Under the pieces are notes generated by a model. It worked only from the letters and a program-made list of their open reading frames with translations, had not been told where the DNA came from and searched no databases. From Coffea arabica (lineage: Eukaryota > Streptophyta > Magnoliopsida > Gentianales > Rubiaceae), in assembly GCF_036785885.1 (NCBI RefSeq), contig NC_092317.1, positions 7,566,501 through 7,630,500 of the forward strand: a stretch of DNA of 64,000 bases. The letters run 5' to 3'. The translations under genes were made by a program, and so were the position numbers. Positions 1 through 64,000 of the stretch are shown here, piece after piece. How positions within the stretch are numbered: the stretch's first letter is position 1; each line of letters begins with the position of its first letter.

Positions 1-32
1 TAGTTATGACTGAGACTTTTCTATGTTTACAG

Positions 33-3000
33 GAACATTTGTTAATTGTCTGCGAACTTCTCAAGGCTAATTTGTACGAGTTTCATAAATTTAATAGAGA
101 ATCTGGAGGGGAAGTTTATTTTACTATGCCAAGACTCCAGGTTTGTAGCATCATGATATTTTGAGAGCTTGTGCTTAACATTCAGTTTGTTTGTAACTGA
201 TGTGTTATTGTAAATTAACCTCTGCAGTCAATTACCATCCAGTGTTTAGAGGCACTTCAGTTTTTGCATGGTTTGGGCCTTATACATTGTGACTTGAAGC
301 CTGAGAATATTCTTGTCAAGAGCTACAGTAGATGTGAGGTGAAGGTCATTGATCTGGGAAGCAGTTGTTTTGCAACGGATCATCTTTGTTCCTATGTGCA
401 ATCGAGGTCCTACCGTGCACCTGAGGTCATTTTGGGCCTTCCATATGATAAAAAGATTGATGTCTGGTCTCTTGGTTGCATTTTGGCAGAACTGTGTACT
501 GGAAATGTAAGCATTATATTCACTGTAGCTCCTGTAAATATAAATCTCCTTTTAGTTATATTTAGTAACTAGATGGTAAATATATAGTAAATGTCTGGTA
601 AATATCTAGTAACTAGATGGTCACATTTATCATTTATAAAGCTCCTTTTAATTATGATTGTCAGGTTCTTGCTTGTTAGTTTTTTTAAAGCTGTTATGAA
701 GTGATTCATGAAAGCTGCTAGAAGGTTTGTTAGGTTATTTTTTGTCCTAAAAGTTGTGGGAGGAAAAACTATGTGAAGAACTGAGTCTGAGCGCAATCTC
801 CATGATTAGGACAACGTTACATGTTAGACTGGAACCATATATTTCTGAAAGGAAAAAGCTAGTAGATTTTGCCATCCACATCCAAAAGCTTTTCTAGCCA
901 AACTTTGGCCTCTTGGTAATAGAGGGAATTGGTTATTGAGTCAGAAAATTGAATTTGGAGGATTTTAACATAAGAATGTAAGATGGCCAAAACTTAGGAT
1001 GAGGAACAATACCTGAAAGGTTCTGATGTGGTGGTGGTCGCATTTTCTTTGCCTCCCTCCTTCATGCACGTACATGTCCATGTGTGCATCAATGTGAACT
1101 TAATACTTATAATGTATGTATGCTTGTTGCTGACTTTATAGGTTTTTTAAGTACTACTACTGTTAATTGCACTCGACTGTTGTGTTTTGACAAAATCAAC
1201 ACTAAATCCCTTATGTTAGTAAAGCAGCATGTAGATCCTTCAGTAGCAATCTAAAAATAGAGTTAATAGACTTGCAAAATCATAATAGCTACCTTTTAGG
1301 ACTAAAATGCAGGTACATTAACATATTATAGTGGTGTCTGAGGTTCTTGCAGAAAATTCTCAAGGTACATGATCATTGGAGATTGGTTATGCACATCAGA
1401 AATTATGTTGCCATAACATATCCATATTGTATGAAAACATTGCCTTCATACTGAACATCTAAAGCAAGTATGAAGGGCTGGGACATGAATTTGAGTATTT
1501 AGCTCTGATGAGTGTGAGAAAGAGAATTTTAGGACTAGCGTTTTCTCAGATCTTCCCCTAACTTTTTTTTGTTTATGTCTCTTGGTTAATTTGCATAAAT
1601 ATACTGCTAAAAGCTTGTCATAGATGACTTGAGATCTTATTTTTGTTTAACAATTCTGTGGCTGCCTTATGTTAAAATTTAATTTGCTTGATTATCTTTT
1701 CATCTGACTTGTTTTTTTTGTTTATGTCTCTTGGTTAATTTGCATAAATATACTGCTAAAAGCTTGTCATAGATGACTTGAGATCTTATTTTTGTTTAAC
1801 AATGCTGTGGCTGCCTTATGTTAAAATTTAATTTGCTTGATTATCTTTTCATCTGACTTGTTTTGGTGGAAATCTTTGTGCTCTTAACCATTCTAGTTTG
1901 CCTTGTAGGTCCTCTTTCAAAATGATTCTCCTGCAACTTTACTTGCTCGAGTTATTGGGATTATCGGATCCATTGAACAGGAGATGCTTGCCAAAGGACG
2001 AGATACATACAAATACTTTACAAAAAATCACATGCTTTATGAGCGGAATCAGGTAGTACCTCACATTCAACCCCTCACCACATCTTCACTTGTATGTAGA
2101 GTATACTGGACCAATAATATGTTGGTGCTTTGGATACTGCACCCTCCTCCCCCCCAACCTCCCCAACAAAAAAAGAAAAAAATGAAATGAAAATGTAGAA
2201 AAGCAATTTATCAGAAGTGGTAACTTTTCCTTTTTGATGTTTCTTTCAACGGTTTTGACGGACATGGGATTACACTTACAATTTATATTTACACTTCCCC
2301 TTTCAGAATTCTTCTTCCTTCTTGTAGTGAGTCCATGATATTCATCTCACGTTTAATTTTCCTTTTGCATAATCAAGATCAAATTTTGTTACAACTTCGA
2401 TGGTATTTTTTACCTGGTTTTGTCCATGTCCTTTATTTAAAAAGAAGTTATTATGAATGATCAGGTTTATGATAAATTTTATATGGTGCAACCCCTATTG
2501 CTTCTATGGGACAGGAAGTTCATGATAACTATTCAAGTACATTGCGTTTGAAGTTTTATTTGCATATTTATTATGAACTAACTGTGGCAGGCCTTGAACA
2601 CGTGATAGACCAAAGTAACTGATCGTTTTTCTTTACAGCGTGAAGAGTGATATAAAATTATGAAGATTTTAGATTGAAATCTCATGATTATGAATATTCT
2701 TGGTCCTGTATCCAATTGTTTTCTTCTTAAATGGAGAGAGCTCTTTTTGGGTGGTTATTAGTGGAACTCTCTGTTGTCGTAGATCCTGGTAGCAGGTTAG
2801 AAAAAGCATGCGTAGTCATGTCGATTTTTTTCTTTGTATTTGGTATCCTCTTTTAAGATATGAAGCTGTATCATCCTATTCTTTTCAAGTCCTATACGAG
2901 CATGCATGCCACAGCAGGTCCATTTTTTCCCACCTTCACTCATTCAAATTGCATACTTTTTTCAGGAGACCAACAGACTTGAATACTTGATTCCGAAAAA

Positions 3001-3154
3001 GACATCCTTAAGGCATCGGTTACCAATGGGGGATCAAGGTTTTATTGACTTCGTAGCTCATCTGCTTGAAATAAACCCAAAGAAGCGCCCTTCAGCCGCG
3101 GAGGCTCTAAAACACCCATGGCTATCATACCCTTATGAACCAATATCATCTTGA
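33..3154 (+). CDS. DYRK-family protein kinase, C-terminal part (5' end outside the window)
   Basis: Four in-frame exons are visible: 33-140, 228-506, 1909-2052 and 2966-3154, giving 239 residues and a stop. They encode the catalytic core of a dual-specificity tyrosine-regulated kinase. The catalytic loop reads HCDLKPENI, the metal-binding motif is DLGSS (DLG instead of DFG, usual in this plant group), and the activation segment [15 protein letters not shown] carries the DYRK-type tyrosines. The substrate-lobe signature [12 protein letters not shown] and the C-lobe ending [13 protein letters not shown] follow. As I remember it, the sequence is very close to Arabidopsis AT3G17750 and its paralogues AT1G73450/AT1G73460. 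The N-lobe and the long plant-specific N-terminal region lie left of base 1. It is expected to be a cytosolic or nuclear Ser/Thr kinase that autophosphorylates on tyrosine. Nothing broken is seen; the large intron 3 (2053-2965) and intron 2 (507-1908) have no coding content. Confidence 0.93.
1563..1860. repeat. 149-bp tandem duplication inside a kinase intron
   Basis: Two head-to-tail copies of a 149-bp unit (1563-1711 and 1712-1860) lie in intron 2 of the kinase gene. They differ by one base that I can find (T at 1655, G at 1804). The unit begins with a T8 run and GTTTATGTCTC and ends TCATCTGACTTG. It lies 48 bp upstream of the acceptor of the next exon, so the second copy ends near the branch-point and pyrimidine-tract region. 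The near identity indicates a recent duplication. Confidence 0.95.
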
Positions 3155-4059
3155 ACAAATTGGAAATCATTCGTTGGCCCAATCTGATGAAGCTGTCCAT
3201 CTTCTCAGTTTATGTGCTGTAATGACACGGCGGAAATCCCATTAAATTCCGGATGGATGGATGGGGTCTGTTCCGCGTGCTTGCACAATCGAAAGGTGCG
3301 AAGAGGTAGTATCTGGTTTTCCTTCCCCGGTGTTGAGTTGTATTTGATTTATCTCAACCGAGAATGTAAGATTGGACAGGCCATATGTAACTCTAGGTTT
3401 TGTTTTTCTTATTAATCTTGCTTGGTGGAAGGGAACTCTTCAATCTTGTTGTACATGATGTGTGATAATTTTTTAGGCTATCTAGTAAAAGCTTGTGCAA
3501 TACCTTGCTCTGGCTTTATCCAATTTTGGTTGGCTGGTCTTATTAGAATGAAAGCAGCCTCGGCAAAACTGTCTCCTGACTTTCACTCGGAGTATCTTTT
3601 GGTCGTTTTCAGGTAAATGAGTTATAACGGAATTTCAATGGCCCTATGCCCTCCCCCTCCGAACACTTTTATTTCGCAGGCACTTCCTCCGAATTACAGA
3701 GGACATTAGCTGTTTTAGGTGGCTTAAGTTTGGAGTGTGTCGGAATCATGGAAGGTAAAAATAAGCATGATTATCTGGATATCTATACAATATATAAAGG
3801 GAGAGCGCATCACACAGTGTCTTTTTTTGAAATTTCTAATATATCCTCAATTTCGGGGCCAAATTTGTCTCAATTTATTCCAATAAAATCCATTAAAAAA
3901 ACGTGTTAAAGAGATAATTGTGCAGACACGTTAGAGTATGCCTTGAACCCTAGCAGGTGCAATATGTGCAGCAAAGTTGACGCCAACTTTTGCAACAAAG
4001 ACGGTGCCGATGAAATACAGCACGAAGTAAACATGCCCCAGCAAACATCATGAGAGTAA

Positions 4060-4392
4060 GGGTTAATTCCACTTTGTCCTCCCAAACTTTGGACGATTAC
4101 CCACTTCAGTCCCTAAACTTCAAAATGGGACACTTAAGTCCTTAAAACTTATAAATTAGGACACTTAAATCCTTAAACTTATAAAATGGGACACTTCGAC
4201 CACTAATGGCATTTAGGAAATTTGTTGACAGAATCCTAAATGCCATTAGTGGTCGAAGTGTCCCATTTTATAAGTTTAAGGATTTAAGTGTCCTAATTTA
4301 TAAGTTTTAGGGACTTAAGTGTCCCATTTTGAAGTTTAGGGACTGAAGTGGGTAATCGTCCAAAGTTTGAGGGGACAAAGTGGAGTTAACCC
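4060..4392. mobile_element. Mutator-like foldback MITE with 9-bp target duplication
   Basis: This is a 333-bp near-perfect palindrome. The left arm (4060-about 4213) starts GGGTTAATTCCACTTTG. The right arm (about 4229-4392) ends CAAAGTGGAGTTAACCC, and the two pair along about 150 bp around a short loop near 4214-4228. The element is flanked by identical 9-base direct repeats TGAGAGTAA at 4051-4059 and 4393-4401. A 9-bp duplication with long terminal inverted repeats is the mark of Mutator-like elements. It has no coding capacity, so it must be mobilised in trans. A transcript through it would fold into a long hairpin suitable for siRNA production. Confidence 0.9.
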
Positions 4393-5623
4393 TGAGAGTA
4401 ATTGGTTTGAGCCACCCACCAGGCAACTGCAAGCTGGGTGGGGTATGAGGGACGCCCGAAAGACCAAGTGAGTGAACGTGGAAGTAGGAAGAAAGGAAAA
4501 AAGTTGAATTTGCAGTGGACCACAAAATTAATGGCTGAAAGGCTGGCCTTAGTGATTGGCAATGGACCACAAAATTGGGGGTGGTGGGGGCTTTTCCTTT
4601 TATTCTTCTGTTTGGTTGTTTTCTTGTTTCTCTTTTTTTTTTTTTTATTTCTTGCTTTTCTTTTTCTGTTCACTTTTTCATTGTAAAAAAATGGATGAAG
4701 CAGTAGTATTTTAGACCTTTTCTTCTTTGTATTTGATGGACTTGAAAGGTTTTGTTGCAGCTTGAAAATTACTAACCTCTTAACAGTCAAGTAGTTGGAC
4801 CAACCTCAAGGTGGATTAATAACCCTTAATAGTTTCTTGCCATACTCATAATAAGAGAAGAAATCACCTTTGTGACCTTTCAAGTAAATGAATAAATAAC
4901 AAGATCTATTCATACATAAAAAAATGCCCACAGTCCGGCAGCACCGGCACTGCCCCGCAACTGCCGTCCAAAGTCTAAACCAGTATAATAATAGCTTCAG
5001 GCACGGAAGGTTAGACGACCCCATCAAATCTTTTAAGTATTCAAGAAATCTCTTCGTCATGGAGGTGGCAAACTATGATAGGCCTTTTTCTCCATTTTTT
5101 CTCACCGCAAATTGGTCCTCAGCCACAAAATTGATTGCTGTTATCTTCTTCTCGGTTGTACTAATATCATTTCATTGGACTACAAGACTAGTAGTAGTTT
5201 ATTCTTGTTTACTTTTCAGTTACCTAATTTCTCTAGTCTTATGTGCAAATATCTACCTTCTCTGCTTGGAAGAATGTATATAAAAATCTTGGAGGTTTGT
5301 TGTGAGGAGATGATTAAGTTGGTCGTCTCTTCTCTTCCACGCAGTAATCATAGTGGTAATGATGAAAGAGATCGAGCACAAATGGCAATTAGATTTTTCT
5401 CCAGCCTAAACATTTATACATAATCTCCAGCCTAATGAATTACTGTAGTCAAGCATATAAAAAAGATAAACAAATGTAATCAGACGCAAATTTGGAACCT
5501 GAGATAGAATGCAGCCATGCATATGCCTTGTTTTACTTTTCGTCTGTAGCCATCACAGTAGCTATCATGTCGTCACACGCCAATGCGCGTTTGGACAGCG
5601 GACTTTCCTGCCCCATCCAGTAA

Positions 5624-5631
5624 TATATATA
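5624..5631 (+). promoter_or_regulatory. Probable TATA box of the LOR gene
   Basis: The sequence TATATATA, followed by GGATGCC, lies about 110 bases before the LOR start codon. This would place transcription start near 5655-5660 and leave a leader of about 80 bases. Only the motif and spacing support it. Confidence 0.5.
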
Positions 5632-5741
5632 GGATGCCACACACAATTTCCAAACTACACATCATCCAGCTTGAACCACAAATCTAACACCAATTTCTTT
5701 CTCCGTTCCTAGCTAATCCTGCAATATTCCTTGGATTATTA

Positions 5742-6721
5742 ATGACAAGGGTATACCCAAATGCAACTTCCTTCAAGGAGGTTGATCAGCCAAAACAACC
5801 ATTGGCTATTGATCATGGTGGGAACTTGGATGGGGGGCCAGTGGTTTTGACTGTTTGGAAGAAATCCTTGCTGTTTAATTGCGATGGTTTTACTGTGTTT
5901 GATGCCGAGGGAGATTTGGTCTTTCGGGTGGACAATTACATGTCCGGTGCTAAAGGAGAGATCGTTCTTATGGACGCGTCTGGCAAGTCTCTGCTAACCA
6001 TCCGTCGCAAGGTACTATATATATATATATAGCGTCTCCTTACTGTTTTTGGTTCTGCTAACGTTGTTATATCAAACTTGCTAGTAGTATTTGTTTTGGA
6101 TCAAGAAGTCATACGTCTTGATTCATTTAAATTTTGGAAATCTTGAAATATTATGTGGTGGAGACGTCGTTTACTGCATCCAAACTCACTAGTATAATTC
6201 GATCTCTGCACTCGCTCGCAGTATACGAAAGATTAATCCATATAATCTGCTGTAATTAATCCAATGGTTTTGCACGATTAATGTGGATGCAGAGACTGAG
6301 TATTGCGGATAATTGGTTAGTGTTCGAGGGCGAGGAAGCGGCTAATCCCCGGTTTTCCGTGAGGAAGCAAGTGAATTTCTTGAATTCAAGATCACTAGCT
6401 CAAGTGAGCTGCCTCTCTTGCTGTGACAGTGGATCACCGTCATCGCCCTCCTCCTCCTCTTCTCCTAAGAAGAAGTTAGTGTACGAGATTGAAGGCTCTT
6501 ACAAGCAACGGTGTTGTGTGGTGTATGATGACAAACGGAGGGGAGTGGCGGAGATCAAGCGGAAGGAAGCCGTCGGAGGGCTGGTCTTCGGGTTGGATGT
6601 GTTTCGGCTTATAGTACACGAGCCTGGCAGCAGAATTGAGTCGGCCGTGGCTATGGCCCTTGTTATCGTCCTCGAGCAGATGTTTGGATCTTCCTCCTAC
6701 AGTCCAAGAGCCCTCCATTGA
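5742..6721 (+). CDS. LURP-one-related (LOR) protein
   Basis: Two exons, 5742-6011 and 6293-6721, join in frame (AAG|GTACTA donor, GATGCAG|AGA acceptor) to give 232 residues. The first exon carries the typical LOR start of the fold, with VVLTVWKKSLLFNCDGFTVF and FRVDNY; GEIVLMDASGKSLLTIRRK ends it. The second continues RLSIADNWLVFEG and ends with the usual membrane-helix-like segment around SAVAMALVIVLEQMF. LOR proteins (PF04525) adopt a Tubby-like C-terminal barrel; founding members are tied to basal defence against oomycetes, but the biochemical role is not settled. A serine-rich loop at about residues 135-148 is longer than in most relatives I know. The ATG was chosen because it directly precedes the conserved domain and a good TATA box lies upstream. 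The 281-bp intron position is typical of the family. Confidence 0.9.
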
Positions 6722-8832
6722 TCATTGTTCAGTCGTCGCTGCAGCAGAATATAGGACAGCAACTACAACCTTCGCTGAGTTCGATCGATCGAAAGGATTC
6801 AAGAATTGGAATATTGTTAAATGCTGCATGTGCATTACTTTGGATCTTTGCTTCTACAACGTTAGATTTACAGACTAGCCTTATGTGATAGATGGAAATG
6901 GGCCAGGAACGGTTGTCCTGGCAGTTGACGGCCATGATTTGGCCAAAAAATTTTGTGCGGCTCAGATCATATCTTATAACTCAATTTTCACGCCGTGTGT
7001 GAGACTCACAAAAATTTGTTCTAAAGTTACATCGTATGCAAAAAAAGTTATACCGTGTGTAATCAAAGTTACGCACGGTAAAAAATACACACAACCGACA
7101 GAAACGGTTGCACCTGCATTGCACCTGCAACCGTTTGTGCCCCTTGTCCGTGATAGATGCTCATCTAGGAAAGACCATTTATACATATATTGCATATCCC
7201 CTAATATGTATGTATATCTTGAAGGGAGCTGGTTTTTTCGTTTTATATAAAAGACTAAGCTCTCGAGAGGGGAATGTATACTTATCATTTATCAAAGTCA
7301 TGTAATTAGAATGAGAAATCCGAGATAGTGAAATAATAAATGACGTTTTGATGAATGTTTTGCGTTGTGTGTTTTTGTCTATGGTAGTTAACGAATGGCA
7401 AAATCCGTCATATTTAGTTCACCGTTTGAATTAAGACGAAATTTGATTAATATTCACAAGCTATGGTAACGATTCTAGATCTACACATGACATGAAGTTC
7501 AAAAGAAGGGTTTTGCTTATTACTAAATTAACTCGTCCATTTGCTAGATTGTTCCAATTTTCACTATTTGACAAGTTTGTTGCTTATTAGCAATAATAAT
7601 ATGCAGCATGATATCATGGTCCCATCCAAATGAGTACTATTTTTAGTATCTATCACGTACGCATAAGATTTTTGACTTTTGTGCTTCAATGTTTTTGTGT
7701 CCAAATGACAATTGTATTTCAGCACTAATCACAAAACACCTATCACGTCATTCTTTAATTAATTAACACTCAATTACGTGAGCACTCCAAGGTCAAAATA
7801 ATGCGGCCACTAATGGTTGGTTACTTGCTGCTTCTTGCTTGGATTGATGTTAAGTTTGAGTTAAGATGAAATTGATTAATTCAAAAAGCTATGACGACAT
7901 GTCTAGATTTCCGTCATCTATCTTAAAATTATCTTTGTATAGAGTCCCGTTTGGCAAGTGAGTTTTTTTAGGTGTTTGTTTAAAACTTTACTGTAACTTA
8001 CTGTAAAAGTTTTTAAAAAAATTTTTGAAGTGTGTAAATTTTTGAATATTTTGAAGTGTATAGTTTAAAAACTTTTAAAAGTTTTTTAAGGTTACTATAA
8101 TTAAAAGTTTTAAAAAACTTATAATAACAGACAAACTTGACAGAAAACTTGTCTGCCAAACAAGACCCTAGTTTGCTGTACTACTTCCTACGTATTAGTT
8201 TGACTCTGCTACCTTACAACAAGTTGAAAAATAATTTGTCTAGATTGCTATTTTTTATAGAAAAATTTTCACATTTTTTATAAATATATTTTTCAAAAAT
8301 CTTTTCACGTTACAGACATCAAATTATTATAATAAATTTTCCTCTTGTCTACTTCCAGATCTTTCTGATTTCTAATATTTAATAAGTTTGTTGTCCATAT
8401 GTAATGATAATGCATTCTGACCAATCCAATTAAATATGATGCATGATTTTTGTCTTCACGCTTTGATGTTACTGTTCCTGTTGTAATTCACCGCTAATCA
8501 CAATTGGTTGTTACGTCATATTTCAATCAACTTAATTATGTCAATGCTTCTATGCCAAAATAATAACCAATCACCGTCAATTGCTACTTGTTAATTATTT
8601 TGATATTTTTATTTAACAAAAATATTTAGTCTGATAAATTTGGGAAAATAATTAAGTCAAATACGTCACCAAAAGGAGGAAAACAAAAATACACTAGCAT
8701 TAAAACCGATAACCGCTAAATATGCAAACTCTGAGGAGTTAAATGCAATTATGATAAAATTCCCAAACGGTGCTGTTTTATTAACAGTTGCTTTCCTTCT
8801 GCAGTCTACATGAAACAGAGCTAAGCTAACAC
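6722..8832. other. Intergenic region between LOR and NRDE2 genes
   Basis: This is AT-rich DNA with the LOR 3' UTR at the left and the NRDE2 promoter at the right. It includes a small palindrome near 7102-7136 (AAACGGTTGCA against TGCAACCGTTT) and the MITE-like element at 7941-8169. Open frames here are short and have no domain signature. I see no RNA gene. Confidence 0.6.
7941..8169. mobile_element. MITE-like inverted-repeat element
   Basis: The left end reads AGAGTCCCGTTTGGCAAG and the right end reads CTTGTCTGCCAAACAAGACCCT, so the termini are imperfect inverted repeats of about 18-22 bp. The interior is rich in TTTTAAAAAACTTT-like runs that also pair internally. Ends of this CGTTTGG/CCAAAC kind are common in plant hAT-type MITEs. 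I could not find a convincing target duplication, so the class is only inferred. Confidence 0.55.
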
Positions 8833-11800
8833 ATGGAAAGGGCAGGCGCCGGAACCACCGTTCCCGAAACGACGTCGCTGTTCCCCGTTCGTCCTCAATC
8901 CTCCACCGGCGACGAGGATAACGCTCCGGAATGGCTTCGGAACACCAGCTTCACCACCGACCTCACCGTCATAAACGACGCCGTATCCACCCACTATCAG
9001 CAAGCTCAACTCGAAGAATTATCGTCGGAAGAAGACGAAGAAAGGGCAGAGAAAAGTAAAGAAAAATTGGCGCGTCCACAATATGAGTTGATAGACTCGT
9101 CCGCTTCGGATCGTGGCTCGTACAGTGATGACGAAGAAATGACAGAGAAGAGGAAAAATCGGAAGAGGAAGAAGAAGAAGAGGAGAAGAAGGGAATTATC
9201 TAGTAATGCAGCCTCATTGCATGAATACGGACTCGCATCCTCTTCTTCTTCTTCTCGAAAACCTGATATTCGAGCTTGGGCTTCTTCTACTTCAGATACT
9301 ACTGGTAGTACTAAAGAGTATTACTTTGATTCTAAGGGCGACCGCGATAATTTGGCCTTCGGTTGTATTTACAGGTATTTGCAGAAATAATTAGTTAAAT
9401 TCTACTCTGCTTAAATTCGTGACAAGATTTTGGACAATTTGGATACCTTTTAGTGTTTGGGAATTTAGAAAATCAAGATTGTTAAGCTGTTCCTATAGAT
9501 GAATCAAAAGTAAATTTTATTATGGGAATAGTGATACATTTTCTCTGGATTATCGGAGTAGAGACAGAAGATAGCAAATTTAAGGAGTTTGTAGAAACTG
9601 CTCTTTAGTTTTCAGTTTATTATGTAAACAAAGTTTAAGACTTTTCATGTTAATTGATTGAAACGGGTAATTGCTTGGCGTTTTTTTCAGTTATCGGCAT
9701 ATGCCATAGGCATTTGTATGAAAGAAGCAACTCTTGATTTGTTGACCTACATTAGTTCCTGTAGTTTGTAATTTATGTGCTTCTTTTGTCCATTTTACGT
9801 GATACAGTTAGCCATTCTCAGAAGTCAGTTACTTTTGGAACTGATGTAAGAGTTTGGTTTTTAAAATTTTGCAAGCTGTAAAATGATTGATTTCCAATTT
9901 TTCATCCTAAACTTGCTAGCTTTGGAGCCCTTTTTCTTTCACTGGAATCAGGAATCAATCAACTCCATCAACAACTTTCACCATGTAAATGTATCCAAAT
10001 TGGATAAAATGGGGATGGAGCCAATGACCAACTGCATATTATGGGTTACTTCTCATTGTAATACTATACGCTATATGCAGGATGGATGTGGCTCGCTACA
10101 AGCTCAAAAATTCAAGAAAATTTTCTGATCTTAGCTTCTATAGACGGAGCCAGAAGAGCTCAGTCTTGGATGGAGATGATGATATTGATGGACTGGATGG
10201 TAAACTTAGATTGGAGGGTCGTTATTGGTCAGCAATGTTTGCTGCACTAGAGCGGCATAAGAACTTGAAGCGAATTAGGGTTCTTGCTCCTCAAAAGATC
10301 GTTCCAACTGTAGCTGCTGAATTCATCCCTTTATCGGATGATGGGGGTCCCAATTTCAGATCTTCAGGGGATAAAGTAGTTGAGGAGTCATGGGAAGATG
10401 AGGTTTATCGTAAAACCAAGGAGTTTAACAAGTTGACAAGAGAAAAGCCGCATGATGAGAAAGTTTGGTTAGCTTTTGCTGATTTTCAAGACAAGGTGGC
10501 CAGGATGCAGCCACAGAAGGGTGCTCGTCTGCAGACTCTTGAAAAGAAGATTAGTATACTGGAGAAGGCAACAGAACTAAATCCAGATAACGAAGATTTA
10601 GTTCTTTCTCTTATGAAAGCTTATCAGAGTAGGGATAGCACTGATGTTCTGATTGGTAGATGGGAGAAGATACTTGTGCAGAATTCTGGGAGTCACAGGT
10701 TATGGAAGGAGTTTTTGCAGGTTTTTCAGGGTGAATTCTCTAGATTTAAGATATCTGAGATGAGGAAAATGTATGCCAATGCAGTCCAAGCTCTATCTGG
10801 TGCATGTAGCAAGCAGTATAGGCAGGTTCTCCCTCTCACGTAACTCCTGATACTGAATTTTAATTTCGACATTTGGTCAAACTTTCACGGGATTTATCCC
10901 ATACCTAAACACCTTTGGAATGTGAGATTAGCTATTAATATGTAGCAGAGGATAATTTGTTCAATTTTCTCTTCTTGGCCTTTCTCTAACTGACCTCATA
11001 GTTAAATTCCCCCCCCCCCCCTTCCTTCTGGTTTTTCATTCTGCTTTGAATAAATTGTGTGTAGTTGAACCCTTAATGAGTTGATTATGTTCACTGCAGG
11101 TTCAACGACATACTACTGGACCTTCTTCTGATCCAGAACTTGTTCGTCTAGAACTTGGTTTAGTTGATATATTTCTTAGCCTTTGCCATTTTGAATGGCA
11201 GGCTGGGTACCATGAGTTGGCTACTGCTTTATTTCAGGCAGAGATTGAATATACTTTGTTTTGTCCATCTTTACTTCTTAGTGAGCAAAGTAAGCGAAGA
11301 CTTTTCGAGCATTTTTGGAACAGTAATGGTGCTAGAGTTGGGGAAGATGGTGCTCTAGGCTGGTCAACATGGCTGGGAAAAGAGGAAGAACAGAGGCAGA
11401 AGATTGTTAACGAGGAGCTATCTCATAAAGCTGAAGAGGGTGGTTGGACAGGTTGGTCAGATCCGCCGTCTAAAACCAAGGATATGATGGAAGCTCTGGA
11501 AAATGATAGAGTTAGTGACATGGCTATTGAGGAATCTGGTGATGTCTCTGATGCAAGAGATGATGAGCAGGATGATGATACTGAAGCTTTGTTGAAAAAG
11601 CTTGGCATTGATGCTTCTGCTGATGCAAATAATGAGGTCAAAGACACTAAGACATGGACTAAGTGGTCAGAAGAAGAGTTGGCAAGGGACTCTGATCAGT
11701 GGATGCCTGTTCGCACAAGATCTGGTTGAACAATCTTTCTTTAATATGTGTGTGTGTGTTTGTTTGTTTTTCCTTTTAATGTGAATTTCTTGGTGTTTTA

Positions 11801-14800
11801 TTTTTTTATAGCCACAAGACCCTAAATTATGGGGCATGGGCAAGAGTTTCACTTGCTTTTTCTTTCGTATTATACTGGACACTTGATTTTTGGGAAACAA
11901 TAAAAGATATTGAAGGAATAATATATTGGAATAGACTAAGAATGGTGGACTTGTAGAATCTCTCTTTTATAATCATTAGAGAGTCCTTTTTTCCTTTGAT
12001 TAAACAAATTAGGAGCTCTTTTAGTGGATGATAAATTAACCATTGGAAACATTAATTACAAATTAGAAGTTGCCACAAGTCTTGTTTCAAAATGCAATAC
12101 CACAGTACTTATTATATCATAGCCTAGTTTCCATTGGTTGGTTTGCTCATTTTGTTCCTCATTTCACTTCAGCAAATATTTTGCTTAGATAGTTAATTTT
12201 TTTCCTCATGTTCATGATGTGACTTAATTTTCTTTGTTCTGTTGAGCTCTTCTTTTCCCTAGATTAATAATGTTGGTGGCTTGATTAAAAAGATTCTTTT
12301 GATGGCTTGATTGTGTGGTTTTTGTTTTTTCCATTGCTGGGATATTATACTGAAAGGCCATTGCACTATGAACTTTAATTTTCAATGTACTTCTTTTATA
12401 GTATTCTGTTGATGCATTCTTAATGGGGCTGCATTAATACTTTTATTTCTTTGAATAACTGTGTCATTGTATCTTTTACTGCTTTTGTGGCTATGGTAGA
12501 CGTCTTAGCAAAAGTTAATTTACTGATTATGGCTGCCACAGCTGGGGCTCCTCATCATGATGATGCAGAAGCTGATGAGCAACTGTTGAGAGTAATTTTA
12601 TATGAAGACGTGACAGATTACCTATTTACGTTGATTTCCGAGGAAGCTCGTTTGTCTCTTGTTTCTCAGTTCGTTGAATTCTTTGGTGGACGAATTTCTC
12701 AATGGTTTGTAATATGCTGAATCAGTTGCATCCTTATCTTTCTATCTTTTTATTGGGCTCCTAGAAGTTAGCTTAATTATACATTATTCCTGGTGGTCTA
12801 CTCATATGAATAATGAAGGCTGGAAAATCAGAATTTCTTCCTAGATCAATGTCAAAATTTTAAGTTTTTTTTATTTGTTTTATTTTTTTTTATAAAGAAG
12901 TCAATTAGTGTTTTACTTATTGCATGAAACATTTGAAGAAGTCTCAGATAAGCTCTTCTCTCCTTAATGTTCTTGCTAATTATTCTCCTTAAGAATTGAT
13001 TATGTTAGGGGGGAACAGAATAGGACCCTCAAACAACTTGTCCAAGAATGTAAAAAATTTAGAATCAAATGGCAATGCTTCAATTGTAACTTAGTCTCCA
13101 TAGAGTAGCTTGTTTTATGCAATTTTGTCAGGTGTTAGAACAAGATGTTCCAATTATCGAGTTCATGAACCAAATGGATTGCATACCTGAACTTTAATCT
13201 CGTTGTCTAGAAATTTTCTCTTTTCAAGAAATTGTTCACGAATTCCTTCATATTGTGTCATGTTATTCTAAGTGAGAACTTTGCTTTTAAGAGTGACAAG
13301 TAACTTGTTATTTTTATTTTGTTATATTTTTGTTTTGTGATGCCTGAAGCCGGATTCTTGGATGTGCATCATCTGAATGGTTATGTTCTGGAAGATTAAC
13401 AGAGAATGGCATCTTATCTTTATTTCTAAAAACACAGTGGGACATTTATGTGGAGAGGATTTTAGAACTTGTTCAGTTTCTGCATACTTGGGTGTTGCAG
13501 TTGACATAGTTTTTTGGACATGGTTTTGTTAAAAGATATTGTTTTTTCAGATATTCTGAAGCTATTGAAAGTAATCTTTTCTGTGCCTAGATTTTCATTT
13601 TCTTTTGGTGTGGGAAAGTTTGATGCTTAAAGATCAAGGGTTCAGATATTCTAATTTTTAAAGAAATTTTTGTTTTTGTTTTGTCTTTTTTATCTCTTTT
13701 ACCCCCTCCTAGTTGTCCCCCTTTCTCATTTGCACTTAAATTATCAAGTCATGATTGGAAATATCCTGATCCTGCAACAACTGTTGTACTATTTGCTTAT
13801 GTCATAGGGCTTGCACTAATAGTTCAAGTTGGGATGGGACTACACGGAGTTTAGATGCTTTTTCGTATTCTATCCTAGACAACTTGAGAAAAGTGCACGA
13901 TATTCTGACTGAAAAGCAAAGCATTCCAATGAGTATGCCTTTGGAATGTCTTCTAAGCAGCTCGGATGACATTTTCATGAGGACTAGTATGATGAAATTT
14001 GTTCGAAATGCTTCCTTGCTTTGTTTGAGTGCTCTTCCACAAAACTACGTTTTGGAGGAAGCTGTTCTTGTTGCTGAAGAGCTATCAAACACACGAATGA
14101 ATTCATTGGTGTCTCCCGTTACTCCATGCAGAGCTTTGGCAAAGAGCCTTTTGAAAAATAATCGACAGGTATGCCTCTTATTTGTAATACTTATTTTGAT
14201 GGAGGACTGTACACATTCTTTTGGTATTAACAAGTTTTATATTTTGGGAATTAAATTGTAGTAGACTTGGATAATATTCTTAAATGTTCAATATAATAAC
14301 AGTTTAATCACTTTGGTCCTTGTGATGAGTAAGAACATAAAGATGAACACATTTATATATTAGAAGTAATAGGACATGAAGCCTGGGCTTGAGGATAAGA
14401 AGCATTTTTTTTTCTTGCAACAAAGACTTAATGATTAAAGAGCTAACCGGTGGACCTAAAGGTTTTATGGATTTTTAGAGGTGCTATCGTCCAAATTCAG
14501 TATTTCTGATTTTTGTCCCAATTTGTTATTTAAGTGGAACACTTAACCAACACAGTTTCGCTGGATGCCCAGTTGAATTATTTGCGGTGAGGCTGCACAT
14601 GAATGAGCACTTATAGAGGTCTAAGAGGAAAATAAGGGGCTAGGGAAGGGGTCAGTTTTTTAAATGAGTTATTTTTGGCTAAGACAGGGTTCCAGATATA
14701 CTACCTTTTGTTGTTCGGAAATGGTTTATCTTGTCAAACATTAAATGGACGAAGGCAGATAACCTTAAAAAGTATGACTATTCGTCACTGTTTTATATGC

Positions 14801-17800
14801 TAGAACCAGAAGCAGACGACACTGCATCCTATCTTTAGACATTCTGAAGCAGCAAGCAGTATGTTAACTGGTAGGCAAACCTGTTAATCAGTGGTTGATT
14901 TTGAAGTCTGCAATAGAGTTCCTACATAGTGTTTGTATTTGGAAAAGTTAGTTTTGGGATGCTGTTGGTTGGGGAAAACATGTCTTTTCAGAAGTGGAGG
15001 GTGCATAAATTGAAGGTTGAAAGAGCACACCCTTTCCTGCTTTCAGGAGAATTCTTGAGAAATTGCGGTTTGTCTTATGGATTTTTTTAATGACTTGCTC
15101 GTTATTGGAAGACAGTTTTTTCTGAATATTTGTTCAGAGTTACTAATAGACAGTATTTATGCATTTGTATGCGTGCTTGTGTGTCTGTGTCTTTGTAATT
15201 GACTAGTGTTAGAGGCACACACATTCAGAAATGGTTTTTCTGCGAATTAATTTTACATAAAATTTTCATCACTAAAGCAAACTACTGGAGAAAAAGACCA
15301 CTTTAGATTTTGCAGTTTTCTGACCATGTAGAACACTAAAGTTGTCTTCTTGTGACTCGTTTCATCAGGACGTGTTGTTATGTGGTGTCTATGCACGAAG
15401 GGAGGCCGTCTCTGGCAATATTGACCAGGCAAGAAAGATTTTCGACATGGCATTGCTATCTGTTGGAGGGCTTCCATTGGTAGGATTTATTTGTTTTGAT
15501 AAGGTTTTTAAACACTGTATACTGCCTGTTTTGGAAAAGCATATTTTAGTTTGTCAAATGACCTGTTTCAAAAACTTGTTTATCTTTTTGGGACTGCATA
15601 AATGTCTCCAGCAGGTGCAACACATTGTCCTGGATTATCTGTATTATTGAACATGCTCCAAATTATAGTAGTTTAACCTCCTAAGGTGGTAATTGTATCC
15701 ATATCCAACATGCTCATAGATATTCTCTCCCCAATGGAGCTAGTTTAAAGTTGTAAAATTTGCAAGTTGCTCCCTGGAAGAAAGGAGGAGTAGTTGTTTG
15801 CACTTGAATTACAACGTACTGCTCGTATCCTTAGTGGTGTCTCTTGTACAGTTGGTTCATAATTTCTTGTGGTCATTGCATTTGTTTTCATTAGGTGCTT
15901 GGGATTTAAGTTGCTATTTACTGAATGTGATCAAACAGGATGTTCAGTCAAATGCATCTCTTTTGTATCTGTGGTATGCTGAGATGGAGATTTCAAATAA
16001 ATCAGTTGATAGATCGGAATCATCACTTAGGGCTGTGCACATTCTATCTTGCTTAGGATGTGGGGAAAAATACACTCCATATAGTAGGCAAGCTTCCAGT
16101 TTACAACAGCTGAGAGCACGACAAGGGTTCAAAGAACGAATACGAATGCTAGGTCCACTATGGGCACGTGGTAGAATAGATGATTTTTCCACTGCTGTCA
16201 TATGTTCAGCTGCTCTATTTGAAGAACTGACAACTGGTCCAGCTGCTGCTATTGAAATTCTGGATCAGGCATTCACAATGGTGCTTCCTGGTAATTTAGC
16301 ATTCCTTTTCCTTTATTTATTCACAATGGTGCAAGCATGAGTCCAAAATTGTGACTTTGTTGTGATATCTTTCTTTGGTTAAACTTGATGAGAGAGTCAT
16401 TATGATATTAGATGATCACCTTCTATTGGGCCCAAAGGCAGAAGAGATGGCCTTTCATCCTTGCAATAAGTGCTGGGATTGTGACATAAAGAGTGGGAAG
16501 TGGAAGAGATATGTATTCTTGCTTTAGTTAGCAAGTTTATATCTTCTTGTAGCTCTAAGGATAATGCATTTCCAATTCTCAGTGATACACTCGTAGAATG
16601 TTGACTGAATACTGAATTTTCTGGGAGCATACGTGATGTATTGTCACCTCTAGAGGTTTGACATAGTACATATGAAGTACAAGTATTGGAACCAGAGTGT
16701 CACTTCTTGGGTCCTTTATGCAGGGTTTATATGCCTAAGGCGTGCAAGCCCAATTAATTTACCATACGAAGATGTGAGATAGCTGATGAGTCATTGATTC
16801 TTTGCTCTACTTATTAATCTGAAACTAGATAGCCCACTTGTTTCTTTGAGCGCCCATCATCTAAGCTATCTATTTATTCATTGGCTTGTAACAAATATTT
16901 TAACTTATTTCACTGCAGAAAGGAGGCGGCAAAGTTACCAGCTTGAATTTTTGTTCAACTATTATGTGAAGGTTCTTTGCAAATATCACCAGGAAATGAG
17001 GTTCTCAGAGATATGGGATGCTATTGTGAAAGGGCTGCAGATGTATCCTTTCAGTCCTTACCTGTATAGTGCCTTGGTTGAAATTAGCCACCTTCATACT
17101 TCCCCAAATAAATTGCGCTGGATTCTTGATGATTTCTGTAGCAAGTAAACTCTTTACTCCTTATTCTTTATTGTTTAGTGACATGTTGCATTTTTCTAAG
17201 TATGATTAGGGGTAAAATTTGAGTTTAGTCAAGCTCTAATGCTTCGTAATCAGTTCAACTGGGATAAGATTACCCAGACTTGTCATCAGGCTTGAGCTCG
17301 CTTTAAGTCAAGCCATAACTCTACCTCAGTTTAGTCCTGCACAAGCTAAAACTTGGATTGCCAATATAACATCCATTTTAGACCCAGTTCGAGGGCTTCA
17401 GAATTCCTATCCCAATTACATTGCCTAGAAGACAACAAATTGAATTAATGAAAGTACTAAACCATCTAAATATCCAACAGATCACATTTAAGATGAAAGT
17501 AATCCAAAGTATTAGATTTTCTTTTTTTAAATTGTGTTTTGTCGATGATATGAGTATTCCGACTTACAAACCATACAAGAAAGAAAGCAGGAAAAAATGA
17601 ATATCTAATTAATGTCTGTTACCTATCTCCATTGAAGAGAAATCCTGTCTTGCTACCAGATCTCCTATTAGGAGGTGAGTGACAGAGATTTGGGGTAGGA
17701 CGCTCCATTTGTAGGCAGTGAGTTTTCTTGGTAGCTCTTTTTGAGGTTTTGGAGAGTCTCATAATCCACTTTAGATAGTTAGTTAGAGGAGTGGAAAGTT

Positions 17801-18821
17801 GATGTCTTGATATTTTTGAGATTCTAACAAACAGAAGGGAGAATAGAGTGGGAAAAACAGAGAGAAGATAGACTACAGTTTTATCTTAGCGTTTCGCATT
17901 TTTTTAGAAACTAGTATTTTTCTCTTGTTGTCTTCTATATCTTGTCTGTTAACGTATTGTAAAAAGAAAAGGAGTATATATAAAGTTAGATTCATTGTAT
18001 TTTGAGTTTGGAAATGTTTAATACATGAGCATGCATTATTATAGCTCTTACCATCATATACATATTTTGTCCTGCTGCAGGATAACATTGTTATTGACTC
18101 CAAATTTTTGTCTTCTTGTTTGTTATTTCTCACAGGAAACCATCTATAGTTGCTTTCTTCTTCTCTTTGTTGTTTGAGATGAGCAAAGGTGGCTTGCAGC
18201 ATAGAATTCGTGCAATATTTGAGAGGGCATTGGAAAATGCTGCATTTCGCAATGTGGTGGTACTCTGGCGGTGCTACATTGCCTATGAAAGTGTTGTAGC
18301 ACATGATTTCTCTGCTGCTAGAAGAGTTTTCTTTCGAGCAATTCATGCTTGTCCATGGTAAGTTTTCATCTCTTGATGATAGAAATGCTTATCGTTACTC
18401 CAGAATATTGATGTGATTAATCCTGGAAGCTCGCTATTTCCAATGGATTCTGGTTAGTTAATAATTATGCTGTACAGAATTTGTAATAAGAGAAATTGAC
18501 ACGCAAACTAGTGTTTTCTCTTTGTGGGCGGATAGGTTTTTCATTTAAAGTGGATGTACTAGACCGGTCATTTGGTCAACTGCATGATATTAGGCCCTCC
18601 TTCTGGTCTCTCTTCCCTGGGGTCTCTCTCTCCAAAAATCCTCTGATCTATTCATCATTTTTCTCAGGTCCAAAAAACTATGGCTGGATGGTTTCCTCAG
18701 ACTAAATTCTGTTCTGACTGCCAAGGAGCTCTCAGACCTGCAGGAAGTCATGCGGGATAAAGAACTCAATTTGAGGACCGACATCTACGAGATCCTTTTA
18801 CAAGATGAGATGGAAATATGA
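8833..18821 (+). CDS. NRDE2: NRDE2-like nuclear RNA surveillance protein
   Basis: Ten exons keep frame throughout: 8833-9374, 10081-10825, 11100-11724, 12542-12704, 13808-14168, 15369-15479, 15939-16290, 16919-17144, 18136-18357 and 18668-18821. The product is 1,166 residues, the same size as NRDE2 in other eukaryotes. The N-terminus is acidic, then a basic tract RKRKKKKRRRREL looks like a nuclear localisation signal. Next comes the family hallmark YYFDSKGDRDNLAFGCIYR, then MDVARYKL after the first intron. The remainder is a helical HAT/TPR-like array (for example KVWLAFADFQ, RLWKEFLQVF, LLYLWYAEMEI, VVLWRCYIAYE). NRDE2 proteins act in the nucleus with the MTR4 helicase, exosome and splicing factors; in worms NRDE-2 acts in nuclear RNAi. 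The ATG gives the expected MERAG-type start and no upstream frame continues it. Intron 1 and introns 4-5 are long (0.7-1.2 kb). Confidence 0.94.
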
Positions 18822-19728
18822 TATGAGTTGTTTTAAATATGATGCAGTTCAATCTTGGACTAGTGCAACAGATTATTGGCTTACAAGTTATGATTCGCGG
18901 TTGCACTTGTGCTATGATGGAAACTATTTCTTCTATGGTGGTTTTTGGGTGGATGGATTTGAAAGATGATTGCTGCTGACTGTGGGATGAGGAGTTGGCG
19001 CAGGCGAGGATGAGTAAAGTACTGTTAAATCGATTTAGTACTATACATGTGTTTATATGGTTAGAATGCTCCAAAATTTTCAAGTCATATCTGGAACTAT
19101 AGAGTGAGCAAGTACTACTAGCTTCCAGGCTCAAGAGTGCCTGCAGATTGCTTTTGCAAGAAAGAGAGACACAAGTGGGGGGGAAGCTCCGTTGTAATAT
19201 ATTTGCTGAATTAGTTGTTCTTTGGTGTTGTGGGCTATTTTCCTGGGAAGTTGTAAATATGATAGAACAGATTTTTGGTGTCACCTGAGTTCAGTTGTGA
19301 GAAAAATGTCTTTAGATTAAACGAACGTCATTAGTCAATGAAAAATCTTTGTTGTGCCAAATAATGGAAGTTTTTTTTTTTTTTTTTAATTGCGCAGGCG
19401 CAGGATGTGGTGCTTTTTTTAATAGAGGAATAAAAGTGAAAAAGGAAAAAGATGTGCGATTAAAGATTTTTCTTATACAAATTATGAGGATGCAGATAGA
19501 TGTCAAATTGTATATACTTTATTTGCATGCATACAATGATTTTAGAATTAAAAATTATTGAATCGGTGATTCCTGAGAAAGGAAAATGTAGATAAGTTAA
19601 GTAACTAGAAATGAAAGGGAAAATAGATAATTTTATATTTTGGGGAGAAAAATGAAAGATTTTCCAGAGAAGTGAGGCTAATTGTGGCCTGAGTAATTTA
19701 TCTAGTTAATGTGAAATGTGGCAAGTGT
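18822..19728. other. NRDE2 3' UTR and intergenic stretch
   Basis: This AT-rich stretch follows the NRDE2 stop codon and includes a run of T at about 19370-19387. It runs up to the target duplication (19724-19728) of the solo LTR. No coding or RNA gene is visible. Confidence 0.6.
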
Positions 19729-22700
19729 TGTGACGGTCCCACCTCCCCCTAAGGCGAACCAAAGGGTTCGGCGGACCGCCTGCCCAACTCTCGCCGGGAC
19801 TACGGATTCGGAACGAGCGTAAATCCTACCAACAGCTTAAAAGAATTTCGAGAAGATAACATTCACTGTCCGAAACCCAAACAAGCACAACAACTTTAGA
19901 TAACCCTAGAAAAGAACATTTTCAAACCAAATCAACTTAGAAACATGGTTAAACACTTTTATATACACATGGTTGCAAATTTACAATTTAAAAGGGAATT
20001 GTTTGGTTAAAATACATGTAAGATTTTCCAACCATCGAGGAGCTATACAAAAGAATACTAAAACTAGCTCAACTCATGTTTCAAACATCATACTCTTCAA
20101 AAGGTGATTTCCTGTAGGGAAAACAAGGATAACGAAACGGGGTGAGCTAGAAACTCAATGAGGTACCAAAAATATAACAGTAGAGATCATGAGAAAACAT
20201 TTATAGGACACATATCTGCATCAAGTAAAAGAAATGAACGAACATCACAACTTAAAGGATACAGGTGGCTCTCAGGAGCCAAATCCCCGTTGCAATACTT
20301 GATCCAACCTTGTTGACCCTCCGTCAACGTTCAAATAAAGGAACCAGTCCAGTAGATCACCACTTTAACGCCAAAATTCCGTTTACCGAGCCCGAACGCC
20401 AAACAGGAACAGGAATGGTAATGCTCGAGTATACCGGAATCAAGAGTCTCAATATCCAAAGATTCCCCCAAGAACAAACACCCATGGATTGTCAATTATC
20501 TCGACCAAACCCTTGCTGGCTCGATTTAATTAACTCCCCATGAGGTTGAGTTCAGGTTTAACAGGAAGGTCGTTGGATACTCTTCCAAACGACATCATAA
20601 CAAGTGCAAGTAACAAATTCAAGTACATAACAAGTACAAGTAATAGATTCCAGTTTGTTCAGTACAGGCAAGAGAACGAGTGTGATAAAGTACACCCTCG
20701 TCTCATACAAGATAAACAGTCAGGAAAGACATTCAACTAGCAATTTGCAAGTACAGGAAACCAGTTTAGCAATAATTCAGGGGAGTGGTACACTCACCTA
20801 TTAAGGCAAAATAATGTCCAGAATATCTTTTCGGGTAACATTCTCAATCACCGATGAACCCTAAGGTTAATCAAGAGAAAATATTACAGTTCCTCCAACA
20901 AGAGTCAGGTGAATTGAAGACAATTCAAATACCACTAGTACAAGGTATAAATATGATTTTGGAAATGAAAAGAGTACATTTAAACCGAAGGACATGAGTA
21001 AAATATTTGGAAACTTATGCTCGCTCGAAAAAAACTTTGAAATATCCATTTGAGTCGAAGAAAGGAAGAAAACGTATTTCTATTAGTCGTAAATGTCATT
21101 TTTCCAAGTGTACAAGTTTCCGCCAGATTCGAACTTATATACCTTGAGAAAAGAGGACGCAAATATCCTAGATGGTTCATATGGTACTCACTCTCAAATC
21201 GCTACCTAATTCTCGAGTGTAAATTTGGGCAGCACGCCCTTTGTATTTATCTATTTTCCAGCCATTTATGACTTCATTATTTTCCTCAATCAATCCCAAA
21301 GTCATACAAAAAATAAATTCATCATAACAGCAGTTCAATAGGCTCAAAGTCATTCAAGTACAAGATTTAACTAGGAAAATGATCGGAAATAAACTTCAAC
21401 CTATGAAACCAAAAGGCAGATTCACCGCTACTTAGCGTATCGGACCTAATTGAAACTATGCTTATTGGATTGAAGTGAAAGTTATACCGTTTCGAAGCTA
21501 AGACAGAGGGCTATAACTTTGATGAAGACTACTTAGTCCAGTTCGCACCCTAACTAGGTCAAATTTACCAAAACAACCCCAGATTTTCCAGTTCGAAGTT
21601 CACTGTGGCAGTCCTGATTCATTCAGTCATATCTTAGCACATACAACTCCAATTCAAGTGATTCCAAAGCAATTTGAAAGCTAAGATACAAGGCTATAAT
21701 TCTTAAGAAGACATCAACAACCAAATCAGTAGTATTCCCGGTCACAATTACCAATTACAGAGGCTGATTATCAGTTTCGGACAGAAACAGGGCAGCAGGG
21801 GTATTTCGATCTTTTCACAGGCTACGTTACTCCGATTGAGTTGAAATTTTGTAGGAAACTATAAAATATCATTCTCTACAACTTTCATGTTTTAACCCAA
21901 GGCTAATTCGACCTCTAACTAGGGGAAACAGTACCAGGCAGAATGGGTTCAATTGCAACCCTAATTTCCGAAATTTCCTTTCAAAGCGAAAATTTTCCGC
22001 AAATAGCCACAATTTAAGCCTTAAGGCTTCATTCTAAACCATTCCCAACCATCATCCATGGCCACACAATATTAATCATATGAAAACAGAAAAATCATGA
22101 ATAAATAGAAAAATTCACCAAACTCAACCAAAATCATGAAATAACCTACAAAATCATTTCTTAGACTACCACAAGCCACTAATTAAACATCATTAGATAG
22201 AAAAGAAAGGTTCCTTAGTTACTTATCTTAGCAACTCAAGAAAGGAGACCACTTAGCACCTTAGCCTTCCAAACTACTTCACTAATCACCTCACAAGCAC
22301 TAAACTAAGGGGTTTTATGGAGAGAATTCAAGATTAATCGGTTAGTGTGTTGGATTGAGCAAGATTGGAGCAAGAAATTGGAGAGCTTTTCTTTTATTTT
22401 CTTGAGCAAGAGGTTCGGCCAAATGAAGCTTCAAATGAAGATGATTTTAGGTAATTTTTGCTTAAATTGGTAAAGTGGTGAATAGTGGTCAAATGCAAGA
22501 CTTAATCTCCAAGTGACACTTGTCACTTCATTTAATACATGGTTATCCTTTTGTCTCACTCACACCAACTCATTTAATAGCCTCTAGTTATCTCTTAACA
22601 CCTGCTAAAATAAATCCGGTATCCAACACTTAACCTAACTCGCCGAATTTTACCGAACTTTCCGCACTAGCGGGTCCCACTTCCGGTATACGCATTTAAT

Positions 22701-22855
22701 TTCTCAAAAACTAACTAATACTAGGAAAATAATTTTAGAACTATATTTACTCATAAAAATTATCTAGAAAATTTTTCTAATAAAGAAAATAAAGAAAAGA
22801 CATGCAATTAAATAAAATAAAGTCTAGAAAATAAGAAAATTCACGGGTTCTCACA
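19729..22855. mobile_element. Solo LTR, 3.1 kb, copy 1
   Basis: The element starts TGTGACGGTCCCACC and ends CGGGTTCTCACA, so it has the TG...CA termini of an LTR. It is flanked by identical 5-base repeats AGTGT (19724-19728 and 22856-22860). It contains no gag or pol frame, and no second copy of its ends inside. It is alignable by eye over its length with the element at 24237-26976, for example at the left end (CCCCTAAGGCGAACCAAAG) and in the middle (CTACAACTTTCATGTTTT). I read it as a solo LTR left by recombination of a retrotransposon with very long LTRs. The parent family (possibly a Ty3-type chromovirus) and its orientation are not determined here. Confidence 0.82.
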
Positions 22856-22860
22856 AGTGT

Positions 22861-23030
22861 GCCTAGTTGAAAATTCTTAGGTTCAAAAGTTATTCAAGCT
22901 GCATATGGTTCAAGTGATCTTAGTCAATAAGGCTAATTCAACCAGCAAAAATGACTTCCCAAGACATTTTTGAGGCAGAAAATGTCACCTTGAATATTCC
23001 TAATTGAATGTTCAATTCCTTTGAAACAAC
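22861..23030. other. Spacer between solo LTR and Tat-like element
   Basis: This is 170 bases of unique-looking AT-rich DNA between two insertions. It ends at the TSD ACAAG (23031-23035) of the next retrotransposon. It probably represents the pre-insertion intergenic sequence. Confidence 0.5.
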
Positions 23031-23035
23031 ACAAG

Positions 23036-23586
23036 TGAAGAGGTGATTTTTTGTTGCTCGGGCTTTACCTCACTTGCTGGAGCTATCCTTAGATGAGAAA
23101 TGCAGCTCCCCAGAAGTCACCTGCTCAAGTTTTAAGAAATGCGGGGTTAGATCCCCTGATTCTCCTCCGACGCTCTAGTTAGTTCTTTTAGAAGTGAAGG
23201 TAAAGTTATTGAGTTAGATAAGGAGTCTTACCCCTTCTTTCTGAGGGGTCCTAGAGGTATTTATATGAGAGGGGGAGAGGATTGAGAGGATCCCTCCCCC
23301 TAGGGACTGTCACGCCCAAACTGTCAGCTTTACTTGACAGATTGGCTGTGGCAATAAGTCCCATCAATCATTCTGACCCCTGGCAGGTGTCAGACTGTAC
23401 CTGAACCCGGCCGTCCCATCACCTGACAGGAGCACATGGGTGGGAGACATGTCTTTGACCCCGGCTTTTGGTGGAAGTCATGTCGAGGTGATCCAACACT
23501 TTGGGAAGTTCGGTCCCTTCGGCGGTCTTAAGTCGTGGCAGAATCGAGGTGTGCATATTCACGACGAACCGAAATGACCCTTCTCA
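23036..23586 (-). repeat. 3' LTR of the Tat-like element
   Basis: The sequence TGAAGAGG...CCCTTCTCA is 551 bp and aligns with 34641-35190 along its whole length. On the minus strand it begins TGAGAAGGG and ends CCTCTTCA. The left edge abuts the TSD ACAAG. The right edge abuts a purine-rich tract on the minus strand. Confidence 0.95.
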
Positions 23587-23602
23587 ATAAACCCCCCAAG
23601 CC
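23587..23602 (-). other. Polypurine tract candidate
   Basis: Directly inside the 3' LTR the minus strand reads GGCTTGGGGGGTTTAT. This is the expected position and composition for the plus-strand DNA primer of reverse transcription. Confidence 0.6.
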
Positions 23603-23841
23603 TCGGGAAGGGCGAGATGGGCGGTATTTCCTGGGGCTTCCATACGGATACGGTAAGTCGCAACTGTGTCAGGATAGGTCCAGCGTGAGATATGAAATGG
23701 TGACGGGACGGGTGTCAGCTTTAAATGACAACACGAAAGGACGCGCAATGGAATACCAAGGGGCTGGCAGTCATAAATGAGAAGAGAGGCTGTCAGTCTG
23801 GGAGATCCCAATGCCCCATCTTTCCGTCTTCCTCTCTCTTG

Positions 23842-23850
23842 TATAAATAG
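23842..23850 (+). promoter_or_regulatory. TATA box for the antisense additional ORF
   Basis: TATAAATAG lies on the plus strand within the retrotransposon interior, after a pyrimidine-rich CTTCCTCTCTCTTG stretch. It is about 186 bases before the ATG at 24028, giving an expected start near 23875. It lies outside the LTR and points away from gag-pol transcription. Confidence 0.6.
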
Positions 23851-24027
23851 GAGGCCTGCATCCCCATTTACATTTTACCGCAAGCATTTTCAACACCCTA
23901 TAAAGCAGCATCAGAGTGAATATCCGCAGGGAATGTGAATCCTCCGGAGAGTTTCGACAGTCTTCCCCAACCCCTTTACTTCATAACCAGTAAGTTCGCT
24001 TCACCTTCCTCCATACTCTTTATCGTC

Positions 24028-27000
24028 ATGGCTCGGGTAGCCAGCACGCATAGGGAGACAGTGAGATCGGACTTCGCCGCAGCCGAGAGGCCCGATCAGG
24101 TCGAAAAAGAGGAAGACTTGTCTTCTAGCCCGGATGAGGCAGCCGTGGATGTTGGCGGGGGTGAACCCTCTCAAGATCCGAGCGAAAGGGGCTCCGAGGT
24201 GGTGTATGACGACACCCTCGGGGTCGAGGTGCCTAGTGTGACAGCCCCACCTTCCCCTAAGGCGAACCAAAGAGGTTAGCGGACTGCCTGCCCAGCTCTC
24301 GCCAGGACTAACGGTGCAGTATAGAGCGATCTTTCACGTTCCGGAACTTATAACGCGCGCAAATAAGGCAAAAGGGCAAAATAACCCAAAATAAAAGAAA
24401 CAAAATCCGGAGTCGGCCATGAATAGTAACCGACTCGTCCGAACCCAACCAAACATCGAATTACATAAACCACATAACATTTAGCTTTTACAAACCAAAA
24501 ATGACATTTAAAAGTGATACAAAAGTCGCTACATATATGGTTTGCCAAAACAAAAGTGAAAACGGCCCTAATGATACATTTAGGGTCCCATTTTATATAC
24601 AATACAAAAGAGTCATTCATCTAGTTCATTCGGCAACCATTTATCAAAATTCATTCCAAAAGAGTCATATTCCTGTAAGGAAAACAAAAGGAACGGGGTG
24701 AGCTAATTGCCCAGTGAGAATACAACTCAAGCAACCAAATTCATGGATACATCAAGTTTAACAGTCCAATTTACCAAAATAAATAAAGCCACACATTAAT
24801 AATGAGGATAAAAGGATACGGGTGGCTCTCAAGAGCCCTTTTCCTCGTTTGAATTCTTGATCGGTCTCATTGACTCTCCGTCAATGTTTGAAAAGTAACC
24901 AACTGTAGACCCACTTAACTTCCATTCCCTTCCTCCTAACATTCCTCAACCGGGCCCGAAATCCAAACGCATGCATTGTGGTATTACTCGAGTATACCGG
25001 AATCGAGAGTCTCTCATACTACACGATTCCATATAACCTTACCCAAGGCTCATTAATTGTCACGACCAAGCCCTTGCTGGCTCGATTCAATCAACTACCA
25101 ATGGGGTTGAGCTCATGGATAACATTTGAAGTCATGTATTTCATTTCATATAACATTTCATGTAAAATTCCAATAACTTTTCAATAACATGCGATACAAT
25201 AAGTGAGAATGATAAAGTACACTCTCACTTCAATTAATTAACATTCAACCTCTCAAGTTCAAATATCAAAGCCATATAATAGCACATAAGTGAGTAGTAC
25301 ACTCACCAAGCTAGCACAATGCGGTTTCAAACACTTTAGTCAAAAGAACGTTGTGCACCACCGTCACGCCCTAAAATCACGCAACAAATGCAATGAGACT
25401 CGATAACGAGTCATATAGCAATGCTAAACACAACCCCAATAGGGTTTCATATGCATAAATGAGCATAATAGCAAACCAGAAATTAGAAAATGGCCTTAGT
25501 CTTGGCCCCAAATAGAAAACTGTTTTGCCCTTATTATGCGGTAATGGTGTAAAATTCTCTACGGTTATCGGATGGGGGTGTAAGACCCACCGTTTTGAAG
25601 CTATGAAACAGGGCTACAACAATGTAGAAGGTCACTCAATCCAGTTCCTAGCTTAACTAGGTCGAAAATGCCAAATACTATACCAGAATTACCAAAACAG
25701 GTTTGCAAATCACACAAAACTGTAATTACTATAACTTAGTCTATACAAGTCCAAATTCCGAAATTCCAAAGGCATATGTTAACTAAGACATCCAGCTACA
25801 TTTCATCAGAAGACACCAACAACTAAATCCAAACCAATTCCAGTCAAAATGGCCAATAACCAGTACAGTTTTCGCATTCTGTCCAAAGCAGAACAGCTAC
25901 AGTAATTTCGTCATAACTCACTCTACACTAGTCCAATTGCCCTGAAATTTTGCAGGCACACTAAAATCATCAATACCTACAACTTTCATGTTTTGAGCAA
26001 AGTCCAATTCGGCCTCTAGCTATGACCTAAAATTTCGGGCAGATTAGGGGTTCATGAACCCTAACTTTTCACAATTCACTTCAAATCCAAAATTGATTGC
26101 ATTTCTCAACAATTCACACCCACTAGAGTCAAAGCCCCTTATTACAAACCATCATACTAGTCCACAACATCAAAATCATATGAAACCATAAAATTCATCA
26201 TAAAATGGAAAACTTCACCAAATCAAGCCAAACCAAGAAATAAATCATATATTCCAACACTCAAGCCACTTCTAAGCATACTATAACCATCATTAGGTGT
26301 AGTAGGGGGGTTCAAGCATCACTTACCAAATAACAAGAGAGAGAGGGATGATGGCCACCTTAGAGCTTCAAACAAACTTCACTAAAACACTTACTATCAC
26401 TAGAAGAAAGGTTTTTATGGAGTAGAATCTAATCTAGGCTTTTGTTTGTAGAAGATTGAAGCATATGGAAGCTTGGAAGTTGAAGAATTTCCTTTCTTCT
26501 TTGCTCAAAGAGAACCGGCCATCAAGGGTGCAAAATGGTGAATTTTGTGCAATTTTTGATATTTAATCCCTTGGTCAAAAAAGTCAAGAAAGTGAATAGT
26601 AATTCTTAAAGTCCAACCAATGAGATTGTGACACTTGTCACACTCATTAAATGCATTCCTATCTTTCTTTTCTCTCTCACATCAATCACTTCACACACAC
26701 TACTTATCTCTTAACACCCGATAAATTTTTCACAGTATCCGAAACTTAACTTTATTGGCTGAATTTTTTTTCCGAACTTTTCGCACTAGTGGGTCCCACG
26801 TCCAATATAGATTCTTAATTTTCTAAAATTTCACCAATGCTAGAAAAATCATTTTAAAACTATAACTGCTCATAAAATCCACTAAGAAAATATTTCTAAA
26901 CCAGAAAATGTAGAAAACATGCAATTAAGGGGAAATAAACCCTAGGAAAATAATTAGGGTTTTACGGGTTCTCACACCTAGGGACGAGGGGGTGTTAGAG

Positions 27001-28952
27001 CCGGCCACACCTCCCGACCTGTCAACGGTAGACTTCGGTCTACTTCCCCAGTACCACAACGTGGTCACTCTTCAAGAAGCTAACGAGGTGATCCGTCGAT
27101 ACTCCTTCCGTCCTCGCTATAGCATCTATCCGCCTTAGGAGCATCAAACAGCTGAGCAGCCCCCAAGGGGAAGAGTGGCTATCTACATTGACCAGCTGGA
27201 AGCCGGGCTGAGGATGCCCACGACGAGATTCTTTCGGGATAGCCTAAGATACTGGGGCGTCCGGATCACCCAGTTGTCTCCTAATGCAGTTCGGATCCTC
27301 ATTGAATTCGAACTACTTTGCCGAGAGCAGGAGATAACTCCCACAGTGACCCTCTTTCGACGCTGCTACACGATCAAGAACAGCGATAAGAAGGGTTGGT
27401 TTTATTTCGGCAACCGAAATAAGTATGTGCCGAAGTTAGTGGTGGATGCTTCCTCTTCAATAAAAGAGTGGAAGCATAACTTCATTTTCGTCCCCGCCGA
27501 GGACTTCCCCAGGGGGTTTTGGTGGAGGCCGCCTACCTCGGTTAAGGATTCCTCTCCTGGTCGTCACGAAGAGGAGAACTTCCGAAAGTTTCTTGGGTCG
27601 GACCTCAAGATCAACTGCTGGGACTACCTCGAAGTGATCCTTGTCGAAGGCGGGATCAGCCGAGTCTTGATCAGCCCGGATCATCCCCCTCATTTCTTTA
27701 CTAGACTTCAGAAATATTGTACTTCTAATTTCGTATCTTTTCATTTTCTTTTACTTCGATTCTAAGTAGTAATATCTTCATCTCCTGCAGTGGTGAGATT
27801 ATCAGACTTGATCACCACGAGCACTGTCGAAGTCGCGAAGAAGCCACAGAAGAGGAAAGCTCCGGGGGAGACTTCGGAGACCCAAAAGAAGAAAACGGCC
27901 ACCTCAACTCGGACTCCCCCCATCGTTGTCATCCTTGAAGAAACCTCCCAAGGTTCCACGATTCCGGAGGGAGTGGTCAACAGAGGTGTCACCATTGCAG
28001 CCCGCCCCCCTGCCGGCCGGGGCAAGCAAGCTCAAGTCCCTGCTGCCGAGGCGCCTGTCATGGGGTCGTCTCTTTGGAATCGGCACTTCATCCTGCCTCA
28101 AGAGGCCGGAGACGACAAGAGGCACCCCTACTGGCGTTGGTGTCTCGAGTGGGATGTCAGCGTCAACGACCGATGCCTGGACCCCAGGGTCGCCCAACAT
28201 CTGCTGGTACACTCCAGCCTGCCGAGGGATAATAACTACGCCAAAAAATTGACTCCCACCGAATTGATGCAGAACACCTCGGTATCATGGGCCTCGACCT
28301 CAGCATTCCTGTCCGAGTTGGTGCAACGCTATACCAACATGCACGAGAACCAAGTTCCCGTCGAGCTTCAGGATAAGGTCTTCCTCCTGGAGAAGAATCT
28401 GAAACTGGCCGAGGAGGAAAAGAAGCTGGCTGAGGAGGAAAAGACACAGCTTCGCAAAGAACGCCTGGTCGAAATGGAGCAGTCCGAGGCCAGCATCAAT
28501 TCCCTGAAGACTGCTTTGGAAGAGGAGAAGAATAGGCGACTTCAGGAGGAGCAGTCTTCCCGGGAGGCCATAGAGAAGGCGGGAAGCTCAGCAGTGGAAG
28601 CTTTCCGTTCATCCGAGGCCTTCACTCGTGAGCTCGGCCAGCTAACCCTGCCTAGCTATATGTTCGGGTACACTTCGGCTATCAATGAGGCGGCTCCCTT
28701 CCTTACCTCGGAACAACTGGACTCCTTCAAGAACAAAGCAAGCTATAACGAGAATGCCCGGGAGCTTTGCGAGCCCGCATGGCTGAGGGGATCCAAGTTG
28801 GAAGAGACCTGATCGAGGTTAGGGAGGAATTTAACAGCGAAATGGCGAATTTTGAGCCCGGACCTGAAGGCGGCGGGGAAGGAGATGACACAACTGCGGA
28901 GAGAACCGGGGCTGACGTGGGCCAAGGGGCTGCCGAGGGAAGGGACTCTTAG
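24028..28952 (+). pseudogene. Additional ORF of the Tat-like element, antisense to gag-pol, disrupted
   Basis: The frame starts at ATG 24028 (MARVASTHRETVRSDF) and runs to 24236, where a 2.7-kb solo LTR interrupts it. It resumes in the same frame right after the element. The conserved block from about 27175 (AIYIDQLEAGLRMP, FFRDSLRYWGVRITQL, GWFYFGNR) matches the plant 'putative gypsy type transposon' domain as I know it. A 72-base stretch 27719-27790 has GT...CTGCAG ends and removing it keeps frame. Beyond it are a basic Ala/Pro/Thr-rich part, a conserved LWNRHFILP region and a coiled coil (about 28370-28580). The lesions are TAG at 27136-27138, the LTR insertion, and a frame change near 28770-28800 after which the tail EVREEFNSEM continues to 28952. 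The undisrupted product would be about 700 residues of unknown function. Confidence 0.8.
24237..26976. mobile_element. Solo LTR, 2.7 kb, copy 2, nested in the Tat-like element
   Basis: It starts TGTGACAGCCCCACC and ends CGGGTTCTCACA, with identical 5-base repeats CCTAG at 24232-24236 and 26977-26981. It is homologous to the solo LTR at 19729-22855, although clearly diverged and about 390 bp shorter. It has no internal coding region. It sits inside the coding sequence of the antisense ORF, and the ORF frame is intact on both sides once one CCTAG copy is discounted, so the insertion is clean. Confidence 0.85.
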
Positions 28953-29185
28953 TAGAGTTCTAGGCCTCGGCGTTTTGTACTTTCAATTTTTTGTAACTGT
29001 TCTTCTTCAGTATTAATATCAATCTTCATTCCTTTTTCTCTATTACCTCTGTCTTCTAACACCTCGCTCTTTTATTCATTTACTACTCGTTTGTCCCCCT
29101 ATTTTCTTTAACATAAATCAGCGGTGTTAAGAAAATAACTAAGTACACGGAATGGGTGTAAGCATCTTCAAATAAGATGCAAGTG

Positions 29186-32100
29186 TCACGAAAAGTACAA
29201 CTTAAGTTTCTCGGCGTGCCAAATTCTAGGTACTAGGGCACCACCTCGATAGACCAACTTATAATACCCGTGTTGGCTAGCTTCAACTACGCGGTACGGC
29301 CCCTCCCAGTTCGGAGCTAGTTTGCCATGGGGTTCAGCTCGGCTAACTGAATTCTTTCGGAGGATGAGATCCCCTGGGATGAACCGGAGGTTTTTGACCC
29401 GGGAGTTGTAATAACTACCTAGGGTTTTCTTGTACGAGGCCATTTGGGCTGCTGCAGTATTTCTCTTCTCCTCGACGAGGTCGAGGTCAGTTCTTCGTTC
29501 ATCTTCATTGGCCTCGGCGGCAAAGGCTGCAATCCTAGGGCTCGAAGTAAGGAACTCCGCAGGGACCACCGCTTCGGATCCATAAGTCAACGAGAACGGG
29601 GTCTCTTGGGTAGCGGTCCTAGGTGTAGTCCGATAAGACCAGAGCATACTAGGGAGCTCGTCTAGTCAGGAGGATCCGAGCTGAGATAGCCTAGTCTTGA
29701 GGCCGTGTAAAAACGTTCGATTGAAGTTCTCGGCCTGAGGATGTCCAACCGAAGTGAAATATTGCTTAATCCCAAGCTCCTCACACCACGCTTTGAAGGG
29801 ATTGTCTGCAAATTGCTTCCCATTATCAGAGATGATCACCCGAGTTAACCCGAAACGACAGATTATGTGCTTCCAGAAGACTTTCTGGATGGCTTGGCCA
29901 GTAATGCTCCTTAAGGCTTTGGCTTCTACCCACTTCGTAAAATAGTTAAATGCCACCACGACATAGGCATAGCCACCTGTGGCCCTCTGGAAGGGGCCAA
30001 TGATATTTGTACCCCATTGCTCGAAAGGCCAAGGAGATGTGATGGGGACCATGAGGTTGGTCGGCCGGTAGTGTTGGGGCGCGTGGTGTTGGCAGGAGGG
30101 GCAACTCAGGACCAATATCTGGGCATCTTGTCGAATGGTTGGCCAAAAGTAGCTAAACAATAAGGCCTTTTTGACCAACATCTGGTGGCCTACGTGTGCC
30201 CGGCACATTCCTTCATGTATATCTCGGAGGATGTTCTCACCCTCCTCGGCAGTGATACAGCGTAGCCACGGGTCGAGATAAGAACGCTTGTACAAGTTGC
30301 CACCTTGAAGCGCGTATCTAGCTGCTTTGCGCTGAACTCTCCTCGCCTCGGCCTTGTCATTGAGAAGAATTCCTTGTTCTAAAAAGCTGATGAGGGGACT
30401 TATCCACGTATCCTCCGAGGTCACCGGATAAACCTTTTCCTCGAGGTACCCTGGCTCGAACAGAACCTCCAAGTGGATCGTCTTGTTGAGCGTGGAAAAC
30501 GCAGTGGAGGCAAGTTTTGACAAGGCATCAGCCCGCCTGTTTTTGGACCGGGGTATCCTTTCGATGTCAAACGACTCGAAGTAGGCGGCCAGTTGATGGA
30601 TTTTAGAAAGATAGCGCTGCATAGTTTCCTCCCTAGTTTCGTATTCTCCCAACACCTGACACACCACGAGTTGGGAGTCGTTGTAAATCGAGATGTGGTA
30701 AGCACCAAGCTTTCGGGCTAACTGCAAGCCCGCGATGAGCGCTTCATACTCAGTTTCGTTGTTCGACGCGGCAAAGTCGAACTGAAGCGCGTAGGAACAT
30801 GTCTCTCCATGAGGGTCTTCGAGGAGCAAATCAGCTTCACTACCATCACTATTGGAAGATCTATCCACATACAAGGTCCATCTTTTTAGCTTGGTGTCAA
30901 TCACAGCGGCGTCTTGGCTCACAGGAAAGGTGAGCTCGGCCAGGAAGTTCGCCAAAGCCTGGGCCTTGATAGCAGTCCGAGGCTCATAGGTTATGTCGTA
31001 CTCCCCTAGCTCAATGGCCCATTTGGTCAGCCGTCCGGACGCTTCGGGACGCGACAGGATCTGCCTAATTGGTTGATCAGTCCGCAGGCTTACAGGGTAG
31101 GCTAGGAAATAAGGTTTCAGCCTGCGGGTCGCGTGGACTAAACCCAACACGAGCTTTTCTGGTCGAGTGTATCGCGTCTCGGGACCTCATAGGACCCGGC
31201 TGACGTAATAAACGGGTACTTGAACACCATCATCCCGGATTAGCACGGCGCTGACGGCCTCATTCGCGACAGACAGGTATAGATACAACTTCTTCCCAGA
31301 CCGAGGTGACATGAGAGTAGTGAGATGGTGGAGATATTCTTTCAGCTCTTCAAAAGCCTGCTGGCATTTCGTGTTCCAAGAAAACTTATTCGCTTTCTTG
31401 AGTACCTTAAAGAAGGGCAAGACCTCAGCTGCAGACTGCGATAAGAACCAGTTCAGGGTAGCCAAGCGTCCGGTCAACCTTTGCACCTCGCGAATAACCT
31501 TCACCTTATCATGATTCGCTTCTATACTCGTCGAGAAACTAGGTACCCCAAGAATTTGCCAGAGATCACCCCGAACATGCACTTTTTAGGATTTAACATC
31601 ATCCGGGTGTCACGGAGGACCCCAAAGACCTCTCTCACGTCGGACAGCATTGCCGAGGTCTCTTTGCTCTTAAGGAGGATATCGTCAACATACGCTTCGA
31701 CATTCGGGCCTATCTGAGCTTTAAAGACTCGGTTGATCAGCCGCTGATAGGTAGTCCCAGCGTTCTTCAGCCCAAAGGATATAGTCGTGTAACAATAAAC
31801 CCCTTGATCTGTGAAGAAAGCTATTTTTTCTTGGTCCTCCTCACTCATCCCTATATGATGATAGCCTTTGAAGGCATCTAAGAAGCAGAGAATCTCAAAT
31901 CCCATCGCCAAATCGACTAGGGTGTCGATTCTTGGTAATGGGTAACAGTCTTTCGGGTAAACTTTATTCATATCGGTGAAGTCTACGCACATCCTCCACC
32001 CACCGGTGTCCTTTTTGACCATTACCGGATTGAAAAGTGAAGTGGGGTATTGGACCTCCTTGATCATCCGCGCTGGCATGAGCTTGTCCAACTCTTCCGT

Positions 32101-33234
32101 TACAGCTTTGCCGCGCTTCGGGCCGAAATGTCTCCTCTTCTGCCTAATCGGCTAGGCTCTCGAATCAACGTTCAGCTCGTGCAGCATTAGTTGGTGAGAT
32201 GCCCCGACCACTTGCTCAGCGGTCCAGGCAAAGACGTCCTGGTACTCCCTAAGAAATTCGATCAACCCGCCCTTGAACGGTTCAGGCAAATTTGTGCCGA
32301 CACGATCGGTTTGATCGGGATTGTTAGGGGCTAAGACAACGTTTTCGACCTCGTCTTCGGTCTCCACCCTTTGAGGCTTCACGGATTGGTAAGGATCAAT
32401 GCAGTCTATTGAGAGGATGTTAGACCTCCTGCCTTCGGCCTTCGGCTCGGGCGATGATGATGACGCGGCCTGCTAAGTAACAAGGTAACATTCCCGTGCC
32501 GCACAGATATCGCTGCTTATCTCGGCGATCCCCGCGGGAGTGGAAAACTTGAACTTTAGGTGGTACGTTGAGTACACAACTCGCAAAGCGTTCAAGGTGG
32601 GTCGACCCATCAGCAGGTTGTAGGGGGAATCAGCCCTAACCACCACGAAATTGACTGAGACAGTTCGACACCGAGTGTGGTGCCCGACTGTTACCATTAA
32701 CGTGACCATTCCCTCGGGGTGGACAACGTGTCCCCCAAATCCCACAAGAGATGTCCTGACCGGGATGAGCTGCTCCCTTGTCAGTTTCAGATTTTCGAAC
32801 GTCCGATAATACATGATGTCTACTAAACTTTCCGGGTCGATGTACACCTTTTTGACGATGTAATTGTTGGTGAGTATTTCGATCACCAAGGTTTCATGGC
32901 TGCTAGATACGGCCGGAACGGGGTCACTCAGGCCATAGGTGATCACCTCGGATAGCCGGGAGCTTGGCTCGGCCTGGTCTGGGTTAGCTTGTCGGTAGAT
33001 CCTCTTCCGAGAGTTTTGGCTGTCACCTCCCGTCGGACCACCAGCTATGGTGTTGATGACTCCAGCGATATTGGGCCCATATCCTGAACCCTGTCCGGTG
33101 GGGCCATAACCGGGGAACCCATCTCGGGGGGGGTCTCCTGGCATCCCTAGGGTCCTCCGGGGGTCGACAGCTGCTTCTACCACCTTGCTTTTCATCTCGG
33201 CGTTGGTCACCGCGATTTTCACGGCGGGAGTCAC
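29186..33234 (-). pseudogene. Decayed pol: protease, reverse transcriptase, RNase H, integrase
   Basis: Reading leftwards on the minus strand there is a protease region (about 33234-32473) whose active-site area reads VYIDPESLVDIMY, altered from the D-S/T-G type. The reverse transcriptase (about 32382-31187) has LDAFKGYHHI, FGLKNAG and catalytic YVDD at 31692-31681. RNase H follows (RWTLYVDRSSN, NNETEYEALIAGL, NDSQLVV, RSKNRRADALSKLAS). Integrase comes last, with an HHCC-type finger (CRAHVGHQM, CPSCQHHAP), a core with WGTNIIGPF where the first catalytic Asp is Asn, SDNGKQF, and a C-terminal part ending VPRIWHAEKLKLYFS. In-frame stops are at 32475-32473, 32154-32152, 31189-31187 and 29668-29666. 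One frame change lies near 31540. The product cannot be made intact. Confidence 0.9.
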
Positions 33235-34603
33235 TCCGATTGTAACTTCCGTCTCGCCGAACGAACTGTTTGAGGTAACCTTGCTTGATGAGACGTTCTA
33301 TCTTCTTTTTGAAATCATTGCAATCCTCCGTCTCGTGCCCGACATCTCGATGGTACAGGCAGTACAGATTAGAATTTCTTCTCTCTTTCTTCCTGCTCAT
33401 CTTCGGAGGGGCTCATCCAAGCCCATTCTGATCCATTACGGACAGTACACGAGATCGGCTGGTGTTCAAGGGGGTCAATTCGGCTTCCGAGACCGGCTGC
33501 TTCCCTTTGGCTATCCTTTCAGAGACGCTCCAACGATCCCGGCCGGGGCTTTGGATACCAACGTTGGGTCCGGTCTCGCCTCTACTTGACTCTCTCCTCC
33601 TGGGGTCAGGCTTCGAACGGGCTACCTGGTCTTCCTTCTTCATGTGGTTGAGGTTTTCGGCTTGTATGCCTTTTTCAACCTTTAACCAGAGGTCTTGGAG
33701 CGTGCGGGGATATTTCTTATGTATCGCAGTGTTAAACGTCCCGGACACAAGCCCGTTAATGAAGGCGGCTATCATCACCTGTTCATTAGGGTCAGGTATC
33801 TGCACGCTTTCGTCTTGAAATCTTTGCACATAAGACCGAAGCGACTCTCCCGGGTTCTGCTGTATGTTCGGCAGATACGTCGAGGTCTTGGTCGTAGGTC
33901 TGGAAGAGACAAAACTGTAGAGAAATCTCTCTACCAATTCCCCTAAGGTGGATATGCTCTTAGGTTCTAGACCCCAGAACCATTTTCGAGCAGTCCCCTG
34001 CAGGAATACTAGAAAAACCTGACAAATCACAGGGTCGGGGATGCAATATAATCGGAACGCCGAGATGAACGCGTGAAGATGATCTTTTGGATCACCTCGG
34101 CCGTCATAGGACGGTATCGTGGGGAGTTTGAAATTTGAAGGGAGCCTCTCCTCGTTGATCTCATCCGTGAAGGGCGGAACCCTCATATAATCCACTCCAG
34201 ACCTCCCCGGGAGTCGAGGTTCTTCGTCAGCTCGCCTTCCTAGTAAACCCCGTGAGAAGGCCTTGGATAAGGACGCAATTTTAGAAATAGCCTTAAACAT
34301 GGCTCGCTTCAAGGTGCTCCTAGCCAAACATCTTCCATCAGATGGATGCTCGGGAGATTCATCTGATTTTCTCTTAGAGGACTCGACTTTTTGTTTGCCT
34401 TGCCTCTTGAAGTACCTTCCTAATTCCTCAAAGACATTTGGATTTTTTGCCACAAACTCCGCCATCTTGGCCATGGCTTCTTCGTTTGCTGGCTGTCTCT
34501 CTGGAGACCCCTGTCCCTCGGCCATGTTCTCTTCTTGGGCCGCAGTGCTCGGCTGAGCCCCAATAGTGAGAACCTTCCTGCTCCTAGAACGCGTGGACTT
34601 CAT
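33023..34603 (-). pseudogene. Decayed gag of the Tat-like element
   Basis: The first ATG on the minus strand is at 34603 (MKSTRSRSRKVLT), 18 bases after the primer binding site; the frame is open from 34639. The retrotransposon gag domain is clear: FTDEINEERLPSNFKLP, SYDGRGDPKDHLHAF, ARKWFWGLEP and YVQRFQDE. A single in-frame TGA at 33415-33413 cuts it, and the same frame goes on with a zinc-knuckle-like CLYHRDVGHETEDC. A frame change around 33180-33234 separates this from the protease frame. Gag packages the element RNA. The basic C-terminal part and the finger fit nucleic-acid binding. Confidence 0.88.
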
Positions 34604-34620
34604 TCTTGGATATTTTCGAG

Positions 34621-34638
34621 TTCCCACAGACGGCGCCA
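34621..34638 (-). other. Primer binding site of the Tat-like element
   Basis: On the minus strand TGGCGCCGTCTGTGGGAA starts two bases after the end of the 5' LTR. Its TGG start pairs with a tRNA CCA end. TGGCGCC-type sites are frequent in plant Ty3 elements. I could not name the tRNA with certainty. Confidence 0.75.
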
Positions 34639-34640
34639 AT

Positions 34641-35190
34641 TGAAGAGGTGATTTTTGGTTGCTCGGGCTTTACCTCACCTGCTGGAGCTATTCTTAGGTG
34701 AGAAATGCAGCTCGCCAGAAGTCACCTGCTCAAGTTTTAAGAAATGCGGGCCTAGATCCCCTGATTCTCCTCCGATGCTCTAGTTAGTTCTTTTAGAGGT
34801 GAAGGTAAAGTTATTGAGTTAGAGAAGGAGCCTTATCCCTTCTTTCTGAGGGGTCCTAGAGGTATTTATATAGAGGGGGAGAGGATTGAGAGGATCCCTC
34901 CCCCTAGGGACTGTCACGCCTAAACTGTCAGCTTTACTTGACAGATTGGAGGCGGCAATAGGTCCCATCAATCGTTCTGACCTCTGGCAGGTGTCAGACT
35001 GTACCTGAACCCGGCCGTCCCATCACCTGACAGGAGCACATGGGTGGAAGACACGTCTTTGACCCCGGCCTTTGGCGGAAGTCATGCCGAGGTGATCCAA
35101 CACTTCGGGAAGTTCGGTCCCTTCAGCGGTCTTAAGCCGTGGCAGAATCGAGGTGTGCGTATTCACGACGAACCGAAATGACCCTTCTCA
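34641..35190 (-). repeat. 5' LTR of the Tat-like element, with TATA box
   Basis: This 550-bp LTR is the partner of 23036-23586. On the minus strand a TATA box CTATATAAATA lies at 34873-34863 and would start gag-pol RNA. Its right edge abuts the TSD ACAAG (35191-35195). The matching TATA in the 3' LTR carries a one-base insertion (ATATGAG instead of ATAGAG). Confidence 0.93.
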
Positions 35191-35719
35191 ACAAGTAAGG
35201 ACAATTCTTATCTTAGATCACTCAACACATCATAAAATTTGTAAATCAACAAGAAACAAGTGGAGAACCATGTAGTACTAAATAAAACTATAGATATACC
35301 GTTAAATAACATATTATCACAAGATTCACAACTACAACTCCTTGCAACGGCCAATATTCTTTCTTGCATTTTCCATGCAAAAAGATCATGTTAAACAATA
35401 ATGGGAAAGAAGCCAAAACCTGATAAATTGTTTAATATTCTAATATTTGGTTTAAGCTGAAGTGTAACAACTAAGCAACCAAAACCCGAGCTTCGTTGAA
35501 ATCAATTTACCTCAACCTATCTCGAGTGTTATAATTAGAATGAGTTCTCATTCATACACAATAGAATACATCTAAAAAGGGTTTGGCTGACACTCACTAA
35601 GAGCTTTTATTTTATTTTTTCATGAAATATAATTTGGGAAAATATCTGTAGAGAGTGCAATAAATGTACATAATAAATTAGGTATAGTTTAGATATACTA
35701 ACGAGAATAAGTATGGGAG

Positions 35720-35848
35720 ATTCCTCAGAATATAGCTCTTTCCGAAAAAAAAATCCGTCAAATATGATTATTTGGAATGTGTGTATAAATCTATTCCTCA
35801 GACATATTTGATGGGTTTTTTTTTGGAAAGAGCTATATTCTAAGGAAT
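35720..35848. repeat. Hairpin-forming inverted repeat, 129 bp
   Basis: The left arm contains ATTCCTCAGAATATAGCTCT followed by TTCC and an A-rich run, then ATCCGTCAAATATG. The right arm contains CATATTTGATGGG, a T run and GGAAAGAGCTATATTCTAAGGAAT. The arms (about 47 nt each) pair with few mismatches around a loop of about 35 nt. It could be a small MITE or a young microRNA/siRNA hairpin; no target duplication was identified. Confidence 0.75.
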
Positions 35849-37298
35849 TGCCATCCATCTACCAATTACGGGCATAGAGTTTTTTAAACTAGTGTCTAAG
35901 TTTCCACATTCTCAAAGTTGACACCAACGTAGATGATCAATGACTGTTTCCCTCAAAACGGCAATTTATATTTATGATGATGATCAATACAGCAGTAGTA
36001 GTTGCACTGAGCAAATGCCCAGAGAAGCTACATAGCCCGTGAACCTTCACAGTGGGATTGAATCCCTCGAGTGAAGCGAGTCAGAGGCGGATAAATCTAG
36101 TATTCAGATACTAAAAGTTCTGGAAAATATTATTATTTTAAATAAAAGATGGACTTGACTAATAATGTACATCTTGTTCAAATATTTTATAAGAAAAATG
36201 TAATATTAAATAATCAGAAATCCAACTCAAAAGTAATTGGCGATTAGAACCTTTTTGATTAATCAATTTTCTATGGATTCCCACTCCTTTCTAGATTTTT
36301 TTTTTTTTACTTTTTGTTGTAGGCCGTAAAAGTTTGCACTATATGCTGCCGACAAGCAAATATAGCATTCCTTCTATTTTTGTTTCTTCATTGGAAAAGA
36401 TTTATCGATTTCATGGCATATGAACTTTCATGAGAAAACTACACAATAAAAATGTAACATTCCATAACTTCTTGTTTTTGGGTATTTAAATTATTCCACA
36501 ATTCATAGCATCTCTGAATTTTCATTTCTGTAAATGTACATAAATTTGTATAGCTAGCAGTGTAAAATGACAAGGTGGATTTTGACGTGAAACGCTACTT
36601 AATTATGATTTAAATGTTGAATAAATCCCAGGTTAATTCTTAATCACAACCGATTAAGAATGTCACTAAGAAAGTCATTATTGCTTCTGTGACAAACCAA
36701 ATAGTCAGAGAGTTTTGCACCATTGTGATTAATCCTCTGGACCATTTGTAGGGAGACACATATGGGGTGGTTATGAGTCCTGTCAAAATCATGGGTTTAT
36801 AGTTTCAAAGTATCTTAGATTAATTAAGGTGTATTCTTAGCTTCATAATTATGGAATTCACATAATGGTGAGGTAAAATCAATATGCTGATTTCTAGAAG
36901 AGTCCATCAGCCGATTTTTCTTGAAAGTTGACTATGTTGATATTCCTCAAAAGTCATTTCCCAATTTTCCACCATACATCTATTTTTGGATGAATATGCT
37001 CTTAACTTTCTTCATACTTTCTATTCCACAAGATATGCAAACTTGATAACACTAGACAATAATGTCTTGCTTGGATCTCGTTTAAAAGAAGATTTGATTT
37101 AATGTCTTCAAACTTCAAACCATTTCTGTACCTCTACTAAAACCCTTGCTTATAATTAATGAAATGTCTTTCTTGTAAAGATCTGCATGCATCTGCATGA
37201 CAATTGACAACTAGGCTTAGAGAACGAGGAGAAAAAAGCAGTAGTTTTATCCCTTTTCAGCTTTAAGTAAATTATTAGTAGGTTAGGATTATTGCCAT

Positions 37299-37330
<32 letters not shown>
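37299..37330. repeat. (TA)n(CA)n microsatellite
   Basis: An alternating TA run of about 22 bases is followed by a CA run of about 10 bases. It is a simple compound microsatellite in intergenic DNA. Confidence 0.9.
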
Positions 37331-38405
37331 TCATACATCTTGATTTCCATTAAAAACCTCCAACTGGAAGCTCCCAATCATGATGGAGCAAAGGCTGCCA
37401 TTATTCCAGACTGTCATGAAATTCTTGAATTATATCTTTTGATCATATCACTTGCAACTTTAAGCATGAAAATTTTCTCAGTCACCTCCAAGTTTCTCTT
37501 TTTTCCCTCTGGTAAACACCTTTAAATTTCTCTAGTCCAAGGGAAATGAGACTATTTTTTCCCTCCCCCCCTCCCTTTCACAAGTATTAAAAACAAAAAA
37601 AAACCCTAAAGCATAGGATAAAAGGAAATTAATTAAGGAAAGAATTAGAGGAAAAAAAATAAGGTGAGGAGTGAGTTTTTATGCGTGCTTAAACAGCCAA
37701 AAGGAATGCATTTCGTAGTTGCATTGTAAGTTTTCCATTAGGTGATCACTTCTTTAACTGTACGATATTTGTTTTTTAGTCTCTGTTCCAAAAAAAAAAA
37801 AAAAAAAACATTAAGAATATTATATATGTAGCCAAATATGCTTCTCATCATCCATATAAATACATGAGAAGAGGAGCAACAAAAAGTGCTGTAGTTTCCA
37901 ATGCTAAGCCGTAATTAGTTCTCCAGAAGGAACCAGCGATTATTATTTATTAGAAAAGAGCCAAGGCAGAAACCCTTTCCTGATGCTAAACCAAGAAAAA
38001 TTATCTTCCCAAAAGTTGAAAACCACAAAAACTCTGCATGCATGAATCAAGCATAACATTCTTGTTGCGCATTTCTTCGTGTTCATGAAATGAAATATTC
38101 ATGGATAATATAGTCATGAAATAAAAGGTAACCTTTTCAGCTACACTTTCAGTACATTGCTGCAGATTGAAGTCACGATTTAACACTATGATCATTTTAA
38201 CAACATTTAATTCTTCTATCAGTTGCATTCTTTCTCTCAACTAAACTGGAACACGTACATAATTAACTAGTACAACTCATTATCTACAACTTGTGCATGC
38301 AGATAATCTTGTTCGGGCAATGCATATATCAGGGAATTAATCGGGATGCAGGAAATATGTTTGGTTAGAACCTAGAATTTGGAAATGTAAGTGTTCTCAT
38401 TATCA

Positions 38406-40157
38406 TCAGTAATAAACCTTTTCAGAGTGGTTATAATTGCATCCCTCTGATCTAATTTCAGAGTACTGATCTCCTCCAGCTGAAAAGAAATCAATGAACG
38501 GCACACCAGTCTTTGTCTGATGATCATGCTCCAGTATTGATTCTTGTTCCACTTCCTCGTCTTCTTTTCTTGCAACATTGTCTATCACTTCACTTCTGTT
38601 AGAGTCAGCATTCACTTGAAGAAAATCATAAAACTCCACTGGTTCATTTTTATCTGCAATTGAATTTATAAAATCACCAAATAATGATCGAGTCTATTCA
38701 CGGAAAAAAAGTCCTATAATGGAAAAGGATTTACAACTTGAATACCTTTATCACGGCTCATATTCATATCATGAATATGTTTTTGAGACAATAGCTCCTT
38801 TAGATATGGAGAACAAGTGCTAAATGTTAGAGGGTACTGATGAAGCCTTTGAGAGTAATTATTCTCAAAGAGTATTGGACTGAAGCTACATTTGATCTGA
38901 TTACTACTTGCTTGCATGTCTTGCTTTGGCGACTCAGATTTCTGCTGATCAGTTCTTGATGCTTGAGCAGCTCTTTTTGCATACATTTTTGACCTCTCTC
39001 TGCATCTCCGAGCCATGATAACATGCCAATGATTCTTCACTGCATTATCAGTTCTACCAGGGAAAAGTCTAGCAATTATTGCCCATCGATTCCCATGTAT
39101 ACGATGAGATGCGAGGAGGAGTTCTTCTTCCTCTTCTGTGAAGGGGCTTCGATTGATTCTTGGATCTAACTGATTAAACCATCTCAACCTACAACTCTTC
39201 CCTGATCAAGAAATACACCTCGTAAGTTTTTTTTTTTTTTTTTTCAAATAAATTCTAACTTTTATTAGAACCAAAAGAGGTTACATGACAGAAAGACCTC
39301 GTAAGTTGATGATTGGTTTAATGTAATATTGAATAAGTGACGTATTTATCATTTAGAAAATAGATCCACTACACAAATTATAGTTGATGTTACATTACAC
39401 CCTTGTAAACATGACATGCATAATATTTTATTTTATTTTTTTAGGTCTTAGAAAATAATTCCACTACACAAATAACATGTATCCTTAGAAATAAATACAC
39501 TTAGCAAATTAATAGTTGGTTTTAGACACTTGCAAACCATGACAAGCACAATTGAACAACTTTCTTTTTTTTTTTTCTTGGGTTTTGCTAATTCAATATA
39601 GCAAATAGAGATATCTTGAGGCCGAATATATTGCATGGGGTTGAGATGAACATTCACCAGATCAAAGGTGAAATGTAACATTCAATGTATAGTACTCCTA
39701 CAATTAGTAGATGAATTTACAATCCAATAATACATTACGTGCTTAAAGATTGATTCTTTGTCAAGAACTTTTTCCTCTCTCTCTTTTGTTCTTTTCCACT
39801 TAGCCCAACATATTACTGTTACACTTTCTTCATGAATGTCAAAACCCTAATCACTGTTCATGAGATGAAGCCTACCAGCAGTGTTCAACTCTACTTTTTC
39901 ATTTCCTTCTTTACTTTTTTTTCGTTAACTGCCCTAAATTTTGCATCCATTTTTGGGAGGTTGGGGGATGTCAGGGGTGTAAGATGGTACAAGTGAATTA
40001 ATAGAAGAAAAATAATTTGACTTGCTACAAAATGATTCTCACCTGATCTTCCTTGTAGCTTTTCAGCTATGGCGTTCCAATTATGAGGTCCATATTTTTC
40101 CACCAACTCTCGTAGCTTCTCATCCTCAGCAGGCCTCCAATGGCCCCTGCTACACAT
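38406..40157 (-). CDS. R2R3-MYB transcription factor, subgroup-21-like
   Basis: Three exons on the minus strand, 40157-40043, 39201-38746 and 38653-38406, join in frame to 272 residues. The R2 repeat (about residues 4-53) has Trp7, Trp27 and Trp46; the R3 repeat (about 57-104) has Phe59, Trp78 and Trp97. [40 protein letters not shown] and [20 protein letters not shown] are the signature of the group that includes Arabidopsis MYB52/54/56/69/105/110/117. The intron positions inside R2 and after R3 fit R2R3 genes. Members control secondary walls, organ boundaries and meristem activity; which role applies cannot be read here. The C-terminus is acidic ([14 protein letters not shown]), which could activate transcription. 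The start is uncertain: relatives often carry extra residues before CSRGHW, and a splice acceptor-like CCAG precedes this ATG. Confidence 0.9.
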
Positions 40158-40180
40158 CTGGTTATCTGTTTATCACCAGT

Positions 40181-40213
40181 ATGTATATGTGTGTGTATAT
40201 ATATATATATATA
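40181..40213. repeat. (TG)n(TA)n microsatellite just upstream of the MYB start
   Basis: An ATGTATATGTGTGTGTATATA-type tract ends 24 bases before the MYB ATG (on the minus strand). If the ATG at 40157 is the true start, this tract occupies the leader or TATA position. Its length is likely variable between individuals. Confidence 0.85.
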
Positions 40214-43200
40214 AGCCGCCAATTTTTATCCAGAAAGCACAGCAAGATAACCACCCATCCAGCTTTTATCAAGGTCTTTCCAAAATCCTTGTTTCTTCTA
40301 GCTATCTTTCTTGCTCTTTTTGATGTTGATGAACTAATATTGAAGTTAACAACTCCCCACCTCACCACCCCAAAAAACCGAAACTAACATACAACAAAAA
40401 CAAATCACACAACACAAAGAGAACAATCGGATGATAACACGGTGATCAAGGGATAAAGCCTAAAGGATGCTCTTGAACAAATTTATGAGAGTTTGTTTCT
40501 TTTTCCCCTACCAAAAAAAAAAAAAAGGGATTTTAAGAAGAGAGGAAATAGTGTAAGGGGAAAAAAAGCCGATCCCAACAGAAGAATATAAATAAGGGGA
40601 AGATGAGAAGTGTTTTCCGTTAGAGAGTGGGAAGGTTTGGACAGACCTTCACCAGCGATTGATGCAACGTCTAGGCTAACTAATTAAAACTCACCCTTGA
40701 ACTATAACTATATTCATATTCCTCTATATATGCCTCTCACCTTCTAAAACTGTAGTAGTCGTAGTATATATGGGGAGAGAAAATGAAAGATACATATGAG
40801 AGGGTTGCTTGGTGGGGTGATTTTGGTTCTTCTTTCAACGTCCTTCCAAAATTCTAACCTACAACTTCTACTTGTAACCCACCTAGCAGGAGAGAATTTT
40901 CTTTTCTTTCTAACCGTACATGCAACGTTATACTAACTTGTCTATTATATTATATTACCCCAACACCCCCCCCCCCCCCCCCCACAAAAAAAAAAAAAGG
41001 GAAAAAGGGTTAAAATTTTACATGCAACATCTGTATACTGTACAAAGAATTTCCTTCTTTCTTGTTCTAAGTTCTAACAACTTAAATGCCTACCAGGTTA
41101 ATTTATGTATGGTTCAATGGCTGTTGACCACATTTGGGAAAATTTCCAACCTAAACCGTAAGCCTAACCAAACCTTGAACCCCAAATATGGATTGGAGTT
41201 TGTTAATTTCTTCCTTTGTCACATATATCAGGTGGGACAAAAGTATTTTTTTTTTTGTGCTGGATTAATTTATTATTATTGATGTGTACTTTTATAGTTG
41301 AAGGAAAGGTTGATATGCTAGTTAGACCATTTTGATAGGAATTAATGGTGTTTTAGGTCCTCATCACCTTTCTAGACCTAACTAATTAACAAAATTGGCT
41401 TACAATCTCAGAACTGCACGTGGAAACTAGTAGATTAAGAGATCCTTTAATTATTTCTTTCATCATTTAACAGTACGTTATATTGTTTTCATGATAAGCA
41501 AACATCAAATCTTTCGTTTTTAGGTTTTTTTAGTTGATGTTTGATCGAGCATCATTTACTATTTGATGCATGTCCCAACATGCATTTGTATAAATTGAAG
41601 TCTCCATTATTACACCTTTTTGCTCCCAAGTTGCATGATCCATACAAAACAAAAATTTTTGCTTAGGAACTTGGAAACATAGATCAACAACGTAACTTCT
41701 ACATGGTTGGCTTGTTAACAACCTGGACCAAACTTTGCACCAATTTAGATAATTATTGTGAAAAGGCAACAATAATTACTCAAAGCAAAGAGTAATTAAT
41801 GCCACTTTAATTAAACTACATTAGCTAGCCAGAACTCTCAATTAAAATGTTTCTTGCTGCACAGAGTTTTCTATGGAAAAATCACATGCATCTGCGTTTA
41901 ATTTGCATTAAGTCCAAGATAGACATGTTTAATTAGAACTATATTTCAATATAACCTATTTGTTGTATAAATATTTTGGCTTCCTGCAAAAGTTATACAA
42001 TAGATGCTGAATCATACATATATAGGCAATTTTCTTTTCTCTTTGTTTTCTTGGTAGAACCACTAATAATTGTTCGAGATTGTAAGACTCCTCGTCCATG
42101 TAAAACTTGATAAGTTTGAAGCTTTAGGACAGAAACAAAATAGTTATGTTTATATTTGATTTCTAGTGTCTAGGAGATAATAGCAACAGCATGAAGAAAA
42201 TAGAAAAGAGGATGGTCCACAGTGTGAGATCAATTTGGTAGGACCTGAGGAGATGATTAATATAACAAGATGATATTTCATGAATTAGATGGATGAACTT
42301 TGATGTTCACGGAAATGGATATTTGGGTACACTATTCTCGAAATTGATTTAAAAAATGGGGATGGATCAACAGAGGCAATTTTCAGGGAAATGTCCCAAT
42401 TGGAGTAATGGAAATGCAGTTTTCTATCCAAAAAAAAAAGAAAAAGAAACAAGAAACAAGAAAAAGGCAATTTCACAATGTTACAATTTGATTAATATGT
42501 TTAGAATATTTGAATTACTGGTAGATATACGTATAATATTTAATACTAGACACTGTAACCTTTCAGTTTAATAATGGAGCAAAATAAATGGTTGATTAAG
42601 AACATTCAACACCAAATAATTTGTATGATTGTTGTAATGAACTTTTTCTTCCAAGTGCTCCATCAGAACATTTTAAATTTAGCCAATTCATTTCACAATT
42701 GGGTTACCACAGAAACTGCTCACTATTCCTTTGAGAAACTTCATTTCACAAATATCTTTGTCCTATTAACCTATTTGGAGGGTAACTTTTTCACTTTAAC
42801 TTATTTTTCATTGGAATAGTACATAATTATCTATGATTCTGATATTCCCAACCCCCCCCCCCCCTTCTCTTAAATAAGAAGGAGAGGGGGACAGCAAAAG
42901 GAGAATGAAGATGTTGAGAATCAAATCCCTCATTTAATGACAGGATAGAAAATTGTTAGGTGCTGGACTACATCTATATTTATTATACAAATATTTGTTT
43001 GTTACTTCCCCACTACAAATTTAAACAAGCAAAAAGAGAAAAAGAAAATATACCATTGAATTATTGATTATTTATTTTTTGGATCAAACATAACGAACAT
43101 ATCTTCTGTCATTGACAGTTGACTTGTCATAGACTATACAATGAAGAAATTCAACTGCAATCTAACATCCAAATACTGCATACCTAAGAGAACTCCTGCA

Positions 43201-46054
43201 GACTTTTCCAACATTTAGACAGTAAAAAATAGACTTCTCTGTTGACTGTTGGCCTACCATTTCCCCTAAACTTCCTCAGATAAACTGTTTGCTTGTTTAA
43301 AAAGGGATACCCAAAGCCTTCTTCATTTTTCACCCACCATTTGTACAAACCAGACAACTGCACCTCATGATACTGGTAACTGTCACTACTAACCTTAGCC
43401 ATTTTCTTCAACTAACAAACCTTCTCTCCATTTCTTCCCCCATCCCTCGTTGTTAGTAATTTTGGTCTGACTATTCAACATCTTAAACATAATTAATGGC
43501 ATTTTTTCAGTGAAAACTGACATTAAAAGCCAAATATTCTGTTCTCTTACTTTCATAGAATATATTACAAATGCACGCGAGTTTGTTTTTTTGGCATAGC
43601 AGCCTAAAACCAATGGCTCTTAAGGTATGTAGATCATTCGCAGCATTTCATGTACGCATGCAGTTTTGGATGACTGCTCAACAGCTTTACCTAATTCTCT
43701 TCCGATCATCAGCTAATTTTCCTGTACCAACCAGAAATATTAACTGTTTGATTGCTTCCAAAACACACACACAAACAGAGGAGACGTTAATACGTTATTC
43801 TTTGCCATTGTTTGAATATACATATATATATATATAGGATTTGCGATCAAGGAAAGAATTGAAGTAGAACTAGGAACTTCTTCTGTCATGGAATCGGAAG
43901 TTCATATAACGTGGATCGCTGGTTGCATAGCAACTCCTCACTCTTTCTGCATATTCCAAATTTAGCTGATGGGTTGGATTCCTTCATGGACATGATAAGG
44001 ATTCTCCAACTTAACCACAAAGCCTACTTCTCTGATTTTTATTCCACTACTAATCTTCCTGGTGACAACTGACAACAGGCCAGCTCCTTTAATTAGGCAC
44101 AATACTGGGGTTACGAGCATCTGTAACCTCCTAAGATATGGCAAAAACCTGCTAAACTCCAGGTGATTGAAACCAAGATAGGAAAAGTCATAGTGGTATC
44201 CGAAACACTTGAGATAATTAAATGCCTTGGATAGGGTTAGCTTGGTTCTTCAATAATGTCTAATTAGTTCATTAGATTGGACTTTGGTGGACATAAGCTT
44301 GTTTGATGATTGTTAGAAGTGTTTGTCAGTATATCTGATTTGACTAATGTTTGCCAAAATCTGGTTTTAAGGTTTCTGAGACGAGAAGTCTTCTGAACTT
44401 CTCAACTGCAAAACTGCTGAAAGCTAACAGCCTAACCATCTGAGAATTACGGACTTAGGCTTTCCTAGGATCAACTTAGATGTACACCTAACCTTAATAT
44501 ATACACCAACCTGACCTAATGATACTGCCAATTAGACCAATTCTGCTTTGTTAGAAACTTGTTGGTTTTGGTCAAAATACCATCAATTACAACTGTGTAC
44601 ATTCTAATTTCATGCTCCGTGTCATTTCATTAAATTCTTGCACGATACAAGGATATTCAAAATTGATCTACCGCAAAGAATTGGAGGCTAACAAAACAAG
44701 ACACTAGCATAGAAATACAATGTCCTTGGAGTGTAACTTACTTTTAAGATTGTGGACATTAGGTAGAGGATAAAGATGTTAGCGTCATTATTGACATAAA
44801 TACATTTGTTTACACTTTACATCGATATTTATACAGCCCTTGATGGCATCTAACACCTTTGTCTTATTATATTAGATCATAGATGCCTTTTCCATATGTT
44901 TTATGTAGAAAATGACCCTCCCTTTTTTTTCCTTGTGGATTGGGAGTAGAAGTCGCACATAATAAGCTTTGTTGACTAAACATGGTAGGCAAGATATGCT
45001 TCGTAAAAGCATTCTTGTCAAATTCGAGGTTAAAGAGAAAACCATCACACATATGATGGAGATAATCAAAGTTTCCAAGCACTTAGCAAGATGTCATCTC
45101 ATAAAATTCAAACTAATACTAATGCAAACCTCAAAAGTTGAATGATGAAAAACTTAATTTTGACCAATGGCACAAGTAGTAGTTACAATCAAAATTGATA
45201 GCACTGAGAACAGAGGCACTAAAGTCCATTTCTTTCGGCTCAAGTGTAGATTGATATCAGGGTAACAATTTCACCAAGTCCAAAAGGACTGTTACACATT
45301 GTCGGCATTAGATTTGATTGATTGGGCACAATTCCCTCATAAGTATCACACCTCAGCTAAATGCATATAGGAAACCTAACGATTCTTTAACACTACGCAA
45401 GACTATCGATTGTGACAGTCACCAAAGAAAGTCCACTAACAGAAATAGCTTCTACTTTTCAATCTTGGAATTCCGTGCTAGGGTTTGAAGTGGTCTATTG
45501 CTTGCCACAACTCATGCCATATATCCAGGAAGCTGATTATGATACTTCTGCACACAGTAGAAGAATTGTCCTAAAGTGCAGATAGAATTTAACAAGTTTT
45601 GAGTCCAATGTGCAGTTGAACATAATTTTATGTTTCTTAACAGGATATCGAGTCTGAAAAAGAAACCCTTTGATTTGATCGTGTATGTGAGTTCTTCTTC
45701 TTAATGAGCAGCAACATCTGATTTTACTAAAGTTAAGCGCTTCTTGTTTTCTTAAGGTGAATTTTGTGTTATTGCTGCCCTTGTCCAATAACCCCGGATG
45801 AGGAAATCTAGTGAGGAGTCCCAAAATTTTCAAGCTCAGACTGGTTTTGCATTGGAAAGAGTGTGCCGAACGTCAAAGTGAAGTGCGCAAGTTTCTCTGA
45901 GGCCAAACCAGGTGATGTTGTTTTTCACTCAGCCAATGCTACAATACAAGATAGATTATTTCCTTCAGGATTTTTTCGTTTGGTTTTTCTCCTATGCTCA
46001 TGAAACATTTTGGTCTCAAAGTCTCGACTTAAGGGAAACTGTTTCGATCAAGGA

Positions 46055-46899
46055 CAGTGACGGATGCAGAATTTTTAAGTTAGGGGGACGAACAGTCGAG
46101 CAGGGAATAACCAAAAAAAAAAAAAAACGTAACAAATGAAGCACACTAAAAGTAAATATCCAATTAATTAACTAATTAATAATTTTTTAATAATAAAAGA
46201 CATCATATAAAGCAAAACTTGAAAATAAGACTTGTCTTTAGGAAAATTGAATATTTGAGATGAGTTAGATGTTTTTACTTGTATGGTTCTTTTTTAATTC
46301 GAGTATAGAATGTCACAATTCAGGGGTGCAATAAATGTGAATATATGTATTTATATACTGTAGTAATTTAGGTTGAATCACGTGTCTAAAAGTACCCCTT
46401 AATGGGGCATTCATTAGAAAAATTCATAATATACACTGTCAGTGTATGCACTATTAGGATTGGACGGATGATATATAAACAAATTTTGAATTTCAAAATT
46501 AAATTTTGCACATGTGTCATATATTTAATGGTGATAGTGTATGCACTAACAGTGTATATAAAATTAATCCAAAAAGAAATCCATAAAAAGAGATTAAGAG
46601 TTTGTTTATATTATGAACTTACATAAAGAGAGAAATTAGTGTTTACTTAAGGTTATATTTGAAACTTAACTTATTAAGATTAAAGTTGTAGCAATGGCAA
46701 ATTACAAGCAATTGTAAGTTGCTTTTAACACACGGAAAGTAGAGTTATTGTGGAATACTTATGAATGAGTAATTAAAGAAACTGATCAATGCAGCTAACG
46801 ACCTGGGGGCAAAGTGATAGAGTTCTAATTAAAGTTAAAATTCTATGGGAAGTTTTTGGAAAGTTTTGGGGGGCGGGGCCCCCTCTGTGTCCATCGTTA
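46055..46899. mobile_element. Non-autonomous hAT-like element, 845 bp
   Basis: The ends are CAGTGACGGA at the left and TCCATCGTTA at the right. These are inverted repeats of 10 bp with four transition differences. The flanking 8-base repeats are ATCAAGGA (46047-46054) and ACCAAGGA (46900-46907), matching at 7 of 8. Eight-base duplications and CAGTGACGGA-like ends fit the hAT superfamily. Near the ends are G-rich stretches (TTAGGGGGACG, GGGGGGCGGGGCCCCC) typical of such plant elements. No transposase frame remains. Confidence 0.65.
46430..46558. mobile_element. Tourist-like (PIF/Harbinger) MITE nested in the hAT-like element
   Basis: Terminal inverted repeats of about 27 bp begin TATACACTGTCAGTG at the left. 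At the right they end CACTAACAGTGTATA. The element is flanked by TAA at 46427-46429 and 46559-46561. A three-base TAA/TTA duplication is the mark of this class. Length is 129 bp with no coding content. A related end (TATACACTGTCAGTATAT) is seen alone near 54416. Confidence 0.75.
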
Positions 46900-48157
46900 A
46901 CCAAGGACGCACAGAAGAAGAAGGGTCATCTTTGAAAATTACTTACCACATCGAAATCAAAAGAACTGCAGTTAAGTTAGGTTCTGAAAGCGTGGTTTTT
47001 TTATATGAATCAATGAGAAGACGTGATTGTTTTGATATGAATCAATGTCAAACCTTTTCGTGTAAATACTCGAACCCAACATAATATGATGCTAGTGGAT
47101 TTGTGCCTCGCCTGAGGCGCCAGCATGCTCGGATTTAGACTCAAATATGGAATATTCTTTTTTTTTTTTTTTTGCCGCATCGATAACAATTGTATAACTT
47201 ATTCTAACCTGATTTAAGGGAAGAGGAAATATAATCAACGAAAAACCTGTCAGAAAAAGGCATCCAAAGGTGACAGCCACAATTAAGTGACAAATATAAT
47301 AAGAGGCAAGGTTGAATCCTTACCAACAACTCAAGAGAACATTGGACTCAGATATGGAATATTCACATATATTCATATTCATGCACTATGAATATTTACT
47401 TCATAGTGAGTAATTGACGCGACATTCAATTTATGAACAAATAATTTAACAGTAAAGGTCAATGATAGTTTTTTATATTAAATTTATGAGCAAATAAGTA
47501 ACTAATTGATATTAAGTGTACTTAATGTTAGAAGTCAACACTAACCGCATAAATTTAAAAAGAAATAGATTAAAAGACATAAACAGCACTATAAATTAAT
47601 GCTGACCAGCATCCGCTACATGGAATTGATCATTGACGTGAAATTACGATGCTGCCCACACAATCACGGTGCCAATAAAGGACCAAATTCACTCTGTCGA
47701 TTTCCTCGTTCGCACTTTTATATCCTTACCAGGATATTTGTGGCGCCATTAGAAATCACTCTCTATTTGCTACTTTTCTCTCTTCCCACCTAGCAACCAA
47801 CCCCCTCCACCTGAAGGCCGCGTCCTCGCATAAACAGTCTGTCTAAGATGCCCCTGCTCTCATTCCATTGACCATCTCTCAAAGTCAAACACCTTGCTTT
47901 CCGACATGGAACCGATCCTTTCCTACCCCATTTAGCCCACTTCTCCATCACGAAATATTTGGTTACACCCTGATTTGATTGCAATTAATTGAACTAAAAT
48001 CAAGGGTCATCAATTACAACTTTACATGAAAATTATCCTACAGATTACAACATACAGACCTTGAAAGACTTCTAAAATGAAGCGGATCCTTCACCAAATA
48101 AAAAATCAACAGGATGATGTCTCAACACGCCCTGTTGTTGGCCAAAAAAGTTGACGT

Positions 48158-51100
48158 TTACAAAGCTGACAGTTCAACTTCACGAGTGCAGGGCCGATAG
48201 GCGACAAAGGTGTTATCATTAGAGAAAGAACCAGGATTAAAGCATGTGATTCCTGTGTACTTGAAAGCCTTTTGCTCACTTCTGTCTCCCAAGACTATCT
48301 GTTACAGAATGCGATCAATGAAATCAGAACTGTAAAGTTCGCAATGATACAAAATACGCGACCGGAATATTTTCACACTCATTGTCAGCAATTTGTTGAA
48401 ACATCAAAAAGACACTTGGCACAGTTCTAATAAACTCAGATTCACATCTCTGTAGTAATATCAAAATAAGTTGGAAGCTTTGTTATTAAGGCAAGCCAGC
48501 AAAGGCTCCCGCCATAACCAAGTCCGAAAAGGCCAGTGAATGCAACTAGATCAGGATGAGTAGAGAGGAAAGGTAAGCTCAATGAAAATACTTAAATGTT
48601 CCAATATTCCAGAAGATGTCTTTCACAAAGACACGAGAGATTTACATGACTCCAAACATAGAGAAGTTAGTATATCTGTGGGAGTGTTCGTACATGTTTT
48701 ACATATAAACAATAACTATTGAAATCTCAATAAGAATATGCAATGTTTGTGCTCGAGAAGCTAAGCCTTTCCCAAACAGAATCTACAATGTATATTGCAT
48801 CTGCACAGATAACAATCACATGCAGGTTTTGGTTGGCGAGACATTCTGTCTCTAACAATATCAAAGGTTTTCAGTCAAGCTTCACCGTCAACCATGAATA
48901 GAATTCTTGAAACATAGGCAGTCTCATTTAGTATTCATAAGGTAAAAGCTAAAACGCTTCTTATCAAATTGACTTGGCAAAGAAACCAGATGGTAATCTA
49001 TATAAAAGTCAAGATAAAAGAATCAGCATACCGTATGTGGGGTAGGATAGAGATGTAGACTGTGATCATAATTCCAGATAATTGGTTGTACACTCAGAGG
49101 TAGGGGACAAAGGTGACTTTGATGTGTGATTGTAGCCACAAGCTGCCAAAAAATAATAATAATAAATGGAGAATACTGAGATTCAAGGTACAACTATATC
49201 AGCCAGGAATATGGCCAGGATGTTTGCACTCCCACTTGAACGAAAACAGCCCGCGTGCAGAATGCGGTAGAATGGAAGGAGTTGAGTTATTGAGTACACT
49301 CCACAACAACCTACAGTATGTTATGATAAGTACACTCACATGCTCAAAAGGATCACTTGTTTCTTCTGTTGAAGGGGGCATGAGACAAGATCTACGCATC
49401 CTATAAAGCAGATCTTGGCGGAAAAATACAATTTCTTGTGTATAGAACTTGATTCTGGATTGACACAATTTAGACAAAAGACGTGTCAGTGTAACCGGTG
49501 GATTCCAGAGTTGAAAGCAAAGACTGAATCTTAAGGAATACGGAGCAGGGGCTATCCAAACCCATATATAAAATGAACTCAAGCAGCCAATACACGGAGG
49601 AAGCTGTCAAATGCACCTATCCTCAAAATTTACCTGCAAGGATTAGTAGAGAAAATTGCATTTGGAATGTGTTTCTGAAGTTCTTCGGTTATGTACTTTG
49701 GCAAAGGACATCTAGGTAAAACAGTTGAGGGACCTGGAAAAACAAAGATAACGTCTCATTTTGCAGAATTTACACAGATGAACGATGGAGATACTTTGAC
49801 TATCTTCTCAACTTACCGACATCATCTGGACCAGGAATAAAAAGAAATCTACTTTGTTCCATTAGTCTTTGGTGGGTAGCAATCGCTTGCCCTAACTTTC
49901 CAAACTGCAACCTGCAAGTATGGTTGTGTTTTGATCCTTAGGTTCATTCTAGTACTCATAAGAGCTAAAACAATAAAATTAAAGAAAACCATAGCTGGTC
50001 CCCCACCTGAGACTTGAGAAAGAATTGAAAGAAAGATTACAAGGACGAGAGCAGAAATTTCCCATGAAAACAAAAAGAGAAGGAACCACGTCCACATTCT
50101 CGTAACCATCGAGGACTGTCTCCAAATTTGCCATGGTCTTCTCTAAGATAAGAGAATAGCCAGGTTAAACAGTGCTTTTTTTCCCTATCTTTTTTGGGGG
50201 TGCATAGCAGTGATATTTTTAAGACCAGCAATTAATAAGAGTTAAGGCACGTGTACCTCCTCATTGTCCAGCCAAATGTCAGAAAGTATAACAAACATGT
50301 CATTCACCGCCCTACTCTCCAACTCTGAAAGTCTCAGCTGTTTCCATAATTAGGGAAATACAAATATCTAGCAATCATGATCAGTTATTTATCAAGTATT
50401 ATCAAATCTAAAGGATACTGTTTCCTCTTTAGTAAGTATACCACCACCAAAGAAGTCCACACCACTAAAATAGCTGAAAGACTTTTCTCTATCCTCTAAA
50501 GGAGGAAATCCACATGTTTTAACCTGCAAAACACAGTTGAAAATCAGGCTACTAATCAGGAATTCAACCAATGCCACACCTAATCCCGTCCCTAAACAAA
50601 AATGAAGAACAAGTATCGAAAGTCAAATTTGCTAGTTAGTGAACTATAAACCATTCGTTAAATTTGTAGACAGTTAAAGTGCGAAGTGGTTGTCAATGTT
50701 CTATGGCAAGGCTTCAAAAGTTCAAATCTAAATCTTATTGATCTTCTTTGGGCTTTAATCAAGTATTCAATTGGCAAGGACCCAATCCCACTACCTTTCT
50801 GATTAGTACACATAATCCAGTCACCATATGCAGCTGTAACAAGTCTGACTTCAAAGCTATCATAGCTTCCTGCTCAAGCTCATTTGTAACCTCGTATATT
50901 TTTGTTTTTGAATAAAATCCTGTGTCCTTAGGTTATACTTTACTTTTTAAAATGTAAAAATTAAATTCAAGTGTGCTTATGCCTCACCCTAATTATTTTT
51001 TAAAAAAAACTCTACAAATATATTTCCCTTCTCCACCTTCGAGGAAACATAAAAAGAAAGAAAATGACAAAGAAAGGAAACACATTCCCCTTCTTGAACA

Positions 51101-53470
51101 ATAGGAGAGAGCTATAGTTGTCATCTGCAGATTCAACAGCAAAGAACAATGAAACTCGTTCATTTATCTTTTAGTTGGTGGAAGCCAATAGAACTGAATA
51201 ATTGAAGAAAACATATTCCTAAGTCCAAAAGTCCTAATCAGGAACTTAAAGAGGAAAAAAAAAGGTGACCAGTAGGACAAGTATATGCTGAATCGTATAC
51301 CAACAATGTCTGCAAGATCTCAAAATTGATGAGGTTGGAATGGTGTCTGGAAAGCAAAATTCAGAAAGAGTTTTAGTCCATAAACAAGAAACAAAGCAAA
51401 TGCAAACCTGAAAAACACCATCCAAGAGCATCTCGCCTTCTGCTAAAACAATCGTGTTTTCTGAGAAGAACCCTGTAGTTATTTTGTACTGTTTTGTCAA
51501 AGAAAACAAGCATCCTAGGAAACCTTTTGTGGCTTTATGCACAAAAAAGGATCATAAGATTTCAGCTAGCAACAAGCGAACTAAAAGCTGACTATTTAGC
51601 TGTTGCAGTAGGTTTAACAGTCCAGAACGTAAAAAGATGCATAAGAACTTAAAGAACATTACTTGTTCAGGCAGAATGATGGCACCACATCAAATGATTC
51701 AGCAAAAACACTTTACAAGAAGTTTACTTTTTCGATAAGGAAAACCAAAAAAAAAAATTAGAGATGAAAATCAACCAATGGTAGAAAACCGCACTAACTG
51801 AAGTCTGGCAATCAAAAGGCATATATGACATAAACAGGTGCATAAAAAATAAAAATAAAAAAAAATAATAAAGAACAGTCTCTGGCAGAAGACCAAAAAG
51901 GTACAAAATTTGCATATTTCAGAAGAGAAAACCATTTTCAACCATATGACAGCCATGTATCCAAGCAACTAATGTTGTTTTAATTAATAAAGGATATTGC
52001 GTTAGATAAGTCAACTTCAACAGCAGCATTTAGATCTTCCAGGTAGAAGTGCCCATCTTCTAGCTGAGATATTAAACCCATGATCCACCTCCTCCCTATT
52101 TGCCCAACCAAAGATTGAATTGGAGATATCTATCACCATTTTATAAGATTAGAATTTAGCATTCGAGTATTCAATTAGAGAGAAATAGGCCTACTATTTA
52201 CATATGTTTGCATCAGTATGCAAGAGAATTTAGGAGAATGTACCTCACAGCTCCCATAGTCAGAGAAGTCAGAACCAAAATTTGGCCTAGAAAAATGGGG
52301 ATCACGAGAAAGTCTCTGGAACAACAAGAGAAACCTATCCCTATAGAGAGCCGCTTTGGCAGAAGCATCGCCATGAATTGGATTTTGGCCTGTATGTCTA
52401 CAACCCCAAAAAAAAACAGAGAGAGATTATTACCAGCAATAGCATATTAGGCTCATCAATTTAGTGAATAAAATTGAATGACAATTAATTGATTCCCTCA
52501 AAGTTCTTCTTGTCCTACTAAATTTTAATGATCAATCATCAGTTTTCCATCAGTACTTCACTCCTTGCACTCATGTTAACTAAACCATACGAAAGTGTCT
52601 CCTTTACACATATCTTTCTTTAATTCATGACCACTACATAAAATCCACATTTTTAGTTTTCTAAAACAAATAAGCCGAACAGTCCATAACTTTTTCGATC
52701 GCCCCATCCCTTAAACAGCTAAACAATCTATTTTGCATCAAATTCTCATCTCTTATCTATATATCATCAATAACTCAACATGAAATCATCAAACATAAAC
52801 ATAATAAAAGGCAGGATTTAAACTCCGGCCAAAAAAAAATGTCCAGAATTGCTCCAGAAAAGGGCATTTTTCATTGTTTCACCCAATCTACTCTCTGCTG
52901 CATTCAGATTATCTCAAGTATTCTTTAAAGCAAAAAAAATATTCATTTTGACCAAAAGAAAGAACCAAAAATCAAAAAGTTTTCGCCGGCCAAAAAGGAT
53001 ATATTTTCTTACTCGTAGAAAATCTTCTTAACAGGATCATAACGAAATTTTGGAATATCGAAAGCATTAATAACTCGAAGAGCAGAGCCTCCAACGCCCA
53101 GAGTAGCACTGTTGGGGTTTTCCTCAACAGCGGCTTCAGCTTCTAGTAAAAGGGTCACCACTTTATTCACCGCCTCTTTATCCAAAATCGACGATTTCAC
53201 TGCCAAATCCATCAAACCAACATTAAATAAACATTCATCAATTAATCAACTAATTAATTACTTCAAGAAATTCAGAATTTCTTTTTTTTTTCCTGCCTGC
53301 GACTTACGAGAGAGGTGGTGGAGCTCATCGAGGAGGAGGTCAATGGCGTCGTCTTCGGCATCGGGGAAGCGGTTGACAAAGGAGAGGATTTCAGCTAGGG
53401 CTTCCAATTTTATTGTGTAGCCTCTCATCTTAAATTTTCTCTGCACTTTGCTTTTCAATACGGTGCTCAT
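48158..53470 (-). CDS. DPB2: DNA polymerase epsilon subunit 2 (DPB2)
   Basis: Thirteen exons on the minus strand keep frame to give 531 residues: 53470-53308, 53199-53013, 52397-52244, 52129-51998, 51485-51408, 50523-50419, 50337-50257, 50140-50007, 49911-49817, 49733-49634, 49454-49340, 49142-49032 and 48298-48158. Arabidopsis DPB2 is about 526. The N-terminal helical domain ([21 protein letters not shown]) is followed by the OB-fold part ([20 protein letters not shown]). The inactive phosphoesterase-like B-subunit domain has [35 protein letters not shown] and LGDRSEQK. The end [20 protein letters not shown] is nearly invariant. It is the second-largest subunit of the leading-strand replicase, also linked to chromatin silencing in plants. 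Two introns carry U12-type donors (see findings). The ATG at 53470 gives [18 protein letters not shown], as in relatives. Confidence 0.96.
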
Positions 53471-54729
53471 TATATTGTCTTTTTGCAAATTCTTTCTGGA
53501 TTTTCAGTGAAATGTTTCTGGATTTGTTCTGAGATGGAAATGGAGGATTGCCACTCTATTATCAGTGTGTGACTGCGTGTGAATGACGGAGGGAGAGATG
53601 AAACCCTGGATTTAGATATTGGGTCCGCCGGGGAGGGAAAATGGCGGGAATGCAAATTCTATGCCTCATTTGCACATTACCCCCTATAGTTTCTATCCCA
53701 TCATCAATGCATCCCCTTACTTTACGGTCTACACTTTATACTACTTACCACTTACTCATATTCAAATTGTTTATACAAGAATATTTTTTTGTTTCAAGCA
53801 ATATATATTTGCATTAAAGTACGCGTGTGATCAACAATGATCACACTATCATAGACCAATTCCTTATTAAAAAAATCTGAATAATTTGATATTTTTATTT
53901 GTTCATTAGAGGATATGAATGTGCTACTGAATTTTTTTTAAAAATTTTGTTAAGCCAGTAACAAAAGTCCCTAGATAATAGTTTGTTTTTGCTTTTTCAC
54001 TTTACATCAACAGAAAGAAGTTGATTGATTAAATAACGTCTAAGCATTTCATATAAAGATTTGATAGTTTAAGTACCAAATATAAACTTTTGCAAAAACT
54101 TATGGACTCCTAAGATAATTTACCCAAGTTTTGGTGCTACTATGAGTAGTGCTGTAAGTTTGGTCGGTCTACTGTAATTATCAATGTTTCATATAATGAC
54201 AACCCTCGTTAAGTAGTTTATAAGATAATTGGAAGGTTTAAGAGAGTAGTGACTAAATAGTTGTCATCTTCCAACTCCATAAAGGATGAAAATCAGGCAT
54301 CATATGTGTTTTACCTCGGTGTAAATATGGCAATTAGAACAAGAATTTGCATTTAAATTTTGAATTATGCATTAGAATTTTATTAGCATCACAAAAGATA
54401 GAAAGCAATTGTTACTATACACTGTCAGTATATAGAATATTAATTCATATCTATATATACATAGAGGTTAATATTTGTCAAGTATTGCTCTGATAAATGA
54501 TGGCTAGAGCTAAAGTTGAAACCTCAAACTATAAGCACACAGGCAAGTCAAAAAGTTGATGATAGAAACAGATACATAATGATAAGAAATTTATACATAG
54601 CAATTCTTCTCATGTCCAGAGAAAAAGTATTCATACTCAGAAGATAGGCCGCATAATCAGTCAAACACAAACAGCAAAAAGCACACATAAAAGACGAAAA
54701 GTTTGGCAGAGAAAGATCATCCGAGTGCA
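53471..54729. other. Intergenic region, DPB2 promoter and GAD 3' flank
   Basis: Both neighbours lie on the minus strand, so this stretch holds the GAD 3' UTR at the right and the DPB2 promoter and leader at the left. A lone MITE-like end occurs near 54416. Nothing coding is seen. Confidence 0.6.
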
Positions 54730-57700
54730 CTAGCAGACTCCACTGGTTTTCTTGTTTGATATCCTCCTCCAGTAGCTGGCTATTTCTCTTAAGTGATGAT
54801 TATCAGGCTTAATTCCTTCAGTTTCATTTGCAACAGCGGTTACATGATCAATTTTAGTTGATACTCGCGGTGGTAGAGCTTCCAACTCCTTGTGATCAAT
54901 TTTAGTTGATACTCGTGGTGGTAGAGCATCCAACTCCTTGAGAACCTTCTCAATATCAGAGACAAGTCTCTCTGCAAGGCTGAAATTGAAGTCTTCGCGA
55001 ATTACAACTCGAAGCACGGCAATGTGTTCCGCATTTGCAGGCATTGTGTAGGCTGGAACGATCCATCCAAACCTTCTCAAAGATTCTGCTACTTGGAAAA
55101 CTGTGTATCTGCTGCTGTCTTTCAGGGAGAAGGCCACTAATGGAACCCCAACATCTTTCGAGACAATGTCAAACCGGCCTGTCTTTACTAATCCTTCTTT
55201 GAGTGCCTTTGCATTCTCCATGCAGTTTACCATGATGTTCCTGTAGCCCTGAAAGAAGTATCAATGAACAAGAAGATAAAAAGTGAGAGAACTGAAATGG
55301 AAGTTTTTCTACCTTAAGGTGGACCGACATGTAAGGCAGATTACATGCGCTACCTCATCAGCTATATCCACGCAGAAACTAAAGGTATCACTTCAAAGAT
55401 GGAACATACACACTCATTTGGTAGGAAATAGGATGCGAACCACCAACAGATACTCGAGCACAACTTATGATAAACTCGTAAAAGTTAAAACGTAAATCTC
55501 CGAATGAAAAACAATGCAATTATGTGACAGAGATAATGTACTTTGATTATTCTTTATAGTGCACTCCACGACAATCTTCCATGTCTCAAAACAAGCCATA
55601 TCATTACTAAAGTTACCTCACAGCCAAGTCTTATAAACTGATAGTACTGGGCAATTATTTGGCTGGATCCTGCCAGAATGAAAGAAAAATGAATTATACA
55701 AATTTTACATGGAAACAGAATAGGCAACAAACAACCTATTATCATCAGGAGACTGATATGCCCCCATGTTGATTAATAGAAGACCAATGCATACGTCATA
55801 AATTAGTCCAAGTATAACTACATAAATACTCGATGCATTATGATAGAAGAAAAGACCTGGTTCTTTCCTGATAAAACATGTGAAACACAGATGTTACCTT
55901 TAGAGAAATTGAGAGTAAATGTAGGTTGATCAGATCCAAGGTAGTTGATATGAAACACAAGCTCTTCTGGCAAATCCTCCTTGCTTCGCCAAACTACCCA
56001 CCCAACACCTGCATATACAAGGCCATACTTGTGGCCACTGACGTTGATGCTTTTCACCAGTGGTAAACGGAAATCCCACTCAAGGTCAGGGTAAAGGAAC
56101 GGAGCAATAAACCCTCCACTGGCAGCATCTACATGGATCGGTGTGTCCCACCCAGTTTCTTTGTTTTTCTCGGTTAGGAGTTCGTTAAGGAGCTTAACAT
56201 TCTCAAATTCACCAGTAAGTGTAGATCCCAAAATAGCTGCAACGCATATAGTGTTCTCATCCACCATCTCCACAGCTTCTTTAGGATCCATCACATAGTA
56301 TCCTTCCTTTAATTTCACCTCCTTCAATTCAACTTCAAAGTACCTTGCAAATTTCTCCCAGCAAACCTACCCAGCATATATATTTTTAGAAAAGAAGATA
56401 GCTAACAAGCATTGGTTCTTAATATATACCCTGTGCTTCTATTGTGTTTTCTTATGTGCTGTGCCTCTATTGTTATTTATTTTTTCATCGTCTTCTAGTG
56501 GAGCAGATCAAGCATCATATGTTTTGCATGAAACGCCAAATTAAAAACATCAGGAAGATAAAATCATTCGCCTCTGTTGTTAGCTATTCTTTTAATTCAG
56601 GAAATAATAGCAATACATTTTTTTTAATGAGATGAAAGATTCTAATCTTTGTGCAGGCATGAAGAAATGCATACACAACAATTATTATTCTCATTTATTT
56701 AGTTTCTTAATTCCAAGCTTATTGCTTGCTTCAGTGGTTATGCTCATATTAGATCTACGATTTGTGACTCTATGCAAGAAGAAAATGAAGAGATACAAGC
56801 ACAAATGTGAGCCACAAAATTAACTTAACCTTTCAATGCGAGCTTGTTCAAGATTAGAGAAATGCAGACTCAGTCCATCTCACAATAAAACGATGGTATT
56901 ATTACATAGCCAAGAAAACAGTTGTTTACACAAATGAGCAAATTAATTATATCAATAGGAGCAATTCTACAAGCAAGCTAATTAGATTACCTGCACATTT
57001 GCCCCAGTAACAATGTTAGGTTTGTCATAAGGTTTGCCCTCAGCCTTTCTTTTGGCCTGCCACTTCCTTTTAAAAGCAAGACCTGCAAGCATTATTGCCT
57101 CCGATGATCCAACTGTGCCCACACCAATTGCTGTTTCATCATCTCCAACAGGGGCATTAAAGAGATGAGCTATCATATTGACACACCGATTCTGCAAGAT
57201 CAGCAATCCTTTAATCCTTGGAAAGTGAGAGAAGCATAAAAATTTTACAAGTGGTCGAGTAACTCAAAAATCAGCAAATAAGGAAACAAATTAGGCGCCA
57301 GTCATCAAGTGGATATAATGTTGAGGTCTTCATAAATCTCCTAAATCTTCTCCACTGAGATAGTCTTAACCACGAGAAACAGTTTCCAAATTAAAGACAT
57401 AAACTTTGTGGTAACTTCTAAATGAGCAGAGCAGCAAGAGTTTCTTCAACTAATACTTCAAGCTCTCCATTTCATAAGATAATATAAATATTGAAACAAG
57501 GTAAAAGAACAAGCAACATTCTTCCAGGTTTGGTCAAGGATAAGAATAATAAGCATGCTACTTTACACTGGTCCATTCTCCATTTCTAATTATTATACTA
57601 TCTTTCATAAAACAAATATCACATAAATGTAGAATAATCCTAGAGGTCTTGTGCTGAAAATCTATAAGAACCTAGAGATAGTTTAAGAACAATCGCAGTG

Positions 57701-58946
57701 AAGTAGTAGGAAAAAATGGAACCACAAGCTAATTGTTGACTGTCCAAATCCAGATAGTGTGGAAAATGAGGGACCTAGAGAGTCCTCATCTGGAGGCCCC
57801 TTGGATTGGTGTGACATACTCTAACATGCAGGGACCCCAAACATATATTCTGGTGTTTGTGTCACCAATCCAAGGGGAATTTCTCATGATTCCCTAGGCT
57901 TGAATTCAGGAAAAGGAAACTTGAGACTAATTTGCTTTAGTTTGATTAAGCAATGGTGAAATAGCTCTTGACTGAAGCCAAAGGGAACATGATTTTTTGA
58001 CAACAGAAAAAAGAACATGGATGTGATAGGGATTAGAAAACACTGGTCGAGTTATTCCCCAAGGAAGCTATAGAATATCACCTGTACCCCTAGTCGAAAG
58101 AGGTCTACCTACAGTTTGTATTTATTAAACACTGTTGTAGACCCTAGGGTGAAGGGGACTTTCAACTTGGGACAGTCCAATGGAAGATATTGTATGGACT
58201 CATTCACTGGCCTCCATATATTACGGTAAAACACAATGGCATGTTGCAATTCACATCAAAAGAAACAGAAATTCCATTGAGCAATCCGCTTTTGTTCTTC
58301 TATGAATTCGAGGAGTCCCTAAAAGTTTCACAAATAGGGAAAACAAAAACAGTACTTAGATGAAAAGTATAAAATACAGATATCGACTCTAATAAAAAAG
58401 CCTGCTTAAGTATCAGTATATTGGTTCTCAGACAAGTTGAGAGCATCAAAACCATTTTTGATTGATCAAAACAAGTCAAACTAAGGAGAAAGATGGATGA
58501 AGATGAACCTGGAGTTCAGTGGTGACAGGGTATTCATCCATGTCAACATAATTCTTGTTGATGGAGTCCATCATGAGTTTATCACACTCTGGCTCCATCC
58601 AAGTGGTCACAAATGACGCAAGATTCAATCTTGGATTACCATCCAGCATCAACTCATCATTCACAATCTGATATGCTGCTTCCTTTGGCATCGAATTCTC
58701 TGGCATCTTGAACCTTTATCCGTAACCAAAATTGAACAAAGAATGCCAAAAACGATTGTAAGATCAGACAGAATCTTCACCGAGCAATATTTGAGTGAAT
58801 CAATGATGAGCCCAGAAAAGAAAAATGATGTAACAAACAATAGGGAGAAGAAAAGTGCACCTGGGCAGGGGTGCACGCACATATCTGGAGGCAAAAGTAT
58901 AGTACAACTGCTCTTTGGAGTCCGTTACGGCTGCTGTGATCACCAT
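54730..58946 (-). CDS. GAD: Glutamate decarboxylase, calmodulin-regulated type
   Basis: Six exons on the minus strand keep frame to give 510 residues: 58946-58861, 58713-58509, 57191-56991, 56366-55898, 55669-55617 and 55248-54730. The enzyme turns L-glutamate into GABA and CO2 in the cytosol with pyridoxal phosphate. Visible marks are [13 protein letters not shown] at the N-terminus, [30 protein letters not shown] (Asp244) and the cofactor lysine in [10 protein letters not shown] (Lys277). The C-terminus ([22 protein letters not shown]) has the Trp plus basic residues expected of a calmodulin-binding tail, which normally inhibits the enzyme until calcium/calmodulin binds. Just before it, residues 442-457 and 458-473 are a tandem duplication. 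The start exon is short (86 bp) and separated by a 147-bp intron, with a GTGCAC donor. The alternative start at Met in [10 protein letters not shown] would drop a conserved N-terminal part. Confidence 0.95.
54845..54940 (-). repeat. 48-bp in-frame tandem duplication in the last GAD exon
   Basis: Two adjacent 48-bp copies (54845-54892 and 54893-54940) differ at two bases. They encode [16 protein letters not shown] and [16 protein letters not shown]. Sixteen codons were added without changing the frame. Confidence 0.97.
57797..57877. repeat. Short hairpin in GAD intron 2
   Basis: The left arm CCCCTTGGATTGGTGTGACA and the right arm TGTGTCACCAATCCAAGGGG pair over 15 perfect bases plus partial matches. 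The loop is about 41 bases. It lies in the 1.3-kb intron between GAD exons 2 and 3. It could be a MITE remnant or an intronic small-RNA precursor; only the fold is seen. Confidence 0.65.
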
Positions 58947-61490
58947 TTTTCCTTTTCTCTTGCTGCTTCTGATTCTTTTCTCTTCCTCTGTTATATATCC
59001 TTGGTTCTTTTAAATCTTTCCGCTACTAATCCAGATTAAGGAAGATAAGGGTGATTGATCACAGTAAGATTGCATCTACTGAATTATTGTGTGGTTCTGA
59101 TGTATGGAGAGGGGGAGGAGTTGGAGAAGATTTATATCAGTGCAACCAGAACTGTTCCACGTTTGGCTGAGCCTTTCCTGTCCGGATATGATGCTTGATC
59201 GGCAATTTCCTCCAAAGACAGGCAAGCCTCCAAATTTAAATGCCACCTCAAAATTTCAATGCCAGATCAAACATGATAAGAATAACATCTTCTCGAGTCA
59301 ATTTTGTAGTGGTATGTGATTTGACATGAAAGCAGAAATCGTAGCAGTATTTCAACAGAACAGTCTAATGATTACTTTGCCAATAATGTGTCAATCGCCT
59401 CCAAAACCATTAACGCAGGAATAATATTAAAAAAACATAGGAATAAAAAGGTAATTGGGATGTGTCAATCGCCTCTTGTAATTAATGTTTTATTAGTATT
59501 AAGGGCACGTCCAATGAATGTGTAATTAGGGAATAATTAAAATGAATCAATTTCATATAAATTTTGTTTGTTGCATACAAAAAATTTATATAAAATTTTC
59601 ATGAAAGTACTTTGGTTAATATGATTATAGTAATTTGGTAGTTATAATACTTAGACTGGTTATGAGTAATTATTATATTGACAAAATGCGATTAGATGAT
59701 TAGGGTAAAAATTAATTTTTATAAAGGTAAAATTGAAAGTTCAAAGGATGATAAAAAATGTTTACATTTACTTCCATTGTTTAGGCAATATATATTGCAT
59801 AGACTATTCATATGTTATAAAAATCTTAAATATTGAAAAATCTCTTGGTGATTAGAAGCCTTGTTTTGAAAAAAAGTTTCGCTCCTAATATTTATGTAGA
59901 GTTTTTCAGGAATCGGTATTTAGTTACCTATAAAAGTCAAAATTTAGAGATGAAAAATAAAATATTTGATTTTCATGGTAGGCTTATTTTGTGCGTTTAT
60001 GTTGTATCTTTAAGGCACAACATGAAAAAAGCCATTTATGTATGAACATTTTTGCTCCTGAAATTTTTGTCATTCAGGATTCATGACCATACAGCTTTCG
60101 GAATCCCATTATTATCATGCCAAACTGGCCCTTAAGGCTGTAACATATTAAAAATTGAGAATGACACCGGAGTAATATATTACACCGGCACTGGCAGTTC
60201 ATAGTGACACGTAACCGAAGTTAGGCGTCCACTCACCTCACCATGACTGCAGAAATTTCCTCTTTTTTTTTTTTGCCTTTTTTTTTGGGCCATTTGGCCT
60301 GGTTATTTTTTTTCTTACCTAAAGATTTCTATCATATTTTTTCCTAAAAAAAAAAAAAAAAGATTTCTACATATTCAAAGTGTTGTTTTAAATTAAAATT
60401 TCAGGATTTTAAAATCCACCAAAACATGGTGAAGTTTGAAATACCTGTGATTATCTTTTGATCTCAATATTTGTTTTCCTTAGAGTATATTTGGATAGTA
60501 ACAGCACTATTGGTGATCTATCGATCAAATAAAATTATCTCAAATAATCTCCTATTCAAACGCACTATTGGTTATCTATCAATCTTAAAGTTCATTCAAA
60601 TGGGTATTTTAAAGTTTTTTTTTTTTTTTTACAGATATTGTTGTTTATGCTACAAATTTCAGAATTGGAAGGTTTTCATTTTCTTGAAATACAACCTTTT
60701 ATTTTTGGTGATTAGCTGATTCTTGTGCAAAGGAAAATAGGCCACCTCGATAAAATGATTAAGAACCTTCATGAACACGTATGTGTTTCTAAGTCCCTAA
60801 TCACACGTAATCAAATCAAATCTGTCCATTAAAAAATCTAGTGAGTATAATTTAAGAAATTGCATTGGTCCAAGTGAAATTGAGAATAACTGAACAAGTG
60901 TGTCCCATGGGCCATGAATATCAATCCTGAATCTCCAGGCAAGTAGGCTGTTTCTTTTGTGAAGTTAATGAGGAGACAGCGTTCTTGGAATGGGCCACGT
61001 AAGGAATGGGCTTAACCTGCACTGATTGCAGCCACGTGATGAGTTTTTTTTTTTTTTTTTTTTTTTAATCGTCATTCCTACTTCTATTTTATCTTAATCT
61101 AATTACGGGGAGACCCAACTTGACCTATGGGGGACTGATGGAAACAGAATCACCACCAGACCAGACAGATGCACCACGCATCCGCCTGAATTTTTTGAAA
61201 CACCACAAATGTGACAAATTGATGGGAGACAAAGTTAAAGGCAGGGTGGTGGCCACCAGCCTAAGGCTGATGGTTACCGGGTGATAAGCTTGGCTTTCCT
61301 TCTTTTGCATTTATAAGACGCAATCAAATCCTATGGAGTCTAGACTATTGAGGTCTCGGGAGAATAAAGATCTCGGAAAAAAAATAAAATAAAAGTCCCG
61401 GAATCCAACAAAGACGGAGGGAAATTTATTTATTTATTTATTTTATAGTTTAATCAGAAGAGGTTTAGAGAACATGAAGTACTAATCAGA
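58947..61490. other. GAD promoter and intergenic DNA
   Basis: A TATATA at 58992-58997 on the minus strand lies about 46 bases before the GAD ATG and could be its TATA box, giving a very short leader. The remainder is AT-rich, with several T runs (for example near 60621 and 61047) and no coding or RNA gene visible. Confidence 0.5.
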
Positions 61491-61631
61491 TGTGTTTGGA
61501 TTGCATTTTTCTGGATTTTTTGTAGAAAAATTACTGTAACGACTTGATGCATGTAAGATAAAAAAGTAATAAAGAAATGTATTTACGAAAAACGTAATAA
61601 TTTTTCGATGGATAATAGCTGTCCAAACACA
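61491..61631. mobile_element. Small MITE-like element
   Basis: TGTGTTTGGA at the left and TCCAAACACA at the right are perfect 10-bp inverted ends, 141 bp apart outside to outside. The interior is AT-rich (TTTTTCTGGATTTTTTGTAG and similar). The GTTTGG-type end suggests hAT ancestry. No clear target duplication was found. Confidence 0.5.
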
Positions 61632-61666
61632 GCAAGCCACCACACACACAGCAATATATATATAGC

Positions 61667-61765
61667 TTAAATTAATTTCGGGGACAACACCTGTATGTTT
61701 TGACTTCCTTAGTTCTTTAAATTAATTTCTGGGACAACACCTGTGTGTTTTGACTTCCATAGTTC
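61667..61765. repeat. 50-bp tandem duplication
   Basis: Two copies (61667-61716 and 61717-61765) of a unit containing TTAAATTAATTTC and GGGACAACACCTGT differ at about three bases. It is a simple recent duplication in intergenic DNA. Confidence 0.85.
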
Positions 61766-62371
61766 CAAGATTAGGTGTCGAAAAAAGTGTTACCTCTTGA
61801 TGTAGATTACAACTATTTTTTATGATGTCTTATGATGCTGTATCCAACAACTCCACCGAAAAAAGCTGTATCTTACCTTATCCAAATTGAAGAAAAGATG
61901 GCAAGGTGGTAGTATTTGTTGCTCAAAATGAGATTAGCTTTAAAGGACTGACCTTTTGAGCTGGAACAAAAAATTTGTCGTGTATTCGATCTAAAAGATT
62001 GCGAACAAGACTCGATAAGGGTTTGAGTTAAACATGCAAAGAAATGTCTTGAAAGATATCAACCTTTTCACCTGGAGAATATAAATGAACGAATGAATAG
62101 CGTTTGAGCTTTTATAAGCGTCTTAAGTCGAACTTCAACTCTATTATATGCTCAATCTGTTTTTCTTTATGGTAACAATGATTATTACCTTCTTGATAAT
62201 CGAGTCTGTAGCTCATATTAACTGACTTTTTAAGTTCTAGGGGTTCAGTTGGGCTCAATTTCTTGCAAGTTGCAGCCCTGCTAAAGATTATCTTTCCTCG
62301 CACCTGCAAGAAGGATGAGGGGCAGGACCCGTTCTAGATTGGTGTGGAATATTTTAAAGGGTAAAAGATCC

Positions 62372-62947
62372 GTGAGTCTCTAAACTATTGTTGTTATCTA
62401 TTTTTGATTTCTCATCTAAATTTTGTTTTTGATTGGTCCTTGAACAATAAAAACTGCACACTTTAAGGACCTGCGGTGAATTTAGGTATAAATTTGGCCT
62501 AATTTAAAGGGCATTTTTATCCATTTATAATTAAACTTTCGGAACTAGCATCAGGAACCTTCAAGAGAGGTAACCCTTTCGATTTCCCCTTAGATCTTTT
62601 CATGTCCCTCCTCCGCATAGTATAAAATAAATGTAGGTTTATTGTGTCCGGCAAAAAAAAAGAAAAAAAGAAGTAACCCTTCCGATTTTTTTTTTTACAG
62701 GATTTGTGAAGAAAAATCTAATGGTGTTCTTAAGAATTTGAAGGGTTACTTATCTTGAGGGTTTCTGATGCTGATCCGAAGGTTCAATTATGAATGTACA
62801 AAAATATCCTTTAAATTCGGCCAAATTTATGCTTAAAATTATTGAAAGTCCTTAAAGTGTGCAATTTTAATTGTTCAAGGGCCGTTCAAAAACAAAATTT
62901 AAATAAAAATTCAAAAGTAAACAACGACAATAATTTAGGAACTCCCC
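62372..62947. mobile_element. Large inverted repeat, probable foldback element
   Basis: The left arm (62372-about 62583) and right arm (about 62725-62947) are reverse complements over about 210 bp with scattered differences. Matching blocks include TTTTGTTTTTGA, CTTGAACAAT, GCACACTTTAAGGAC and ATAAATTTGGCC. The central 140 bp includes A and T runs and a second partial GTAACCCTTC match. Target duplications were not recognised. The arms are more diverged than in the element at 4060-4392, so it is older. Confidence 0.75.
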
Positions 62948-63080
62948 AAATTTTAGATAAATGTCATATATCATAAACGAATTGCATATAACTTTTGTAA
63001 TGTAAATGGAAACATAGGGAGTCCTGCTCACACTATGGCTCCATTTGTTTCTATTAATTGTAGGACGCAAACGAATTGAA

Positions 63081-63292
63081 TTCAACTGAATCATTTGCAA
63101 GTTCGTTTGGTCAAAATTCGAATTTGAGTTTGATCTCACATTAATTGAGCTCCTTTGGATTTGAGTAGTTTGAGTTTGAATTCGAATTCAACTGAATCAT
63201 TTGCAAGTTCATTTGGTCAAAATTCGAGTTTGAGTTTGATCTCGCATTAATTGAGCTCCTTTGAATTTGAGTAGTTTGAGTTTGAATTCGAA
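63081..63292. repeat. 106-bp tandem duplication
   Basis: Copies 63081-63186 and 63187-63292 contain TTCAACTGAATCATTTGCAA, GGTCAAAATTCGA and TTAATTGAGCTCCTTT at the same spacing, with a few transitions. Each unit is itself rich in TTTGAATTCGAATT-like palindromes. Confidence 0.9.
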
Positions 63293-63656
63293 TTTGAACT
63301 CATACCTTATATGTAAGAGTAGAAAATTTGGTAAACTTAATCGAATTTTAAATATTTATAACATTGAGTTAGATTCAAACTCAATTGCCACATTAAAGGT
63401 GTTTTTGTTTAAAACATTCACGCGGATGTGTAATGCACTCGTTTTGGTCCGATGGTGATTAGATCCCCTTCAGATTATCTTTAGATCACCTTCCTCCCCT
63501 TAGTATAGAATAGAATAGGTTATACAACAGTTATCATCTTAAAAAAAAAGTTAGATACAAACTCAAGTGATCAAGTAAACTAAACTAAAATTAGACCGGG
63601 ATTGAGATCAAACTCAAGATTGAGTAGTGAAAGCCCTAATTAGTACTCCAATTATT

Positions 63657-63840
63657 AGGCCTGTCAACGGGTCGGGTCTAGACCCGGATCCGGACCGGAT
63701 CCGTGAAATTATTGCGGGTATGGGTAGGGATTTAATTCCGTTTCCCGGATCCGGATCCGGATCCGTTTTGTCAAACAAAAAAACGGGTCGGATACGGAAT
63801 ATAGTATTCCGACCCGTATTAGACCCGGATCCGGATATAA
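63657..63840. other. CCGGAT-rich GC patch, possible transposon end
   Basis: In otherwise AT-rich DNA this 184-bp patch begins GGCCTGTCAACGGGTCGGGT. It contains runs of CCGGATCCGGAT and ends with GACCCGGATCCGGATATAAA. GACCCG/CGGGTC blocks recur in both directions. Starts of the kind GGCCTGTCAACGGG are frequent at ends of plant DNA transposons, but the element would run past the window, so this is only a suggestion. Confidence 0.35.
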
Positions 63841-64000
63841 ATGAATTAATAATTTAAAAAATATATATTTATCAATATAATTTGATTAGGGTGATGTATT
63901 TTAATAAAGTTAATTTGATTTCTTTTCTTATTTGGTTTTTTCTTTGCATTAGTTAGAAATTAGTTTACAAATATATTTTTTTCTCATTTTTATTAGAAAT

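Follow-up and report, generated by a model that had tools for sequence, protein, structure and literature searches.

Does the plus-strand reading frame that lies opposite gag-pol in a Ty3/gypsy element of Coffea arabica represent a gene of its own, with its own promoter and a spliced transcript? The original prediction had proposed so for a 64,000-nucleotide stretch of DNA (contig NC_092317.1, positions 7,566,501–7,630,500; the window hereafter). We analyzed the element, compared it with related copies and weighed what the antisense unit may produce.

The host element and its antisense reading frame

The host element is a Ty3/gypsy element located on the minus strand, at positions 23036–35190, with ACAAG as target site duplication (TSD; Table 1). 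In its pol pieces, reverse transcriptase (RVT_1) and RT_RNaseH are followed by RVT_3 and then by the integrase, and no chromodomain match was obtained in the pol pieces scanned, which leave out 31187–31521. Lack of a chromodomain and a second RNase H after RT-RNase H are the mark of Tat elements. Between pol and the 3′ LTR, the plus strand holds a gene of two exons that encodes a Transposase_28 (PF04195) domain, in the position that antisense PF04195 ORFs have in the Retand lineage. The LTR (551 bp) and the internal region (11,054 bp, or 8,309 bp when a solo LTR insert and one TSD copy are subtracted) fall within the Retand ranges of 315–1194 and 7380–12869 bp (PMC11963269). The region from pol to the 3′ LTR is of 5,599 bp with the insert and of 2,854 bp after the same subtraction, the latter being just under the 2933–6566 bp given for Retand (PMC11963269), a comparison in which the placement of the pol end matters. 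The antisense PF04195 ORF, the LTR and internal lengths and the second RNase H without a chromodomain suggest a Retand-like Ty3/gypsy element.

Table 1. Features of the element and of its antisense unit (window coordinates)
Feature	Position	Strand	Remarks
3′ LTR	23036–23586	−	551 bp, TG...CA; left TSD ACAAG 23031–23035
TATAAATA, gag-pol sense direction, within both LTRs	23258–23265 and 34863–34870	−	
TATAAATAG, putative antisense core promoter (TATA box)	23842–23850	+	Start site ~23873, placed from spacing alone
AGTAAGT, 5′-splice-site-like, conserved, in antisense leader	23989–23995	+	
Exon 1, first part	24028–24236	+	Starts at ATG 24028–24030
Solo LTR inside exon 1	24237–26976		2740 bp; TSD CCTAG at 24232–24236 and 26977–26981
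Exon 1, second part	26982–27718	+	In-frame TAG 27136–27138 in window copy
Transposase_28 (PF04195) match	27184–27378	+	E = 1.4e-13
Putative intron	27719–27790	+	72 nt, GT-AG (GT...CTGCAG); in-frame TAA 27763–27765
Exon 2	27791–28952	+	Frame entered from intron, to stop 28810–28812; other frame to 28952
Basic clusters, bipartite nuclear-localisation-like, at start of exon 2	27838–27894	+	
Glu/Lys-rich stretch	28360–28590	+	Coiled-coil-like by eye
pol pieces: RT, RNase H, second RNase H (RVT_3), integrase	29186–32151	−	Interrupted by stops
gag	33413–34669	−	
Likely primer-binding site	34621–34638	−	Begins 2 nt past 5′ LTR; inferred from sequence
5′ LTR	34641–35190	−	Right TSD ACAAG 35191–35195

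As PF04195 matches with the E-value shown in Table 1, the antisense reading frame is not a chance ORF; the domain is also present in exon 1 of the four relatives scanned. All 23 open copies have the motif KRK among the 60 residues with which exon 2 begins, and the coiled-coil-like region gave a sub-threshold match to a KIF21A model in one of four relatives. AlphaFold modeling of a 193-aa window piece alone yielded no usable fold (pLDDT 39.5), and a PDB profile search with exon 2 gave nothing useful (E up to 0.01). The same search with exon 1 produced one weak match, to a ribosomal protein (E = 0.12), which we took as chance.

The copy in the window is dead. Besides the premature TAG, its exon 1 carries a solo LTR; the same 2740 bp recur elsewhere in the genome over their full length. 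When the insert and one TSD copy are removed, exon 1 is of 946 nt, a length shared by 9 of 58 relatives (counted from the first in-frame ATG). In exon 2, the relatives align with one frame of the window copy as far as about 28773 and with another from 28776, which places a frame change near 28.77 kb in the window copy, and therefore the two frames end at different positions (Table 1). A single lesioned frame of about 700 codons had been predicted here. The codon estimate agrees with the open relatives, in which exon 1 has mostly about 315 codons and exon 2 up to 399, but the interval does not represent a single decayed frame, as the solo LTR, overlooked in the original prediction, is inserted in it.

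Conservation of putative promoter, intron and exons among relatives

The relatives are 58 copies from the same 1.2 Gb genome, which together with the window copy make 59 aligned sequences. Both exons count as open in 24 of them, the window copy included, and do not in the other 35. Because these copies share ancestry, come from a single genome and include a few near-identical ones (L018 with L019; L043, L045 and L047), their counts do not represent independent events. Relatives were not found in plasmids, viral contigs or prokaryotic genome contigs, in searches some of which were seeded by short exact patterns and are blind to distant relatives.

The putative antisense TATA box, TATAAATAG, lies outside the LTR as proposed, 256 bp inside the element from the 3′ LTR boundary. 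It is conserved exactly in 46 of the 59 sequences, and 43 of the 58 copies have it between −260 and −100 relative to the expected start, vs. 0.06 expected. Among 833 blocks of nine columns, that of TATAAATAG ranks first for conservation upstream of the gene (mean 0.94; median 0.32). The convergent layout is also borne out, TATAAATA on the minus strand of both LTRs opposing TATAAATAG on the plus strand. Downstream, the ATG is kept in 53/59 sequences and the leader AGTAAGT in 49/53. A leader intron running from AGTAAGT to just 5′ of the ATG was rejected, the space being of 45 nt at most.

For the 72-base segment interpreted as an intron, the predicted coordinates proved exact, and the reading frame is identical on both sides. 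GT is found at its 5′ end in 53 and AG at its 3′ end in 58 of the 59 sequences; its length ranges from 67 to 75 nt and is not a multiple of three in 31/59. All 24 sequences with both exons open have GT-AG, vs. 28 of the 35 others (Fisher p = 0.035), and in none of the 24 does the frame continue into exon 2 without splicing. GT-AG is likewise present in 20/20 copies picked by exon-1 protein similarity alone (L048–L067). The intron pattern fits 18 of 20 more distant copies, and one more by eye; as 8 of these 20 (9 when L075 is counted by eye) have a 69-nt intron without a stop, splicing is not obligatory everywhere. The donor is mostly T/GTAC or T/GTAT, weaker than the usual plant consensus. A branch-point-like CTAAC or CTGAC occurs in only 30/59 introns, and we set this match aside as evidence for that reason. 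Within the same pairs, introns have diverged less (p 0.26) than synonymous sites (0.60); the saturation value for the T-rich intron composition is 0.66. This composition explains the low divergence only partly, and hence constraint on the intron may extend past its ends.

Median dN/dS values are 0.117 for exon 1 and 0.169 for exon 2, without any whole-exon pair above 1; dS is near saturation in most pairs, and pairs with dS < 0.6 give 0.148 and 0.179, respectively. The pol C-terminus, in 17 of the 23 copies used for the exons, gives 0.084. Comparison of the copies shows that the predicted gene has two coding exons, separated by a GT-AG intron of about 70 nt, and that both exons are under purifying selection. 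The TATA box, the intron ends and the frame are all kept among same-genome copies, as the original prediction required, and together with the selection on the exons they support the proposed descent of the window copy from one that would have expressed a separate spliced antisense mRNA.

Proposed role and alternative explanations

We consider it very probable that the plus strand encodes an independent, spliced accessory gene of a Retand-like element, the product of which would be a nuclear, oligomerising protein that aids the element. RNA polymerase II would start near 23873 off the conserved TATA box, opposite the genomic RNA strand. Exon 1 would provide the N-terminal part of the protein together with the Transposase_28 domain, and exon 2 the basic nuclear-localisation-like cluster, conserved segments and the coiled-coil-like stretch; splicing would join both parts in frame, which none of the 24 open sequences achieves unspliced. 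The spliced product is predicted to enter the nucleus and oligomerise, and may help the element there by binding its DNA or chromatin, with a part in either regulation or integration. As same-genome copies keep the promoter-like and intron parts, the antisense protein seems to be of importance for the element.

The antisense transcript might instead work as RNA, pairing with genomic RNA to silence or tune the element, the protein being incidental. The genomic RNA should extend over the whole antisense unit, a role of this kind was discussed by Vicient and Casacuberta (2020), and conserved splicing is described for 3′UTR antisense transcripts of Drosophila HeT-A (PMC3235214). A function in RNA only, however, predicts neither a conserved ATG and splice-joined frame nor selection on both exons near the level of the pol C-terminus, and we regard it as unlikely. 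The selection pattern argues that protein, not RNA alone, is retained; the two roles could coexist.

We regard it as very unlikely that the 72-nt segment is coding sequence that has diverged, or that it reflects a frame lesion in the window copy, with exon 2 expressed separately. The open 69-nt versions in 8 of the 20 more distant copies would agree with this, but the lengths that are not multiples of three, the 24 open sequences that are unreadable through the segment, and the conservation of GT and AG while interior and length vary all speak against it. Least credible of all is a passively hitch-hiking relic, with promoter-like and intron-like strings due to chance or shared ancestry. All copies are indeed related, 35 of the 59 do not count as open, and the window copy, which does, bears other lesions; neither the dN/dS medians (0.12 and 0.17) nor the first rank of the TATA block is what such a relic would leave.

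A bolder extension of the accessory-gene reading, which we hold to be possible but rather doubtful, is a splice-controlled antisense gene in which splicing decides whether Transposase_28 is joined to a nuclear signal and coiled-coil tail, the leader AGTAAGT, as a second splice-donor-like motif, couples antisense transcription to splicing, and the nuclear product could act against silencing or in integration, as a factor common to Retand elements of flowering plants.

Known antisense genes and implications

Retand elements, abundant in some plant genomes, are described as carrying antisense PF04195 (TRP28) ORFs between pol and the 3′ LTR in 97% of the recent-copy clusters surveyed (Vicient, 2025; PMC11963269). 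By this description they share antisense position, domain and long internal region with the window element. ORFs were predicted there with ORF Finder, and TRP28 and Smc-like antisense ORFs are listed, whereas in the window family the TRP28 part and the coiled-coil-like part form separate exons of a single gene. Neither "intron" nor "TATA" occurs in the main text of that paper, and the literature searched on antisense Transposase_28 ORFs does not mention an intron.

Maize Grande gene23 is an antisense accessory gene with a reported promoter of its own and a nuclear protein (Gomez-Orte, 2013, as cited in PMC7264820). It resembles the window gene in lying antisense between pol and the 3′ LTR with a promoter upstream, the promoter and nuclear traits of the latter being predicted, and differs from it in host and family. 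Conserved splicing restricted to antisense transcripts, predicted for the window family, is reported for HeT-A, which unlike our element is a non-LTR element spliced in 3′UTR antisense RNA, with no protein product named in the account given in PMC3235214. HTLV HBZ is, as described (PMC11963269, PMC7264820), also antisense, with a promoter at the 3′ end and a nuclear accessory protein; this promoter is located within the 3′ LTR, whereas the putative promoter of the window element is outside the LTR.

Comparative sequence analysis, with selection near the pol level, changes the gene model from an antisense ORF to a spliced, separately promoted gene. As the gene has two exons, scans that take ORFs singly would split its protein in two, and we offer the exact junction 27718/27791 for lookup in existing RNA data. 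The family is a clear example of a retroelement that has kept an intron, for which the simplest explanation is the location of the intron on the non-template strand: being opposite to the genomic RNA, the intron would not be spliced out of the template for retrotransposition.

The retrotransposon, its antisense gene and their surroundings

The window, located at C8:7566501-7630500 in the assembly of its own genome, has a gene and element content of plant type. The two LTRs of its Ty3/gypsy element are 94.5% identical over 559 columns (BLAST). Once the LTRs are bounded, 22 transitions and 6 transversions separate them at 550 sites, a K2P distance of 0.053. At a plant substitution rate of 1.3e-8 per site per year the element would be about 2 million years old, and at 6.5e-9 about 4 million. 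The second RNase H of RVT_3 type found in the pol order is a mark of the Tat clade. No chromodomain was matched in the scanned pol pieces, and no Pfam family in 32473-33297.

Location of the retrotransposon, its antisense gene and nearby host genes (window coordinates)
Feature	Position	Strand	Remarks
LTR retrotransposon	23036-35190	minus	LTRs of 551 and 550 bp; TSD ACAAG on both sides
gag	33413-34669	minus	
pol pieces	29186-32151	minus	RT, first RNase H, second RNase H (RVT_3 type), integrase
TATAAATAG (TATA box)	23842	plus	upstream of antisense ATG
Antisense ATG	24028	plus	
GT...AG segment (predicted intron)	27719-27790	plus	second frame comes after
Host gene, NRDE-2 family	10028-10843		Pfam; near element
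Host gene, MYB factor	38717-39205		Pfam; near element
Host gene, pyridoxal-dependent decarboxylase	54733-56366		Pfam; near element

An antisense frame had been predicted from 23842 to 28952. Its TATA box, ATG, GT...AG segment and second frame stand, as does the encoded Transposase_28 domain (PF04195, E = 1.4e-13), but an insertion had been overlooked: nucleotides 24237-26976 are a complete 2740-bp LTR with TSD CCTAG and, as the partner LTR is absent here, a solo LTR. When this LTR and one TSD copy are left out, exon 1 measures 946 nt, a length also found in 9 of the 58 relatives, measured by the first in-frame ATG. The gene occupies the interval between the 3' LTR, on its left, and the end of pol; its last stop lies at 28952, with the convergent pol stop 233 bp beyond; a frame change near 28.77 kb in exon 2 of the window copy was confirmed by script.

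Full-length copies of the 2740-bp LTR occur at other genome sites, partly in pairs or rows spaced about 4.75-4.8 kb apart with about 2 kb between LTRs (for instance C15:23357810-23374814), a layout that suggests tandem LTR arrays of a short element, probably a non-autonomous one. A further LTR-like stretch (20254-22855), which shares 66-70% identity with portions of the solo LTR, ends TTCTCACA some 180 bp to the left of the retrotransposon; neither its start nor a TSD was found. An inverted repeat in the window at 4059-4393, whose 160-nt arms are 98% complementary and separated by a 15-nt spacer, may be a foldback or MITE-like insertion. Two-copy tandem duplications lie at 1563-1860 (149 bp) and 63078-63289 (106 bp).

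Predicted promoter and intron among related copies

Relatives were taken from the window's own genome (131 contigs, 1,197,963,845 bases). A DNA search gave 50 matches, from the best 40 scored of 448 candidates, and a protein search with an exon-1 piece as query scored the best 150 of 1244 candidates. The full analysis set of 59 stretches combined every scored place of the DNA list except the window (39) with 20 places of the protein list; an extra set held 20 short stretches from more distant protein-list places, 62-68% identical. Copy L033, whose sequence departs from the family before the intron, was left out of the intron and upstream alignments. The first 39 copies were picked with an intron-containing query, the other 40 by exon-1 protein alone, so that in the latter there is no selection bias for the intron. 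Near-duplicates exist among the copies, as confirmed by script.

In 43 of 58 copies (47 when a final A is allowed) the TATA box TATAAATAG falls at -260 to -100 relative to the expected start; a first-order model predicts 0.06. Of the 833 nine-column blocks in a gapped alignment of the 59 upstream regions, this one is conserved best (mean 0.94, median 0.32); it is exact in 46 sequences, and 53 retain the antisense ATG. Judging from the TATA spacing, the antisense start site would lie near 23873. As the LTRs hold TATAAATA in the sense direction, opposite the antisense TATAAATAG, two putative TATA promoters face each other, an arrangement that agrees with the convergent system and separate TATA box of the original prediction.

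Of the 53 sequences with an aligned ATG, 49 carry AGTAAGT in the leader (window 23989-23995), at a distance of 21-45 nt before the ATG; for the hexamer GTAAGT, 0.85 would be expected by chance. AGTAAGT contains this perfect donor hexamer, preceded by A in every case; a leader intron was rejected, there being no fitting acceptor before the ATG.

The predicted intron ends are likewise kept among relatives. When 58 copies and the window were aligned, the donor column was GT in 53 of 59 (AT in the remaining six) and the acceptor AG in 58, with both together in 52. Intron lengths range from 67 to 75 nt, 28 being multiples of three and 31 not. We called a sequence open when it had at least 180 stop-free codons upstream and at least 150 downstream of the intron. 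All 24 open sequences, the window among them, have GT-AG, versus 28 of the 35 non-open ones (Fisher p = 0.035); the intron length is frame-shifting in 12 of the 24, and unspliced reading gives a stop or a frame shift in every one. GT-AG is also present in 20/20 of L048-L067, the set picked without the intron.

Among the 20 distant copies, 18 match a GT-AG pattern of 68-71 nt and L075 matches by eye; the match in L084, which is interrupted there, is spurious. The 69-nt intron is open and in frame in eight of them (L068-L074 and L087; nine with L075 by eye), and therefore the retained form would also be readable; from the reading frames, splicing looks optional in these copies. A retained intron would lengthen the protein by some 23 residues, most of them hydrophobic, and U-rich introns tend to encode such residues in any case. 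The intron interior is less divergent (p 0.26) than exon 1 synonymous sites (0.60) in the same open-copy pairs.

Among the papers listed, as judged by title and abstract start, none was seen to report an intron in this gene; it may already be in print, in Gomez-Orte 2013 or the 2011 extra-ORF survey. Term searches of PMC11963269 and PMC7264820 did not return the word 'intron', and PMC7264820 urges that antisense and spliced transcripts be looked for. In PMC7730604 the word 'antisense' did not occur; passages of PMC12786077 and PMC3235214 were consulted as well.

Selection on the frame and the predicted protein

Purifying selection on the antisense frame, a further expectation, was borne out in the 23 open copies other than the window, using pairs with dS of 0.03-1.5. 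Median dN/dS came to 0.117 in exon 1 (202 of 253 pairs) and 0.169 in exon 2 (166 of 253); over a whole exon none of these pairs exceeded 1. With dS close to saturation these values are approximate, though well below 1; pairs with dS < 0.6 gave 0.148 (29 pairs) and 0.179 (27 pairs), respectively. Among 14 sixty-codon slices, four held pairs above 1, seven pairs in all, and the opening slice of exon 1 accounted for four of these pairs. For the pol C-terminus the ratio was 0.084 in 17 of the 23 copies (135 of 136 pairs); across 32 copies it was 0.093 (363 of 496 pairs). The pol C-terminus is therefore somewhat more constrained than the antisense exons.

In the four relatives scanned, exon 1 matched PF04195 only, at E up to 0.1, in each case, and exon 2 no family passing its cut-off. 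At its beginning, exon 2 encodes a cluster of basic residues: all 23 open copies have KRK among the first 60 positions, and 17 of the 23 also show the narrower pattern K[KR]x[KR]. This cluster reads as a putative bipartite nuclear localisation signal, and a Glu/Lys-rich stretch further along exon 2 looks like a coiled coil. By its sequence features, the protein would function in the nucleus, in agreement with PMC7264820, where GENE23 of Grande is reported to be nuclear, and with PMC11963269, where TRP28 is predicted to bind DNA.

The intron lies on the strand opposite the genomic RNA, and the RNA copied into new elements would hold only its complement; for this reason a spliceosomal intron could last through many rounds of retrotransposition. 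Splicing would put the basic cluster on one protein with the Transposase_28 domain, and may decide the destination of the protein.
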